From NCBI GenBank assembly GCA_001766655.1, contig MJCC01000003.1:1068480-1132479 (forward strand): a stretch of 64,000 nt of DNA, given 5' to 3'. Under the pieces are notes generated by a model, which did no database searches, had not been told where the DNA came from, and saw nothing but the letters and a program-made list of their open reading frames with translations. How positions within the stretch are numbered: position 1 is the stretch's first letter; each line of letters opens with the position of its first letter. Below, one piece after another: positions 1 through 64,000 of this stretch. This DNA is from Phytomonas francai (Eukaryota; Euglenozoa; Kinetoplastea; Trypanosomatida; Trypanosomatidae). Both the position numbers and the translations under genes were made by a program.

Positions 1-794
1 TCAGGTATGTTGACAGAACGGTCTCGCCGATGCTGTTCTGCTCGTCGCGGGGAAAAGTCAGATCGGACGAAACAACACTGACAACCGCGATGCCGTGAAG
101 ACGATACTATTCTTCCACGTGGAATGGTAGGACCACTAGGGATAAAGTGTTTTTTCGGTGACTCCAGTCTATGGGGAGATGCTAAAGTAGGGGTTCTGAG
201 AAGAGTTGGCGTCTTTACAACGCTCTTAGAACGCGCACTACAGGAGCGCTCCGTGGTAGACGGCTTGTGCAAGGTATCTAACAAAGCCTGCTTAGCCTCT
301 TGAAGCTCCGTGTGCAAGCGTGACTGTTCATAGAGATCATTTCGCACGGCACCTTTTAGTTTTTTGGTTTTACTTTCAAGGTGCGTCAGATCCCGCTCCA
401 GCTTGAGCCGCTCGCGCCAAAGTGCATCGAGTTTCTCTTGCAGAGAGTTCAGAGTTGTCGAACCTTCACTGCGAGTGGCCAATAGTTCCTCAGAGAGCTC
501 CTGTTGGACTTTCCGCTGCGTCTCTTCGATTTCCACTAACGCCTTACGGTTCAACCGAAGGGCTTCGTGAAGCTGAAGACGGAGATCGTCTTCCTTCGCA
601 ACGAAGATAGCTCTTTCTTTTTGCTGGAGAAGTGTCAGATCACTGCGATGGCTCTCCAAGGCATTTTGAGCGCGTATCCTTAATTGGGTATAGTATTCGA
701 TTTCGTCTTGTAAAGAACGTAAACGTCCATTAAGCTCACTAAGAGGGTCAACAGCGGAGTTGCTGGGGATGCTGACAGAATAAGCAGATGACAT
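1..794 (-). CDS. Coiled-coil protein of unknown function (3' end outside window)
   Basis: An open frame starts at an ATG (794-792) and stays open to the window edge, giving 264 codons without a stop. Residues about 18-165 are rich in Leu, Glu, Gln, Arg and Lys in a heptad-like pattern, so a long coiled coil is likely. After that comes a Ser/Thr/Pro/Arg-rich basic segment. No enzyme motif or transmembrane segment is visible and I do not recognise the family. It is the last gene of the minus-strand array in this window, downstream of eIF2B epsilon. A cytoskeletal or basal-body role is only a guess from its composition. The C-terminus is missing because the window ends. Confidence 0.7.
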   Translation of the reverse strand, partial: MSSAYSVSIPSNSAVDPLSELNGRLRSLQDEIEYYTQLRIRAQNALESHRSDLTLLQQKERAIFVAKEDDLRLQLHEALRLNRKALVEIEETQRKVQQELSEELLATRSEGSTTLNSLQEKLDALWRERLKLERDLTHLESKTKKLKGAVRNDLYEQSRLHTELQEAKQALLDTLHKPSTTERSCSARSKSVVKTPTLLRTPTLASPHRLESPKKHFIPSGPTIPRGRIVSSSRHRGCQCCFVRSDFSPRRAEQHRRDRSVNIP

Positions 795-1482
795 GAACCA
801 CAAAATCCTCCTACTAGATTCTGGTTTATGCTTCTGCAGTGCCGTATCCCCTGATTAGAGTTAACAGGGAAGGAAAATCTATATTTCTATAGACACTCAC
901 ACGAATTTTCAAACGTCAAAAAAAGGTGTATTCTATGGTCTAAAATAAAGCTTCTATAGGTGAATTTATTCGTTATGGACGGTGTTCACTATATTCCTCG
1001 ATGCATTAATATGTAACATGACTGTGTGGAAGACATGCAAGGAATTAAATAGATAGCAAGATGAAGAAGAAAAAAAATATTGTATTGATGATTGAATGAG
1101 AATTCAAAGTATATGAAATCCACACCTATGTCACATTGAGTCAAAGTTTGCTTTGAGAGAATCCTCATTGCCTAACCCAGTTTGTCATTAATGTCAATTA
1201 GATGTGGATAGAAAATTACTTATTTATGCTTTAGCTCCCATGTAAGTGGTCTCCAATAGGTAATGGTACGCAAATATTTCACATTTGACAAGACAACATC
1301 GACACCCAAAAGCGAGCCAATAAGCATTTTAGAGATAACACCCCCTAAGGCTTTCCACAATACAAACCTTTTACTCCCCTTATGAACATACGGATGTCTG
1401 CGCTCGTGAACGTATCCTTGCCCCCTTTTCTTCTTTTGAACGTCGGACAATGATTTTTTCTTCTTCTTCTTCTTGTCATAGC
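795..1482. other. Intergenic region between eIF2B epsilon and the left-edge coiled-coil gene
   Basis: AT-rich spacer that should hold the eIF2B epsilon 3' UTR and the acceptor for the next gene. A Lys-rich open frame at about 1220-1477 on the minus strand has no ATG near its beginning, so it is not called as a gene. Confidence 0.6.
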
Positions 1483-4179
1483 TTAATCACTTTCGTCTTC
1501 ATCATCACTACTTTCGGATATCAAGACAAGCCCCGGATAATTGCTACTATCAGGCCGGTTCAGATCTTTGTGGGGTGCACTCTCGGAATGCACTGCTGGC
1601 CTGATTGAAGAGCCTGGCGCGAGCTTCAGGAAGTTCTTGACTCCCATAATGAAATTGTGACACATCGCCGCAGCGAGCACCTTCCCCTCTTCACGGCTGT
1701 CACGCGAAACGTCGTCTGAGGAATCGTCGGAAGAGTCGTCACTGGCCAAAAGCAAAGGGGACGGCTTATTGAGAGCTGTATAAGTGTCTCTCTTAGCCTC
1801 AAAGCCGGCGTACTTCTGTAAGTTCTGTCGCCTCCGTATCATGGCGCTTTCGAACGCAATAAGTCCTTGGCCGCTCACAATGCAATACCCGCGCTGGTTG
1901 TAGAGTTCATCGTCGCAACCATTGTACAATATCTCGAGGAGCTGTGGCGCGTGGTTGTGGAGGACACAATCCGTATCCCGAATAGCCACAGACAGACCCT
2001 CCAGCGTTGCCACCATAGCATCCAAGTTCATCTGCCCGTTCTTTGAAAGAAATGTGTTGTAGAATGGCCTGCACCATTGCGCAAAAAGACTGCGAGCCCC
2101 TTCGAGCGCAGCCTCTACACCACGATCGGCATGAATGTAGAGAACATGCTCCATTAGAAGCTCCGTCACGACCTCGCATAGCTCCGGGTAGCTGTGACCC
2201 TCAGAAAGGCAGATGGTGGACATGTCGTAGGCAGCGGCCTCGATGTGTGACGGCTTGTATAGTGCCACATTAACATTTTTCCTGACACTGTTTCGGAACA
2301 ACTCGAATTCGTCGTCCTCCGTATCTATTGACCTCACCTCGTCGTCTGATGATGCTTTAGGTACGGCGTCTTCTGTGAAGAGGACGGAGGTATCAACAAC
2401 AAGGTCTTTGTAGCGGTCAACGATAACTTTTCCACGTGAACCCACCAACGAATGGCCTCTCTTGCTTTCATTAATTTGTCTATCGTCACTATTGCCTCGA
2501 GTCGTATAGGTATTGGGAATATTATAGGACACCCCCGGCGCGAGTCTCGTTAGGTCCTTCGGCTCTTCAAACTGGTTATCAGACAAGGTTAACTCAGTGT
2601 TAAAAGCCGCTTGGTTGTGAAAAGATAGACTTGTATTTCCACCGTTTGGGTTGGGGTTGCTGCCATTAGCTACAGGGGTCCCATTGCCGTTAGTGGACCT
2701 ATCGAAAACGCAGTTGTGTCCTATGATGCAGCCTGTGAGTTCAATCCCATCTCCAATGAAAGCATTGCAGCCAATCACAGAGCCCTTTAGGTTGCAGCAT
2801 TTACCGATTTGCGCGCCTTCGAGCACAACACAACCTGTAAGTGAGCAGCCCTCACCAAATGTAACGTTCTTGCCGACTACCGTGCCTATGAGCTGCACAG
2901 ACGCCGGGACCACTACATCGTCACCAACGACTACATTTGGACCATCAATGGGCCCAAGAGCCTTCGCGCTGGTGTGCATATAGACTGTCTCGGAGGAGGA
3001 AGAAGGCACCGCATACTTCGCCTGCGCTTCCGCAAAAAGACTGTCGCGTGTGAGTGGGAAAAGACGACGAGCACAGACGTCCAGATTAGCTTCAATGTAC
3101 GTTTCAAGACTATTCACGGGTTCGATGATGGCGTGGCAGGTTGGCACCTCCAGAACACCAAACACATTCCCGAAAATTTCGGCTTGTCCCAACAAGGACA
3201 TGCTCAGAAAGCCGTGAATGTCACGGATGTGGAAATCGATAAGTGCAAGGGCCTCGCAACAGCAAAAGAGGAGTCCCGTTGGTACTAAGTCCATCCGGAC
3301 GGATGGCTGGGTTTTTCGAGAAAACGTAATTAGCGGTGGCTCATGCGCATCTTCACTGTTCGCTTCTAGTCTTGACATATATTGAACTACACCGGTGTTG
3401 TTGTCAAGAACAAACATCGTATGATGACCTTTGGGGTGAGAGGGTATCCTACGGCACCTCAGTCGACCGCAACCCATGATGTAGTCAATCTCAACGTCGA
3501 CAGAGCCTCGCATAGAGTTGGGCGAACCTGTCTCCTCCCGCTGTTTGGCTTCTTTCTGCCTCTCTAGGCCCTGAACTAGAACGTTATACAACGTAGAGTT
3601 GAGGTTCTGCTTGGCAGATGTACACAGGAGTGTGGCAGCGTACTTGTCGATGGTCCTGGCACGCTCAAGATGCTTTTGAAAGTAATCTTGCAGGTTATTA
3701 TGAAAGATACTTATACAGTCAATTGGCACAATTAAGAACGAACCAGACTGTGGTACAACATTTCGCTGGCGGATCTCGTTGATGGCATCTGAAAGCTTAT
3801 GCATGTCACGCATACACTCCAGAACGTTCACCTTCATTGAATCGCTGGACGTCCAGGGCTTTCCGCGAACGGTCCGCACACCAGAAAGATGGGCCTGCAC
3901 CTTCGTCACCGATTCTGGATTAAGCAAAATGGCTACCTCACTCACTCCGTTCCCGACAAAGTTCTCTAGAATGTAATCAATAAGGGGGGTGTTGCAGATC
4001 GGCAGTAACGCATACGGAAGATGCTGGCTGGGGGAGATGGGGCTCAAAGGATAACTCACGGGGCTCAAGGGGTTCGTCACAAGCGGTTCGCCAATAACGA
4101 CAACAAGGAGTTTAGAGTGAGTTTGAAGATCACGATTAGCGGATCTACTATATCCACGAGCTGCAGATCCACTATTCAT
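1483..4179 (-). CDS. EIF2B5: Translation initiation factor eIF2B, epsilon (catalytic) subunit
   Basis: 898 residues, ATG start. It is the guanine-nucleotide exchange subunit that recycles eIF2-GDP in the cytosol. The N-terminal part (about 25-400) is a nucleotidyltransferase-like fold, with the ALLPICNTPLIDY segment typical of eIF2B epsilon/gamma. It is followed by left-handed beta-helix hexapeptide repeats (about 420-510: stretches such as VVGDDVVVPASV, IGKCCNLKGSVIG, IGDGIELTGCIIG). After an acidic, Ser-rich linker comes a HEAT-type W2/eIF5C domain (about 680-815), the exchange domain. An additional acidic, Ser-rich tail of about 85 residues, ending in SSDDEDESD, follows W2; in most eukaryotes W2 is close to the C-terminus. 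Assignment is from the domain order epsilon-NT, hexapeptides, W2, which excludes the gamma subunit. Confidence 0.93.
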   Translation of the reverse strand: MNSGSAARGYSRSANRDLQTHSKLLVVVIGEPLVTNPLSPVSYPLSPISPSQHLPYALLPICNTPLIDYILENFVGNGVSEVAILLNPESVTKVQAHLSGVRTVRGKPWTSSDSMKVNVLECMRDMHKLSDAINEIRQRNVVPQSGSFLIVPIDCISIFHNNLQDYFQKHLERARTIDKYAATLLCTSAKQNLNSTLYNVLVQGLERQKEAKQREETGSPNSMRGSVDVEIDYIMGCGRLRCRRIPSHPKGHHTMFVLDNNTGVVQYMSRLEANSEDAHEPPLITFSRKTQPSVRMDLVPTGLLFCCCEALALIDFHIRDIHGFLSMSLLGQAEIFGNVFGVLEVPTCHAIIEPVNSLETYIEANLDVCARRLFPLTRDSLFAEAQAKYAVPSSSSETVYMHTSAKALGPIDGPNVVVGDDVVVPASVQLIGTVVGKNVTFGEGCSLTGCVVLEGAQIGKCCNLKGSVIGCNAFIGDGIELTGCIIGHNCVFDRSTNGNGTPVANGSNPNPNGGNTSLSFHNQAAFNTELTLSDNQFEEPKDLTRLAPGVSYNIPNTYTTRGNSDDRQINESKRGHSLVGSRGKVIVDRYKDLVVDTSVLFTEDAVPKASSDDEVRSIDTEDDEFELFRNSVRKNVNVALYKPSHIEAAAYDMSTICLSEGHSYPELCEVVTELLMEHVLYIHADRGVEAALEGARSLFAQWCRPFYNTFLSKNGQMNLDAMVATLEGLSVAIRDTDCVLHNHAPQLLEILYNGCDDELYNQRGYCIVSGQGLIAFESAMIRRRQNLQKYAGFEAKRDTYTALNKPSPLLLASDDSSDDSSDDVSRDSREEGKVLAAAMCHNFIMGVKNFLKLAPGSSIRPAVHSESAPHKDLNRPDSSNYPGLVLISESSDDEDESD

Positions 4180-4831
4180 CTTCTAAAAATCCCTTTCTTT
4201 GATAAATAGAAAAGATTGAAAAGAAATGTAAATATATAAATATAGGTGTATATAGACTTATATTTGTGGGAAAACAATCCGTAAAAAAAGGGCTTAATTG
4301 TAAAATGTGGTTCCTTTGACTCCCTTTTTGCCGCTTCAACCAATGCACTTTAAAAAGTTAGTGGTCAAAAGTAGTGTTTGTAAAAAAAAAAGAGAAAAGA
4401 TTAACGATTATTTGAAAAAATGTAGCAAGCACCACCTCCAGTATTAAAGAAAAGCTAAACAGTTTCCCATTTTAGTAAAAATTACTACAAAAATTTCTAT
4501 TAAGTAGTATATGATTAGATAGGCACTGATCCTTCATCTTCCATAAACTACAAAACTATAGAAGCAGGTACAGCTGTAGCTAAAGATGAAAAAGTCTCTG
4601 AAAATTATTGATGATGATCACGACAGGTTCTGTAGAGAGGGATACAGCAATGATGGACCCAACTTGTGGGCTTTTATGATCCCCCACCCCACCCCACCCC
4701 CTCGATAAAAAGAAAAATAACGGCTACCGCTGCAACTATTGATAGGTTAATTTTGAGGTCATACCATTGAGAAAGGATGCCCCGTCCGTGTCTTGGACGA
4801 AAAATCACCTCATTCCACATTCGAAGGTTGC
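4180..4831. other. Intergenic region between topoisomerase II and eIF2B epsilon
   Basis: AT-rich. The notable element is C5-A-C4-A-C4-A-C5 at 4681-4701. On the transcribed (minus) sense it reads as four G-runs separated by single T residues. Confidence 0.7.
4681..4701 (-). other. Potential G-quadruplex motif in the topoisomerase II 3' region
   Basis: Read on the minus strand, four runs of 4-5 G are separated by single T residues, which matches the usual G-quadruplex consensus with minimal loops. It lies about 130 bases downstream of the topoisomerase II stop codon. It could act in the 3' UTR RNA or in spacing polyadenylation from the next splice acceptor. The motif is seen; the role is inferred. 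Confidence 0.5.
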
Positions 4832-7800
4832 CTAATCGCTAAAGTCCTCGTCAGTGGCATCGCTTGTGGACGAGGTCGCGTCGCTCGATGCGCTGTCATC
4901 TGAGGATGAGGAGGCGCTGAGGCTTTCCTCGTCCTCGTCGCTGTCCGCACGTCGCCGTTTTCTGGATGCCGGGGCAGGCGTCCTGGCTCTACGCGGCCTG
5001 GGCGCGGCGGGAACTTTACTAGTGCGGGGCGGAGCCAGCCCTAACAAGATCAGGTCCTCGTCCTCATCCTTGAGTTCGACCTTGCGGTGGGCGTTGGAGA
5101 GGGGGGCGGGAAGGGAGGGCGGGGAAGTGTGACCTGACAAGGCATCCAAGCCGAACCCATCGAGACTAAAATCATCCACCACGGTGACCATCCCAGGGGT
5201 ATTCGCAGAGGTCTTTCTGGCTGGCACCCCAGCCCCCTTGCGAGACGTTCTCTTGACCTGTGCCGCATCGCTGCTCTTCCCGGTTGTTGGCCTCCGCCTC
5301 TGATGAGTCTTGCCTGCCTTTGCACGCATAGCTGCCAGTGTCTCCTCGTTGTCGCCCACACCTTTGATGTTGCCACCGTCGTCACTAGCGTCCATGTCGT
5401 CCGAATCCGCATCAGACGAGGAGTCAAAAAAGTCCTCATCGTCATCACTGTCCTTCTTCTTCCTCCTCCTCTTCGGTGGGGGCTTTTTAGTTAATGTGAG
5501 CGATCCACCCGCGGTCTTGCCAATCTCATCGGCATCAACCACACCATCCGCTTTTGCAGCGCGCCGACCACCAGAGAGCTTGCTGGCCTCTTTCTGTAAA
5601 CCTTGGCGGGCCTTATCAGACAGGATGGGCACCCGCAGACGTCTGGCATCGAAGGGCTTCTTTTTCTCTAGCTTCTTGCGCTGAATCGAGGCAATTTCGC
5701 GCTCCCGCTCCGAAAAATACTGGATGAGTTTGGGTCGTAGCGTATTCAAATCCTCCATCCAGAGATCTTTGGGTGTGCGTTGTTCAATTGCCTCAGTTTC
5801 TTGTTTAGCTCGTCGTAGCTGTGCTTCTAGACGTTCAATCATCTCGTGCGTGAGGTTCCACAACTTCATGCCAAGCAAGTAGTCATAGTCGCGGGATGCG
5901 CGAACCACCTCCGGTGAATCCACATCCGCAGAATCCGACGCGACCAAAAACCGATCTCCCACCGCCGCCTCATCGTGCCCGTGATTGAGAAGCTGTAGAT
6001 CCTCATCTGCATCCTGTTGCGTACCTGCTGTATCGTCTTCCTGCTCGATCGTCGTGGCGGTCAGATTTTTCTTCTGAATAGGGGGGAATGGGGTGTACTG
6101 GCGCCGGCGTAGCTCCTCAAGAAGGTCTCGCTTCTTCCGCTTCGTGACGACCAGCTGCCCACTTACGACCTCATGCACGAAGCGGACCATGTTCTCTATC
6201 TTGCTCGTCATACGCCGCAGCCCGCCGAGAATGTAGTCCTTGCGCTTGGCGTAGTAGTCAATGCGAATGGGGTAAAATTCCATCAGAATCGACTCCGCGT
6301 CGGGATATTTCTTGAGCCGGCCTTCAAAATTGAACGCGATGATGTTGGTCGCATGGATGTACTCACGGAGCTGCAGACGTTCCTCAACGACATCCTGCTC
6401 ACGCCACATCTGAAGGATCTCCGGGTGCACAAAAATCTCAAAGTCGACCGAGACGTCCGTGTTGTGCTCGCGATACTGCACCACAATCTCCTTCTCACGA
6501 AGATCCTCGAGAAACTTCTTGTAGACCTGGGTCCAAGTTCCTATCGGAAGCTCTGTGATAGAAATAATACCATCTGGACGAATTTCGTACTTTCCATGGG
6601 ATGTGAACTTTCCGCATTCCTTTTCTCGGATCGTGCCTGTGAAACCGAAATACCACGGCTGCATCCGCACCAGACCCTCTCCGGAAAGCATATGTTTTAG
6701 ATTATCAATGATATCAATCGGGTTATAGCTCGGGATGTTGGTGCTGAAGCCGGTGCCGATGCCGGAGGTGCTGTTCACGAGCACCATGGGAATAATCGGG
6801 ATGTAGTGAAACGGCTCGACGGAGAGCCCGTCGTCGTCGCGGTACTGCACGACGTAGTCGTCCGCGGGGTAGAAGATGAGGCGCGCGAGGCGGGTAAGCC
6901 GGGTGAAGATATACCGCCCCGCGGCGTGGTCTTTTCCGCCCTGCAAACGCGTACCGAACTGACCATCCTGGAAGAGAAGGGGGACGTTGTTGCTGCCGAC
7001 AAAGTCCTGCGCCATCGCAACGATGGTCTGCACGAGCGACTGCTCCCCGTGGTGGTAGGCGGAGTGCTCGGAGACGTAGCCCGCGAGCTGCACGACCTTG
7101 ATCGAGCGCGTGAGGTTGCGCTTAAAACAGGAAAAGAGAATCTTGCGCTGGCCGGGCTTGAAGCCGTCTAACATGCTCGGAATTGAGCGCTCGCAGTCCG
7201 CGATGGAGAAGAGAATCAACTCGCGATCGACAAACTCACCATACGTCATCCGGGGCACGCTGTAGTCGATCGTCTCCGTGTTGTTCTCGTTCGCCTTGTG
7301 GTGTGTGATCCATTCCTTGCGATCCTCAACGCGATCCTTGGCAAAAGCCATGCAAATTCGATCTGAATCAGCCGGGGATTCCTCCACAAAGTCAAGCCGG
7401 TGACGCTCAATGTTTTCGAAGTACTCACGACCCTCCTTCGCGCCGGACGTACCAAGACCCTTATAGTATCGGATCTCGTAGTTCGAGATAGCATCCCCGA
7501 TATTCTGCTTCCACTCGAAGTAGTCGCGCATGGAGAAAAATGAAATAGCCCTTTCATCGCCCGAACCCCGCGACTTCTTCCTTGCCTTCACGATAGGAGT
7601 GATAAACTGTTGCATGAAGCCTGGAGCTCGAAGTAAATTTGGCCAATAGTAATGAATCATATTTATAATCAGTCCCTTGATATGAGACCCATCGTGGTCT
7701 TGATCAGACATAATCATCAGGTGTCCATACCGCAGCGTGTTAACATCAATGCTCTTTTGTCGAATGTCCAAGCCCATAATCTTAAAAACGTTTTGAATTT

Positions 7801-9226
7801 CCTCGCACTGCATTACCTTTTTGAGCGAAGCATCCCGCACATTGAGTGGCTTACCGCGCAGAGGAAAAACACCAAAATAGTCGCGATCCTTCACAGCAAG
7901 ACCTGCTGTGCATAGCGTTTTGGCCGAATCTCCCTCCGTGAGGATGAGCGTGCAGCGGTAGCTGTACTTTCCGCCAGCCTCGTTGGCGTCATCTAGCTTA
8001 GGAATGCCCAAGATCTGTCTTCGATCCGAGTTCTTCAACTTAGAAGACATCTCCCTCGTAAGCTTGCTGTTAGCCATCTCAACAGAGCGCTCGACAATAC
8101 CCGAGCGTAGAATGTAATCAATCATGGAGGAGGGAATCTCACAAGTGGAGCCGAACCTAGTCCTAACAGTGTTTAACGTCTCCTTTGTCTGTGAGTCGAA
8201 TCCGGGGTTTTCAATAAGGCAGTTCAGAAATAAAAAAATATGTGGGCGAATCATGTGTGGTTTCACTTCCGTTTTACTGCGCTTTTTGGCCTGCTCTATG
8301 ACTTTGTTGATAATTTGGTCAAGAATATACCTAACATGGCTCCCCCCGCGCGTCGTGGCGATTGAATTGACAAAGCTGACTTGCTGAAATCCAATGTTGG
8401 AAACCCGGACAGAGAGCTCCCAGCGAGGATTTACGCGGGCGTAGCTGTTCTTGTGCACCTCCTCCCCCATCGTCGGATAGAGAGCAACATACTCGGGGAA
8501 GTTGCTCACCGCTATTCGCTCTCCATTCAGATAGCATTTGAGCGTCTTATCGGTGCACCCCGCGATATCATAGACCCGCCGCCGCATCAATAAAATCATA
8601 TCCTCGGAAAATTTATCCACCTGAAAACGCGCGAAGTCGGGGCAGAAAGTTACCATCGTGTAGTCTGGGCCCTCACACGGGGTGATGAGGGGCTCCTCGT
8701 GCTCCAACATGTTCTTTGTCCACCTCATGTAAAACTTCTTCCGGGAGCGGCTGTGCACCGTCTCGAGCTCAAAACGTGTCGAAAACACGTTGGTGAGTTT
8801 GGCGCCGAACCCATTCCGGCCGCCAGTTACCTTCGCCTCGCTATCATCGTAGTTAGAGGAGGTCAAAAGGTGGCCAAAGATCATCTCTGGAATCCACAAA
8901 TCGTGCTGGCGGTGCTTTTGGATAGGAATGCCCTCCCCATTGTTGTAAACACGCACGCTACGCTCATCAATCCAGACTTTAATCACAGTCTGGCCGTCAG
9001 GATCGCGCACTTTGTTGTCCGCCGCGTTGACGAGAATTTCATCAAAGATTTTATATAATCCAGGCGTCCACGTGCACTTCCGTTGTTTCATAATCTTATC
9101 CGCTTCATCATAGACCCATATATCATCGCTTAAGGACTCAATCGTCCCGATGTACATGTCAGGGCGGGTTAAAATGTGCTCATGCTGAGTCTTTTTTTGG
9201 TAAATCTGCTCCACCGTCTTGACCAT
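4832..9226 (-). CDS. TOP2: DNA topoisomerase II, nuclear type
   Basis: 1464 residues. The frame extends to a TTG at 9244, but the first ATG is at 9226 and gives a start MVKTVEQIYQ that fits the family. It relaxes and decatenates DNA by ATP-driven double-strand passage. Order of domains: GHKL ATPase (RPDMYIG, VNAADN, NNGEGIPI, TGGRNGFGAK), TOPRIM (LTEGDSAKTL, SDQDHDGSHIKG), winged-helix/tower, with the catalytic tyrosine at about residue 772 in GRYIFT. The last ~330 residues are highly charged, with a basic cluster PPPKRRRKKK and Asp/Ser-rich runs typical of nuclear enzymes. The charged C-terminal domain and absence of an obvious mitochondrial presequence argue against the kinetoplast (kDNA) isoform. 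All catalytic motifs look intact. Confidence 0.96.
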   Translation of the reverse strand: MVKTVEQIYQKKTQHEHILTRPDMYIGTIESLSDDIWVYDEADKIMKQRKCTWTPGLYKIFDEILVNAADNKVRDPDGQTVIKVWIDERSVRVYNNGEGIPIQKHRQHDLWIPEMIFGHLLTSSNYDDSEAKVTGGRNGFGAKLTNVFSTRFELETVHSRSRKKFYMRWTKNMLEHEEPLITPCEGPDYTMVTFCPDFARFQVDKFSEDMILLMRRRVYDIAGCTDKTLKCYLNGERIAVSNFPEYVALYPTMGEEVHKNSYARVNPRWELSVRVSNIGFQQVSFVNSIATTRGGSHVRYILDQIINKVIEQAKKRSKTEVKPHMIRPHIFLFLNCLIENPGFDSQTKETLNTVRTRFGSTCEIPSSMIDYILRSGIVERSVEMANSKLTREMSSKLKNSDRRQILGIPKLDDANEAGGKYSYRCTLILTEGDSAKTLCTAGLAVKDRDYFGVFPLRGKPLNVRDASLKKVMQCEEIQNVFKIMGLDIRQKSIDVNTLRYGHLMIMSDQDHDGSHIKGLIINMIHYYWPNLLRAPGFMQQFITPIVKARKKSRGSGDERAISFFSMRDYFEWKQNIGDAISNYEIRYYKGLGTSGAKEGREYFENIERHRLDFVEESPADSDRICMAFAKDRVEDRKEWITHHKANENNTETIDYSVPRMTYGEFVDRELILFSIADCERSIPSMLDGFKPGQRKILFSCFKRNLTRSIKVVQLAGYVSEHSAYHHGEQSLVQTIVAMAQDFVGSNNVPLLFQDGQFGTRLQGGKDHAAGRYIFTRLTRLARLIFYPADDYVVQYRDDDGLSVEPFHYIPIIPMVLVNSTSGIGTGFSTNIPSYNPIDIIDNLKHMLSGEGLVRMQPWYFGFTGTIREKECGKFTSHGKYEIRPDGIISITELPIGTWTQVYKKFLEDLREKEIVVQYREHNTDVSVDFEIFVHPEILQMWREQDVVEERLQLREYIHATNIIAFNFEGRLKKYPDAESILMEFYPIRIDYYAKRKDYILGGLRRMTSKIENMVRFVHEVVSGQLVVTKRKKRDLLEELRRRQYTPFPPIQKKNLTATTIEQEDDTAGTQQDADEDLQLLNHGHDEAAVGDRFLVASDSADVDSPEVVRASRDYDYLLGMKLWNLTHEMIERLEAQLRRAKQETEAIEQRTPKDLWMEDLNTLRPKLIQYFSEREREIASIQRKKLEKKKPFDARRLRVPILSDKARQGLQKEASKLSGGRRAAKADGVVDADEIGKTAGGSLTLTKKPPPKRRRKKKDSDDDEDFFDSSSDADSDDMDASDDGGNIKGVGDNEETLAAMRAKAGKTHQRRRPTTGKSSDAAQVKRTSRKGAGVPARKTSANTPGMVTVVDDFSLDGFGLDALSGHTSPPSLPAPLSNAHRKVELKDEDEDLILLGLAPPRTSKVPAAPRPRRARTPAPASRKRRRADSDEDEESLSASSSSDDSASSDATSSTSDATDEDFSD

Positions 9227-9881
9227 TGCTGTTTGTATTCTCAATCCTTCTCGATTTCACGTCCCTGTATGATATTTAAGTCTACTTATATCTATAATTG
9301 TATATATTAGTGCTTTGTCCCGTCACCCTGCTGGCACTTTATTTTCTTTAGAATAAAGTAGAAAATTCGTTGACGAAGTAACACCTTATTCCAGAAAAAG
9401 GTTAGCGGGGGACAGTTTTGGTGATTTAATGGATTAGTTATTGTCTGGCTTTTAATCTGCGATTCGCTAGGTGCGATTCAATTTATTGTTTTCTATATGA
9501 AGTGTACTGTCTTACTTTTATATTTCTTAGGTTAAATGAGATGCCAATTACAGCAAAAAGAACAAAAAAGTGATGTAGAACTAATATAAGTAACTTAGGG
9601 AAAAGAAATGGAAAATCTTCTAAATGCGGTTTTTCTTATATGAGACTTTCTTTTTTATTTTCTATGTCACTTTATCAAAACCCCACCCCAAAAAGCGTGT
9701 AGGAAGACAGAAAAAAGCAAGACAAAATAAAGCAAAATATCATTGTAAATGGAAGCAACAGGTTGTTTAAAAAGAGCAACATCGAATGTCGCCCATATCT
9801 AGCTTGTTATTCTTATTTTTTATATGCACTTGAACAGTAAGGGTAAATCTGGATACTGCTTTCATGCCACGCAAAGCTTCC
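9227..9881. other. Intergenic region between MYST acetyltransferase and topoisomerase II
   Basis: About 655 bases of AT-rich sequence with A and T runs. I see no RNA gene or repeat. Confidence 0.65.
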
Positions 9882-11843
9882 CTATGCATGGCGTCCCTCC
9901 TCGACTACAGTCGACGGCTTCGTCGTACACAACAGCTTCGGGTTGAAGACCGCGCACTGCGTGCTGAACTCCCACCTTGCCAGCCTTTCCACCTCCCACT
10001 CCAGAAAAGAGAGCGGAATCATCAAACAATAACTGCGATCCTCAGCATTGTAATGGATAAGCCCCATCCGGAGCACGGTATCAAGGACGTCAGCCTCCTC
10101 CAGACCGATCTCCCGCGCGATTTCGCCAATGCTAACGTCTAAACGAACTATCCCGCTGCTGCTGCTGCCGTTATTATTAGGGTTATTGGCTTCCGCACAG
10201 AAAGTCTCATCCTCGTCATTGGAGGAGTCGCTTTCAACTTTAATTGCAGTTTCTTTTGTGTTACGCCTTTTGGAGAGCCTTGGAAGCTTCCGCGCGGTCG
10301 AGGACGAGGCGTGCAGTCTCTTACCAAGGCCTCCTACCTTTTCCTCCTCTGCCTTGCCCTCTTTCTTCTCAAAAGTGCTCTCCATACGGTGCGGAGAAGG
10401 AATTTGAGAGCCACAGGCTGACGTAGTAAGCTGCGCGTGAAACCAGCGAAGAAGGCGACATCGCCAGAAGCGCGTGTAGGCAGCCGCGCCGAGATTCGAA
10501 AAAGGCCTTTCCGGGGTACCCACATGATGGCGGCGATAGGCCAATTCATAGCTCACCGCGATCATAAACTGCCCAATCCCTTTGAGTTGCCCGATTTCCG
10601 CCGTATCTTTGCTATTTATTGCCGTATCAGCCGAAACAAAAGGAGAGGGCGACGCTATGCCGCCGCTGCCCCTTCCGGCAAAGCATGGTAACGTCAAAAT
10701 ACAAGCCAGATTGAACTCTGCCATCCGCTTCTCCGAGGTAAAATACCCGGCAAAATACATCGCGGCGGGGTCGTCTACATAACGCGGAAAGTGCCTATGG
10801 TGAAGCGCCATCACGTAGAAGTGATAGCTATGCACATCATGCGCGGCGAGTTTGTTCTCTAAAAAGGACTTTCCAATGCAAAAAAGATGACGGCAGTAGG
10901 TAACATACTGGCTGCCGTTAAGCTCAAATAACGAAAAGCCGCGCAGTTCATCACGGTATATTTCGACACCTGGCGGGCGCAGCCGCCCGCCGCGATAGGC
11001 TCGCGTTTCATAACACATCTGCTCATACGTCGTAAACACCCGCAGCGAAAACGGGCAAAGAAAGGCATCTCTAATATAAGGATTAGGAAAAAGCAAAGGC
11101 CCTCCTTTAACTTCCTCTGTGGAAAGAGAGGTGGAAGAAGGCGAAGGGTTTAAACGCAGGGGAATGACAGGGTCATACTCTGGATTTAAGAGCCCGTAAG
11201 GTGCGTAATACCACGCGCGAAAGACGTAGCGGTTTAAATAGATAAAATTCCGAATCGTTGTTGGGGTCATGCCATCCCGTAAAAGACGCTCTTCATAGTA
11301 GCTAAGCTGATTTTCTGCACGCTGCGTACGTGCCATCCCCGCGGTTACTTGCGTATAAATAGAGCTGACAATGGGTTCAAAGATGAGCTCACTGGCAAAA
11401 GAAGGTATTTTTTTCCCCTCCTCTAAAGTATTATGAGAGCTATCTGGGGAAAAATCGTGCGATTGACCTTCTTGTTTTTGTGCGAGGAGTATTGAAGAGG
11501 AATCTTTTAACTCCACCTGCTGGAGAGGAAACCACCCACTAAGGCGGTGATCCACTTCTTTGATGCGGACAAAAGCGTAAAGCGGACCATTCCCGGAGGC
11601 CTTAGGATGAAAATTTGTCAAGGAAAGGGACGAGGAAGCACGGGAAGAAGAGGAAGAATAAGGCTGCCATAGACTCCTTACCTCCAGAAGCGTCCCACTC
11701 ATGGTAGTTGTGGATTTGGTTTCCTTTGAAAAAGGCGAGCGGCCAAGGTGAACGGTGCAAGCAACCCCTAGGAGACTCATGTTGGAAATAATCGTACTAG
11801 AAGAAGAATCTCTAAGGAGTTCGATCAGACGATTTGGAATCAT
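9882..11843 (-). CDS. MYST-family histone acetyltransferase
   Basis: 653 residues, ATG start. It should acetylate histone lysines, as kinetoplastid HAT1-3 do. A chromo-barrel-like region lies at about 82-115 (LYAFVRIKEVDHRLSGWFPL). The MYST core begins near 255. PPGVEIYRDE and SLFELNG precede the acetyltransferase motif: NLACILTLP carries the conserved Cys381, and the Lys in LENKLAAHDV matches the autoacetylated lysine of Esa1. The catalytic Glu445 is in TPERPFSNLG. A C-terminal winged-helix segment (SIGEIAREIG) is also present. Two oddities. First, the zinc finger near 262 has CPFS where C-x2-C is expected and lacks the usual H-x3-C, so zinc binding is doubtful. Second, about 31 extra Gly/Ser-rich residues (389-419) separate LTLPCF from the acetyl-CoA loop LKGIGQF. 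Which of the kinetoplastid HATs it matches cannot be decided by eye. Confidence 0.88.
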   Translation of the reverse strand: MIPNRLIELLRDSSSSTIISNMSLLGVACTVHLGRSPFSKETKSTTTMSGTLLEVRSLWQPYSSSSSRASSSLSLTNFHPKASGNGPLYAFVRIKEVDHRLSGWFPLQQVELKDSSSILLAQKQEGQSHDFSPDSSHNTLEEGKKIPSFASELIFEPIVSSIYTQVTAGMARTQRAENQLSYYEERLLRDGMTPTTIRNFIYLNRYVFRAWYYAPYGLLNPEYDPVIPLRLNPSPSSTSLSTEEVKGGPLLFPNPYIRDAFLCPFSLRVFTTYEQMCYETRAYRGGRLRPPGVEIYRDELRGFSLFELNGSQYVTYCRHLFCIGKSFLENKLAAHDVHSYHFYVMALHHRHFPRYVDDPAAMYFAGYFTSEKRMAEFNLACILTLPCFAGRGSGGIASPSPFVSADTAINSKDTAEIGQLKGIGQFMIAVSYELAYRRHHVGTPERPFSNLGAAAYTRFWRCRLLRWFHAQLTTSACGSQIPSPHRMESTFEKKEGKAEEEKVGGLGKRLHASSSTARKLPRLSKRRNTKETAIKVESDSSNDEDETFCAEANNPNNNGSSSSGIVRLDVSIGEIAREIGLEEADVLDTVLRMGLIHYNAEDRSYCLMIPLSFLEWEVERLARWEFSTQCAVFNPKLLCTTKPSTVVEEGRHA

Positions 11844-13109
11844 GCAACATGAATGCTATCTTTACTTTGAGTTGATGTGTTGTTTATTTGCTTATTTATA
11901 TATTTCTATATATTATGTATGCATACGATGTCAGATGAACTTTTTATCATGGACCACTGCTGTACTAGACAATTAAAAGTGTTTGGAAAATACAAACCCT
12001 TTTAAGTTTGAGATATGGGTATTTCTTTAGTTTGGTAAGATATAAAGAGTGAAAACAAAAACGTGTATAGCTTCATGTCAATTGCATTAAAGCACCTGTG
12101 GGACTTATCAAAGTCACTTCAACTGATTTGAACAGAGTTCACGCATGTAGTTTAGCTTACAGATATTGTTTCCTAAAAGTTATGATTTTTTCCTAAAGAT
12201 TAAAAATTTAAAATAAATACAAGCTCCTTACACTTTTATGTGCTTTTGTCATTGAAGAGAGTATCTATAGATTTAAGGTGTTATGTTTGCTACTCTTCAT
12301 TTCGTCGCGGCCTCTTCATCTCTCTAAGGCGGGATTTCATGGGATAATACCACATTAACTTACAGTTCCTTATTATTCTTCGCGTGGGGGCTTTATGTGT
12401 ATTTTATATCTGAGCGCGAAGATGGTTATATTTATTCATTTTTCCTCAACGATATTCCGTCCTCCGAAAAGCATTATTTCCGAAATTCAAAGTTTCGCCT
12501 AGAACAAAAAAAAATGTAGATTGCTTGCATATATATAGGAATTTTGCAGTTCATAAACCTTACCCTATATCAATTTTTGAAACATATTCTTTTTCTTTTT
12601 CCCATGAATGAGTTTATGGTTATCAACCCTTACAATTTTCATCCTATGCCCCACTTTTGGCAAACAATTGAGACTGGCATACGGTAAGATATAATCGATA
12701 ACACATGATACCCATCTTTTTCCCCATTCTCAACCTAAAAGAAAAGTAGATCATAAAAATTAAAAACATTTAACTAAAATACTCAGACACCCACATTGGT
12801 AATTTGCATCGTGATGATCTCAGAAACGTGATTGAATACTTTAGATATAAACGAGTATTCGCAATCAATCCCGCTACTAGGATGCATCCTCAAGGCAAAG
12901 CAGTGTCGGGGGGGGAGGTGGAGGGCGCTAATTCACATAAGAAAGTGAACCCCAATCATGTGTGGTTCTCATTCCCCCATGCCAGGTGTGTTACAGGTTC
13001 GCATCGGAGCAGCCCCCGCTCCCGTGCCTCACCCCCGCGTCTCTCTCTCACGCGGGCCTGGGAGGGCTGTCTCCCTGTGCCCCCCCTTCCTCGAGGCTGC
13101 CAACCCCCT
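11844..13109. other. Intergenic region between PEX11 and MYST acetyltransferase
   Basis: About 1.27 kb. The first kilobase is AT-rich without recognisable genes. From about 12,900 the sequence turns G/C-rich (an 8-G run near 12,909; C-rich 13,010-13,109) and merges into the GC-rich PEX11 gene. Long frames here are antisense shadows. Confidence 0.6.
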
Positions 13110-13775
13110 TTACGCTGTCTTGGCCCAGTTCAGGTAGGTCGCGACGGAGCCCGAGACGCAGGTGAGGGCGCCCAGCGTCACGTTCGACGGCCGCCAGACC
13201 TCACGCAGGTAGCCGACGGCCGCCAGCGTGACCAGGACGTCCGCGCCGTCCTTCGTGAGGCTGATGATGGCGCCCTTGGCCTCCTTCTTGCACACGGCGG
13301 GGTCGGCCACGCGCTTCGCGAGGGCCCCACGGAGCGCCAGGAGGTCCAGAACCGCGGCGAAGAAGAAGCCCCAGAACTGCGCCACCTTCGAGAGCCGCGC
13401 TATCGGCTTCGCCGACAGTGGCACGAGCTTGTGCTTCGCGATGAACGCGAGGTTGTCGCCCAGGATGTAGAGCGCGTTGCCCAGGACGCGGAAGAACTCG
13501 AGCAACTTCTTCCCCTCGGTCCCCTGGACGCCCTTGGCCTGGAACCCGACGACCAGCTTCTGCATCTTCGGGACGTCGCCGACGAACTTGCCCATCCGCA
13601 TCAGTGAACGCGCGCTGCCGATGGAGTTCCCGATCGCCAGGTAGGCCTTCACGCTCGGGTCCTGGCTGTCCGTGATCGCCGCGAGGATCTTGAAAAAGCC
13701 GCCGAGAAATTTGTAAATTTTATCGCGGCCATCCGTCTGACCGAGGAGTTTAATCAGCCTTTCCAAATCCGTCAT
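13110..13775 (-). CDS. PEX11: Peroxin 11 (glycosomal/peroxisomal membrane protein), copy A
   Basis: 221 residues, ATG start. PEX11 proteins bend the peroxisomal or glycosomal membrane and drive its proliferation; in kinetoplastids they are abundant glycosomal membrane proteins. The N-terminus shows the family signature TDGRDKIYKFLGGFFKIL, an amphipathic helix, then RSLMRMGKF. Hydrophobic segments are at about 90-110 (LGNALYILGDNLAFIA), 130-150 (FWGFFFAAVLDLLAL) and near the C-terminus (VTLGALTCVSGSVATYL). Length is normal for the family. The next gene upstream (15,119-15,796) is a diverged copy, so the two probably arose by tandem duplication. Codon third positions are strongly G/C. Confidence 0.9.
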   Translation of the reverse strand: MTDLERLIKLLGQTDGRDKIYKFLGGFFKILAAITDSQDPSVKAYLAIGNSIGSARSLMRMGKFVGDVPKMQKLVVGFQAKGVQGTEGKKLLEFFRVLGNALYILGDNLAFIAKHKLVPLSAKPIARLSKVAQFWGFFFAAVLDLLALRGALAKRVADPAVCKKEAKGAIISLTKDGADVLVTLAAVGYLREVWRPSNVTLGALTCVSGSVATYLNWAKTA

Positions 13776-15118
13776 GGTGATAAGTGTAACGATTTTTTTC
13801 CGTAAAGGAGAAAAAAGTCAATCAGTTTGGTAGTGAGATGAAAATAAGAGAAAATTTAATAGCGTAAGAAAATGACTCGTAAAGCTGAGAAGATGACGAA
13901 AAAATCAAAAACAGGAAATAGAGAAGAAAAAGGGAAAGGAAAAAATGGGGTGAAGGCAGAGGGATATTAAAAGAGAGAATAATAGATACGAACTCAACAA
14001 AAGAAGTCATTTAAATTTCTAAATCACATATCACAAGATCTCAATTTTGTGTTTATGTATGTGTGTGTGTGTTTTAACCAAAAAAAAAAAAGTGAACATT
14101 ACTGCTTGATGATATACCCTAGGAAGTAATATTTAAAAATAAAAACTTGATCAAAACAATCATAATCACCTAAAACTTGCAAGTATTAATGGCGAGTGAC
14201 ACATGCTGATAAATATATTATTTTTTGCGAATTCGTTTTGCACAAGTACGCACAAGACATAATTAAATAAATATTTGAAATTGGAATGCGATAACCTGGG
14301 GCTGAAGTTAAATTGTTCAATAGGCTAACGCATTGAGTACGTACATACGGCTCCTCAGCACGTGTATTTAGTATGGGAAATCCCGCAAGTTCGAGAACCA
14401 TCATATGAATATAAATATATATTATCTATATACATTTATATTTCTATTTACTTGTCTAAAATATATTATAGCAAAGTCAAAATGTAAAAGCACTGCGGCA
14501 AGCTTATGCAAAACAAGTGCATCTACGCATTTTTAACAGAGAAATAATGCACGTACACGAAAAAAAAGGTATCTCCGTCTTCCCAATACCAATACATAAT
14601 GCCACAAATCGACTTCTTTTTATTTAGGAGGTGAGGGAAAAAAGAGAGAATTCGAATTCTGTAGGAAAAAGAGAAAACCTTAGAGAAGAAAAAATCCGGC
14701 GACATGGCGAACACAAATACACAGCCATGATCAAAAATACATTTGCTAACGATCGACAGGTATTGTTTCCCCTTTTTGCAATACTTTGCCACCTAGTTTA
14801 ATAACAATAATAATCATAAAATACCAATCGATAAACAAGAAAAATGAGCAACGTCCAAATTAAACCCAACAAATGTGTATATAACATTCACGTCTGCAGC
14901 GCCCTTTTTGAGGGAAAACGGTTTTTGTTTGTTTGCATAAACGGATCCTCTTTTGGAGGAAGGGGAGAGGGGGGAAGGCTCGGGAGGCAGAAGCCTTTTT
15001 CCCAATCCCCCTCCCATGTATCCCCCCCCCNNNNNNNNNNNNNNNNNNNNNNNNNNNNNNNNNNNNNNNNNNNNNNNNNNNNNNNNNNNNNNNNNCCCCC
15101 CCCTCCCCCTCCGTTGCG
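13776..15118. other. Spacer between the two PEX11 genes, including an assembly gap
   Basis: About 1.34 kb. It is AT-rich to about 14,930, with a short TG repeat near 14,057-14,071, then C-rich around the unresolved stretch 15,031-15,095. A 72-codon ATG frame at 14,186-14,404 (minus) is weak and discussed in the findings. Confidence 0.65.
15031..15095. other. Assembly gap (65 N) flanked by poly-C
   Basis: Sixty-five unresolved bases sit between about ten C on the left and nine C on the right. The true sequence is probably a long C/G homopolymer or C-rich tract that the assembler could not cross. It lies just downstream of the second PEX11 stop codon, so no coding sequence appears to be lost, but the 3' UTR is incomplete. 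Confidence 0.95.
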
Positions 15119-15796
15119 TTACCGCATCCCGCGCCAGTGCGAGCCGAGGGCGAGGGCGGCGGCGAGGGCCGAGAGCCCGCCAACGACGCGCTCGTCCCGC
15201 GCGAGGGCGGGGCCGAGGTAGCCGAGCGCGGCGGCGTTCGCGAGGGCGTCGAGGGTGTCGTGGACGGCGCGCAGGGCGGCGTTTGTGGCGGCGCGCGCGG
15301 CCGCCGGGGGGTCGTAGCGCCGCCGCCAGAGCGCCTCGCGGAAGTCCAAGGCGTCGACGCCGGCGGCCGCGACGTAGCCGAGGAACTGCAGCCGCCGCGC
15401 GCGCCGGGCGACGGGGCCGCGCGCGAGCCCGACGAGCCCCGCGCCCGCCACGAGCGCGAGGTTGTCGGCCACGATGAAGAGCCCGGAGAGCAGCAGCCGC
15501 ACGCACTCGAGCACGCGCCTCGGCGGGGCGTGCGCGGGGGGCAGGACGGCGAGGACGGCCACCAGCCCGCGCAGCTTGTGGGCCTCGGCGGCGAACTTGC
15601 CGAGGTTCATCACGGCGCGCGCGCCGCTGAGGAGGCCGACGGCGGCGCGGAAGGCCGCCGCGCGGGGGTCGCCGCGGCGCTCCGCCCCGACCGCGAGCAC
15701 GCGGAAGACGCCGGCGAGGAGCTTGTTGACCTTGTCCCGGCCATCGCACTCGGCGAGGAGGCGGAACGCCTTCGAGACGTCGGCCTCGGAGAGCAT
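15119..15796 (-). CDS. PEX11: Peroxin 11 paralogue, copy B
   Basis: 225 residues, ATG start. Alignment by eye to copy A: CDGRDKVNKLLAGVFRVL against TDGRDKIYKFLGGFFKIL, then GARAVMNLGKFAAEAHKL against SARSLMRMGKFVGDVPKM, then FIVADNLALVA against YILGDNLAFIA, in the same order and spacing. It should be a glycosomal/peroxisomal membrane-shaping protein like its neighbour. Composition is extreme: the protein is dominated by Ala, Arg, Leu and Gly, and almost every third codon position is G or C. The two copies are clearly diverged, so the duplication is not recent, or composition drift was strong. Confidence 0.87.
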   Translation of the reverse strand: MLSEADVSKAFRLLAECDGRDKVNKLLAGVFRVLAVGAERRGDPRAAAFRAAVGLLSGARAVMNLGKFAAEAHKLRGLVAVLAVLPPAHAPPRRVLECVRLLLSGLFIVADNLALVAGAGLVGLARGPVARRARRLQFLGYVAAAGVDALDFREALWRRRYDPPAAARAATNAALRAVHDTLDALANAAALGYLGPALARDERVVGGLSALAAALALGSHWRGMR

Positions 15797-16260
15797 ATCA
15801 CACGGCGACGACGACGACGACGACGGCGGTCCGGTCGGGGGTGGTCTGCCCGAAGGCCGCGGAGGATGGCTTGGCTGGAATACGAATACAAACGCACCCT
15901 AGGGATGGGGTGCGGATGCGATGGTAGGATGCGGTAGACTTTTGTGTAGGTTTCGAAAGCTGTAAAAAGTAAGCAAGGCAAGAAAAATAAAGTGGGGTGG
16001 AGGAGAGAAGAAAGATAAAAGTCGCCTGCAATCCTCGAAATCCAAACACCTAAATTGGCGCTTTGTCCAGATCGCTGTTACCCAGTACAAGTCTTCTCTC
16101 TTTTACACACACACACACGTGTTTGGACATAGAAGCAATATATGTATGAAATGCGTAATTGAATAGATCAATGGGATGATGTGAAGAAAAAAAAGAATTA
16201 AGGATTTAATTCGTGATTTAATCCAGAGGGAAGAGATAAAAAAGACGCATCGTAATTAAA
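15797..16260. other. Intergenic region between HD hydrolase and PEX11 copy B
   Basis: A GC-rich margin (GAC/GACG repeats at 15,804-15,830) passes into AT-rich sequence with a CA repeat near 16,105-16,120. A pyrimidine-rich tract on the minus sense around 15,970-16,030 could serve the PEX11 splice acceptor. No gene seen. Confidence 0.6.
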
Positions 16261-17166
16261 TTAATCCAAAGGAAGATAAAATTTTCCGGCAGACATCGCT
16301 TTTCTCATCTCCTCCTGCTCCCGCGTTAGGTTTTCCAAAGCGACCCGTTCGTATTTATCGTAAAAGTAACGGGTCTTGTACACCTGTGGTTGATCCAATA
16401 CGTGTTGGAGGAAATCATAGCGAGCGTGCATAAAAGCCTCGTCAGGGTAAAACTGGTATTCCTTTCGAATACTCTCCACATAATTCACGTAGCCCTTCCA
16501 GGGCAAGCCAAACACCGTCAAATCGAGATCGAGAACAAGATGTAAGGAATCTACAATATCGTCCCCGATGGTAGTGTCGCTATTTTCGGCAGAATGAATA
16601 AGACAATTCGATTTAGAAATAGGGGGGGGAGTTCTGTTGGAGGCGTCAAAGTGATTTTTCGTTCCCATAATAAAACGCGCCGCCTCGTACTCAACAAACT
16701 CGGCACTGGGAGGATCTAACCAAAGAATATGTTGCGTGGAATTATCTAAAAGAGAATTAGTATTATTACTATCACAGCGGCTCCCTTCGCTCTCCCATAA
16801 TCCCCTCGCTTCGGATAAAACCCCACGGAGCCAACGAACGCTATTCTCTTCATTCTCCTTGCTTTTTGGATCATAAACCGAATCGTGAAACAAAATCGCA
16901 AGAATAACCGCCAAATCACTCCATCGTTTAGAGGCAAGCTCCGAGGAAAAAAGGGAAAAGCTTAGAGAACCCTTCACTTGCGCATATTTATACGCTTCAA
17001 ATTCTGTAAGTATGGCGCGAATGTGATTTAAGTTATGATAATGCCGGTGAGGCTCGGAATAAGGTTGCTTGATATACTTTTCGAACAACTTCCATAGCGA
17101 AGCTTTTGGCGGCAAAAGAAGATTAAAACATTGCTTCCAGATATCCTCCTCTATCCGTCGGCCCAT
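16261..17166 (-). CDS. Predicted HD-superfamily metal-dependent phosphohydrolase
   Basis: 301 residues, ATG start. The pattern HYHNLNHI near residue 42, then AILFHDSVYDP near residue 90 followed by NEENS, is the hallmark of the predicted HD hydrolase family with YHN..HI and HD motifs (the COG4339 type). The His and Asp residues would bind a divalent metal. The substrate of this family is not established. The region between the HD motif and the C-terminal DLDLTVFG segment has low-complexity insertions (about 113-195). DLDLTVFG followed by YVESIRKEY is also typical of the family. No targeting signal or membrane segment is visible. It lies between the CABLES-type cyclin and the PEX11 pair, without obvious functional link. 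Confidence 0.8.
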   Translation of the reverse strand: MGRRIEEDIWKQCFNLLLPPKASLWKLFEKYIKQPYSEPHRHYHNLNHIRAILTEFEAYKYAQVKGSLSFSLFSSELASKRWSDLAVILAILFHDSVYDPKSKENEENSVRWLRGVLSEARGLWESEGSRCDSNNTNSLLDNSTQHILWLDPPSAEFVEYEAARFIMGTKNHFDASNRTPPPISKSNCLIHSAENSDTTIGDDIVDSLHLVLDLDLTVFGLPWKGYVNYVESIRKEYQFYPDEAFMHARYDFLQHVLDQPQVYKTRYFYDKYERVALENLTREQEEMRKAMSAGKFYLPLD

Positions 17167-17672
17167 TTAACAGATAATAATGCAGTTGAGCTACGCAAAT
17201 TAATAATAGAACAATATATATATATATGTATGTATGTATGTATATGTATATTCAAGCGATGTGAATCAAACACTCAAAAGGTAGAATGCATAATATAGTG
17301 TCCTTTTCAAGGGAAGCTAAAGGGTCTAAATTAAAAGCCTAAATTATTGAAAGATGGAATTCCAAATTAGGATATATGCTAGCACCTTATTTTTGATATT
17401 TTACACTTGGTATTCACCATAGAAATTTTCGGGTCCTGTGGCTACGTTTTTCTTTTCTTTTTTTTTGAGGGTGGGGAATGGGAATGGGGGGGAGGGAGAG
17501 AGGGAGAATACACATGGCATTCTTTTTCAAATTGTACAAAGAATTTTCCCCATTCAGTGAGTGTAGTTGATGCGTATAAAGTCCCTGGTCCTCATAGTTC
17601 AGGACGCGTATCAGTCCATTTTCTAACTCTACCACAGGAGATACCGCTATTGGAAAAGTGTTTTTCTCTCGT
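17167..17672. other. Intergenic region between CABLES-type cyclin and HD hydrolase
   Basis: About 500 bases, AT-rich, with a TA/TATG microsatellite at about 17,214-17,248 and a G-rich purine block at about 17,465-17,506. On the minus sense that block is a C-rich pyrimidine tract and may serve as the polypyrimidine signal for the HD gene. Confidence 0.6.
17214..17248. repeat. TA/TATG microsatellite
   Basis: Short alternating TA units pass into tandem TATG units, in the spacer upstream of the HD hydrolase gene. Confidence 0.8.
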
Positions 17673-20600
17673 TTAGTAATAAAGGTTGCTGTAGTAGTTG
17701 TATTTATTCAAATACACCGGTGAAACGAACTTCTTACTGTAGTACTCCTGAAAAGTAACGTTGATTTGCTGGAGGAGGCACTCAATATGGGTAGTGATGA
17801 CATTACTCCCGAGGTCCTGCAAGAGGGTGAAGTCGAGCCCGACGTAGGCCGGGAATTCACTCCGCTCGACCTGCTCCCAATCCACCTTGACGTTATCCTC
17901 GTCCTCCTCGGCCTCGGCCTTGCCGCCGCCGAGCATCACGGAGGAGAGCAGATGAAAGCGCTTCCAGCGATTCCGAAAGTACTGCAGCTTCCGCGAGACG
18001 TCGCCGGTCTCGAGGAATTTGATCGCGAGGAGGACGCAGGCCGCGAGGACGACCTTGCGATTCGCCTTGCCCACCATCCCTTGAACGACCAATCGCTCAA
18101 AATACCAATACGCGTGGGCGACCGTCGACAGCTCCAGCGGGGAGTCCTCCTCGAGCGCGTAGACGAGGAGCTCGTTTTTGATCTTGCGCAGGTGCGTGAG
18201 CTTGACCCCGCAGACCTCGAGCTCGGGGTGCTGGACGTAGAAGTGGTTGTTCAGGTCCTTCTTCAGGATCTTCTTGTCCACAAACGAGATCACGGAGGTG
18301 CGGTAGGAGGGCAAAACGATGAGCTTCTTCCGCCGCTCCCCACCGGTGATGTTGCCGCTGTCGAGGAAAAACGCGTTGTAAAAGGCGGGGTTATCGCGGT
18401 AGACGTGGCGTTTGAGCATCTTTCGATAGCTCCGCATGTGCTTCGTGTAATGCGAGTCCTTCTCCCCTCGGCCGCTCTGCGAGCTCCGACTCGTCGAGGA
18501 AGAAGAAGAAGAAGAGGAGGAAGAGCTGCCATGATTGCTTTTCCGTTTAATTCGACTACTACCACTGCTACCACTACGGCTGGTATTTCGGCTATAACGA
18601 AAGCTGTTATTGGCGGTATTGGTGGTGGTATGATGATGGTGATGATTACTTTTGTGATGCCCGCCCGCTCGGCTGGAGTTGGTCGAAGACGACGAACGAC
18701 TTCGCGAGCGCGTGGCCGAGCTCGAGGCCTCCCCGACGTCCTCGTAGTTTCCGCGCAAAAACTGGCTGTTGACGACGAAATCCTGATACGTGTCCTCCTC
18801 CGCGAGGCCTCCCGCGTCCGCGCCCTCCCGCGCATCGCCGTGGTTCCTCTCCTCCACTTCTTTTCCGTACGAATTTGCCAAAGCGGGGGGATGATTTCGA
18901 TTATGCGCGGGCGGGCGCGATTTATTATGCCGCGTCCGCGCGTTCCGGCGGGCGAGGCTGGAGGACCGCGAGGAGCTCCCCCCGTGCGAGTGTTTCCGTC
19001 TCGTCCAGGACGCGCGGCGGACGGGCGGGGCGTGGGAGCCGTGCGAGGCGTTGTCGGAAAAGGACTCCCCGCGGAAGGGCATCACGACGTGCTGCTCCCG
19101 CCATTGCAGAATGTCCTGCGGGGCGAATCGCGTCAGGATCGTGCAGAGCGAAATCGGCGCGGCCGCCGCCGCCGCGAGCTGCTTGACCTCCCAGTACGCA
19201 TCCCACCGCGAGCGCCTTTTTTTTTTTCGACGACGTCGTCGTTTCGCTTTTCGCCGCCGCCGGCGACGATGGCGATGCGAGCGATCGGAGGCCGGGGAGG
19301 AGGAAAAGGAAGACGACGACGACGACGAAGAAGAGGCGCTAAGGGACCCCGAGGAAGACGAAGAAGTGGTCGAGGAAGACGTCGTCGATGTCGATGAGCT
19401 CTGCGGTGAGGACAGAGAAGAACGCGGAAAAGTGCTTTTCCTCCGAGAAGGGATGCGGATATCGCCTCTGCCACCATCCGTGAATGCTGTCTTCAAAAAG
19501 GAGGAGGGGTTTTCACCAGATTTGAAACCCGATGCTCTTGTAGAAGAAGAAGAAGAGGAAGAGCTTCCAGACCTTTTACGAGCGCTCCGGTGATTAGGGA
19601 CATTCGGCCGCGCCTTTCGCACACGTTCTTTTTTCTGTCCATTACTACGGGCCGCATTAGCAGAAGCCGTGGCTGCCTCCTCTAACGCAAACAAAGGGGC
19701 TGCTGCGGGGGGAAGAGGTGGAATTGGCAATACGGAGTGATTCGACGAGAACGAAAGCCGTGGATTGATTTCAGAATGCGTCAACGAAATAAATCTCATT
19801 CGCACATTCTGCCCCTGTTTTCGGACTAAATTGCGCACGTTAAGGGTGTTATTTCGCAGAGGTTGCTGTGGAATCTGCGACGGAGATAATGTAGAGCCTG
19901 GGATCCCGGAGTGCGGAAGATTATTCTTCAAAAAATGCGACGTATTCGAGCCTTCCCAAGAGGTTCGCGTTTTACTCAACGAAGAAGAAGAAGAAGAAGA
20001 GGAGGAAAAAGAGGATGACGACGACGACGACGAATGACTTTTTGCTCGCCCCCTACGATTCCCTGTTGGTTTCGTGCTGATATTCGATAAAAAGTTGATC
20101 TGAATTTGGCTTCGTATGATTCCGGAGGGGGGTAATGCCTTAGGTGTGGGCTTTGCGCGGGGTGCGACCTCTGAGGAGGGAGTTAGTGATAGATTATGCT
20201 CTACCTTCACTTGCGTATCCTTGCCTAACTTCATTGTATTTTCACATTCATCGACCCCTTCTTGATTATAGCTTGCAGAGTTAGCAGGATATTTGACTTT
20301 CAAATCCTCTTTATACTCCTTTGCGCGACTTTTTTCGGAGTAATTCTCCTCGGACGCGATCCTCATGCGCTCGTCTTGCTTTTCCGTTGCGTTGTTAGTT
20401 TTTGCAAGATCTGGATGTGGTTTGACCGTGTTGGTGTCAAATAACGCGAGGTATTGGCTCGTACGGCAGGCACCTAAAATTGCCGGGACTCCCCCCGCAA
20501 GCGTCGATGTCGCTGCTGATTTATTCTTATTCTTACTATCACTAATATTATTATGATTGTCTGTGCACTGAGAATGCAATTTCGCGCTATCGTTTCCATA

Positions 20601-20738
20601 ACTGAGATTGAAATGGCTGCCGTTATGCGCTTCTGTGGAAGCTGAGCCCGAGATGCCCAGCATTTCCTCAACGGGAACATCCCTCTTTTTTAAACTGCAT
20701 TGTGGATTAGCTTCTGTTTGTCTTACTCCCTCTTGCAT
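17673..20738 (-). CDS. CABLES-type cyclin-box protein with long Ser/Arg-rich N-terminal region
   Basis: 1021 residues from the ATG at 20,738. The frame extends further to a GTG, but that stretch (Phe/Tyr-rich) is the translated pyrimidine tract of the splice acceptor. The last ~210 residues carry a cyclin-like domain that resembles CABLES1/2, proteins that link cyclin-dependent kinases to other kinases: VISFVDKKILKKDLN, LTHLRKIKNELL, TVAHAYWYFERL, ANRKVVLAACVLLAIKF, then FPAYVGLDFTL. An acidic insertion of about 20 residues (AEAEEDEDNVK) splits the domain. The first 800 residues are low complexity: poly-Ser, RS-like clusters and a basic block RRRRRRKAKRRRRRKKKRR. They are encoded partly by GAA/GAC-type triplet repeats on the plus strand. 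A role in cell-cycle control is inferred from the domain only. Confidence 0.8.
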   Translation of the reverse strand: MQEGVRQTEANPQCSLKKRDVPVEEMLGISGSASTEAHNGSHFNLSYGNDSAKLHSQCTDNHNNISDSKNKNKSAATSTLAGGVPAILGACRTSQYLALFDTNTVKPHPDLAKTNNATEKQDERMRIASEENYSEKSRAKEYKEDLKVKYPANSASYNQEGVDECENTMKLGKDTQVKVEHNLSLTPSSEVAPRAKPTPKALPPSGIIRSQIQINFLSNISTKPTGNRRGRAKSHSSSSSSSSFSSSSSSSSSLSKTRTSWEGSNTSHFLKNNLPHSGIPGSTLSPSQIPQQPLRNNTLNVRNLVRKQGQNVRMRFISLTHSEINPRLSFSSNHSVLPIPPLPPAAAPLFALEEAATASANAARSNGQKKERVRKARPNVPNHRSARKRSGSSSSSSSSTRASGFKSGENPSSFLKTAFTDGGRGDIRIPSRRKSTFPRSSLSSPQSSSTSTTSSSTTSSSSSGSLSASSSSSSSSSFSSSPASDRSHRHRRRRRRKAKRRRRRKKKRRSRWDAYWEVKQLAAAAAAPISLCTILTRFAPQDILQWREQHVVMPFRGESFSDNASHGSHAPPVRRASWTRRKHSHGGSSSRSSSLARRNARTRHNKSRPPAHNRNHPPALANSYGKEVEERNHGDAREGADAGGLAEEDTYQDFVVNSQFLRGNYEDVGEASSSATRSRSRSSSSTNSSRAGGHHKSNHHHHHTTTNTANNSFRYSRNTSRSGSSGSSRIKRKSNHGSSSSSSSSSSSTSRSSQSGRGEKDSHYTKHMRSYRKMLKRHVYRDNPAFYNAFFLDSGNITGGERRKKLIVLPSYRTSVISFVDKKILKKDLNNHFYVQHPELEVCGVKLTHLRKIKNELLVYALEEDSPLELSTVAHAYWYFERLVVQGMVGKANRKVVLAACVLLAIKFLETGDVSRKLQYFRNRWKRFHLLSSVMLGGGKAEAEEDEDNVKVDWEQVERSEFPAYVGLDFTLLQDLGSNVITTHIECLLQQINVTFQEYYSKKFVSPVYLNKYNYYSNLYY

Positions 20739-22884
20739 CCAATACTTGCAAAATTTTAAGAAACAATAAAAGCAATGATAATAATAATAATAATAAAATA
20801 AGAAATGAAAAAGCACGCTGCTTAGCTGAGAGTTGAAGGTATAGACGTCGGTGATCTGTCCAACTCAGAGCATGCAAGCACCTTTTCCACTTCGAGTGGA
20901 AATAAGGTATGGGTAGGCAATTAAGAAAAGAAAATGAGAAGACTAAAGCTACTTGCTAAACAGGCTGCCCTTCCTAGTATAGATGTTTTTCCTTCCAAAA
21001 AAAAAAAGAGGAAAGACGAATAAATGAGAATGAGCATAGAACAGAGACAAGTATTGATGGTATACGGTCATAGGTTTTATCCAAGAATTCTTTTTTAAAA
21101 ATGTGTTGATTTTCCTTCAAGAAAAATTATTAAAAATAATTTTAAAGAGGAATTTAAGACCAACGGTTGTAGTAGTGGGGATAAATTTGATTTGTATCGA
21201 TTTTGACGTACGTTTTTTTCTCTTATAATCAGTGACCCTACCTGTGATCAAATATGCGAAGCTATTGCATTCCCTTAAAATTCAAGGATGCTCTGTGATT
21301 TACGTATTTCATATAGAATTACCCAGCTTGATTACACCCATGGAATTCCAAAACTCTACCTGCCTTCATTCTAAAAAAAAAAAAAAATGAATTTAGAAAT
21401 ATAAAGGGGTTTTCTATCAGATTTCAATAAATTTGTCTACTTTCGCTACTTTCCTGAACGATACTTTGAATGCTGATCTTGGAAATCTCCGCACCTTGCC
21501 GGGTGTCTGGAAAATTTTTCCAAAACCTTGTTTTAACGAAACTGCCTTCAAGCCATACCTTGAAGTATATCAGTTTGATATTAGATGGGTTAACATGTAA
21601 GTAACAATGCATACTAAAAAGAAAAAAAAAACAATGCCCTTCAATATAAAAAATGAAAAACCTAGTTTACAGACGAAACCTGAATTTCATTATTACAAAG
21701 AAGGATGGGTCCGTGATATGAAATCTAAATAAACATATTCCTAAAAGCAAAGATTTGTTTTGAATTTGAAATTAAATAAAAATAATAGGAATATATACAA
21801 TTTTTTTATTTAAGATTGATTTAATATTTCGAAAATTACATGAATGTCGCTTAGCGAATTGATTTGCATGTTGGGGGTTTATAAAGAAATGCTTTAAAAT
21901 TGAAAAAAAGAAAGCATATATGTCCTCCAATTGGAAAAAAATGAAAAACATCGAAGCCCAATATAACAATAATAAAAGCAATAATAACAGCAATTGTAAT
22001 GTAAATTTCTTAGCATGAAAATGTGATTATTTTATTTTTTTGACGAAGCTATAGAAAAAAAACCCATGTTCCATTCCCATTAAAATATATAGTTATCTTA
22101 TGTCTATTTGACTGATAAGCAGTTTTTTTTTTTTTGCAAAGAGAATATGATAAAAGATGATATTAGAATCCAGGGTTCTTGATTTCGGGTTGTTCTTTTT
22201 TGCGCTCCTTTCTTTCTCGCTCTTAACCTCAACCTTACACTAAATTTTACTGATCCTATTCGGGTAAGTCGATCGAAATCGTTTCTACACGTCTTTAGAC
22301 GTTGTCGTTGCTATTTTATCGTTTATCCCATCTACGTAACGCCAAACATCTGTACAGTTTAATTTAAATTTTAACCAGTAAGTGGGAATAACGCCACGGT
22401 ATGCATTAAAACTCTACTTAGCAATGGCACAATGTCAACAAATCACGGTTCCGATTGGACAACTAAACTGATTAGGATAAAAGTCCGAAAAATGCGCCTA
22501 ATTGCCAAAATTCAGACTCGATTTTACAAAAAATCAGGAAAAGAAATAGCAAACATCAACAGTTCTAGTCATTCAGTTAGTCCAATTCGATGGAGCAACT
22601 TAAAGTCCCCTGAACTATGGAGATCCAAACCCTTTCTTTTCCCACCAAGTGTTGCGTGTAAACCCTACCTGGGCATCCAGGCAAGGGTGCGACGCGATTG
22701 AAAGTCCTGAATAATCAATAGCGCGCAAGCGGCGAAGAACTCTTGCCGACAAACGTCCCTATGGATGAGTATGTCTGTGTGTATAAAAAGAGATCAAATA
22801 CGCTTTCGTATCGAACGGTGCTGGACCCAGAGCCGGGTACCGAGCCGTTGTTTAATCCGCCACGAATGAGCCATGTCGCGTCGA
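20739..22884. other. Long AT-rich intergenic region downstream of the unknown 319-aa gene
   Basis: About 2.1 kb, rich in A/T runs. A 62-codon ATG frame on the minus strand (21,424-21,612) has a slightly higher GC content but no recognisable similarity. A perfect two-part hairpin lies at 22,662-22,688. A plus-strand 89-codon frame (22,432-22,701) is antisense to the array and is not supported. No tRNA or rRNA features seen. Confidence 0.6.
22662..22688. other. Stem-loop in the 3' region of the unknown 319-aa gene
   Basis: ACCCT (22,662-22,666) pairs with AGGGT (22,684-22,688), and CCTGG (22,668-22,672) pairs with CCAGG (22,677-22,681) around a four-base loop GCAT, with a small internal bulge. 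It begins about 200 bases after the stop codon at 22,885, in the likely 3' UTR. Function unknown. Confidence 0.45.
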
Positions 22885-23844
22885 TCAACTCACCCCCACC
22901 CCACTCCCCGCAGCCTCCTTCCCCACATCGTCGGGGCCGTGGGAGGAGGGGAGGGAGGGGGGCTTCTCGAGCTCGCCAAAGCGCCGAGGAAGGGTCATGA
23001 AATGCTCGGACGACCACAGCGCACGTTCCGAAAAATGATGCTCGTGCTTGCTAAAGAAACAAGACGCGAAGACGGGGGTGTCCGTCCAAAGCTTGTCGAT
23101 TTCCGACTTCGTCTCGGGCACCTCCTTGGGGAAAAAGTCCCAGGACCTGAGTTTGAGGTCGACGACCGGAAAGGGCTTCGACCTCCGGAGGGACGGGGAC
23201 GTCGTCGTGGTATCCGCGGCGTAGCTCGCGTGCGCGTTGTTGTCGATATCCGACGACGACGCGAGCCCTTTAGGGGAGTCCGTGATGCTGGACGGGTCCT
23301 CCAAGGGCGAGGAGTCCTCGCAGGGGGGGCTCGAGCAGGCCCTCCACCGCCCCCGCCCGATCGAGGCCGCGGCTTCCCCCGCGAGGGGGCTCGCCGAGGG
23401 GAGATCGGCCTCGAGGCCCCGCCCGGGGTCCGCCCGGCAGGCGCGCCAGAGGCTCTGGAGGTTGGCGAAGAACCCCACCGCGGAGGAGCACTCCGGCGGG
23501 ACGTAGGGGTGGGGGTCGACGGAGTCGAGCCAGCTCTGAATCGAGAGCTTGACCTCGGGGCTCGGCCGGGTCTGCATCGCCCCCCCCAGCGTACACACCT
23601 CCGTCATCAGACAGACATCATGCTGCGTCGACTGCCCGTTCGAGTTCGCCAGGATCGAGATCACGGCGTTTTTGTCGTACAGGGCGTTCGAGAAGAGCGG
23701 TTTGGAGTGATAGGTCTGCGGCAGGAGTCGATCACAATTAAGGCCCATCTCCGTCTGGAACGCATTATCGGCTAAAATTTTGCTCGAATGCGGCTTCGTA
23801 CGCATGGGGCCTTTCGGATAGGGATTTACATCTTTATCAGACAT
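22885..23844 (-). CDS. Hypothetical protein, 319 residues
   Basis: I do not recognise the family. Two ATGs compete: 23,868 (MIVDSVPS) and 23,844 (MSDKDVNPYP). The first AG after the long pyrimidine tract lies inside the upstream ATG-ATA-G, so trans-splicing there would remove it; I chose 23,844. The protein has no clear membrane segment. A Ser/Pro/Ala-rich middle (about 135-225) is flanked by more structured-looking parts (DKNAVISILANS; LKLRSWDFFPKEVPETKSEIDKLW). The centre is much richer in G+C than the ends. Third-position bias and the lack of stops over 320 codons support coding, but the GC-rich block also opens long antisense frames, so coding here is less certain than in neighbouring genes. 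Confidence 0.6.
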   Translation of the reverse strand: MSDKDVNPYPKGPMRTKPHSSKILADNAFQTEMGLNCDRLLPQTYHSKPLFSNALYDKNAVISILANSNGQSTQHDVCLMTEVCTLGGAMQTRPSPEVKLSIQSWLDSVDPHPYVPPECSSAVGFFANLQSLWRACRADPGRGLEADLPSASPLAGEAAASIGRGRWRACSSPPCEDSSPLEDPSSITDSPKGLASSSDIDNNAHASYAADTTTTSPSLRRSKPFPVVDLKLRSWDFFPKEVPETKSEIDKLWTDTPVFASCFFSKHEHHFSERALWSSEHFMTLPRRFGELEKPPSLPSSHGPDDVGKEAAGSGVGVS

Positions 23845-24871
23845 GGAAGGAACCGAATCGACTATCATATGAAAAAAATAATAATAATACAAGATGCAGA
23901 AGCCAACAAAAGTTATAGAAAGAGGCTAACGTGCACTACAAGATTATGGTTTATTTGTTACCGTATGTAAACACTCTTGTACAAGACCGGCCAATATCCC
24001 TAAAATGGAAGAAGCCTAGGAGTGTAGTAGAAAAATACAAATTCGATTGGAAATTATGTATAACTTCACCACGTAATTATGATAAAAAATTGACGTGATG
24101 AAATTTTTAAATGATTAAGAATAAAACTTACCTCCAAGAAAAAACAAGTAAACAATGCTATAATTTTTATTCGGAAAATGAAGGAAGAGTGTGCACAATG
24201 ATTTTTTCGTACTATGAAGTACGTTTGGAGGAGACTAGGCTTATGGTTGCTGCAAAAAAAAAAAAAACCCACGAAAAAATTCTTTATATAGAAATATATA
24301 GGAATCAATATTTAAGCTTTTTTTCAGCTACAGACACGTGTGTAACTTGTCTGCACTTGGCTTTTAGAAAATATTTTCTTATCGTAAGGAAAGCCAATAA
24401 TAACGATGGGAACTAACCTACACAAAACACTGTATCCTCTCGTGGAGAACCACTGAGGTTTTTAAGGAAAGAAACGTTACCTTGATTGAAGAAGGAAAGT
24501 GTAACTTTATCTCTAAGAAGCTTAAGCTACTTGGATTTAGTTTTGGAGCAATATTAGGCTACACTTTCCTCTATTTATGGACGCAAAAATTTATCTGTTT
24601 CTTTTCGAACGATCAATAAAGAAAAGAGACTAAATTGGATAGATATTGCGAAGGAAATTATTGCACCTATAAAAATATGTGGAGACGGAAAAATGTTAAA
24701 CCAAGTATTAATAACAAACACAGCTATTAATTGTTTTGATATTCTCTGCAAGGGTGTGCTAGTGTGGTGTATATACAGCTTTGAAAATTCGATTCTATTG
24801 TTTTTTCCTCCGAACCGCTAATCGCTACTAATTTCTGTGCTGTTGCTGTAGCGATGAAATGCTAAACAATA

Positions 24872-24890
24872 ATATATATATATATATATA
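24872..24890. repeat. TA dinucleotide microsatellite
   Basis: About nine TA units in an AT-rich spacer. Confidence 0.85.
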
Positions 24891-25514
24891 AAGAGAGAAA
24901 TCTGAACTCAAACGGTACAGAAACGAAAATCTCTTTAAAATAATTAAGCCTAAATAAACGAATAGTGTATATTTTAAATCTTAGCTACCCTTATAAATAC
25001 AACAGAACACCTTTTTCGGTGCGCAACTTGAACGATGAAGAAAAAAATGCGTATTTGTGAAAAGAAACGAAACAAGTGAATAATAGGAAAAAAGGACTCG
25101 AGCTTGATGAATGTCGGTTTAGTATTTGTCTAAAAAGTTAATAGAATGACAGTCAAATATAGGGACGTTGAGAGATTTAAAAAAACCACAAAGGTTTCTC
25201 TGTGTGTCTCCTCTAAGGAGCTTTGTGGATCAGCAAAGATGAACAAAACTATTAAATACTACTCGCACTAATTTATATATACTTATATATAAGTAATAAA
25301 TATTGATACAGAAATAAATCTAAATTGACAGCGCAAACTGTTTAGGTAGAGATACAATGAATTCAAAAGAGTTTAGTGTTGAGCAACGCAATTAACCTGT
25401 GATTTACCTTTAAGAAAAATATAGATATATAAGATAAATAAGTTACCTCACACCCCGAAAAAAAAAAAACTTAAATTCCTTGAATGATATATAAATATAA
25501 ATATATACAGTGAA

Positions 25515-25537
25515 AGAGAGAGAGAGAGAGAGAGAGA
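25515..25537. repeat. AG dinucleotide microsatellite
   Basis: About eleven AG units. On the minus sense this is a CT tract some 270 bases downstream of the mutase-fusion stop codon, so it may act as a polypyrimidine signal for the next gene or simply be a microsatellite. Confidence 0.85.
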
Positions 25538-25804
25538 CAGCGTGTATGAATAATATTTAAGGAATACAAAAGTATAAGGTAATGGAAGCCTAAGAGGCTA
25601 CACACACTGAGGGAAGCATAATAGTAAAAGTCAAATGCTGCGTTACTTCATGGCGGCGTTAACTTCCATCGTAACCTTTTTGGTCTATTAGCACGCTTTA
25701 ACGGGACACCGGTTAGAATCTAGTTTCATTCAACAATAAGAAAAGATGCGCTAGAGGCGAAACCAATAGGCAAGACGCCAGCGTAGCCCCACACCGATGC
25801 CGCC

Positions 25805-28102
25805 TCACGTGCGATAGTGATAGTACGCGCTCGCGCGCTTCAAAAGCGGCACCAACGCCTCCCCGCGGAAGCGCCCGAGCCCGCCGCCCTCCGCGGCCGC
25901 GATCTCGCTGTAGTACTCGAGGCCATCGCGGAAGGCGCCCCCCTCGCGCGTCTTCGCGGCGACGGCGACGGGGACGCCCTCGGAGGAGTGGTCGCCCGCC
26001 CCGAGCGGCGTCGCGTGGTCGGCGGCGACGGCCATCGCGGCGCCCGGCGGGAGGGCCTCCCAGAGGGCCGCCATCGCGGCCCCGCAGCGCCGCAGCGCCG
26101 CCAACTTCCGCGCCGCCTCGCGCGCGTGGCCGGCGTCGTCGACGGCCTTCACGTGGAGCACCGCGAAGTCGTAGGCCGCGGCCCCCCCCAAAGCGGACGG
26201 CGGCGAAGAGGGCCGCAGCCGCAGCCGCAGCCGCAGCCCCGCGAGGACGGCGTCGAGCTTCGCGTCGAGGTCCGGGAGGGCCTCGCGGGGGGGCGCGGGG
26301 AGCCCGCAGGCGGCCCCGACCCCGCGAATCACGCAGGTCGCGGCCACGAGGACGCCGCGGCGGCCGTGGCGGACGGCGAAGGCCGGCGCCCAGCCCTTTT
26401 TGGCGGCCCCGCGCAGGAGCAGGACGTTCGCGAGGCTCCGCCGCGGGCCCGGCGCCGTCCCGGCGGCCACGCCGCGGTTCTGCGCGCGCCGCGCGGCGTT
26501 GATCGGGTGGCCGCGGAGCCGCGCGATGAGCCGGGCCGAGGCGGCCTCGACAACCCGGCAGGTGTACGCGGCCGCGGCGTACTCGGCGTGGTCGCGGCCC
26601 ACCGTCGGCTCGCAGGGCCGCAAAAGAAGCCCGTCCATCAGGCAGTCCGTCCCGGTGATCTTGTCGGAGAGCCGCCCGGGGACGCCGGCGGCCGCGGCCG
26701 CCCGACGGGGCCCCGTGAGCGCGACCACGCAGCGGTGCCCCTTCGCGTGCCGGACCCGGATCGCGTGCGGGTAGGCGAAGGGCCGGCCCGCGAGGTCGGA
26801 CTCGACGGGGGTGCCGTCGAGCGCCGCGCAGAGCACCGCGGCCTCCCGCCCAAAGTCGCGATCGCAGCAGCGGCGAATCACGTACCGGGCGCCGTTCCTC
26901 GAGCGCGACGCCCCCGCCCGCTCCAACGCCGCGTCCTCGTCGCCGAAGCCGTCCTCGTCGGGGTCGGCGAAGGTCGCGAAATTGCACTTGAAGGCGAGGT
27001 CCTCGTCGTCAAGGGGGAGGCCCGCGCCCAGGGCCTCGTAGGCGCCGCGGCCGCGGTAGTACGCGTGGGGCGGGTAGCCAAACATGCTGAGGTGCGCCGT
27101 ATCGCTCCCGCAGCTCACGCCGGCCGTGTACGGATCCATCAGGCCGCTCGCCCCCGCGCGCGTCAGGCAATTAATCCCCGGGCATACAAATTCGTTATCC
27201 CGCTCACACAAAGAGCCGTCCTGGAGGCCCAAAATCGCGGGCATCTCACACCCGGGCTCACCCGGCGGCGGCGGCGGCGGCGGCTCGGAGGACGCAATCC
27301 GGGGCGGTACCCCAGCCACCACCTCGAGCGGGGTGCGGTTGCCAAGCTCGGGGTAGGTGTTGTCGGCAAGGCCGTCAATAATAAAGAGAACAATGGGGGC
27401 AGGGAACAAGGGCGCGCCGTAGGCACCCGCACCCGCGACCGTCGAGGGTGGCTGCACATCGTTTGGAAGCGCATTCAGAGCTTGCTGAAGTTTACGTGCA
27501 GACTCCTCGGAGAAGAGGTGCGCCGGGCCTCCAGCGAACCGAGACCCGTAGTTCTCCAAGGTCAAACCCGCAGAGAAGCGAGACAGCAGCATCGTCGAAC
27601 TCTTCGGCTGGGCGCTATCCCAGTCTGCCGGGAAGTCCGTTGATCTAAAATAAGCCGTAGCGCGGAGCAACGCCGCGATCGGTTGGGATGCGTCCAAGGA
27701 TGACTGGACATCAAAAGGCTTGAGCAAACGCTGGCGTTCCGTCGGCATGTGTGTGATGGGTACCTGTGGGATGACGTGTATGGGTGCTGACTTGTACACA
27801 CCGCTATCCACCTCCTCAAGCACATTCAGCCACGCCAGCATCTTGTCCGTTACGAGAAACAACTCCCCTTCAACCGGTTTGCAGGAAGCGGTGGCATCCG
27901 GAAGGTTAAGCATACACGGCGAACAGTCAGGAAAGTCAGGTAAGAGGTTTGTAAATAGTGGATATCGTCTGCTTGTTTTGGCTGTGCTGATGAATATGGC
28001 TTCGTCAGGGTTTGCAAGCCAGTAGATGTAATTGTTTTCGCCGCGCATGAGTGTGCCATAAACGAAAATCAAATGTCGGAAAACGGTGTCATCAGAATGC
28101 AT
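25805..28102 (-). CDS. Fusion: gamma-glutamylcyclotransferase-like domain + archaeal-type cofactor-independent phosphoglycerate mutase
   Basis: 765 residues from the first ATG (28,102; the frame continues only to a GTG). Residues about 10-115 resemble the gamma-glutamylcyclotransferase/AIG2 fold: FVYGTLMRG at 13-21, then VEGELFLV and LNVLEEV. From about 233 the protein matches the archaeal-type 2,3-bisphosphoglycerate-independent mutase (apgM), which converts 3- to 2-phosphoglycerate in glycolysis: IIDGLAD, GNRTPLEVV, CGSDTAHLSMFGY, YYRGRGAYEALGAG, CNFAT, LHVKAVDDAGH, ADHATPLGAGDHS. The metal and phosphoserine motifs look intact. A Pro/Cys-containing insertion of about 50 residues follows TPLEVV. 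The mutase half looks 75-85% G+C by eye, the cyclotransferase half close to 50%. No C-terminal SKL-like glycosomal signal is present (ends HYRT). Confidence 0.87.
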   Translation of the reverse strand: MHSDDTVFRHLIFVYGTLMRGENNYIYWLANPDEAIFISTAKTSRRYPLFTNLLPDFPDCSPCMLNLPDATASCKPVEGELFLVTDKMLAWLNVLEEVDSGVYKSAPIHVIPQVPITHMPTERQRLLKPFDVQSSLDASQPIAALLRATAYFRSTDFPADWDSAQPKSSTMLLSRFSAGLTLENYGSRFAGGPAHLFSEESARKLQQALNALPNDVQPPSTVAGAGAYGAPLFPAPIVLFIIDGLADNTYPELGNRTPLEVVAGVPPRIASSEPPPPPPPGEPGCEMPAILGLQDGSLCERDNEFVCPGINCLTRAGASGLMDPYTAGVSCGSDTAHLSMFGYPPHAYYRGRGAYEALGAGLPLDDEDLAFKCNFATFADPDEDGFGDEDAALERAGASRSRNGARYVIRRCCDRDFGREAAVLCAALDGTPVESDLAGRPFAYPHAIRVRHAKGHRCVVALTGPRRAAAAAGVPGRLSDKITGTDCLMDGLLLRPCEPTVGRDHAEYAAAAYTCRVVEAASARLIARLRGHPINAARRAQNRGVAAGTAPGPRRSLANVLLLRGAAKKGWAPAFAVRHGRRGVLVAATCVIRGVGAACGLPAPPREALPDLDAKLDAVLAGLRLRLRLRPSSPPSALGGAAAYDFAVLHVKAVDDAGHAREAARKLAALRRCGAAMAALWEALPPGAAMAVAADHATPLGAGDHSSEGVPVAVAAKTREGGAFRDGLEYYSEIAAAEGGGLGRFRGEALVPLLKRASAYYHYRT

Positions 28103-28821
28103 CGGATTCACTTTACAAGTTTAAATTCTAAACAAGTTCTTTTTCCTGAACAGCGATAGTGGTGTTTTCTTTTTTTTTTTTGAGGTTATCTCTATAGATC
28201 AGCTAGTTTTAAAAGAAAAAGAAGAAAATCCGAAAAGTTGGAAAATGTGTAGCCATACTTGGTCCACACATACAAGAAAAAAAAAAGGATCAATCCATTA
28301 TCAAACCCTATAATAAGATCATTTGCATTTTGATGCGAAGCATCCTTGAAGCTTCAAACGGCTGAAACGCAGAAAGAAGGCATATAAAGGGAAAAATAGA
28401 GGAACCATAAATACACGGTAATCTTTTCCTTTGGAATAGCTACGTATGTTACAGGTTAAAAAAGATCACTGTATATTACGCAGTGACACAACTTTTGGAA
28501 ACAAGAAAAAAAGAGGCAAGACTACCCGCAAATGAAATATTTACATAAGGTAAACAGAGCACGGGCAAAAAATAAACTGCATTTAATCCGATCAAAGGGA
28601 AAAGACTATGAAAAAGGAATAATAAGGATTTTAAAAGTGAGATGACTGAAAATATTCATGGGCCAAAGCGACAAAATTACCTTAGAAACACTAGGTAATC
28701 GTAGCAAGCATGGATATTAGATATTTCTAGAATTCATTTTCCATCGGTACTCAATGTCAATAGAACGTCGGATATTCCTAGGCTAGCCTTTGTTGTGCGG
28801 TAAGAAAAACGAGGAGAACTA

Positions 28822-28901
28822 TCTTCAGCCACGCCTCCCTATTCCTAACGCTCACTCCGCGTAGGTAACTCTCCTTGTTCTCCAGATGATTTCATCAGTT
28901 G
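28822..28901 (-). ncRNA. Possible C/D-box snoRNA (candidate 1)
   Basis: On the minus sense TGATGA (28,897-28,892) is followed 63 bases later by CTGA (28,828-28,825). This is the C-box/D-box spacing of kinetoplastid C/D snoRNAs, in an ORF-free, less AT-rich segment of the array. The terminal stem is poor and I could not match the guide to an rRNA target, so this is only a candidate. Confidence 0.2.
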
Positions 28902-29152
28902 ACGCCACCATATTACAACGACACTGAAGGTCCTTTTATCAATCGATTGAGATATTCTTGAGAAACTCTCTTCCCGATTTGAACGGATGTTTTGCCTTTT
29001 TTCCGAGAGAGAGCCCTTTCATACACTCGTACATCTCCTGGTTTTTCTCCGCTAGTGCGGGGACCTACGTACCATTTTGATGGCTAGACTCTTTGTGTGT
29101 GAAGATCCCACCCCAGCTAGCTGTTTACTTCAAACACATCCGAGACATTAGT

Positions 29153-29229
29153 CCCTCAGATACTCTTGTGATAACGTTAATCACCGGCTCAGTCCTTTTT
29201 CTTGCCAACTCAGTTATCTCTCATCAAAA
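29153..29229 (-). ncRNA. Possible C/D-box snoRNA (candidate 2)
   Basis: On the minus sense TGATGA (29,226-29,221) is followed by an internal CTGA (29,192-29,189), a TGAT-containing segment, and a final CTGA (29,159-29,156). That order resembles C, D', C', D. Total length of about 75 bases is typical. No clear terminal stem and no target identified. Confidence 0.2.
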
Positions 29230-29571
29230 CCTTTTCTGAGAAATTCCTATGACTTTCCATCCCCTCTGAATAAGAATAGGATGGGCGAAAATAAACGATA
29301 TAGAAAACCTATCTGGATACTTGATGAGTGCAAACATCACTCCTGTTTTAGCCTTCCTGTAGCTAGAATACTATATCGTAGAATTAGAGAGGGGAAAAAG
29401 GAGTCAAAGACAGAGTGAAAGAATCCGTCCTGATTAACAGCCTCATTACGGTATCTACAAATATATTGTACGGGAAGAAACCATTAATTCATTTTAATTT
29501 TATAATAAACCGAAAGAAAGTATTGCGTGTGAGCTTTAATATAGTAAATAAATCGTCATCGGATTAACGCT

Positions 29572-29745
29572 TTAGCGAAGCTTGGTGAAGCCAATGTTCT
29601 GGGCATTTTCACGGAAGCACTGGCGGCAAATGTTGAGCTCGTACTTGCGAATGATGGCCTTCTGATTGGAGCAGATCACGCAGTGTCGAGAGCCTTTGCC
29701 CATGCCGATCTTCTGGCGGGAACGCCACTGTTCGAGATGACCCAT
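29572..29745 (-). CDS. RPS29: Small-subunit ribosomal protein uS14 (S29)
   Basis: 57 residues, ATG start at 29,745, TAA at 29,574-29,572. Starts MGHLEQW and contains [28 protein letters not shown] and IGFTKLR. These match eukaryotic S29, including the C-x2-C and C-x2-C zinc-binding pairs, and the full length is normal for the family. It is a structural protein of the 40S head near the mRNA/tRNA channel. On the minus sense a pyrimidine tract with a TG repeat lies about 45-85 bases upstream, with an AG acceptor predicted after 29,773, giving a 5' UTR of about 27 bases. A longer overlapping 78-codon frame in this place is a shadow. Confidence 0.93.
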
Positions 29746-30087
29746 GATGGTTAGTCTTTATGTAAAGCTCAGCTTTCCGAATTAACAGTAATGAAAACAC
29801 ACACACACACAAAAAGAGAAGGAAGACAAATTGCAGGGGAATCAACGATAATTCTGTAGCTTTAGTCAGCTTTACCCACCCACACCCCTAAGTAGCATAA
29901 GAAAAAAGAAAAGTAGTTTCTGTTAGATTACGAACCGATCTAATTATAATGATACCATTTAATTTAAGCGATTTCTACACAAAAATGTGCCAAATAACAC
30001 GGATAAAAGAAGTTCGAGAAATTCTATTCTCTAGACACTCGCGCCTTAATCGAATTTGAAGTCAGGAAAAAGAACAGAAAACTAGAT
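29746..30087. other. Intergenic region between GH63 glucosidase and uS14
   Basis: About 340 bases holding the glucosidase 3' UTR and the uS14 pyrimidine tract. Nothing else seen. Confidence 0.7.
29773..29830 (-). promoter_or_regulatory. Predicted trans-splicing signal for uS14
   Basis: The minus sense reads as a run of T and C with a TG microsatellite, followed by AG at 29,774-29,773. In kinetoplastids such a tract directs spliced-leader addition at the first downstream AG and polyadenylation of the gene before it. Confidence 0.5.
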
Positions 30088-32943
30088 TTACTTAGATGCG
30101 AAATCATCTAGGATTCCCAAAAGAAGAGCCTGTGTACCGATGTAGGTCTTGCTACCCTCACCACGCCCGTTCACAGGGTTGTAAAACTCCCACCACCGAT
30201 TCCCATTCCGTATCGTCTCCGCCATGTCTAACCGCAGTTGAGTGTAAAAGTTATGCGTATCCCTGTCGATCTCTGAACCTGCGAGAATATCCAGGTATGT
30301 GGATTTAAGCGCGTACAAAAACATGAGGTTGACGGAAGGCCACACGTAGCCCATCCAGACGTTGCGATGCGGCAGCCCCGCCTCCCTCGCGCGTCGGACC
30401 GAATCGAAGGAAACGGACATGAGGCCGAATTTTGTCTGCAGTTCATCACGGGCGATTCGAATAGTCGCGCGAATCTTTTCCAGGTCCGATCGCACGACCC
30501 CGAGCATAACCGGGAAGAGGTTCGCATACCCGACGTAGGGGGAAAACGCTCGGGTCAGGCAGCCCGCACGATCCGCGTACCGCCCGCGAGCGCTATCCCA
30601 GTGCACCGCGGCGAGCTGAGCCTCCCAGTCCACATTCACGCTGGCGGGCAGGCCGAGGTGCACTACCTCGATGCGCGAAATGAGGCCGCTCAGCAGGGCA
30701 ACCCAGGAGAAAAGATCCACGTGGGCCTCCATGAAATGCTCGCCCGGGCAGAACGGCCGCGGGTAGTCGCTCATCCCGCTCGCGGGGAGGGTGTGGCCGT
30801 CCCGGGAGCGCCAGCGGTAGACGAGGAGGTCGGCCGGGTCCTCGCTGACCTCGCGCGGCCACGCCTCGAGCGGCCGTCGGCCTGCGCAGCCCTTCGCGAG
30901 CGCCTTCGTGGCCCCCCCGCACTGAGTCCGATGCCACCAGCCCCTCCATCGCTGCAAGGAGGGCAATATCGCCCGGAGAAAGCGCTCATCCGCGTGGACC
31001 TCCTCGGTATAATACGCCGGGGTGTTGCGCCTTTTCCGGGGGTTGGCCCGCTTCAAACGCGCCCCCTTGCGCTCCATCTCATTCAGCAGCTCCTGCAGCC
31101 CTAAAAGGATCGTCGGGGGGGCGCCAAAGCTCGTCCGCGCGTACCGCAGCTCCGCAGGCATGACGGAGCGAATCATGGCGGTAAACCCGGCGAGGTTAGG
31201 GATGAAACCGGTCTGGGGGTCCTGCGCGCCCACCAGCCAGGACGCAAGGACGTCCTTCACGATCTCTTTATTCCACCGAAGCTGGAATAAAAGCTGCAAT
31301 CCAGTCAGGGACTGCTGCCCAAACGCCTCATCGGTGCGTGAGCCCACGGACGCCATCGCGCTCGCCGCATAGCTGGATAAATTGAGCTGCTGGTCTGACC
31401 ACGGCGCCTGCGCGACTGCGATCTGATCCTGCAGCTCATCGGCGTTCGTTTCGACCACGAAATAGCGCCCGACGGCGAAGGAAATGGACCCAAAGGACTC
31501 CCCCAGGGTCTGCGTGAGGATGTGCTGATAGAGATCCCCTTTCACTCGGAACCCGTTCACCCAGTTCCGACAAATACCACGCATATGCCGCATCACCGCC
31601 TTTTCACGTCGACGGAAGATGTTGGAGAGCTGACAGGAAGTCAGCCCCTCGTAGGTCGGGGGCGGCTGCGCTCGCGAGGATGGTTCGGAGCCCGCCTTGA
31701 GTGCTTTTCCAGTTCCTTCAGAGACCGGCTCGGATTGCACCGGGCTCAACGAAAGCTCGAGCCTGAAGTCCGTATTGTAGAACTTTTTCATTACCACCAC
31801 GTTATGTTCGGTCGCGCCGGTGCCAACATTTCCGTTGGGCGATCGAAAGCTGGATTGGTCGGCGGACTCGATGTAGGTAAAGGCTGTACTTGGCAGGTTT
31901 CGAAGATCGAGTTTTTGCTTTTGCAATTGGCGGGCCTGATGGCCGAACGCAATGCCCTTACCGGACATCATCGCGCGCTCATCTGGAGTTCCACCAACTG
32001 TATACGCGGTCGAAAGGGCAAAACCATCGTCGATGTTGGTCTGAAGGCCGTAGATACGCCATGGGGCCGTGTCGTATAACGGGCTGTGATGGTCATAAAC
32101 ACGCACTTTAAACGCTTCCTTTTCTGAGCGATGGTTAAGGAGTTTGCTCTTGAGGACTGGACTCCAGTCGCCATCGTTATGCCCATCCGGGGCCTCGACC
32201 CTCACCGCCTCGTTCATATCCGCGTTCGCAACGTAAAGCACGAAGTCGATCGGGCTCTCCACGCGGGCGTGCACACGAACATGCCATGCGTTCCCAGAAG
32301 GACTTTTTAAAAATTCTACGTCCATCTGAAGTTTGTTCGCCGTATCTACCACTATTTGCTTGCCGTAGTGAATTCCATCGTGGGTAATCCAACGAATTTT
32401 CATCATTTCCGGATCCGAGCCAAATTTGTACGTCGTGCGTGGGGCCCTAACTTTGTTATGTGTAAACGTCATAACGTGCCGTAGATGATACGCCCCCGGC
32501 GTATCGTACCATGCGATCCCTACGACAACGGGTTGAGCGGAGCGACTCTTCAACGCGAAAATATGGCTGGGCTCATAAGTCCCCCAAAACATTGAAAGAT
32601 TGTAGGCATCCGATAGATACAATGGCGGGTTACTAAAGTAGCTGGTGTACTCCCTCTCGATAGCCTCCACGGTGGGATCGGGCCTAAAGAACTTATCTCC
32701 CGCACGGCATCGAAGGTGTTCAAAAATAAAGAAAGGAGTGAAGTAATACACCAACATTAGAGGGATACCTAACGCAAGGATAAGAAAGGAGATGTAGAAA
32801 ATGATACCTTTACGGCGTTCATGCCGTACGATGCGCTTATGCCGCTCCTTTTTTTCATCCTCCGTTGGGTCCGGCATCGAGACTAAAGCGGCGGAGGTTC
32901 CATCTACCGCGTTTCGATGCGCAAGCGAACGCCTATCACGCAT
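30088..32943 (-). CDS. Mannosyl-oligosaccharide glucosidase (ER glucosidase I, GH63)
   Basis: 951 residues from the first ATG (32,943; upstream TTG rejected). Glucosidase I removes the outermost alpha-1,2-glucose from N-linked glycans in the ER lumen. A cytosolic basic tail is followed by one membrane anchor (about 46-70, FYISFLILALGIPLMLVYYF), giving type II topology as in glucosidase I. FWGTYEPSHIFALKSRS begins the catalytic part. SGMSDYPRPF and then EAHVDLFSW carry the conserved acidic residues (Glu739, Asp743), and WEFYNPVNGRGEGS closes the (alpha/alpha)6 barrel. The catalytic motifs look intact. Kinetoplastids generally transfer unglucosylated oligosaccharides, so this gene is unexpected. 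A block at about 30,550-31,100 is much more GC-rich than the rest. Confidence 0.9.
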   Translation of the reverse strand: MRDRRSLAHRNAVDGTSAALVSMPDPTEDEKKERHKRIVRHERRKGIIFYISFLILALGIPLMLVYYFTPFFIFEHLRCRAGDKFFRPDPTVEAIEREYTSYFSNPPLYLSDAYNLSMFWGTYEPSHIFALKSRSAQPVVVGIAWYDTPGAYHLRHVMTFTHNKVRAPRTTYKFGSDPEMMKIRWITHDGIHYGKQIVVDTANKLQMDVEFLKSPSGNAWHVRVHARVESPIDFVLYVANADMNEAVRVEAPDGHNDGDWSPVLKSKLLNHRSEKEAFKVRVYDHHSPLYDTAPWRIYGLQTNIDDGFALSTAYTVGGTPDERAMMSGKGIAFGHQARQLQKQKLDLRNLPSTAFTYIESADQSSFRSPNGNVGTGATEHNVVVMKKFYNTDFRLELSLSPVQSEPVSEGTGKALKAGSEPSSRAQPPPTYEGLTSCQLSNIFRRREKAVMRHMRGICRNWVNGFRVKGDLYQHILTQTLGESFGSISFAVGRYFVVETNADELQDQIAVAQAPWSDQQLNLSSYAASAMASVGSRTDEAFGQQSLTGLQLLFQLRWNKEIVKDVLASWLVGAQDPQTGFIPNLAGFTAMIRSVMPAELRYARTSFGAPPTILLGLQELLNEMERKGARLKRANPRKRRNTPAYYTEEVHADERFLRAILPSLQRWRGWWHRTQCGGATKALAKGCAGRRPLEAWPREVSEDPADLLVYRWRSRDGHTLPASGMSDYPRPFCPGEHFMEAHVDLFSWVALLSGLISRIEVVHLGLPASVNVDWEAQLAAVHWDSARGRYADRAGCLTRAFSPYVGYANLFPVMLGVVRSDLEKIRATIRIARDELQTKFGLMSVSFDSVRRAREAGLPHRNVWMGYVWPSVNLMFLYALKSTYLDILAGSEIDRDTHNFYTQLRLDMAETIRNGNRWWEFYNPVNGRGEGSKTYIGTQALLLGILDDFASK

Positions 32944-33335
32944 CAAGTCTAACTTTACGCGTCAAGATCTACAAGCAAAGGCTGAAATGGTTGCGTTTGG
33001 ATGAAGCGATAGGGAAAAAACTTTAATTAGCAAATTAAGAAAGAAATGTACTATCAATCGTTTAAAACTTAAACGACAGCACTGCTATATTTAAACTTCT
33101 TTTTGAATGAAAATAATAAAAAAAAAACGATAAAAGATAAAGAAAAGATTTGTTAGAGTTTATTGTTTTTGTTGTTTATTGCTCGCTTGTCTACAAAAAA
33201 AAAAAAAAGGCACTTCATCTCACCGCTCATATTTTCTTTCTACACCAAGACTTTGTTACCACATGTCCATTACCTAAAACGCTAGGGAAACGACTCAATT
33301 ATCCGTTCTCATTCAAAAATCGTATTATTGTATCG
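32944..33335. other. Intergenic region between the PPR-like gene and GH63 glucosidase
   Basis: About 390 bases, AT-rich with A runs (33,195-33,208). Nothing recognised apart from expected processing signals. Confidence 0.65.
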
Positions 33336-34283
33336 CTACCCCTCCTTATATCGATTTAGCCAAAGCTTACCAAGCTCATCAAACGAATCCTGCGTTTGCC
33401 GCTTTGAAGCCGCGTTATTAACCTCCGAAAACATAATGCGCCCGATCCATGGTTTATTTTCCGGCAGAAGCTGATTGCTAATGCCACTCAACACAAAATC
33501 CAGAGCCTGTTCAGAAAGACTCTCCCCACGACTCTGGGTGTAGTCATCATGAAAGCGCATCGCCCAGCCCTCTTCCTCCAGACGCTGCAGCGAATACATC
33601 ATCGCGTGGTATGTTTCCATATTCATAGCAAAATGGCAACGACGTAAGGAATAAAAGACGGCCAAAGCCTCCGCATAGCTATTCGTTCGTGAAAAAAGGT
33701 GTTGAACGGTGCGGACGGATAGCTTTCGGCCCTGGCGCCCGGTGACATGGAGAATCTTCTCAAGCTGCTCCGTACCCACGGTATTAGAGAATGGAACGCA
33801 CAATAGCAGAAGACGATCGAGCGCTTCGCCTAAACCACGGCAGACATCCTCCTCTCTGGGTGTGGTCACGCTAATACGATATTTATCTAAAATTCGAGCA
33901 ACTTCTGCGATGCGCGCCTGATCGCTTGAGCTTTGCTCTTCTTCATCTGTTGTGTTTGAACTGTCAAAGGAATTAAGCTCCTGTTCACTAGTGCTTCGCC
34001 ATAAATCAAAAATATCCCGTCTCGCAGATGCAGCCTTCTCCATCACCGACTTCACCGTCCCCGAGTGAATCTTTGAATTCGACGTCGCTGATTCTTCATG
34101 GGCGGAGGCACCCTCATGATTAATTCTAGGACCTGTCGTCGTCTCTCCGTCCGACGCATCACCCTCTTTTGTTGTGGAATTTAGCTCTGTCCCTTGGTAG
34201 CGCACCATTCGGTTGTGATGCGTGAAGGAAAGTAAACTTTCACATAAGAGCCTGCAGCCACGATTAGAACATACACGTCTCAT
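33336..34283 (-). CDS. Putative mitochondrial protein with PPR-like segment
   Basis: 315 residues, ATG start. The N-terminus (MRRVCSNRGCRLLCESLLSF) is Arg-rich, without acidic residues before about position 16, and could be a mitochondrial presequence. The middle is Ser/Thr/Glu-rich and probably disordered (about 30-125). The C-terminal half is helical. It includes SYAEALAVFYSLRRCHFAMN and ETYHAMMYSLQRL, which resemble a pentatricopeptide helix pair. Kinetoplastids have many PPR proteins in mitochondrial RNA processing and mitoribosomes, but one weak repeat does not prove membership. Family otherwise unknown to me. Confidence 0.6.
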   Translation of the reverse strand: MRRVCSNRGCRLLCESLLSFTHHNRMVRYQGTELNSTTKEGDASDGETTTGPRINHEGASAHEESATSNSKIHSGTVKSVMEKAASARRDIFDLWRSTSEQELNSFDSSNTTDEEEQSSSDQARIAEVARILDKYRISVTTPREEDVCRGLGEALDRLLLLCVPFSNTVGTEQLEKILHVTGRQGRKLSVRTVQHLFSRTNSYAEALAVFYSLRRCHFAMNMETYHAMMYSLQRLEEEGWAMRFHDDYTQSRGESLSEQALDFVLSGISNQLLPENKPWIGRIMFSEVNNAASKRQTQDSFDELGKLWLNRYKEG

Positions 34284-34871
34284 GATTTAGCCACATAGAT
34301 ATAGGGATAACTAGCCAACAAGACGCAAAATGGGGGATGAGTGAAATAAGCCCTTGAAGGAGGAGGAGGAGGAGAGGAAGGGGTAAGGAAAAAATTAGGA
34401 ATAGGAAATCAACCCACATTACTACATTGTAGACATTGCAAGGGGGGAGGGGGGGAAGTAGTCCTTAAAGACCACTAAATTTTAGGAGTTAAAGATAAAT
34501 CAGAACACTTTAAATTTACTTATCCTTTTCGATTGCTAGCATTAAAATGGGGGAAAAATTGTGTCGATAATGAATTAAAACTTCATACAGCTTTTAGAAC
34601 GTCAAAGTTTCCCATTCTATGTTAGAAAATACATTCAAATTACGATTTATGAAAACTTATTTCTTGTGTATATCTCCCAATTATGTGATTTAGCGCACAT
34701 TGCTCTCAGAATCGTAAAAATATATAAAACATACGTATACATGTTTCATGTATACATATATGCATATATCACAATTCTATACTTGTGCTAATTTATTAGT
34801 AAAAATTCCCAGTGTTTCCGTCATACGCAAGTGGGGCAGCTTTTTCATCGTTTCTTCAGCTCAAGTAGATC
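34284..34871. other. Intergenic region between CS/Sel1 gene and PPR-like gene
   Basis: About 590 bases. Two purine blocks on the plus strand (34,358-34,388 and 34,441-34,457) are strong pyrimidine tracts on the transcribed strand. The rest is AT-rich. Confidence 0.65.
34355..34390 (-). promoter_or_regulatory. Predicted polypyrimidine tract and acceptor for the PPR-like gene
   Basis: On the minus sense a CCT-repeat pyrimidine tract is followed by AG at about 34,355, some 70 bases before the ATG at 34,283. Another AG lies closer to the ATG. This is the typical arrangement for spliced-leader addition. Confidence 0.45.
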
Positions 34872-36734
34872 TCAGAACGAGAAAGTATCGGCGTTTGGAT
34901 TTGCTAACCATGGAATGACCTCCACGACGGTACCAAGAATAGAGTAAACGAAGGGCAAGATTGCAACACGGAGGGGAAAGGCCAGGGAATACACGCCATA
35001 CAGAGCTGCACCAATCACGCACGTTTTCTCCCAAAACACTTTTCGATTGGCCGAGCCCCCAAAGGATTTTTTGGTACGACGAATCGGGACGCCAGCCGCC
35101 TCAGTGGGGGCGGTTTTTCCCAGCATACTCAGACGCGCTACGGAGGGCGTCACCTGCACGACGTCGTCCTCCTCGGTATTCTTAGCGATGCGATTCAGAT
35201 TCGTCTGCGGAGCCTTAGCCGCGGACGCGGCCTCCTCCTCCTTTCGAAGCTTCTCCAGCATCCCAGGAATCTGCACCGCGCGTTTACTCAGCTCAGGTTG
35301 GGCGGCACTCGCGGCGTTAATGTAGTACTTCGCCTTCGCGTACGATTTCTCGACGCCGTGTTCGCCCTCAATGTGCATGCACCCCTTCACAAAATAAGCC
35401 GAGCCACAGCCACGATCAATCGCCTTTTCCAACCACGAATGGTACTTGCTAACGTCCTTCTGGCGGTTGATCTCGGCCTCGGAGGCTAGGGTGGACTCCG
35501 TACATCCGCGCAACCAAAGCTGCGCGAGGCTAAGCATGGCGCTCACGCTACCAAGCTTGGCTGCCCGTTGGAAGAAGTATAGCGCAGCAGGAAAGAGGGG
35601 CAAAAAGTGTCGTTCTCCTTTGTCGTATAGCTCACCGAGCTTTTGGTTTGCGGTGGCACTCGGATTCTTGTCGTCCAGGGCGCGATACAGCAGCAAAGAG
35701 GCCCCACGGGGTGATTCAAGCTGACTGTAAATGTTATACAAGAGCATAGTACCCTGCTCGTTCTGGTGGTGAATAGCCGCTAAACGAAGGTAATGTAAAC
35801 AAGCCTTAACATTCTTGTCATCTAAAAATTTGAGCCCAAGCTTGATCAGTTCGGATGAGCCCAGACTCCTCTCCTCGTCAGTTTTATATTCTTCGCTTTC
35901 AGATTCACCGAGTTCGCCAATGTTAACACGCGCTTTTTGTAAGTCCAACTTTGTGCATTGAATAAAATTCTCCAATGAGGTGGGCTGAGAACGCAGCTTA
36001 CGGCATTCGTTGTGCAACAAGAGAATCCTATCCAGGATCTTTACTTGGTCCTTAGCTACTTGAGCGAGCACAGGATCACTAGGATCCTTTGACTGTTCCT
36101 CCAGCTCAGCCCTCTTCTTCTTAACTTCCTCCTCTTCGCGCTTGTAGTTTTCAAGTTCAGCCCTCACAAATGCATTGTAGGACTTCGTTTCATCTTTTTT
36201 AGACGCAATAATCTCATCGGCAGCCTCCTGAAGGAGCTTTTCAATATCCTCCTCATCATGTTTCTTTTCTTCCGACTCCTGAGACTCGTTCTTCAGATTC
36301 TCAGATTTCCCCTGTTCGGTTGCCATAGGCTCACTATCCTCGTCCAGAATAGGTGGCAGCATCGGGAAATATTGGGTAAACATCCTGTTGATCTCATCTA
36401 GGGGGGTTAAAAGTGGGTCGTCATCTGACAAGGGAAGATCCAGAAGACAACTCCACACCGTTGGGACCTTTTTCTCAAGATCCACCACCACTACGGAGTT
36501 ATCGACACGCCACTCCACTTCACTGTTAACAGGGGCATGAAGACGCCACTGAAGCAGACGCTCACTGGCGTGGCTGATGCAAAGAACCGTCGAATCCTTG
36601 ATCTCTACGGAAAGATCGCGCGGGCGGACGTTGGTGGGAACAATGTTCGGTATCCGAATTTCCAATCCATTTTCATTATCCTCACCTTGTGTCCAGGAAG
36701 CATTTCCGATGCTCAGAGTAGTCGGAATCGCCAT
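34872..36734 (-). CDS. NudC-type CS domain protein with Sel1-like repeats and C-terminal membrane segments
   Basis: 620 residues, ATG start. Residues about 8-105 resemble the p23/NudC CS domain: ASWTQGED, VRPRDLSVEI, LLQWRLHAPV, a Val-rich strand and then TVWSCLLDLP. Such domains bind Hsp90 or act as chaperones. A charged, Glu/Lys-rich helical linker (about 140-250) follows. Sel1/TPR-like repeats come next (about 295-470: GLKFLDDKNVKACLHYLRLA, LLYRALDDK, ALYFFQRAAKLG, SVSAMLSLAQLWLRG, YAKAKYYINAA). The last 55 residues contain two hydrophobic segments (CVIGAALYGVYSLAF, VAILPFVYSILGTVVEVIPWL), suggesting tail anchoring. A co-chaperone role at an organelle membrane is inferred. I know no characterised protein with this exact layout. 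Confidence 0.75.
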   Translation of the reverse strand: MAIPTTLSIGNASWTQGEDNENGLEIRIPNIVPTNVRPRDLSVEIKDSTVLCISHASERLLQWRLHAPVNSEVEWRVDNSVVVVDLEKKVPTVWSCLLDLPLSDDDPLLTPLDEINRMFTQYFPMLPPILDEDSEPMATEQGKSENLKNESQESEEKKHDEEDIEKLLQEAADEIIASKKDETKSYNAFVRAELENYKREEEEVKKKRAELEEQSKDPSDPVLAQVAKDQVKILDRILLLHNECRKLRSQPTSLENFIQCTKLDLQKARVNIGELGESESEEYKTDEERSLGSSELIKLGLKFLDDKNVKACLHYLRLAAIHHQNEQGTMLLYNIYSQLESPRGASLLLYRALDDKNPSATANQKLGELYDKGERHFLPLFPAALYFFQRAAKLGSVSAMLSLAQLWLRGCTESTLASEAEINRQKDVSKYHSWLEKAIDRGCGSAYFVKGCMHIEGEHGVEKSYAKAKYYINAASAAQPELSKRAVQIPGMLEKLRKEEEAASAAKAPQTNLNRIAKNTEEDDVVQVTPSVARLSMLGKTAPTEAAGVPIRRTKKSFGGSANRKVFWEKTCVIGAALYGVYSLAFPLRVAILPFVYSILGTVVEVIPWLANPNADTFSF

Positions 36735-37067
36735 TGAGTGTTCTATTTATCTGTTTGATTGTATGGCTCGTTGATCTAAAAGAATCGCTAGGGTAGAAGA
36801 AATTAAATAAGTCTGACAGCTATAATCACCAAAAGCTAAACACTTAAGATTAACTAATAGATAATGATGATGCACATAGAAGCAGGGATGCGATATGCTC
36901 GGCAATGCATTACTATGAAGAAGCGCCATACATTTATTGATTTAGGGTTTAATTTATTTGAAGCTTCAAGACTCCCCTCCTCCCTCTTCCCTTCTAAATA
37001 AGTAGTAAGTATAGAAATAATAGTAATGGGACAATTAACACATTTAAAAGGAGATAATATAAGAGCC
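36735..37067. other. Intergenic region between SAM methyltransferase and CS/Sel1 gene
   Basis: About 330 bases, AT-rich, with a C-rich block at 36,975-36,993. No gene seen. Confidence 0.65.
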
Positions 37068-37769
37068 TTATGTATCTACTTCGCACAGCTTTGGGTGTGC
37101 CATTACTATGACCTGGGACCGAAAATATGAATTTTTCAGCACCTTGATTTTTAGAATTTCGACATTAGCTCGCTCTAAAACTTCCCTAAACTCATCCTCA
37201 TAGGTTACCTTACCAAAGTCAATGGTGGTCACAAAACTTAGAAATCGTTTTACAAACGGTGTTATATAGTTCCCGACAAGCGTGCGCTTCTCGAATGTCT
37301 GGGAAAAAAAAATGTTGCACGTATTTTGAACTTTTGAGGTAGGATCACGCAGCATACGCCTGCAGTGTTGTAGGGCTTCAACTTGGCCTTTGATCGCCAT
37401 AAAACTTCCAGAGAAATAGACTGCGTCAAATTTTTCAGAGAAGTCTCTGTTGAAATCGTGAATACTAGCATGCACAACGCGCACCACATATTGTATGTTG
37501 CCGCTTTTTGCGATGTTCATTTTTGCGCTATTGACGTAATCTAGGTCGTAGTCCACGCCCACGACGCTCATTTGCTTGCTGAAAAGAATATGGCGATTGT
37601 CAATAAGGCTTGTTGCAGTACCAATACCCACATCCAACAAATTGGTGCCTATAGGGCACTCGAGGAGCACCTCGCGATACCACTGAGAGGTTGTATCAAA
37701 GATAAAAAAGTCGTACAGAATGGATCTAATGCATTTAAACTTTTTTTTAATTTTAGATAACATTTCCAT
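37068..37769 (-). CDS. Class I SAM-dependent methyltransferase
   Basis: 233 residues. ATG at 37,769; a second ATG at 37,763 is also possible. Motif I is NLLDVGIGTATSL (about 43-55), and the acidic residue after the second strand is in VVGVDYDLDYV, both binding S-adenosylmethionine. FDAVYFSGSFM is the motif II strand and HCRRMLRD the following helix. Without a substrate-binding signature I cannot tell whether the target is a small molecule, lipid, protein or RNA. A basic, hydrophobic N-terminus (KIKKKFKCIRSILYDFFIF) may touch membranes or be part of the cap. Confidence 0.8.
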   Translation of the reverse strand: MEMLSKIKKKFKCIRSILYDFFIFDTTSQWYREVLLECPIGTNLLDVGIGTATSLIDNRHILFSKQMSVVGVDYDLDYVNSAKMNIAKSGNIQYVVRVVHASIHDFNRDFSEKFDAVYFSGSFMAIKGQVEALQHCRRMLRDPTSKVQNTCNIFFSQTFEKRTLVGNYITPFVKRFLSFVTTIDFGKVTYEDEFREVLERANVEILKIKVLKNSYFRSQVIVMAHPKLCEVDT

Positions 37770-38020
37770 TTTTGTATATGAATATTTTCTTTACTTGTTA
37801 ATATCTCGTGTGTCTATTCTAAAAAAAAAAAAAAACTTAACACAAAGGCAGGAAGCCTTTTGAGGTGCCATAATAGAGATGCCACAATTTAGAAAGAAAA
37901 AAATGCTTAGTAGGATACACATACACAAAAAAAGAGCAAGCTTCTGCATGAATACTAGAAAGCCTCTCAAAATTTTAGACATTCAAAGACACGCGCGGAA
38001 AGATTAGGTAGATACAGGAA

Positions 38021-40165
38021 CTACTTCTCCATCAGACGTTTTCGCGCTGCGCGAACCCACATGGCAAGTGTATCTGCCAAGACACTTTCATTAGCTAACC
38101 GATTAGCCTCTTCCACGAAATCAGGAGAAGGAGTAGCTTCTAAAGATGAATGGCAGCGAAACTGATCCCTATTAGAATCATTTTCAGGGGAAGTGAAAAA
38201 ATTTAGAAACTGTGTTCCAGCAAACATATTTCGGACTAGATGCGGCGTTCGATTTAGAATGCTTTTGATGCGAAGACTATCAGGATTATCACAGAACAAC
38301 CAAAAAGCCGTGCGCTCTTTGAGACTGCCTGTAGGAACGATGATGTTCGTGGCTAACAAGATAGGTGGGCTTTGTGTGCCGCCAAAAATCACGAGCCCGG
38401 GGTTTTCGGAAGGGAGGGACAGCAGCTGAAACAGTGAGCCATGGCAGGTCGCGAATACCAAAGGCTCGGCGTCCTCGGCCCACGGGCCTCTCGATGCCGG
38501 GGCGTCCTTCCGAAAGGAATCGTACGCGTCGTGGCGCAGACCCCTCTCGTGGAGGGCCAGGACGGTCTGGTGCAGCCGCCGAGGGCTCAAAAAGGTGCCC
38601 GGCGTCGTTTGCGCGACGGCCACGGCCGCCTGCGGCGCGGAGTCCGCGCCAGGAGAGGCGGGTCGAAGGGGGTCGGCGACGCCAAAACTGACGACCTCCC
38701 TCTGGAGTGGGAAGGTGACCCGCTGCCAGGTGCAGTCGTGGAGGAGCATCGCCCAAACGGAAGGCTCGGGGGCCCCCTCGGCGCCCTGCCCGCCGACGAG
38801 CAGCAGGGCCTCCCCGCCGCGGGGGAGCGCGGTGATGGCGGCCCCGTGGAAGGCGCGGGCCGGGACCCCGCGGCGGAGCGGCACGAAGACCTCCCGCCAG
38901 ACCCTCGTGGAGGGGTCGAGGACGTGGAGGTCGCGCAGGGGGGCGCCGGCGCGCGCGAGGCCGCCGCAGACCCACAGGCGGTCGCCGTGGGCCGTCGCGC
39001 TGTGGCCGAAGCGGGGCGCGGGCGGCACGCCGAGGGTGGGCGCCGGCCCCGCCGACCACCCCCCGCCCCCCACGCGGACGACGAGGAGGTCGAAGCGCGG
39101 GAGGGGGGCGCGGCCGTCGGGGGTGCCGCCGAGGTAGGCGAAGGCGCGGCCCGGCGCGGCGCCCGGGAGCGCCGTCAGCGTCGCGAAGAGGCGCGGCGCG
39201 ACCGGGAGGTCGAAGGGGCCGCGGAGGAGGCGGGTCGTCGTGAAGTGCGCGCCCGGGGCGCCGCCGCGGGGGCGCCGGATGAGCGTCAGGCACTCCGCGG
39301 GCCGCGAGACCGCGGCGTAGCGCGCGTGGCGGAGGGCGGTGTGGGGGCCCGCCCCCGCAGGCACAGACGAAGCCCCCCCGATCACGAAGGAAAGATGCAG
39401 CTCGAAGTCCTCCGGGTGCGCCACGCGCTCGTGAAGGTAGCCCCGCGAGGTGGCGGGGCGGCAATCGCCCTGCGCCGTCGTCGTCGGTGCCCACCCGGAA
39501 GTAAGATGGGAGGTGACCATTTCGGGCGGAAGATCCACATACACCGCGCAGTGGCCGAACCGCGGCACATGTGCTTCACGCAGGAGCTCAACATCGTCCG
39601 TCACGGCTTGAAAGGCGGGATGAGAGAGCGGCCAATTAATGAGCTCGGCCAGCGATTCATCTTCCGGAAAGGGGACGTAGTCTACCGTCTGAGATTGCCC
39701 GCCACGCAATCCCGAGGTCTGTGAAACAGACCTCAGCTCTGCCAAATGAAACTGGGAGCCAACGCTACAGTTTACCACCGCTGCTCCACCATGCCAAAGG
39801 CCATATCGCGTGTGGGAACTATTTGGTGCGTGAGAAGTAAAGGTAATGAAACTAGATCCATACCAGGCCGGAACCGTCACGTATGCGGTAGTCTGCAGAA
39901 AAAAAGGCAGTGAATGTCCACCGTGCCCGTGCTCAACCTCCCCATCTGCCTCACTTACCCTGCTTAAGCTCACTGCACTATGGCATGAGCTCGAGCATCT
40001 CCCCTCACTTTCACGAAGTGGATAATAATAAATGGGGCGATCATTCGTATAATCGAAATCACACTCGTCCTCACTATCACACGGATCGTCTCGTTGGCGA
40101 TAAAAACGTCGGCGTTGCTCCCCGGAAGGAAATCCCTGATAGCCGTATTCAAACCAACTCCGCAT
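38021..40165 (-). CDS. Kelch-repeat beta-propeller protein
   Basis: 714 residues, ATG start. From about residue 190 to 500 there are kelch-like units: FGHCAVYVD, FVIGGASS, FAYLGGTPDG, RFGHSATAHGDRLWVCGGLA followed by DLHVLDPSTRVWREV, and FHGAAI followed by LLLVGGQG. The Gly-Gly pairs and spaced Tyr/Trp are the kelch consensus. A C-terminal segment (about 560-714) outside the propeller is helical with no recognised domain. Kelch propellers are protein-binding platforms, in some cases substrate adaptors for cullin ligases; two cullins are encoded 4-8 kb upstream, but that link is only positional. Base composition swings from about 35% G+C at both ends to about 80% in the propeller (38,440-39,500). 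Confidence 0.8.
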   Translation of the reverse strand: MRSWFEYGYQGFPSGEQRRRFYRQRDDPCDSEDECDFDYTNDRPIYYYPLRESEGRCSSSCHSAVSLSRVSEADGEVEHGHGGHSLPFFLQTTAYVTVPAWYGSSFITFTSHAPNSSHTRYGLWHGGAAVVNCSVGSQFHLAELRSVSQTSGLRGGQSQTVDYVPFPEDESLAELINWPLSHPAFQAVTDDVELLREAHVPRFGHCAVYVDLPPEMVTSHLTSGWAPTTTAQGDCRPATSRGYLHERVAHPEDFELHLSFVIGGASSVPAGAGPHTALRHARYAAVSRPAECLTLIRRPRGGAPGAHFTTTRLLRGPFDLPVAPRLFATLTALPGAAPGRAFAYLGGTPDGRAPLPRFDLLVVRVGGGGWSAGPAPTLGVPPAPRFGHSATAHGDRLWVCGGLARAGAPLRDLHVLDPSTRVWREVFVPLRRGVPARAFHGAAITALPRGGEALLLVGGQGAEGAPEPSVWAMLLHDCTWQRVTFPLQREVVSFGVADPLRPASPGADSAPQAAVAVAQTTPGTFLSPRRLHQTVLALHERGLRHDAYDSFRKDAPASRGPWAEDAEPLVFATCHGSLFQLLSLPSENPGLVIFGGTQSPPILLATNIIVPTGSLKERTAFWLFCDNPDSLRIKSILNRTPHLVRNMFAGTQFLNFFTSPENDSNRDQFRCHSSLEATPSPDFVEEANRLANESVLADTLAMWVRAARKRLMEK

Positions 40166-40550
40166 TAATCTGCAGAGTTGATAAAGAAAATGAGGAAAAG
40201 CCCAATAGTTGGTCTTTCATAAAGAATGCTTTGCTGTGAGTATGATTCTCCTTAGCTGCTTACTTGTCCTCGTGGTGCTACCGTAAGCTGTGTCAAAATA
40301 AAGTTGATAATATACATGGGAAAGAAGACAGCAAATTTTCAATTCAAATGCGATGCATATAAAACCTAACGATATCCACACCTCCACTTCCCTTCCTCCC
40401 ACTAAACTACCGTCTTCCTTGCCTTCCATGGGATATGCATATGTTTTTAAAGCCAGATAAATCGAAAAAAATACAGGAATTGCCATGTAGAAATTCTATA
40501 TGCGAAAAAAAGGCTGGGACTGAAGGAGAAAGAGGAGCAAAGTAACTAAG
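40166..40550. other. Intergenic region between MutY and the kelch gene
   Basis: About 385 bases. An 89-codon ATG frame (40,217-40,486, minus) fills most of it, but it shows no recognisable domain and overlaps the expected processing signals, so it is not called as a gene. Confidence 0.55.
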
Positions 40551-41960
40551 TTATTTTTTTAGTTTCCTTTTCTTCAATCCGTTGTCATGTGGCTCCAGAC
40601 GTTGCACAACTTGGCAAGCAGTGTGTAGGACCTTTAAAAGAAGCCGACTAGAGCCAACAGATCTAAGTTTATCTATGGGAAGAACAAATATCGAGGCGCG
40701 AGAATTCTCGCACCCCTTTGCCTTATCTAAACCATCCGCTAAGCGATCAATAAGGTCATTTTCATCGATGCAGTTGGAAAGTTGGTTTTGGCATTTTCTG
40801 CTCCATCTAGCGTGATACACGCAGATCGTCATCCGAATATGGGAAAAAATATGGACAACTTTACCAGCTTTACACAGAGAAGGGCTTGCAGAAGTATCCT
40901 TCTTTCCTACGCATGAAAGAACTGCCAAGGCTTCAGCTTCCTTAAAAAAATGTTGAGTGTCATCGCACATACTGCTACTGAGGGTGAGAGAGGGGAATTC
41001 CAGCATCCCGCCAAGTAACCCGTTTGGAGGGCGCTGCACCAACACAAATAGACTCGTTTTGTGGTCTGCGCTTTCGAACTCGTGAATTACCGTTAGAACT
41101 TCCTCTACGCGTTTAGGGGCGGATGACCCATGGAGAGGAATAACACCTTCAATAGCGGGAATTTCCTTGTTTTGATATGCGAAACACGCCACGCACTGGT
41201 CACGCAGCGGGCAATTACTGCACGACGGTGGTCCATTTGGTCTACAAATAGATGCACCTAATTCCATTAAGCCCTGATTCAAGTCTCCAGGAAAAGCACA
41301 AACGGCCTTTTCACCACCTCGCATTAACTGTTGTCCCCATAAGTGTGCAGTTTTTAAGTTTTTTTGAGCTTTGGGATCCATTTGTCGTTCTCCCCTTAGT
41401 CGACACAGCACCCGAAATACATTGCCATCCACCGACGTAGCGGTTTCTCCATAGCAAATTGATGCAATTGCTGCTGCTGTGTATGGCCCAATTCCAGGGA
41501 CTTTCAGCAGCTCAGCTGAGGACTTTGGCAAGGTTACAGGCCCTGGTGTCTCATTCTTCGTATGCTCATTAACGAGGTATTGGGCACCCTTCCTGAGATA
41601 GCTTGCCCGACGATAGTAACCCATCCCAGACCACACACACCGCACCTCGTCCTCGGTGGAGCTGGCCAATACCTCAATTGTAGGGAACTTGCTCATCCAT
41701 TGGTTGAAATACTTGATCACGGTGCCCATTTGTGTCTGCTGCGACATGACCTCCGATACCCAAATCTTGTACGGATCGCATGGCGCGAACGATTTCGCCT
41801 CATCATCAGTGTAAGGCCTCCATGGCAAGTCCTTACGCTGATTCTGTCGCCACCAAGTGATGGTGTTATCTTGGATGAGTTTGAAGAAATCCGCCGTGGC
41901 AACTTCCCCATGGGGTGTTTTCCAATCAGAAGGTAGGGAAATTAACTTGGGTGGTGTCAT
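40551..41960 (-). CDS. MUTYH: A/G-specific adenine DNA glycosylase MutY
   Basis: 469 residues from the ATG at 41,960 (MTPPKL). An upstream in-frame ATG at 42,152 would add 64 residues that read like translated pyrimidine tract, and an AG acceptor lies between them. MutY removes adenine mispaired with 8-oxoguanine. Visible: IWVSEVMSQQTQM with the catalytic Glu, helix-hairpin-helix VPGIGPYTAAAI, catalytic Asp in SVDGNVFRVLCR. The iron-sulfur ligands are CRPNGPPSCSNCPLRDQC, spaced C-x7-C-x2-C-x5-C, one residue longer than the usual x6. The C-terminal part has the 8-oxoG-recognising Nudix-like segment (VQRPPNGLLGGMLEFP). No clear mitochondrial presequence with this start. Confidence 0.93.
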   Translation of the reverse strand: MTPPKLISLPSDWKTPHGEVATADFFKLIQDNTITWWRQNQRKDLPWRPYTDDEAKSFAPCDPYKIWVSEVMSQQTQMGTVIKYFNQWMSKFPTIEVLASSTEDEVRCVWSGMGYYRRASYLRKGAQYLVNEHTKNETPGPVTLPKSSAELLKVPGIGPYTAAAIASICYGETATSVDGNVFRVLCRLRGERQMDPKAQKNLKTAHLWGQQLMRGGEKAVCAFPGDLNQGLMELGASICRPNGPPSCSNCPLRDQCVACFAYQNKEIPAIEGVIPLHGSSAPKRVEEVLTVIHEFESADHKTSLFVLVQRPPNGLLGGMLEFPSLTLSSSMCDDTQHFFKEAEALAVLSCVGKKDTSASPSLCKAGKVVHIFSHIRMTICVYHARWSRKCQNQLSNCIDENDLIDRLADGLDKAKGCENSRASIFVLPIDKLRSVGSSRLLLKVLHTACQVVQRLEPHDNGLKKRKLKK

Positions 41961-42208
41961 TTCAAAGGAAAGATTCACTAAATAATAAATTTTTGTGAAA
42001 TAGAGAACCGAGGAAATAGCACCAAAATGGTCTATCAAATAGAAAAGAAACAAATAAACACACGTAGTCATACTGTTTAGGTACCAAAATATGTGATCAA
42101 AGAAGAGGTTGTTGTTGTTTTTGGGGTCGTGAAATCCACTTTTTACATACATAGTTATTCAGGAAATGAGGCAGGAAGGGAAAAATATGATTCGATGTGG
42201 TACTCTTT

Positions 42209-42481
42209 CTAAGAGGACTTGAATAGCAGGATGCCAACCTGACCTATATAAAAGTAGATGTAATGGTTTTCCTCATGCGTTACATAACTCCCAAAGTTGC
42301 GTCCGACAAAGCAATTCCACGTAGGCCCATATTTGTTGTCAAACTCATCTTTGATTAAGGCTGCAACCTCCTGCTCATTGTTCCCCTTAGTCAGGCTCTC
42401 CTGGGCGCACTGGATGGCATGGCTCACCATGCTCTTTTTCATGTCAATCAGCTTGATTGTTGCATTGGCTACTTGTGCCAT
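42209..42481 (-). CDS. DYNLL1: Dynein light chain LC8
   Basis: 90 residues, ATG start, full length for the family. The sequence follows human LC8 throughout: the helix [18 protein letters not shown], then [20 protein letters not shown], then [19 protein letters not shown] and ILLFKSS. LC8 is a homodimeric hub subunit of dyneins and intraflagellar transport motors, and also binds many other partners. It fits the flagellar theme of several genes in the plus-strand unit. Confidence 0.96.
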
Positions 42482-43767
42482 TGCTGGGCAATTAAAATAT
42501 CTATTTTAACCCTTCTTTTATTAGCCTTTGATATGATCAATAGAGCTTTGAAATCAGAAAAAAAAATGTGTCTGAATATTGTATAGAGTAGGCCTTTCTG
42601 TAGTTGGAAAATAGGAAAGGTCTATACGAGTTGGGGAATCTGTGGAAAGAGTCCTTCGACTATGCATCTAGACCTTTGTTTCTCTTTTTATAAACGGAAA
42701 TATTTTTACCAAACATTGTTGTTAAAAGGTTGCAAAATAACCCATCCCAGAAGTGAATTCGGGTATATGTATAATTTTGAAAAGCATCACGCTTGCAAAG
42801 ATTTAAGTTCTCATAACTAATTTCTTCATGCAAAGTCCCTTGTCACTATCCTTATACAGTAAAATACTCTATCTGTGTTCATATTATACTCGAAAAAGGA
42901 TCATTAGTCTGATAAAAATAAAAAATACAATTAAAACTAAACTATCGATATTTTACTCATACCAGTATACTAAAATCGAAACTTTTATTCAAGTTTTGTG
43001 GTAGACTGATTGTATTTAGTGTTGAATGGTAAGGAATCCCTCCGCGTCCATTGCGTACAAAAAGTGAAAAGGTGAACTATGTGACCAATAGGAAGATAAA
43101 CTAATTTAGTTCATAAGGAAATGGAAATATATGGTAAGATTACCATACTACGGGTTAAATGTTGCTCAAATGAACAGTACACCAAATTCCACTGGACGGT
43201 TGCACCTTTTTGATATTTTCATATTGGTGTAAGAACTTTTCGAAGGCTATAAACAGGTAGTTTGGTAGCACGTGCCCTAAATACATACTCTGGTGTCAGT
43301 TAAAAAGAACCCCTTGAGTATGTTTTAAAAAATTGAACATAATGAGCAAGACCTTGTATTCTTGACGCTTTACTTTTAAAATCAGAGAAGCCGTCATTTA
43401 TGCTGATCAGCTTTCATTCGTTCATTTTTACAAAATCTCTCGGGAAATACGTGCAGTATCTTCCTTTTTTCCCTCGAAAAGGACCTTGCGTTTAAAAACA
43501 ATCAATTTGTATAAATATTTAGCAAACAACAAGTAACCTTTCGCAAAATCTTGATTTATATGTTCAAATAAATTTCGAAGAAAGGTACATTGGAAGAAAC
43601 ATAGACAATGAAAAGCAACTGGTCTTTAAAGAATGCAACTACTGTACCCTTTCTCTTGATAACTTTTTCGAGAGCAGGAAGACAAAATTTATCCGGGACC
43701 TTCACATCGCCAATAATAATACTTAATAACACAGGCTAAATAATTTAAAAAATGTTCCTTGCAAGCA
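42482..43767. other. Intergenic region between cullin A and LC8
   Basis: About 1.29 kb of AT-rich sequence without long frames, repeats or recognisable RNA genes. It is longer than most spacers in this array. Confidence 0.65.
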
Positions 43768-46173
43768 TCAAGGAATAAGTTTGAAGCATTTGTACGAGTC
43801 ACGCTCAATGAAGCCGCGAGCAAGAATACTTTCCAATCTTTTCTTTAATTCGGATACGCTCATCTGCGACGGGTGAAAAATAGCATTCAAATGTTGAAGA
43901 AGATGATCTAGGGTCTGCGGCCCCTTATTTTTGAGTAATTGAACAATACGGCTCTCGATGGCATGCGAGCTAAGTTGTAACTTTGGGTGTGCAGTGTTAT
44001 TCATATTGCAATTATCAAGCAAAATAAGTGGTTCTCGGAAAGTGTCGGGTATTAAATTTAAATCTTTTGAGAAGTCGATTTTCCTAAAAGATCCAACTCG
44101 TATGTCAGAAATGGCCTCTAAGGGATAGACACTTTGCAGAATCGTCTTTTTAACGAATGGATCCAAAGCAGAGCTACACTCAGATTCAGAGCAGCCAATC
44201 TCTTCACACAGATCACTCAGCTTCCACTTATCTTTCGTGTTAAAACGCAATGCCATACGCAGTTGCAGCAAAGATACACGCAGGCGAAATGAGGGTCTAT
44301 AGGGAAAGTTTACAACTAATATCGCGGATGAAAATCCTGCCGATAATTTAATTTCGTCTCTATAATGTTTTTGCATGGCCTCTTGGTAGCCTTGCTGTAC
44401 TATTTCTTGCAAAGAATTTGATAGCCTGGCGTCGATTGTTGGTGATGGTGGCCAGATCCCCTCAGAAATCATGATTGGTGAGACGGCTATCCCATCCTTT
44501 ACGTAGCTTTTTAGACTAGCAGCCTCAGCATCGATGTCCTTAACCATACTTCGGCAGAAGAACAAAATTTGGTTATGCTGAACTTGGGCCAACAAATTAA
44601 GAACTATCTTTTCACGAGATAAATCATACGCTTCAAATAATAATCTTCGAGCAAGATGATTTTGGTACTCGATCAGAAAGGCTTCCTTCACCGAAGGCTC
44701 GACATCAGGTAAGAAATAATACACGCAGACGACGTCTTCTATCGCTAAAGGAATTTCCATTTCCCCTTCAGATCTGACTAAGGCATCTGAAGAAATCGAT
44801 GCAAGACGCTTAGATAATGATTTGAAATTTACCAATTCACCGCATTCTAGAATGCTCTGCCTCATACCCTTTTCCATCGCCTCGATCATGCCTACGTTGC
44901 TGAAAAATACATCTGCGACGAGACACTTCAATTGCTTTGTGGTTGTAAGGAATGAGTGAATAATTCTACCATACATATCCCCCGCAGTTGTCATCGCTAC
45001 CCTTTCGATTTCGGTTGCGATCAACTTCGTAACGGTCTTTGTGAAGAGAGACTCAACGAAAGGAACGCCAACGTGCTCGCTCAGGGAAAGTAATTTGTAC
45101 ACGGAGAGGATCTCCTCTCGTTTGTTTCCAGAACCTTCCATCAGCCAACTCTCCAAAGGGGAGGCGTTGAAAAAGAGTTCGTGTTGGTCTACGAAAACAT
45201 CCACAAGTCGGTCAAGAGTGACACGCTTCGATAAAAGATAATGTCTAGCCTGTTCGATCTCTTTTTCGATCATCTTTAGGCTTCTAATTGAGTACTCATA
45301 AATTCCAAGGCATTGCAGCCGTTCTGACACCGCAGTGTAATAATTACACATTTCAGTGATGTAGCCGTCCTCAATAATTTTCCTATAGAATTCTGGGTTT
45401 GGTAGCATTACCAACGCATCTCTTACCTCGCTCACGTACGAGGCTCTATCACGTGGATCGGAATTGGCAGCTTTTGTATCGCTCACTAATCCACACACCT
45501 TGGAAGAACGTAGAGGGTCGTGTGATTCAACAGGAAGGGAGGAACACTTTTCGAGTTCTAAACTGTCTTCATTGTACCTGCTCTTAGTCGCTAAGTTCAA
45601 CAATTCATGATAAAGATATTCTTGAATTTCCTCAGTAAGAATAATATCTGACCATTCCAGTAATGCAGCCTCCTCGGGATTTTTAAGTTCATTTTTGAAG
45701 TGTTCTATCGAGTTACAGGCCTGAAGAAGGGAAGAAAATATCGCCTTCAGATTCACAACGCATACTAAGAAAACCCTCCACTGTTGGACATACAACTCAA
45801 TAATGGAACCTTGTGAAGCTAGACAAGAGTGAAACTTCGGTAAAACCTTGTCTATCAAATGCTGTTTAATCATTCCTTTCATTTTTTCATGTATGACATA
45901 TATTTGCTGCCCCTCCATAATCTGAGCACACTCCGGAATAGCATTGTGCACATTTAAGCATGGGTGGGAAACAAGATGGTAGACAAGGATATAGGCGATC
46001 GTAATGTCGTCTACCATCGCCTGAGGAGATGCGACTTCTTCAGACAGGCTCCGCGCAAAGACTTTCTTGCATATCGCCATCACGTGCTCACAAGTCACCA
46101 CAAAATCGAGTGGGGTAGAGACATTATCAATCAAGAGGCTATCGATTACTTGCAAGGAAGACTTTCCGTACAT
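43768..46173 (-). CDS. Cullin family protein, copy A
   Basis: 801 residues, ATG start. Cullins scaffold RING ubiquitin ligases: the N-terminal helical repeats hold the substrate adaptor and the C-terminal half recruits Rbx1. The C-terminus gives the assignment. After a cullin-homology region (VNFPYRPSFRLRVSLLQLRMALRFN, KWKLSDLCEEIGCSESE) comes the winged-helix neddylation domain, RIVQLLKNKGPQTLDHLL, with a Lys at the NEDD8 site. The family usually ends in YLA; here it ends CFKLIP. The N-terminal half is highly diverged. It lies immediately downstream of a second cullin of almost the same length, so a tandem duplication is likely. Confidence 0.85.
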   Translation of the reverse strand: MYGKSSLQVIDSLLIDNVSTPLDFVVTCEHVMAICKKVFARSLSEEVASPQAMVDDITIAYILVYHLVSHPCLNVHNAIPECAQIMEGQQIYVIHEKMKGMIKQHLIDKVLPKFHSCLASQGSIIELYVQQWRVFLVCVVNLKAIFSSLLQACNSIEHFKNELKNPEEAALLEWSDIILTEEIQEYLYHELLNLATKSRYNEDSLELEKCSSLPVESHDPLRSSKVCGLVSDTKAANSDPRDRASYVSEVRDALVMLPNPEFYRKIIEDGYITEMCNYYTAVSERLQCLGIYEYSIRSLKMIEKEIEQARHYLLSKRVTLDRLVDVFVDQHELFFNASPLESWLMEGSGNKREEILSVYKLLSLSEHVGVPFVESLFTKTVTKLIATEIERVAMTTAGDMYGRIIHSFLTTTKQLKCLVADVFFSNVGMIEAMEKGMRQSILECGELVNFKSLSKRLASISSDALVRSEGEMEIPLAIEDVVCVYYFLPDVEPSVKEAFLIEYQNHLARRLLFEAYDLSREKIVLNLLAQVQHNQILFFCRSMVKDIDAEAASLKSYVKDGIAVSPIMISEGIWPPSPTIDARLSNSLQEIVQQGYQEAMQKHYRDEIKLSAGFSSAILVVNFPYRPSFRLRVSLLQLRMALRFNTKDKWKLSDLCEEIGCSESECSSALDPFVKKTILQSVYPLEAISDIRVGSFRKIDFSKDLNLIPDTFREPLILLDNCNMNNTAHPKLQLSSHAIESRIVQLLKNKGPQTLDHLLQHLNAIFHPSQMSVSELKKRLESILARGFIERDSYKCFKLIP

Positions 46174-46392
46174 ATATATATATGCTTATATTTATAATTC
46201 TATTTTATATGAGAATACAATAAAACTTTTCACAAATGATAAATATTAAAATTTCAGATTCATCATTCCAAAAAGTGCACCAAGGCACGGTTACCAGTGC
46301 AGAAAACTCACATGTATAGTTGAAGAATTAATGTAGTCTACATCCAAAACGATGAAAGCATATATATATATATATCGTTATAGATACTTCAA

Positions 46393-48783
46393 TTAAGGTA
46401 TAAATTTGTAAAGATTTTCAGACGCTTCTCGCAATACGTATTGTCTTTCGATTAGTTTATCAAGCACCATCTTAATATCATGTCGATTAATGTTAAAGTT
46501 AGCCAAAAGATTAGACACAGCCTCCTCAATCTTTCCAATAGAGAGAGGGCCATGCTCTTTCAAGGACTTTACAACGCAACCTTCAATAGCTATTCCTTTT
46601 TCTCTTTCTGAAGGTGCAACGCTTCGATCAGACTCGCTTTTATTTCTTTCTTGAACATTCTCGTGCTGAATGTCGGGAACTAGAAATATTTTCTTCCGGT
46701 TTGATCTGATGGCTTTGGTAACATAAACAGTTTTGGAGAGAGACGCGTAAGTAAATATATTCGCCTTTAAAAATTTGTCAAAATGCTTGCTAAATTCAAT
46801 GCGGCTCACGTCGAGTTTTTCTTCTAATTCTGTTAATTTCCAGGTTCTTTTTTCGTTGAACGCCATAGCTATCTGTAACTGGAGAGCAGAAAGAACTAGA
46901 CGGTGACTGTAATCTGTGGCATCATCCGTTCTCATACGAACAATACAAGTGGAGTAGTGTGGTAAAAAGGATAGACACTTCCCAGGAGAGATATCTTTTA
47001 CATAGGCCATGTGAAAATTTTCCAAAGCCTGATCCACATCTTTTATGAACAAACTGGTGTCCTGTTTGAAAGGTAACGCAAAGCCATCCCAAACAAATTT
47101 ATTTAGAACTATAGGTCGAAGATCAAATGGTACGTGGGTTGTTATTTTATAATCTGATCTGCGTATATAAACATCTTTCAACATAATCTGACAAGAGTGT
47201 ACAAAGTCAAAATTTCTCCCCTGTGAGAAAAGATCGCTAAGCATGCATTTCTCTTTCTGAAATGCGTCCTCATAACCTGCTTTCGTCTCGATCAGGTAAA
47301 TATTTTTTAATAAACGAGACTTAAGGAGCTTTATATACTTTGAGTGGAAAAACTCCTTTTTTTGAATCAGGCCATACATATCAGCAACCCAGTTGTCATT
47401 TACTTTTGAGTTATTGAACCAACTATCGGTTTCTCTGACTGCGTACACAGCTAGTGAATTGGCAATGCTCTCTGTAAGACTTTCATTCGACTGAATGTTT
47501 GATCCTTTGCACGAATCCAGAGCAATTTTAAGTCCATTAAGCATAGCGGCTAACAAAGGACTTTTTGCACCGAAAATATCTATAATCTTTTTCTTCTGTG
47601 CATAATATGTTTCCTTAATGAAGCCTAAATCTACTCCCGGCGTATCGTTTCCATGATCCTCTTGAATTAGCCTCATCATCAATTCGCCTGCCTTTTCCGA
47701 AACGTTTGATACAATGATATCCTCAACCCAGGAACTCGTTGGACCCGGACCAAGAAGTTCATAAAGGATGAACAGCCAAGACTTGCTTTTACTATCTTGA
47801 CTGTCATTTGCAAAGCAAGCTCTGACTAGGGGCCGTAAGTATTCCACTTCATCGTGCAAAAAGATCTCAGTGAAACGGTTTCGAACCTTTTCTAGGGATT
47901 GTTTGGACAAAGTGCACTTTACCAGAAATTCTTCCCTTTTTAAGGCACGGATATAGGTACGTATGTAATTCTCTGGTCCAAAGCGTTTGTAATTCGGTTT
48001 CTGTGTTGTATAAAAGTTGGTCATGTTGACCAAATAAGGATCCTCCAAAATCGAGAGGTAGAATTGCTGTCGACTGTCACTAAGCATCGATAGGTTTAAC
48101 GACAGCCGCTTTACATTTTCTATTGCGTCATAATCTACCTCATCACCATGACGCATTTTATTCACAGTGTTCATAGCACTAATCCTCAAACTTTCCCGAA
48201 CATCATCGGACAAAATATGCTCAGTCCAAATGTGTAGTGAGATGACCTCAGTAGGTAAAATGGTATGCTCATTCGGCAAGCCCACCTTTTGCCAGACCCA
48301 CTGTAAATATGTGAAAACACATTTTGTCATGTTTACTCCGGCCGAATATTTTTCGAATGAGTCAAGATAGGTGGAAATGGTATAGGACTCCATACTTAAG
48401 TTTTGTTTACTGTGAAGAACCTGTTTTTTTAGCAGCTCCCTAAATAAATAATAAACTACTAAAACTTGCGTGCATTCTTGATTGTCGCCAACAACCCGAG
48501 CAGTGTTCCCTCGCACTAGGGATGGGCAGTCCTGGCATGGATACGCTGTGAGTTTATAAACAAGTGCATGTGCCCTACAAAGATTAGCGTTCAACTCTCT
48601 ATATAAAACTGAAAGATCTTTTAAGGGATAATTCTCAAAAATAGAAAATGCCTGCATGCAAACCTCGTTTATAGTTCTCCAAAGGATTGGAAAACTAGTC
48701 CATGCTCCATCTTGAGCCGCTTGATTACTTGCAGGAAACACCTCAGGACTTACTTGAGAGTGTAAATTTGTAGATGATCGCAT
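46393..48783 (-). CDS. Cullin family protein, copy B
   Basis: 796 residues, ATG start, first gene of the minus-strand unit after the strand-switch region. The cullin-homology region is visible in RLVLSALQLQIAMAFNEKRTWKLTELEEKLDVS. The winged-helix end is EGCVVKSLKEHGPLSIGKIEEAV and then KMVLDKLIERQYVL, ending LYKFIP. The neddylated Lys position is kept (VKSLKEHG). Similarity to copy A is clear in the C-terminal third and weak elsewhere, so the two have probably taken different adaptors. Which human cullin is closest cannot be judged by eye. Confidence 0.83.
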   Translation of the reverse strand: MRSSTNLHSQVSPEVFPASNQAAQDGAWTSFPILWRTINEVCMQAFSIFENYPLKDLSVLYRELNANLCRAHALVYKLTAYPCQDCPSLVRGNTARVVGDNQECTQVLVVYYLFRELLKKQVLHSKQNLSMESYTISTYLDSFEKYSAGVNMTKCVFTYLQWVWQKVGLPNEHTILPTEVISLHIWTEHILSDDVRESLRISAMNTVNKMRHGDEVDYDAIENVKRLSLNLSMLSDSRQQFYLSILEDPYLVNMTNFYTTQKPNYKRFGPENYIRTYIRALKREEFLVKCTLSKQSLEKVRNRFTEIFLHDEVEYLRPLVRACFANDSQDSKSKSWLFILYELLGPGPTSSWVEDIIVSNVSEKAGELMMRLIQEDHGNDTPGVDLGFIKETYYAQKKKIIDIFGAKSPLLAAMLNGLKIALDSCKGSNIQSNESLTESIANSLAVYAVRETDSWFNNSKVNDNWVADMYGLIQKKEFFHSKYIKLLKSRLLKNIYLIETKAGYEDAFQKEKCMLSDLFSQGRNFDFVHSCQIMLKDVYIRRSDYKITTHVPFDLRPIVLNKFVWDGFALPFKQDTSLFIKDVDQALENFHMAYVKDISPGKCLSFLPHYSTCIVRMRTDDATDYSHRLVLSALQLQIAMAFNEKRTWKLTELEEKLDVSRIEFSKHFDKFLKANIFTYASLSKTVYVTKAIRSNRKKIFLVPDIQHENVQERNKSESDRSVAPSEREKGIAIEGCVVKSLKEHGPLSIGKIEEAVSNLLANFNINRHDIKMVLDKLIERQYVLREASENLYKFIP

Positions 48784-48823
48784 TTAATGCTTGAATAAAT
48801 GAGTTGAAAAATAAACTACATCT

Positions 48824-48835
<12 letters not shown>

Positions 48836-48860
<25 letters not shown>
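48836..48860. repeat. TA dinucleotide microsatellite
   Basis: About twelve TA units just upstream of the cullin B start codon. Confidence 0.85.
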
Positions 48861-50200
48861 GTGAAGGAAAAACATGGAAAAAAAAAGTAAAAATAAAATG
48901 TTTAATCATTAAAATTCCATCAGCTTTATGAAGTAAAACATTATTCATGCTAAGGAAAGGTCATATCGAACTATTTTGGAATATATAAAAATAAGTACTT
49001 AGTCTTCAGATTAAAATTTTGTCGCAAAGATGATAAACAAAATTCTATAGCATAGAAAAAAAATAAATGGTGTGCTAACCCTTTTATATATACGTTTATA
49101 AACCGTATGGAGTACCATTACTTTACTAAAACTCCGACTAGAGTTTTGTGAAAGCTGTGATGAAAAAAATGCGAATTCAATAACCAACCAAGAGAAAAAG
49201 AATGCATATTATTAAAATATACCTTCCTATATGAACTTATTTGCTGTACTTTAAAAGTGGACATTCATATGAATGTTGAAACTCGCATACATATTAATAA
49301 TTATATTTGACTATTTCAAGAGCTTTGCTTGCATATTCACATAGATATATCGGACCCAATTGGATCAAAGTATTTAGATTCAACTAAAATTTGTCATTTA
49401 ATCTTTCAAAATGCATTTTTAAAGGTTTAACAGTTACAGCTAGGTATTTCATCTCTTAATGCAAGTGAAGAGAAGGGGAAAAAAGATTTGCTCTTCTTTT
49501 AGCTATCATATGGAATGAAATTATTGAACATTTTTAAAAAGTTAAGTAAACAACAAAAAAGAATAATACAGTATGGTAGTAATAAATTCATGTAACCTGT
49601 TCAACTAATTAAAAAAAGAATTAGAATAAAGCAACAATTATTGGCATACTGCCAATTTCACAACAAGAGCAAAATACGATAGTGATTCTATATTTTATAA
49701 AATACGAATGATGATATACTTTAGCGGTTAAGTAACTTATAATAGAAAGGGTAAAAGAGTGAAGTCCCTCGTATCCCTTAAACCTCCCTTATAGGTTTCT
49801 ACAAATCCTAAAAGTTTGCTACCTCAAAAACTTAGTTCAAAAGCTTGAGTGTCGAAGTATTTTCAACAAGTATGAAACAGGGTGTTTTAATCCCATTGCA
49901 TATAAGATATATATATATAAAAGAATAAAGAAAACAACTCTAGACCAAACAACACGATTGAAATTTTAATAGAGCTACCAGATTGCAAGTTGTGGATGAG
50001 TCGATGATTGGGTGGAAAACCTTTACGACCTTCTCAACCACACTCGAGAAAAAACATCCCAACAAAATGATTAGAACATCAAAGACCGGCGAAGCTCTGT
50101 TTTCCATAGAAAGGCCGATATAAAATTCACACCTAATCACTAAATAAGGTTTCTCCCTTTTTCTTAGGAATTAGTGAATATCTTCTAATCCATCAGCCTG

Positions 50201-50674
50201 CATAAATATAAATCTCAGCGGCGCCCCCTCATAATGGATTCTAGGGGGGGGGGGGGGGGGGGGGGGGGCAGTAGGTTGAATGTTTATTTACGTAGGCAGG
50301 CCATTGGGGGGGCCCATCCCACAAAATGGGATGATAGAAAAGGCCTGCGGAACATGAGGGTAAAATTGCCCCGCGCCGCCCAGCGGGCCTGTTTTCAATG
50401 CAGGCTTCAGAGATTTTGCAATTTGTCAATTTAAAATGGGGCTACTGCGTGTAATCCTAATGGGATTCCCCAAAAGGGCACCCTCAACTACATAGTTTGA
50501 TATTCCTTCCTCGTTTTGGTTTAAATTAGCCCCCGACACATACTATTCAATTTTGTGGGATGCGCCCCCCTATGGCCTGCCTACGTGAATAAACATTCAA
50601 CCTACTGCCCCCCCCCCCCCCCCCTAGAATCCATTATAAGGGGGGGAGGGGGGGTGCTCAGATTTTAATTTATG
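50201..50674. repeat. 474-bp imperfect inverted repeat with poly-G/poly-C in its arms
   Basis: The left arm is about 50,201-50,327 and the right arm about 50,550-50,674; the second reads as the reverse complement of the first. The order outside-in is a shared AT segment (CATAAATATAAAT), CTCAGC/CTGAGC, a C-rich patch, ATAATGGATTCTA, a G run (25 G at 50,244-50,268; 17 C at 50,608-50,624), about 60 near-identical bases starting GCAGTAGGTTGAATG, then CATCCCACAAAAT. The ~222-base centre is unique and holds no good frame. No clear target-site duplication is visible. It could be a non-autonomous DNA-transposon remnant or a cruciform/G-quadruplex-forming control element. Confidence 0.85.
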
Positions 50675-50810
50675 AGTCTCGAGCATTGCATTTGGGGTTT
50701 GTCAGTAGTTGTGATAAGTGGATTGGTCTCTCTTTTCGTGTGTGTTTGTTACACTTTACTTCATTTTTTTTTTTCAAGATTTGAGTCGATTTTACATAAA
50801 ATTAGGATCC

Positions 50811-51824
50811 ATGTCCATTCAACTCTTTCTTATTTGTTTCCTATTGTATACCTTCCTTGCAAACTGTTATGTGCGCTTTATATGTTCCGTTTCAAAATGG
50901 AGAGTGTGGCTGAAGAAAAGGTTTCCGTATCATCTCGATATAATAGCGCATCGAGGGGGTTCTCTTATTGCACCAGAAAATACATTATATGCATTTGAGA
51001 AAGCATTGAATAGTGGGTCCAACATTCTAGAACTAGATGTGTGGATGTCTCTCGATAAGAAAATAGTTGTTTCGCATGATGATAACCTGAGTCGCACTTG
51101 TGGAGAAAAGTATCATAATGTAAATGTGTCCAGTCTCGTTGTGGGAGACTTTCCTGATCGGAAATTGCCCCAATGTGCGAGGATTATTCCGTTGCACTTC
51201 AAAAATGGGGATATTGAGGCCTACAAAGCATCGAACGATGTGCCCATAGATGAGAGAACTCGGGTATGCTTACTAAGTGAAGTTTTTGAGAGATTTCCCG
51301 CGGTAACCACCCACATTGATATAAAGGCCCCGAGCGCTGAAGCTGTCTATCTTGTTCTTGATATGATTCGAAAATATCACCGAGAAGGTTTTACAATTGT
51401 TGGAAGTTCTGTAACAAAAAATAAAGATTACATACAAAAGTATTTCACAGAAAATGCTGCGATTCGACCAAATTTTCGTATTTTTGCGAACACAAGAGAC
51501 GTTATAACTGTTTATCTTTATTATTACTTAGGACTTTTGCCTTTCTATGAACCACTTTTTGATGTTTTCTCGATTCCCGTATATACACTCTCTATGCGTG
51601 AGGATGCGAGAATGGTATATGGCTATCTAGTTTCATTAGTGCTGCCTTTTTTCTTTACTTCACCAACCTTATGGAAATACCTCCAATACCGGGGTATTGC
51701 AGTTTTGGGATGGGTTATTAATGGTGAGTCAAATCTTGCTGATGCCGCTCGTTGGCCTCTAAATGGTATCATGACTGATGATCCGATGTGTTTATTCAAT
51801 TTATTAAAAGCCAAAAAGATATAA
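50811..51824 (+). CDS. Glycerophosphodiester phosphodiesterase (GDPD) family, membrane-anchored
   Basis: 337 residues from the ATG at 50,811; the frame extends to a GTG at 50,718, but a T-rich tract followed by AG lies between them. GDPD enzymes hydrolyse glycerophosphodiesters or lysophospholipids to glycerol-3-phosphate-type products. The catalytic signature is intact: IAHRGGSLIAPENTLYAFE, then NILELDVWMSLD, then VVSHDDNLSRTCG. The N-terminus has a hydrophobic anchor (MSIQLFLICFLLYTFLANCY), and another hydrophobic segment lies at about 270-290 (MVYGYLVSLVLPFFF). Architecture resembles the mammalian GDPD1/GDPD3 (GDE4/7) lysophospholipase D type more than the bacterial secreted type. It is the first gene of the plus-strand unit. 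Confidence 0.9.
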   Translation: MSIQLFLICFLLYTFLANCYVRFICSVSKWRVWLKKRFPYHLDIIAHRGGSLIAPENTLYAFEKALNSGSNILELDVWMSLDKKIVVSHDDNLSRTCGEKYHNVNVSSLVVGDFPDRKLPQCARIIPLHFKNGDIEAYKASNDVPIDERTRVCLLSEVFERFPAVTTHIDIKAPSAEAVYLVLDMIRKYHREGFTIVGSSVTKNKDYIQKYFTENAAIRPNFRIFANTRDVITVYLYYYLGLLPFYEPLFDVFSIPVYTLSMREDARMVYGYLVSLVLPFFFTSPTLWKYLQYRGIAVLGWVINGESNLADAARWPLNGIMTDDPMCLFNLLKAKKI

Positions 51825-52537
51825 TCTTTTCATTTTATCTAGATTCTTACTAATTATATGTCAACCAAACACTACTCACTTTCCACTTTGTCTACGTTGT
51901 GACTGTACATTTTAGTATGCTCTTTGTATATTTTTTCATCAATTAATTCTATTGACATTATGTTCAAAAATTATAGGGCCGCAAAGGCCTTTGCATAGTT
52001 GTACTAGAATCTAAAATATCTGATCTTTCGTTTTTTGTTGAAAATTAATTTTCCATTTTCGATGCACGGATGAGATCTTAAACTTTTGTTGTGTTTTCAG
52101 CAGGATGTCTTCCTTTTGGAATTTCTATCTTTTTGCTGGCAGGTAGGAGTGTGATAACTGTCTAAATAATATTTTATGCATACTGATTTCAAGGCCATCT
52201 GAATGGAAGACTTTTTCCCTTTAATGTGCTGCCACTTTTTTTTTTTTAAGCTCTCTTTGAGTTTCTGTGTGAAGGATGACTGCGCCATATATGCTCTTTT
52301 GATAGTTATCAGCAGATAATCTCTCTTTTTTTTTTAATGTACCTTTTGCTTGCAGTTCTTCAACTTTACTTTCAGTTCTCTGAATAGGGAAGCTTTTTAG
52401 ATAAAGAAGCCATCGATGCTCTTACACGACTCATCGATTTGACTGAACTGAGTTATCGCCTAATTTTATTTACAGTTAGCCTTTTTACTAATTAAGATTC
52501 GTCTTTTATACATCAACAACTTTTCCTTTTCGGGAAA
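51825..52537. other. Intergenic region between GDPD and CEP76
   Basis: About 710 bases, T-rich. Several T/C tracts followed by AG (for example 52,320-52,375) are suitable for trans-splicing of CEP76. No gene seen. Confidence 0.65.
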
Positions 52538-54418
52538 ATGAATGAGGATGATATTTCGCAGGAAAAACTACAGGGCATCAGGTCTACAATCCATCAATTT
52601 CTGTCTCGTTCTAACGTCTATTCCTGCATTCGAGACATAGTCGATTCATATGTTGCGGAATCTGAGGGAAAAGAAATTAACCCCAATGATGCTAATGAGT
52701 TGATGCAAGTTATAAAAGAAAAAGGTGTTCTTCAGCAGCTATTGAAACAACTACAAAGTGAAATATCTTTGAAAAATCAATCCAAAACGGTTGAGGTATT
52801 GCAAAATATCGCTTCCGATGAGTATTTTCTCCACGTTCGTCTGAGCGGAGGGAAGGCTTTCCTCGACAACTTAAACATACCACGCCTATCCTTAGAGAGG
52901 TACTTCATGTTTGTAGGCTTGCAGTTCGGTGATCAACGATTTCGCTCTTTACCAAAGGAGTGCGGCAGCAACCCTGACTTCAGCGATGATTTCCTTATTG
53001 TTCTTGATGCATCTCGTTTAGGGTTTCCACCGGAGGATCTGATAGAGATTTCTACACCGTTTCATATTGCTGTGTTTCGTCAGGACACTTCCCTTGGTGT
53101 TGCAGAGCTTATTGGTGAGAATATCATTGACTGGAGAAAAGTTTTAAAAACCGGATATCTTACCTTAACAGTTGAGTTATGTGGCCGCAACTCAGGTATA
53201 CCAGCTGGAATTTTGCACATGCAACTTGAGTTGGTTTCCAAAAAAAAAGTTTCATACAATGAGAATGATATAGCATCAAGGCTTGATAGACAACGAGAGG
53301 CTATCACTGCAGCGGATCGTGAGTTTCTTGTTTATGCCCGTCGATGGTGGTCTGAGTACACGCAGAACAGGGAAATGAAAAAACGGAAAGTGAAGCTCTT
53401 TTCTAACACGATGAGCGGCCGAATGGTCCCACTGACGCAATTTGTTACACCAATTCAGTCAGTATACGGTCTTACTTCTCCTTTCACCGCACTTCGTTTT
53501 GTATCGCTGTTCAAAGTCATTGGGGAAGCTGAGGAGTCTTCCTTCTTCCCCAAAGAGGCCAATGACGCAGAAATGTGGCTCTCGCCTTTTGTTTTCCTCT
53601 CTCAAAAACAGGGTCGTCCTTGTAATCATGCAAGTTTGTTGTGCTCCCTCCTACTTGGATTCGGTATAGACGCCTACTGCGCAATTGGTTGTGGGCCGAA
53701 AAATGAAACCTCAACATTTGTGCTCTCTAGATCTAAAACATCCAGTGGTGCTTTTGATGTAACGGTTTGGCAACCTATTACTGGGGAACGAGGAAGCGTT
53801 TACGGCAATCACCCTTTTTTGACTGTGGATTGCGTTTTCAATCACAGGTGTTTCTTTGGTAACTGCCAGCCCACTAATAGCATGCAAAACATCTTTTTCG
53901 ATTTCGATAATGAGGAATACTGGAAACCGATCAATCCACTGAAACTCAGACTCGTACCCAAGTTTCCTAGTCCCCCTCTCCTCTATATACCGGCGGAGTG
54001 CCACGAGATCGAGAAAGTACTTGAAAAAAAGCTGCGTTTCCTGTTGAAGCACGAGCGAGATTCGATTGGGCAAGCTACATATTTTAACGATAATTTATCT
54101 TATTCACTTGCACAGGCCCTTGACAATTATGAGAGTCAATGCGTTACGCAAAAAGATCAGGACTTTTCAATGTTTGAACAGTGTATCAAAGGAATACTTG
54201 GGCCAGGCAAGACATTTAAAGCATTGCCCCTTAATCTTTCACATGAATCTGATACCCAAATAATTAGTGTTCTGAAGGCAAGTGATGCTGGTAAAGAAAT
54301 TATTGAGACAGTTGCTGAGGACGCCAGATTTGCACTTCGTGTGAGAGTTTTTCCGTATCCTGAGGGTGTTAAATCTGTTTGGGCAATGTTTTCAGTCGAG
54401 TACAGGTTGTTGGAATAG
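52538..54418 (+). CDS. CEP76: Centrosomal/basal-body protein CEP76
   Basis: 626 residues against about 659 in human, ATG start. Similarity to CEP76 runs end to end: an N-terminal helical segment (LQGIRSTIHQFLSRSNVYSCIRD region), LSGGKAFLDNL, the C2-like domain (about 95-235, FRSLPKECGSNPDFSDDFL), DREFLVYARRWWSEY, then the inactive transglutaminase/peptidase-like domain (NHASLLCSLLLGFGIDAYC, VFNHRCFFGNCQPTNS), and ARFALRVRVFPYPEG near the end. In animals CEP76 restrains centriole reduplication. In a flagellate it is expected at the basal body or transition zone. Confidence 0.94.
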   Translation: MNEDDISQEKLQGIRSTIHQFLSRSNVYSCIRDIVDSYVAESEGKEINPNDANELMQVIKEKGVLQQLLKQLQSEISLKNQSKTVEVLQNIASDEYFLHVRLSGGKAFLDNLNIPRLSLERYFMFVGLQFGDQRFRSLPKECGSNPDFSDDFLIVLDASRLGFPPEDLIEISTPFHIAVFRQDTSLGVAELIGENIIDWRKVLKTGYLTLTVELCGRNSGIPAGILHMQLELVSKKKVSYNENDIASRLDRQREAITAADREFLVYARRWWSEYTQNREMKKRKVKLFSNTMSGRMVPLTQFVTPIQSVYGLTSPFTALRFVSLFKVIGEAEESSFFPKEANDAEMWLSPFVFLSQKQGRPCNHASLLCSLLLGFGIDAYCAIGCGPKNETSTFVLSRSKTSSGAFDVTVWQPITGERGSVYGNHPFLTVDCVFNHRCFFGNCQPTNSMQNIFFDFDNEEYWKPINPLKLRLVPKFPSPPLLYIPAECHEIEKVLEKKLRFLLKHERDSIGQATYFNDNLSYSLAQALDNYESQCVTQKDQDFSMFEQCIKGILGPGKTFKALPLNLSHESDTQIISVLKASDAGKEIIETVAEDARFALRVRVFPYPEGVKSVWAMFSVEYRLLE

Positions 54419-54683
54419 TTAAATAGAACGATAGATACCATTTTAGATCGAAAAAAATACCGAATGGCTTTGCATGAATTTTACATCCTACGTACATGCG
54501 CACTTTTGTATGTCATCTTTATTACCATGCAGTGATTTTTTATTTTTTCTTTTAAATTAACTACATAGAAAGGTGCATATCAAAGTGATCAATTATACAA
54601 ATTTGCAAGTGTATAATTTTAATTTATATACTTGCTATTTAAAGGATAACAATAATCATATCCTTCCTTATATATAAGCACTC

Positions 54684-56213
54684 ATGCGCCGATTAACTTT
54701 CTTTGCTTCCAACTGGTGTTTTAAACAATCGACTCAATATGCTAGTCGAATCCAATTTTTACCTGTGTGTAAAGGCTATTCCACAAGAATCTTGTATAAT
54801 GCCGTACCTCTAAATGTCTCTAATACACAGACACATGAAGGCAAGTCTGCGCCGTTGTACCCAAAAGAACACGGGTCTGATGAAATAACTGTGCAAGATT
54901 TGAAGGGCCAGGCGGTGGAAATTACGCCGCTTAATTCTTTTAGCGAATTAGCGAATCTTCCGGAATGGCTTCGTGAGTCGCTACAAGAGATGAATTTCCC
55001 CTCCACCACAAGTATTCAAAAATATGCGATTCCTGCTCTTGAGAATGGGTGTGATATGGTTGGGCTAGCGCCGACTGGATCCGGTAAAACGGTTGCCTTT
55101 GCGGTGCCTGCGTTAAAAAGAATGCGACGCAACACTCCCAGGTTGCCATCCGTTCTCGTGCTGGCACCAACACGGGAGCTCGTGCAACAAACCACCCAAG
55201 TGTTTCGAAGGCTTGCGCATAAAGAAATGCATATTTGTGAGGCGTATGGGGGTACTCCTCGAGAAATCCAGTACCGAAACTTACAAAGAGGGTGCGATAT
55301 CCTCATTGCATGTCCAGGGAGGCTGACAGACTTTTTGAAATCCGATAGTATTTCGTTAGAAAAGATTTCCTTTCTGGTTTTTGATGAGGCGGACAGGCTA
55401 TTGGATATGGGATTTCAGCCCCAGCTCGATGAGATCCTGAGTTATTTAGGCAAAGAGCAAAAAATTCAAAAGGTTATGTGGTCCGCCACTTGGCCGGAAT
55501 CCGTTCAGAGCTTAGTGCACCAATATCTTTCCAATAACCGTATTTTAATTCGCGCTGGAACTTCAGGGACGGGGTTACAAGTCAACAAAAGTATCAATCA
55601 GACTATCCTCTTCGCCGAGGGTCCGCATGAGCGTATCAAAATCCTTGTTGAGCTCATTAATTCCAGAAAGATCGATGAGGATACTGCGAAGGTTATCATT
55701 TTTGTCGAGCGACAGTCGGACACGGAGAACACCGCACGCGCGTTGAGCCGGGCTCTCGATATTGATCCCAGGTACATTGGAGTGATCCATGGTGGCCTCT
55801 CCCAAAAATACCGCGACGACGTTCTAAATCGTTTTAAAACCAACCGCATTCGCCTTTTGGTCGCCACTGACGTTGCCTCAAGGGGCCTTGATATCCCTGA
55901 CGTGACCTGTGTTGTGAACTTCCAGATTCCGAAGAATATCGATAGCTATTGCCATCGTATTGGTCGAACAGGCAGAGCGGGGCGTTCGGGCGACGCGTAT
56001 ACGTTTGTCGGCCGAGAGGATGGCGCCATTTCTGGGGAGCTGATTGATTTTCTAAAGCGGTGCAATATAGCGGTCCCTCCGCAGCTTGTGGAGCTTTCTG
56101 AATCGCACCAGGATAGTTTCTCGGCCCGTAGGCGGAGATCATTCAAGCAGCAGCGCGGGCGCGGTTTTCAAAACCAACCCTACACACATCGTAGTGAACC
56201 CAGTGGGTGGTGA
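54684..56213 (+). CDS. DEAD-box RNA helicase, probably mitochondrial
   Basis: 509 residues, ATG start. All helicase motifs are present: Q motif around SIQKYAIPALENG, motif I APTGSGKT, Ia PTRELVQQ, GG (YGGTP), II VFDEADRLLDMGF, III SAT, IV VIIFVERQSDTE, V ATDVASRGLDIPDV, VI HRIGRTGRAG. The N-terminus (MRRLTFFASNWCFKQSTQYASR) is basic, hydroxylated and lacks acidic residues, so mitochondrial import is likely. The C-terminus is Arg/Gln-rich (RRRRSFKQQRGRGFQ), suited to RNA binding. In trypanosomes a mitochondrial DEAD-box helicase (REH1/mHel61) takes part in RNA editing; this could be its counterpart, but a DBP2-type housekeeping helicase is equally possible. Confidence 0.9.
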   Translation: MRRLTFFASNWCFKQSTQYASRIQFLPVCKGYSTRILYNAVPLNVSNTQTHEGKSAPLYPKEHGSDEITVQDLKGQAVEITPLNSFSELANLPEWLRESLQEMNFPSTTSIQKYAIPALENGCDMVGLAPTGSGKTVAFAVPALKRMRRNTPRLPSVLVLAPTRELVQQTTQVFRRLAHKEMHICEAYGGTPREIQYRNLQRGCDILIACPGRLTDFLKSDSISLEKISFLVFDEADRLLDMGFQPQLDEILSYLGKEQKIQKVMWSATWPESVQSLVHQYLSNNRILIRAGTSGTGLQVNKSINQTILFAEGPHERIKILVELINSRKIDEDTAKVIIFVERQSDTENTARALSRALDIDPRYIGVIHGGLSQKYRDDVLNRFKTNRIRLLVATDVASRGLDIPDVTCVVNFQIPKNIDSYCHRIGRTGRAGRSGDAYTFVGREDGAISGELIDFLKRCNIAVPPQLVELSESHQDSFSARRRRSFKQQRGRGFQNQPYTHRSEPSGW

Positions 56214-56605
56214 GGTGTGTTTGGGTTAGGCGAAGTAGGACGCGCCAGAACGAGGTCAAGGTATCCTTTTTTCCCTTTTGCGTCATTGAGGATTTTCACA
56301 GCATTAAGTCTTTTTTTTTGTGTGTGTGTGTGAGTGAGAGGTGGGGTGCCTTTGGGTATAAGGTCCCACGTGTGTCAGTAGTAATTTACCTCGTTTTTCT
56401 ATATCTAATACGACTCGGCGTTTGAATGTGTGTTGGCCCCGCGGGCGCCCAACGAGCGTGCGAATGGGGGGTATGCCTCCTGCGAGGCGCACCGGCGATG
56501 CGTTCCCCACGATCCCTCTCTCTCTTCAGTCTCCCCCTGTGGTTTTGTCTATCCCCACACGACAGCTTCTTTTATACCCCCCCCCTCCCTCCCCAAACCC
56601 CTTTT
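56214..56605. other. Intergenic region between DEAD-box helicase and Sua5
   Basis: About 390 bases. A TG repeat near 56,319-56,334 and a long pyrimidine stretch (56,510-56,605) containing AG at about 56,570 form the expected acceptor for the Sua5 mRNA. Confidence 0.65.
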
Positions 56606-57742
56606 ATGTCTCGCCCCGACGAGGACTCGATTCTCGCGCCGACGGAGGCGAACCTGGCGGCGGCGGCGCGCGCGCTCGTGGCGGGGCGTCTGGTGGCCTT
56701 TCCGACGGAGACCGTCTACGGCCTCGGCGGGAACGCCCTGGACGAGCCCGCGGTGCGCCGCATCTACGCCGTGAAGGGCCGCCCCGCGACCGACCCGCTG
56801 ATCTGCCACGTCGACGGCCTCGCGGCGGCGGTGGGGCTGTGGGACGGCCGGGAGCCCGGGGCCGTCGCGCTCGCGTCCGCGCTCGGCGCCGCGCTCTGGC
56901 CGGGGCCGCTGACGATCGTCTGCCGGGCGGCCCCGGCGCTGCCGGCGTGCGTGAGCGGCGGGTCGGGGTTCGTCGGGGCGCGGGTGCCGCGGCACCCCGT
57001 CGCCCTCGCGCTGCTCCGCCGCCTCGCCTTCCCGCTCGCCGGGCCGAGCGCGAACGTCTTCGGCCACGTCAGCCCGACGGCCGCGCGGCACGTGCGCGAC
57101 GACCTCCTCGCGCGCGACCCCGGCCTCCTCATCCTCGACGGCGGCGACTGCGCCGTCGGCGTCGAGTCGACGGTGGTGAAGGTCGCCGGCCCCGACGAGG
57201 TCGAGGTCGTCCGCCGCGGCGGCACCTCCGTGAGCGCGGTCGTCGCCGCCCTCGCGGGGGGCTTCCCCGGGGCGCGGGTGGTCATCCGAGACGCCCGCGC
57301 GCGGCTCGGCCGCCCCGACGCCCCCATGGACGCCCCGGGGCAGCTCCTCACGCACTACGCCCCGGCCCTCCCCGCCGGCCTCGCGACCCCCGCCAGCCTC
57401 GCCGGCGGCGCGCGCGTCGTCCGGATCGGCCCCGCGCACTTCCCCCTCGCGCGCGTGCTCGTGATCGACTACAAGGGCGCGCTCGCGGCCCTGCGGGCGG
57501 CCTGCCTCGCCTACAACGATTTGAGCCCAGAGGGCAGCGCCGCCGAGGCCTCCTTCGCGCTCTTCAACGCCCTCCGCTGGGCCGAGCGCGTCGAGGGCGC
57601 GGCCGCCGTTATTTTCCCCCTCCTCTCCGAGTGGCCGGGGCTCGTCGACGACGCCAGCGAACTCCTCGCCGCCGTCGAGGACCGCCTCTTCCGCGCCGCC
57701 TCGGGGACCGTCGCCCGGCTATGCGACGCCGAAACCGATTAA
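56606..57742 (+). CDS. SUA5: Threonylcarbamoyl-AMP synthase Sua5/YrdC
   Basis: 378 residues from the ATG at 56,606 (MSRPDEDS). An upstream in-frame ATG at 56,426 would translate the pyrimidine-rich leader and is rejected. The enzyme makes threonylcarbamoyl-AMP from threonine, bicarbonate and ATP for the universal t6A37 modification of ANN-decoding tRNAs. YrdC motifs: VAFPTETVYGLGGNA, VKGRPATDPLICHV, WPGPLTIVCRA, ARVPRHPVAL, LAGPSANVFG, GVESTVV. The interdomain linker has the Sua5-type PGQLLTHYAP, followed by a C-terminal Sua5 domain, so it is the long Sua5 form, not the short YrdC form. The gene is extremely GC-rich, in sharp contrast to both neighbours. Confidence 0.93.
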   Translation: MSRPDEDSILAPTEANLAAAARALVAGRLVAFPTETVYGLGGNALDEPAVRRIYAVKGRPATDPLICHVDGLAAAVGLWDGREPGAVALASALGAALWPGPLTIVCRAAPALPACVSGGSGFVGARVPRHPVALALLRRLAFPLAGPSANVFGHVSPTAARHVRDDLLARDPGLLILDGGDCAVGVESTVVKVAGPDEVEVVRRGGTSVSAVVAALAGGFPGARVVIRDARARLGRPDAPMDAPGQLLTHYAPALPAGLATPASLAGGARVVRIGPAHFPLARVLVIDYKGALAALRAACLAYNDLSPEGSAAEASFALFNALRWAERVEGAAAVIFPLLSEWPGLVDDASELLAAVEDRLFRAASGTVARLCDAETD

Positions 57743-58068
57743 ATCTCCGCAACGTCATCGATTGTCGTCGGATGCCTCTGTGCATAGTAATTTGTTGTCG
57801 TAATTTTTGTATCCTAACCTCGCCGAAGCGAACGAACGAACCACAAGAGCGTTTTTTTTTTTTTTTGCATGTGCACACCTATCATGCTATTTTTATTTTC
57901 GAAAGTGCTGTCTTTATTTTTATTTTTCCGATTTTATTTTTAACGAAGAATATTATTATTGTTGTTGTTGCTATTAGTATTATATAAAAAAAAAAAAAAA
58001 GAAGTCCAGCGAAGTAATATTTAGAGCGCTCGTTTTAGCATATCCTTTTATTAATTTATAGGATTTTT
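57743..58068. other. Intergenic region between Sua5 and AC19
   Basis: About 325 bases, T- and A-rich, with short ATT/GTT triplet runs near 57,950-57,980. No gene seen. Confidence 0.65.
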
Positions 58069-58482
58069 ATGGATTTATTTCATCCCCGTGATGCCTTTAT
58101 ATTTCATCAGGAGAAAATCCAGAGAATAAACGAGGGGGATGAGGTGGACACGTCGTCTGTGCAAAAAGTCCAAATAGATCTTCAGCGCATTTCCGATACA
58201 GAATCTACTGCCCTATTCACCTTCTCACACGAGGATCACACATTAGGTAACCCACTTCGTCATGTTCTCATGCAAAACCCCGACGTCACCACGGCAGGTT
58301 ACTCCATTCCGCACCCGTTGGAGCCGAAGATGCTCCTCCACGTGCAGTCCACGGATTACGCGGTGGATGTTGTCATCGCCGGGATGGAACGGCTTGCCGC
58401 CGTATGCGATGAGGCCTTGGCGAGTTTAAACGCGTGCTTGGCGGTAAAAAAAGAAGACGAGGCCACGACAAACAAGGACTGA
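58069..58482 (+). CDS. RPC19: RNA polymerase I/III common subunit AC19 (RPAC2)
   Basis: 137 residues, ATG start. The bacterial alpha-subunit-like domain is clear: FTFSHEDHTLGNPLRHVLMQNPDV, then GYSIPHPLEPKMLLHVQS. AC19 and the Pol II subunit RPB11 share this motif. Here LRHVLMQNP and the later GMERLAAVCDEALASL fit AC19 better (human: LRYMIMKNP and GLNELMNVC). It would pair with AC40 in polymerases I and III. The first 45 residues are a variable extension. Confidence 0.85.
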   Translation: MDLFHPRDAFIFHQEKIQRINEGDEVDTSSVQKVQIDLQRISDTESTALFTFSHEDHTLGNPLRHVLMQNPDVTTAGYSIPHPLEPKMLLHVQSTDYAVDVVIAGMERLAAVCDEALASLNACLAVKKEDEATTNKD

Positions 58483-59085
58483 GTTTCAACTGGAGGTCCA
58501 TGTTTCGTTTTGTCTGCGTGTGTGTCTGGCCGTGTTCGAGTGATTGAGTGGGAAGTGCTTTTGCGCTGTTATAAGGGTAACCGTTTAATCCTAATATATT
58601 ACAAATAGATCCCCATGTGTAAGCAAACAAGTTTTTTTTTTTTCGTGGATGGAAAAGCTATGCGAACCTCTGGCGACGCTACGCTTTCCCTGAAGATGTG
58701 GAAGTGGGTATCTCGATATCTCTATATATTTATTCCGCTTCTCTTTCTACATGTTAGGGTCGCACTATATGTGTCGTTATTCGACAGTACCTTTTTTTCC
58801 CTTCATGTCACGTTAAATGGAGGGCACACCTAACATCATTCGTTTTATTGTTACGTCTGGTGTTTCTCATTTTCTACACACATTAATCGGTTAAGGAACA
58901 TCCACGATTAAAATTAATTCACCACTTTCGAAAGCTTGTCTTTTCAAACAACAAAAAAGGAATGCTTGTTATCATTTCGCCAGAATCAATGTTTACACCC
59001 TCTTTTGCATTTATGGCTCTATTTTTATAAGGTTTTTAAACAAATAAATCAAAAATAATTATATACTGCAAGGGGTGTTGGTCTT
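58483..59085. other. Intergenic region between AC19 and DPCD
   Basis: About 600 bases, T-rich. A 72-codon frame beginning at 58,615 is a T-rich artefact. No RNA gene recognised. Confidence 0.6.
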
Positions 59086-59691
59086 ATGAGTTCAATTTTA
59101 GCGGAGCCGAAAACTTCTGTTATTTCAGGCGGGCGGAAGCGAATAACATCCAAGTTTGCCGACGGCTCCGAGCTCATTGAGGAGTACGACGTTATCACAG
59201 AGGATTTGGTGCTCCGGAAAAGACGAAATCGCAATATTTTAGGCGCCTGGAATGATTGGATTATCGAAATTGGAACGGAGGAGCGTTCGCATAATCTGGA
59301 TCGTGCACTCATTGTCGAGTCTAACGGAGGCCCGGAGCTTGTACGACAGAATACTGCGGAGTTTCACGTTTTTCGGATTCGAAATCTTCCATATTCAAAG
59401 GAAGTATTCGTGGTAGGCATTGAAAAGAAGGATCAGGATTTAATTGGTGAGATAGTAGTGCGCACGACAAACAAAAAGTACTTTAAAAGAATTTCCATTC
59501 CAGAAATGGTTCGCGCGGAGTTACCTTTGGAGGGATCACATCTTAGCTTTGATTTCAAGCATAATACGCTGATTATTAAGTATAAAAAGCACTTTTCCAT
59601 TCTAGCGATCGAATCCCAGGCGAAGAAGGAGCGCGCTTCTTTGCCATCGAAGCGTGTTGAGGACAAGAACGCCAATTGTGCGCAACAATAG
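59086..59691 (+). CDS. DPCD: DPCD-family ciliary protein
   Basis: 201 residues, close to the 203 of human DPCD, ATG start. Matches are spread across the protein: SGGRKRITSKFADGSELIEEYD, VLRKRRNRNILGAWNDW, FRIRNLPYSKEVF, VVRTTNKKYFKRISIPEM, ELPLEGSHLSF and LIIKYKK, in the same order as human DPCD. DPCD is found in ciliated organisms; it is linked to motile-cilium formation and, in vertebrates, to the R2TP chaperone system that helps assemble dynein arms. No targeting signal. Confidence 0.94.
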   Translation: MSSILAEPKTSVISGGRKRITSKFADGSELIEEYDVITEDLVLRKRRNRNILGAWNDWIIEIGTEERSHNLDRALIVESNGGPELVRQNTAEFHVFRIRNLPYSKEVFVVGIEKKDQDLIGEIVVRTTNKKYFKRISIPEMVRAELPLEGSHLSFDFKHNTLIIKYKKHFSILAIESQAKKERASLPSKRVEDKNANCAQQ

Positions 59692-60104
59692 CTGAGCATT
59701 TTCTTTTTATTACGGGTCTTTTGCTCTATTCGGTAAAATTGGTGTGCAACAAATGGATGAATAAGTTTTTCTTCCTACTTTCGTCTGGGTGTAGTTGTGC
59801 ACTTTGTACAATATAGTAGGTGCTTATTGTTCGTACACTTTAATCGCGTTGTTCACAAAATTATATCTATATTAGTGCAGATCTGTTAAGTCTCACTGAT
59901 AAGCTAGTTTCTGTTGTCTCTCTTAGTTATAGCATTTGGGTATATCTATATCTATATCTGTATGTATGTATGTATCTATACATATTCATATCTTTTCTCC
60001 CCATGCTTACCTCCTTATTACTGAAGTAGTCTTAGATTTGAGAGTAAGCGTCTACCACTCTTGCTGTTCGTGTAGGATTCTTTTTAAACGCGACCACTAA
60101 GGCG
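59692..60104. other. Intergenic region between DPCD and NDUFA13
   Basis: About 410 bases, T-rich, with short TATC/TATG repeats at 59,938-59,975. No gene seen. Confidence 0.65.
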
Positions 60105-60626
60105 ATGTTTCGCAAGACCAGCGCAGCCCTCGTGCGCGATCCGGTACCAACGGATACAAAGGCGTTTTATACGTGGTTTAGCGGACAGGCGTATCGCCAA
60201 GAGCGCGTTATCCCGGGAGGCTATCCGGCGATTCGCATTTACCCCGTTTATGGCAAGCGATGGTTCACAGGGCGTACTTTGATGGCCATTATCGCCGGCG
60301 TATCCCTCTACGGGGCTTGGCTTCGGCCAGAGAGGGAGCGCTATAATCTCGAGATGACGGTGGAATTTAACGAGCGCCAGGCATCTCATCTACCCTATCA
60401 AAAAGCAGAGCTAAACTTGCGCGCGCTTATTTCTGCCTACAAACGCCACCGCTATGAGCAAGATAATCTCATTGACAAAGGTTTTGTTGGGTTGACGTCG
60501 GAATTTCGAAAGTTTTTTTACCATGACGATGTATGGCGCCCTGCATTGCACGATGTGTTAATGCATCCTTATACCAAGTTCGGTGGCCCCTTAACAAGCT
60601 ATAATTGGTCTATCGGGTACTTCTAA
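60105..60626 (+). CDS. NDUFA13: Respiratory complex I subunit NDUFA13/GRIM-19
   Basis: 173 residues, ATG start. The GRIM-19 pattern is clear: PGGYPAIRIYPVYGKRWFTG, a single membrane helix (LMAIIAGVSLYGAWL), RPERERYNLEMTVEFNER, and near the end VWRPALHDVL, which matches the TRWVPP-type end in other species. It is an accessory subunit of NADH:ubiquinone oxidoreductase in the inner mitochondrial membrane. About 30 residues longer than human, mostly at the N-terminus (MFRKTSAALVRDP) and C-terminus. It implies that the organism keeps nuclear-encoded complex I parts. Confidence 0.88.
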   Translation: MFRKTSAALVRDPVPTDTKAFYTWFSGQAYRQERVIPGGYPAIRIYPVYGKRWFTGRTLMAIIAGVSLYGAWLRPERERYNLEMTVEFNERQASHLPYQKAELNLRALISAYKRHRYEQDNLIDKGFVGLTSEFRKFFYHDDVWRPALHDVLMHPYTKFGGPLTSYNWSIGYF

Positions 60627-61085
60627 GGGTGTCCGCATCAAGATTGGATGTAAGTTGGTAAGGAAACTATTCCTTTTTATTATTTGCTTTTGTAATAGTT
60701 AAGTATTTCTCTTTGTGCTTATAAAATAATTTTAGTTCAGCCGTATAATGGTAGGTTAGGAACAATACATACATATATTATTACAGAAAGTGAAATCTTC
60801 GTTTATTTATTTGCTATTAGTGGAACTTTGTTTGTGGTATCGTTTATTATCCACCTTTGAAAAATAATGGTGAGCGGTGACCCTGGTTTCATGATCTTTT
60901 CCTACTAAACTACCATTTTTCTTTTCATAATCTCTTTTTTTTTTGTTTGTTTGCGTGTGTGGGGGAAGTGTATGCGTGTGAGGGTTTCTTGTACTTTCAA
61001 AGGTGTATAGCGCACTAAGGGAGTAATAGAGCGCGATACAAAACCTTTCTGGTCATATTTAGAGAAATTTATTCCTTCTCATTAA
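60627..61085. other. Intergenic region between NDUFA13 and the CEP120-like gene
   Basis: About 460 bases, T-rich, with a T run and TG-rich stretch (60,935-60,985). No gene seen. Confidence 0.65.
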
Positions 61086-62618
61086 ATGAACGAGGCACTT
61101 GGGAAATCTGCTGATGGTGTTCGAATGACCGATGAGTATACAACAGCGTTTGATTTAGAAGTATGGAAAGCACAGCAAAAGGCCCGTCTTCGTTCACAAC
61201 TTCGTCAAGAAAAGGAAAAGCTCGAGCGGGAGATCCACTTTGCGGTCAGAGAAAAAGAAAAGAAAAGCATAGAGGAGCTAGAAAACACGCGCAAGGACCT
61301 TGAGAAGGTGGCAAAGCGTTTGCATGAGGCTGAAAAGTCTACTCAGCGTCGGACGCAGCAGCTAGAGCTGCAGGAGGCGGCATTTGAGGCGCGTCGAGTT
61401 AAGGTTGCGGAGCAGCATGAGATGCATATTAACCGCGTCGAACTGTGTGCAAAACGCACCGTGGAAGACGCCCTTTTTCGTCAAAGTTTGTTGGAGGCCC
61501 AGGTTTTAGAAAAGGACACGGTGATCATCCAGCTAAGGGAAAAACTCCAGAGCTTAGAAAAAGATTACGATTCGATAAAGGAAAAGATGGATTCTTGTCT
61601 AGCTGAACAGTCAAACGCGCATGCAGAATATGTTCGAAAGAGCGAGCAGAAGTTCACGCAAGCTGCCAAAGCAGTTGATCGGTTGAAGCGTATTTTAAGC
61701 GATCGTACGCAGCTTCTTCAGCGATTATGGCGTGAGAATGAAGAGTTGCAGTCGCAGCTCTCGGAGTCTAAGCTGAACTTAGAAACTTTAGACAAAAGGT
61801 ACCATAGTTTACTGAACATATGGTATACTAGAGAGCACGAGGAAAAGGAAAAAGAACTGAAACGACTTGACGAGATTCAGCAGTGTCGGCGGCGGGAGGG
61901 GTCGCAGTCAAGGTCCGAAAATGACCCTCTTTACACGATGCTGCATTCTCTCAAAGCGGATGTGACCTCGTATCTGAATGAAGCACCTCCAACACATCGT
62001 GAGAGAGGGACTGCGTTAAATATACCTCCTCCTCCACCTTTTGTCTGCGCTGAGCGTCCTATTTCTGCTTCTATTTCTGGTTCTACTTCTCGGCCTCCTG
62101 CGCGGGTTGTCGAACCCCTTCCCTCACCTCCTTCGGTCGCTGACGGCGTAGGGCCCGTAAACTCTCCAGCGGAGGAAGTTGATAATGAAGGGAGTATCAC
62201 AGGAAACACCTCCACCGCTTCTTACCCACGCGTAGAGGTAAACTCCTGGATATCCGACGACGAGGAAGAAAAAGAAAAAGACAGTGAAAGGGAAAAGAAG
62301 GAAAGAGAAGAAAAAGAAAGGGATAATGAGAAGAAAACAACGCCGGTATACCCTTCTGTGCTGCCGCCGCTTGCTCCTGCTATTTCTACTGCCACAGAGG
62401 AGGTTTCTCCTTCTCCAGAGGATTTTGCCGAAGCCACAAAAGCTGGAGCATCTTCGATGGAATCCGCCCGCAATGAAATGTTGATTTTTGTTCACCAGCT
62501 AAAAATTAATCGGCAAAAGCTTCTAGATACAGGGGTATACAGCGAAGATCATGCTGTTATTAAGGAAATGGATGAAAAGATTTCTTTATATGAGCAGTAT
62601 CTTGAGACGTATCGTTAG
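61086..62618 (+). CDS. CEP120-like coiled-coil protein (C-terminal domain only)
   Basis: 510 residues, ATG start. Residues about 20-245 are a long coiled coil beginning FDLEVWKAQQKARLRSQL, like the LEVWKEEQ start of the CEP120 coiled coil. The extreme C-terminus (VHQLKINRQKLLDTGVYSED, then VIKEMDEKI) closely resembles the end of human CEP120 (L-x-RTGVYNHED...ISELDRQI). Between them lies a Pro/Ser/Glu-rich disordered linker (about 285-450). Human CEP120 is about twice as long and carries N-terminal C2 domains that are absent here. CEP120 supports centriole elongation, so a basal-body role is inferred. A gene for CEP76 lies 8 kb upstream in the same unit. Confidence 0.72.
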   Translation: MNEALGKSADGVRMTDEYTTAFDLEVWKAQQKARLRSQLRQEKEKLEREIHFAVREKEKKSIEELENTRKDLEKVAKRLHEAEKSTQRRTQQLELQEAAFEARRVKVAEQHEMHINRVELCAKRTVEDALFRQSLLEAQVLEKDTVIIQLREKLQSLEKDYDSIKEKMDSCLAEQSNAHAEYVRKSEQKFTQAAKAVDRLKRILSDRTQLLQRLWRENEELQSQLSESKLNLETLDKRYHSLLNIWYTREHEEKEKELKRLDEIQQCRRREGSQSRSENDPLYTMLHSLKADVTSYLNEAPPTHRERGTALNIPPPPPFVCAERPISASISGSTSRPPARVVEPLPSPPSVADGVGPVNSPAEEVDNEGSITGNTSTASYPRVEVNSWISDDEEEKEKDSEREKKEREEKERDNEKKTTPVYPSVLPPLAPAISTATEEVSPSPEDFAEATKAGASSMESARNEMLIFVHQLKINRQKLLDTGVYSEDHAVIKEMDEKISLYEQYLETYR

Positions 62619-62870
62619 AGATAAAAGTAGAGTTATGATACATTTAGATTTGATTCAATAGAGCGAAGAAAATTGCATTCCGATAATAAAAAACAAATAT
62701 TCGAGTTTTTCACATATGCATGGCTTTTCCAAATCGTATTGAAAGTTTTCCGACCTTGCGTGTTTTCCTCTTTCGTTGAATTTCATTTTCTTTTTACCTT
62801 TTTAATTTACAGAGAGTACACCATACGTCATTAACGCACTGCTTTTCATTTTCTGTTTGATAAATATCTT

Positions 62871-64000
62871 ATGCATTCTCGTGTTCCGCTTTCGATTATC
62901 TTTTCCTCGGTAGGTTCGCGGCATGCAATTCCGCACGCGACCTACACGGCCCCGTGCAATGCCGCCTTTTTCCGCTATTTAGACTCGAACGATACGCGAC
63001 TGCCGGACCACCCCGCCCTCCGCGCCTTTGCCCACCCCGCCGAGGACTACAACACCTACGTCGGTGAGGAGGTCTGGGAAGCTACGCCCGCACAGGAAAC
63101 AACGTCACACGTACAGGAAACAACGTCACACGCACAGGAAAAGATGTCACACGCACAGGAAAAGATGTCACACGTACAGGAAACAACGTCACACGCACAG
63201 GAAAAGATGTCACACGCACAGGAAAAGATGTCACACGTACAGGAAACAACGTCACACGCACAGGAAAAGATGTCACACGCACAGGAAAAGATGTCACACG
63301 TACAGGAAACAACGTCACACGCACAGGAAAAGATGTCACACGTACAGGAAACAACGTCACACGCACAGGAAACANNGTCACACGTACAGGAAACAACGTC
63401 ACACGTACAGGAAAAGATGTCACACGTACAGGAAAAGATGTCACACGCACAGGAAATGGCGTCCGACGCGCGCGTCTTCCCCGAGGTCGTGGCATGGGTT
63501 TTGAGGCTCTTCGCGGAGGAGAATTGGGCGAAGGACGGGGTCGTGCTCTGCGGGCGATACGTGGTCGCGAACGATTGCGCGTGGGCGGTGACCTCCAACA
63601 GCCCCATCATCTTCACTCCACGGGAGCTGTTTATGGTGATGCGAAACTCCTCTAAGTTTCTGAGGGATATCCACGCCCAGCTTCAATCCTCTTCGCGCTT
63701 TCATTCGTCGTCATCGTTGCCAAACGCGGAGTTTACGATCGCGAAGGCCCTGGCGGGGGAGGGCGCGAAGGAGCTGAGGGTTTTCTTGCCCTATCGCCTC
63801 ACCTGTCGCAAGGACACGGAATTGCATCTTTCTCCGCAGCTCGAGCACTACGCTGCGGTTTGCCAGCGTCTAACGGATGTTTGCTTTCCTTCTCTTATGA
63901 GCTGGACAGAGGAGGAGCATCATGAACACTTTAAAGTGATTTTGAAACGCATTCAGCAAGCGCAGCTGATGGAACGTACGCGTGCGGCTGATGACGGATT
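62871..64000 (+). CDS. Unknown protein with heptapeptide repeat region (3' end outside window)
   Basis: An ATG at 62,871 opens a frame that stays open for 376 codons to the window edge. A pyrimidine tract with TTTACAG lies about 55 bases upstream, as expected for a spliced leader acceptor. Residues 1-74 are unremarkable (MHSRVPLSIIFSSVG, then NTYVGEEVWEATPA). Residues 75-200 are seventeen 7-residue repeats of type QE(TT/KM)SH(V/A) plus one degenerate unit. After them comes a folded-looking part with Trp-, Cys- and hydrophobic-rich segments (VVAWVLRLFAEENWAKD, VLCGRYVVANDCAWAV, FTPRELFMVMRNSSKFL). I do not recognise it. The repeats are polar, with no signal peptide certain. Two unresolved bases (63,375-63,376) lie in one repeat and do not break the frame. 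Confidence 0.75.
   Translation, partial: MHSRVPLSIIFSSVGSRHAIPHATYTAPCNAAFFRYLDSNDTRLPDHPALRAFAHPAEDYNTYVGEEVWEATPAQETTSHVQETTSHAQEKMSHAQEKMSHVQETTSHAQEKMSHAQEKMSHVQETTSHAQEKMSHAQEKMSHVQETTSHAQEKMSHVQETTSHAQETXSHVQETTSHVQEKMSHVQEKMSHAQEMASDARVFPEVVAWVLRLFAEENWAKDGVVLCGRYVVANDCAWAVTSNSPIIFTPRELFMVMRNSSKFLRDIHAQLQSSSRFHSSSSLPNAEFTIAKALAGEGAKELRVFLPYRLTCRKDTELHLSPQLEHYAAVCQRLTDVCFPSLMSWTEEEHHEHFKVILKRIQQAQLMERTRAADDG
63093..63470 (+). repeat. 21-bp tandem repeat, 17 copies plus one degenerate copy
   Basis: Each unit begins CAGGAAA and encodes seven residues. Units differ at two places only: ACAACG or AAGATG (Thr-Thr or Lys-Met), and GTA or GCA (Val or Ala). Copies 2-4, 5-7 and 8-10 form three identical 63-bp blocks, so the array has expanded by whole triplets of units. 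The last copy (63,450-63,470) has drifted. Confidence 0.95.

What the first reader, a model, noticed from the sequence alone, without database searches (positions are those of the whole stretch)
25805..28102. Fusion of a gamma-glutamylcyclotransferase-like domain with an archaeal-type phosphoglycerate mutase
One uninterrupted frame joins an AIG2/GGCT-like N-terminus and a complete apgM-type mutase. Kinetoplastids are known for the plant-type cofactor-independent mutase; an archaeal-type enzyme, and its fusion to a glutathione-turnover or epsilon-lysine cyclotransferase fold, is not something I know. The fusion could couple glycolysis to thiol metabolism, or use the first domain only as a regulatory lobe.
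Basis: partly seen in the sequence, partly recalled or inferred. Interest (0 to 1): 0.75.

Follow-up and report, generated by a model that had tools for sequence, protein, structure and literature searches.

The report
Kinetoplastid cyclotransferase–mutase fusion protein
The gene makes one long protein that joins a gamma-glutamylamine cyclotransferase-like lobe to an archaeal-style phosphoglycerate mutase; the fusion is old and shared by other kinetoplastid protists, but in this species the mutase half lacks a motif seen in the relatives compared.

Summary
Confirmed: one open frame on the minus strand (28102..25805, 765 aa) joins a GGACT-type cyclotransferase domain to an apgM-type mutase. It is neither an error nor private to this genome: 18 of 23 hits align at 44-51% identity over 98-100% of it, and Bodo saltans has it too. 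Fusions plus one lobe-less row form one clade, inside a eukaryotic clade with plants and fungi. The same genome holds a separate plant-type mutase, so this is unlikely to be the main glycolytic enzyme. The predicted model (pLDDT 90, pTM 0.92) matches GGACT and archaeal mutases. New here: the halves lose conserved residues independently. Seven metal/nucleophile positions of the mutase are kept in 30 of 30 fusion rows; seven cyclotransferase positions are altered in 12 of 30. The window does the reverse: its cyclotransferase site is intact, but the mutase half lacks the G-x-T-G loop (present in 66 of 68 rows, VATG in a 67th) and differs at 18 of 116 columns otherwise invariant, inside a GC island. 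Best reading: a conserved mutase core with a lobe whose catalysis is dispensable, and an altered or failing mutase here. No activity was tested.

The parts
25805..28102 (-). open reading frame of the fusion protein, 765 aa
27509..28087 (-). GGACT-like N-terminal domain (residues 6-198 by structure; Pfam core 12-106 = 27785-28069)
28049..28060 (-). YGTL motif, residues 15-18 (Tyr7-Leu10 of mammalian GGACT)
   Evidence: catalytic set as listed in PMC2954230 (passages)
27815..27817 (-). Glu96, equivalent of catalytic Glu82 of GGACT, present
25808..27403 (-). apgM-type mutase half, residues 234-765
27374..27376 (-). Asp243, first metal-ligand position (role recalled from the superfamily)
27104..27106 (-). 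Ser333, nucleophile position in GSDTAH (role recalled from the superfamily)
26126..26140 (-). DDAGH, Asp655 and His659 metal-ligand positions (roles recalled)
25988..26020 (-). DHATPLGAGDH, Asp695, His696, His705 metal-ligand positions (roles recalled)
26267..26302 (-). place of the GATGDYHS loop of relatives; here LPAPPREALPDL, motif absent and not encoded in the other two frames of this strand
25751..27300 (.). GC island (300-base windows up to 82% GC) covering most of the mutase half

Best explanation
The gene encodes a two-domain protein inherited from an ancestor older than the split of Bodo and the trypanosomatids. The C-terminal half is a binuclear-metal phosphoryl-transfer enzyme of the apgM branch of the alkaline phosphatase superfamily; it is expected to move or remove a phosphate on a phosphoglycerate-like acid by way of a phospho-serine (Ser333 here), and is not the main glycolytic mutase, for which a plant-type enzyme exists. 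The N-terminal half is a GGACT-type lobe that in Bodo and most trypanosomatid rows keeps the tabulated active-site residues (expected reaction: 5-oxoproline release from gamma-glutamylamines), but whose catalysis is dispensable: several lineages lost the catalytic Glu or Tyr and kept the lobe, which fits a structural or regulatory role on the mutase. In the window species the mutase half itself has changed: metal ligands remain, but the G-x-T-G loop is gone and many conserved positions have shifted, within a strongly GC-rich island, so mutase activity is probably lost or altered. Shown: architecture, kinship, residue losses. Predicted: folds. Inferred: activities, the role of the lobe, the effect of the lost loop, any part played by GC-biased conversion.
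Against: No activity, expression or RNA data for this gene. The enrichment of losses at catalytic positions is seen only in Leishmania/Porcisia: in Trypanosoma it is 3 of 42 against 7 of 216 (p 0.21) and in the three decayed-lobe rows 13 of 21 against 65 of 108 (p 1.0), where the whole lobe has drifted. Those three rows also have the most changed mutase halves (32-44 of 181), so lobe and core are not cleanly decoupled there. All seven metal/nucleophile positions of the window's mutase are intact, which argues against a dead enzyme. What the G-x-T-G loop does was not established here. The substrate is unknown to me for the whole eukaryotic clade. A local assembly fault at the lost loop cannot be excluded without reads.
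Confidence: 0.6

Rival explanations
1. A truly bifunctional enzyme: both sites work in one pathway, e.g. clearing a gamma-glutamylamine and a phosphorylated acid of a shared salvage or metabolite-repair route, and the join keeps the two in step.
For: The tabulated residues of both sites are complete in Bodo and four other bodonid-like rows, in six rows labelled other Leishmaniinae (two of them unnamed) and in four of six Trypanosoma rows; the join is retained across the clade.
Against: Catalytic Glu lost in 10 of 30 rows with the lobe kept; no pathway known to me needs both reactions (recalled).
Confidence: 0.2
2. The mutase half of the window species is still a normal mutase: GC-driven substitution has only replaced tolerated residues, and a neighbouring loop took over the role of the lost motif.
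For: Metal ligands and serine intact; of 27 changed columns 9 go to Gly, Ala, Arg or Pro from another residue and 3 go the other way; GC island; fold predicted well.
Against: The motif is present in the other 67 rows, one of them with a changed first residue, including the 26 prokaryotic rows; changes also hit the Glu of EHR, the Pro of APTC and the Pro of EPVP (P0039 and P0043 also vary at the last).
Confidence: 0.25
3. The protein is a back-up or second glycolytic phosphoglycerate mutase.
For: Homology to archaeal mutases; annotated as such in many records.
Against: Separate plant-type enzyme in the same genome; kinetoplastid fusions fall below the apgM curated cut-off in 6 of 6 tested, the window protein included.
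Confidence: 0.12
4. Two genes falsely joined, or a separate mutase mRNA made by trans-splicing inside the frame.
For: A pyrimidine-rich stretch lies at the junction near 27,381-27,412.
Against: The same join in independent records from several genera; in the window the only Met between residue 120 and Asp243 is Met171, and the next, Met287, lies behind Asp243; confident model of the whole chain.
Confidence: 0.03

Closest known systems
[quoted passage not shown] in Leishmania utingensis 'Gamma-glutamyl cyclotransferase, AIG2-like/Metalloenzyme superfamily')
   Same: Same two domains, order and length class; one clade together with P0039
   Different: The window protein lacks the G-x-T-G loop and has the most changed mutase half of the 20 rows compared on equal terms
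Archaeal cofactor-independent phosphoglycerate mutase, apgM (Pyrococcus PH0037 2zkt; Thermoplasma 3idd/3kd8)
   Same: Fold and the seven metal/nucleophile positions
   Different: No GGACT lobe; GATG loop present; window scores 199.5 bits against cut-off 320
Gamma-glutamylamine cyclotransferase GGACT/A2LD1 (3jub, 3juc, 3jud, 1vkb)
   Same: Fold and positions Tyr7-Leu10, Glu82, Tyr88, Tyr115
   Different: Stand-alone chain of about 150 aa; activity untested for the fused lobe
Stand-alone eukaryotic apgM-like proteins of plants and Mucoromycota
   Same: Nearest relatives of the mutase half outside kinetoplastids among the 120 best of 668 hits listed
   Different: No lobe; the two tested (P0044, P0092) pass the apgM cut-off
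Plant-type cofactor-independent mutase of kinetoplastids (3nvl, 3igy; own copy at G000:C36)
   Same: Distant kin in the same metalloenzyme superfamily
   Different: Different architecture and the likely glycolytic enzyme (inference)

Membership tests
GGACT (gamma-glutamylamine cyclotransferase) | Pfam GGACT above curated cut-off | tested here: met
   40.7 bits against 22.8
GGACT (gamma-glutamylamine cyclotransferase) | Fold | tested here: met
GGACT (gamma-glutamylamine cyclotransferase) | YGTL motif, Glu82, Tyr88, Tyr115 | tested here: met
   YGTLEYY in the window row; Ile50 and Tyr143 not mapped
GGACT (gamma-glutamylamine cyclotransferase) | Releases 5-oxoproline from gamma-glutamylamines | not testable with these tools
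   needs an enzyme assay
apgM archaeal-type phosphoglycerate mutase | PF10143 and PF01676 above cut-offs | tested here: met
   110.2 and 59.3 bits against 21.5 and 24.3
apgM archaeal-type phosphoglycerate mutase | Fold | tested here: met
apgM archaeal-type phosphoglycerate mutase | Metal ligands and nucleophilic serine | tested here: met
   DSDHDHH; roles recalled from the superfamily
apgM archaeal-type phosphoglycerate mutase | G-x-T-G loop shared by the compared members | tested here: not met
   present in 66 of 68 rows, VATG in P0023, absent in the window
apgM archaeal-type phosphoglycerate mutase | TIGR00306 curated cut-off | tested here: not met
   199.5 against 320; the five other fusions tested also fall short
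apgM archaeal-type phosphoglycerate mutase | 3-PG to 2-PG conversion | not testable with these tools
   needs an enzyme assay
Kinetoplastid GGACT-apgM fusion orthologues | Both domains in this order in one frame, and placement in the fusion clade | tested here: met
   (window inside a starred set of 9 fusion rows, 100/99)

The most novel reading that the evidence does not exclude
The protein is a two-headed enzyme in which either head can become a pseudoenzyme: in Leishmania and Porcisia the cyclotransferase died and the lobe stayed as a regulator of the mutase, and in the window species the mutase lost its substrate loop and stays as a scaffold for a working cyclotransferase, driven by GC-biased conversion in a recombination hot spot.
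Probability: 0.2. Interest if true: 0.65.

Novelty: new variant of a known kind. Interest (0 to 1): 0.45.

Why it matters
If true, a gene filed as a routine glycolytic mutase in trypanosomatids is a two-domain protein whose lobe and core erode separately. It gives natural test cases for a pseudoenzyme lobe, points to a branch of apgM-like enzymes in plants and fungi whose function I did not find described, and suggests that GC islands can wear down a conserved enzyme.

Tried and rejected
Considered and rejected: a sequencing or assembly join (same join in independent records); a lateral transfer from archaea into kinetoplastids alone (the mutase half sits in a eukaryotic clade; the origin of that clade is unresolved, since prokaryotes came from two phyla only and the stem is long); a frameshift hiding the G-x-T-G loop (neither other frame of the strand encodes it); a glycosomal enzyme (no obvious C-terminal targeting tripeptide in the 10 fusions looked at by eye).

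Led nowhere: the genome-contig scan gave only 5 confirmed loci from 61 pattern matches, so prokaryotes were sampled through two phyla instead (loci only for the 10 best matches of each); accession searches for two transcriptome sets found no paper; a search on plants found none; one on archaeal mutase structures found 10 papers and listed 8, none of them opened except PMC2964296. For the fusion itself six text searches brought up no description; two of the locus names tried were guesses. Of the seven papers, passages of three were seen (PMC8406214, PMC9512073, PMC12697944), which mention phosphoglycerate mutase in general; the other four were not read. The structural second look lists mostly matches of the mutase half; absence of a family there means nothing.

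Rows dropped before counts: P0022, P0023, P0024 and P0028 (cut short) and P0039 (no lobe) were left out of the 30-row residue table. Five loci that repeat others (L012-L015, L017) were left out of both trees, and 14 prokaryotic rows of a distant branch out of the careful tree (they are in the quick tree). P0028 is labelled 'fusion' in the trees although its N-terminus is missing. The first conservation count used slightly unequal column sets for different rows; it was repeated on equal terms, with the same outcome.

Full report
What is there. The finding's coordinates hold one open frame on the minus strand, from ATG at 28102 to the stop ending at 25805, 765 amino acids. Pfam finds GGACT in residues 12-106, PhosphMutase in 315-535 and Metalloenzyme in 642-749, each above its curated cut-off. 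By sequence the C-terminal half matches the archaeal mutases 2zkt, 3idd and 3kd8, and the N-terminal half matches human and mouse GGACT (Bodo lobe). The held 17.4 Mb assembly gives one match to the whole protein, one GGACT match and one further metalloenzyme match, which is a plant-type mutase over its cut-off.

Is it an artefact? No. A search of 5.8 billion proteins returned 23 relatives (7992 candidates scored); 18 of 23 carry all three Pfam domains, one (P0024) is cut short at its C-terminus, and of the four without a GGACT call two (P0010, P0014) have the lobe with altered motifs and two (P0022, P0023) lack the start of the lobe or most of it. Angomonas is represented by two partial models. 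Named sources are Leishmania, Leptomonas, Lotmaria, Novymonas, Porcisia, Trypanosoma and Angomonas. A profile of the mutase half gave 668 hits, of which the best 120 are listed; these add Bodo saltans and several unnamed sequences with the lobe. In the window the only methionine between residue 120 and Asp243 is Met171, and the next lies behind Asp243, so a product of the second half alone would lack a metal-ligand position unless it began at Met171.

Where it comes from. The listed hits include many stand-alone proteins from land plants and Mucoromycota. In a tree of 54 rows the eukaryotes form one clade (100/100), within which the fusions plus P0039 form one clade (100/99); Sulfolobales are the nearest of the 12 prokaryotic rows (96/92), but the stem is long (1.29) and prokaryotes were drawn from two phyla only (quick tree with 26 prokaryotic rows). 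P0039 has no lobe, so loss or an incomplete transcript must be assumed there. The GGACT lobe has only weak stand-alone relatives (22 proteins at E up to 1e-5, best 1.2e-12), so its source is not resolved.

Two halves, two fates. The catalytic site of GGACT is given as Tyr7, Gly8, Thr9, Leu10, Ile50, Glu82, Tyr88, Tyr115 and Tyr143 (PMC2954230, passages), Glu82 being the acid/base (PMC7022552, passages). I tabulated seven of these nine in 30 fusion rows. They are complete in 18 of 30. Glu82 is lost in 10 of 30: Q in P0007, P0008 and P0011 (L. martiniquensis, L. orientalis, L. utingensis), L in L. tarentolae, K in Porcisia, H in P0025, A in P0016, and Y or F in P0032, P0034 and P0036. L. major keeps Glu but has Cys for Tyr7 and His for Tyr88; T. 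congolense has only Tyr88 changed. In the six Leishmania/Porcisia rows catalytic cells are changed more often (12 of 42) than other conserved cells (16 of 216; p 3e-4, but the rows are relatives and share history). This does not hold in Trypanosoma (3 of 42 against 7 of 216, p 0.21) or in the three decayed rows (13 of 21 against 65 of 108, p 1.0), where the whole lobe has drifted. By contrast the seven metal and nucleophile positions of the mutase half are DSDHDHH in 30 of 30 rows, the decayed-lobe rows included.

The window species is the exception. Its GGACT set is complete (YGTLEYY). Its mutase half keeps DSDHDHH, but the loop GATGDYHS of relatives is missing: the place reads LPAPPREALPDL, and neither other frame of the strand encodes the motif. 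G-x-T-G is found in 66 of 68 rows, the 26 prokaryotic ones included, VATG in P0023 (Angomonas), and nothing in the window. On equal terms for 20 rows, the window differs at 18 of 116 mutase columns that are invariant in the other 19, and at 0 of 20 in the GGACT half; the next highest is 8 of 106 (P0026). With looser columns it is 27 of 181 and 2 of 46. The three decayed-lobe rows, which were not in the equal-terms set, have 32-44 of 181. Of the 27 changes, 9 go to Gly, Ala, Arg or Pro from another residue and 3 go the other way. The mutase half lies in a GC island reaching 82%, with GC3 0.93-0.96 against 0.58 in the first fifth of the gene; the window has eight such stretches at 70% GC or more in a 47% background. 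GC-biased gene conversion is my inference for the pattern; it was not tested.

How it likely works. By kinship the C-half should form a phospho-serine on Ser333 with two divalent metals and return the phosphate to the substrate (mutase) or to water (phosphatase); this rests on the recalled mechanism of the superfamily. Because a plant-type mutase is present, the substrate may not be the glycolytic one. All six fusions tested fall below the apgM curated cut-off, whereas a fungal and a maize stand-alone relative pass it; inserts in the fusions may contribute to that. The N-half, where intact, should cyclise the gamma-glutamyl group of amines. No pathway known to me needs both.

What is in print. 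Foster et al. 2010 (PMC2964296; 12 of 24 matching places seen) treat archaeal-type mutases in bacteria and do not, in what I saw, describe a kinetoplastid one. [quoted passage not shown] the name fits the fusion orthologue, but I did not check the sequence. Six text searches brought up no description of the fusion; one search listed only 10 of 8221 papers, and most subscription papers are not covered.

Verdict. A real, old and conserved fusion, already visible in database annotation, with a new twist in the window: a mutase half that has lost a motif kept by the relatives compared. Interesting for enzyme evolution, modest as a discovery.

Noticed in passing
13001-13350, 15101-15900, 18901-19200, 23151-23650, 25751-27300, 30551-31050, 38501-39550, 56551-57750: Eight sharp islands of 70-83% GC in a 47% GC window, with GC3 near 1.0 in places; they give long open frames on both strands and may mark GC-biased gene conversion.
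   Followed up: partly
48783-50718: The longest frames to the left run on the minus strand and those to the right on the plus strand: looks like a divergent strand-switch region of kinetoplastid gene clusters.
   Followed up: no
30088-32946 (-): Neighbouring gene is a GH63-type glucosidase (Pfam C-terminal and N-terminal domains); whether trypanosomatids usually keep this enzyme was not checked.
   Followed up: no
L002 (G000:C36:102598-104178): Plant-type cofactor-independent phosphoglycerate mutase of the same genome, 370 bits over the cut-off of 331.
   Followed up: partly
P0032, P0034, P0036 (protein ids): Unnamed relatives with an N-terminal lobe that still aligns but has lost most GGACT catalytic positions.
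   Followed up: partly
among P0033-P0124 (protein ids): Plants and Mucoromycota fungi carry a stand-alone apgM-like protein, annotated variously as phosphoglycerate mutase or phosphonopyruvate decarboxylase-like.
   Followed up: partly
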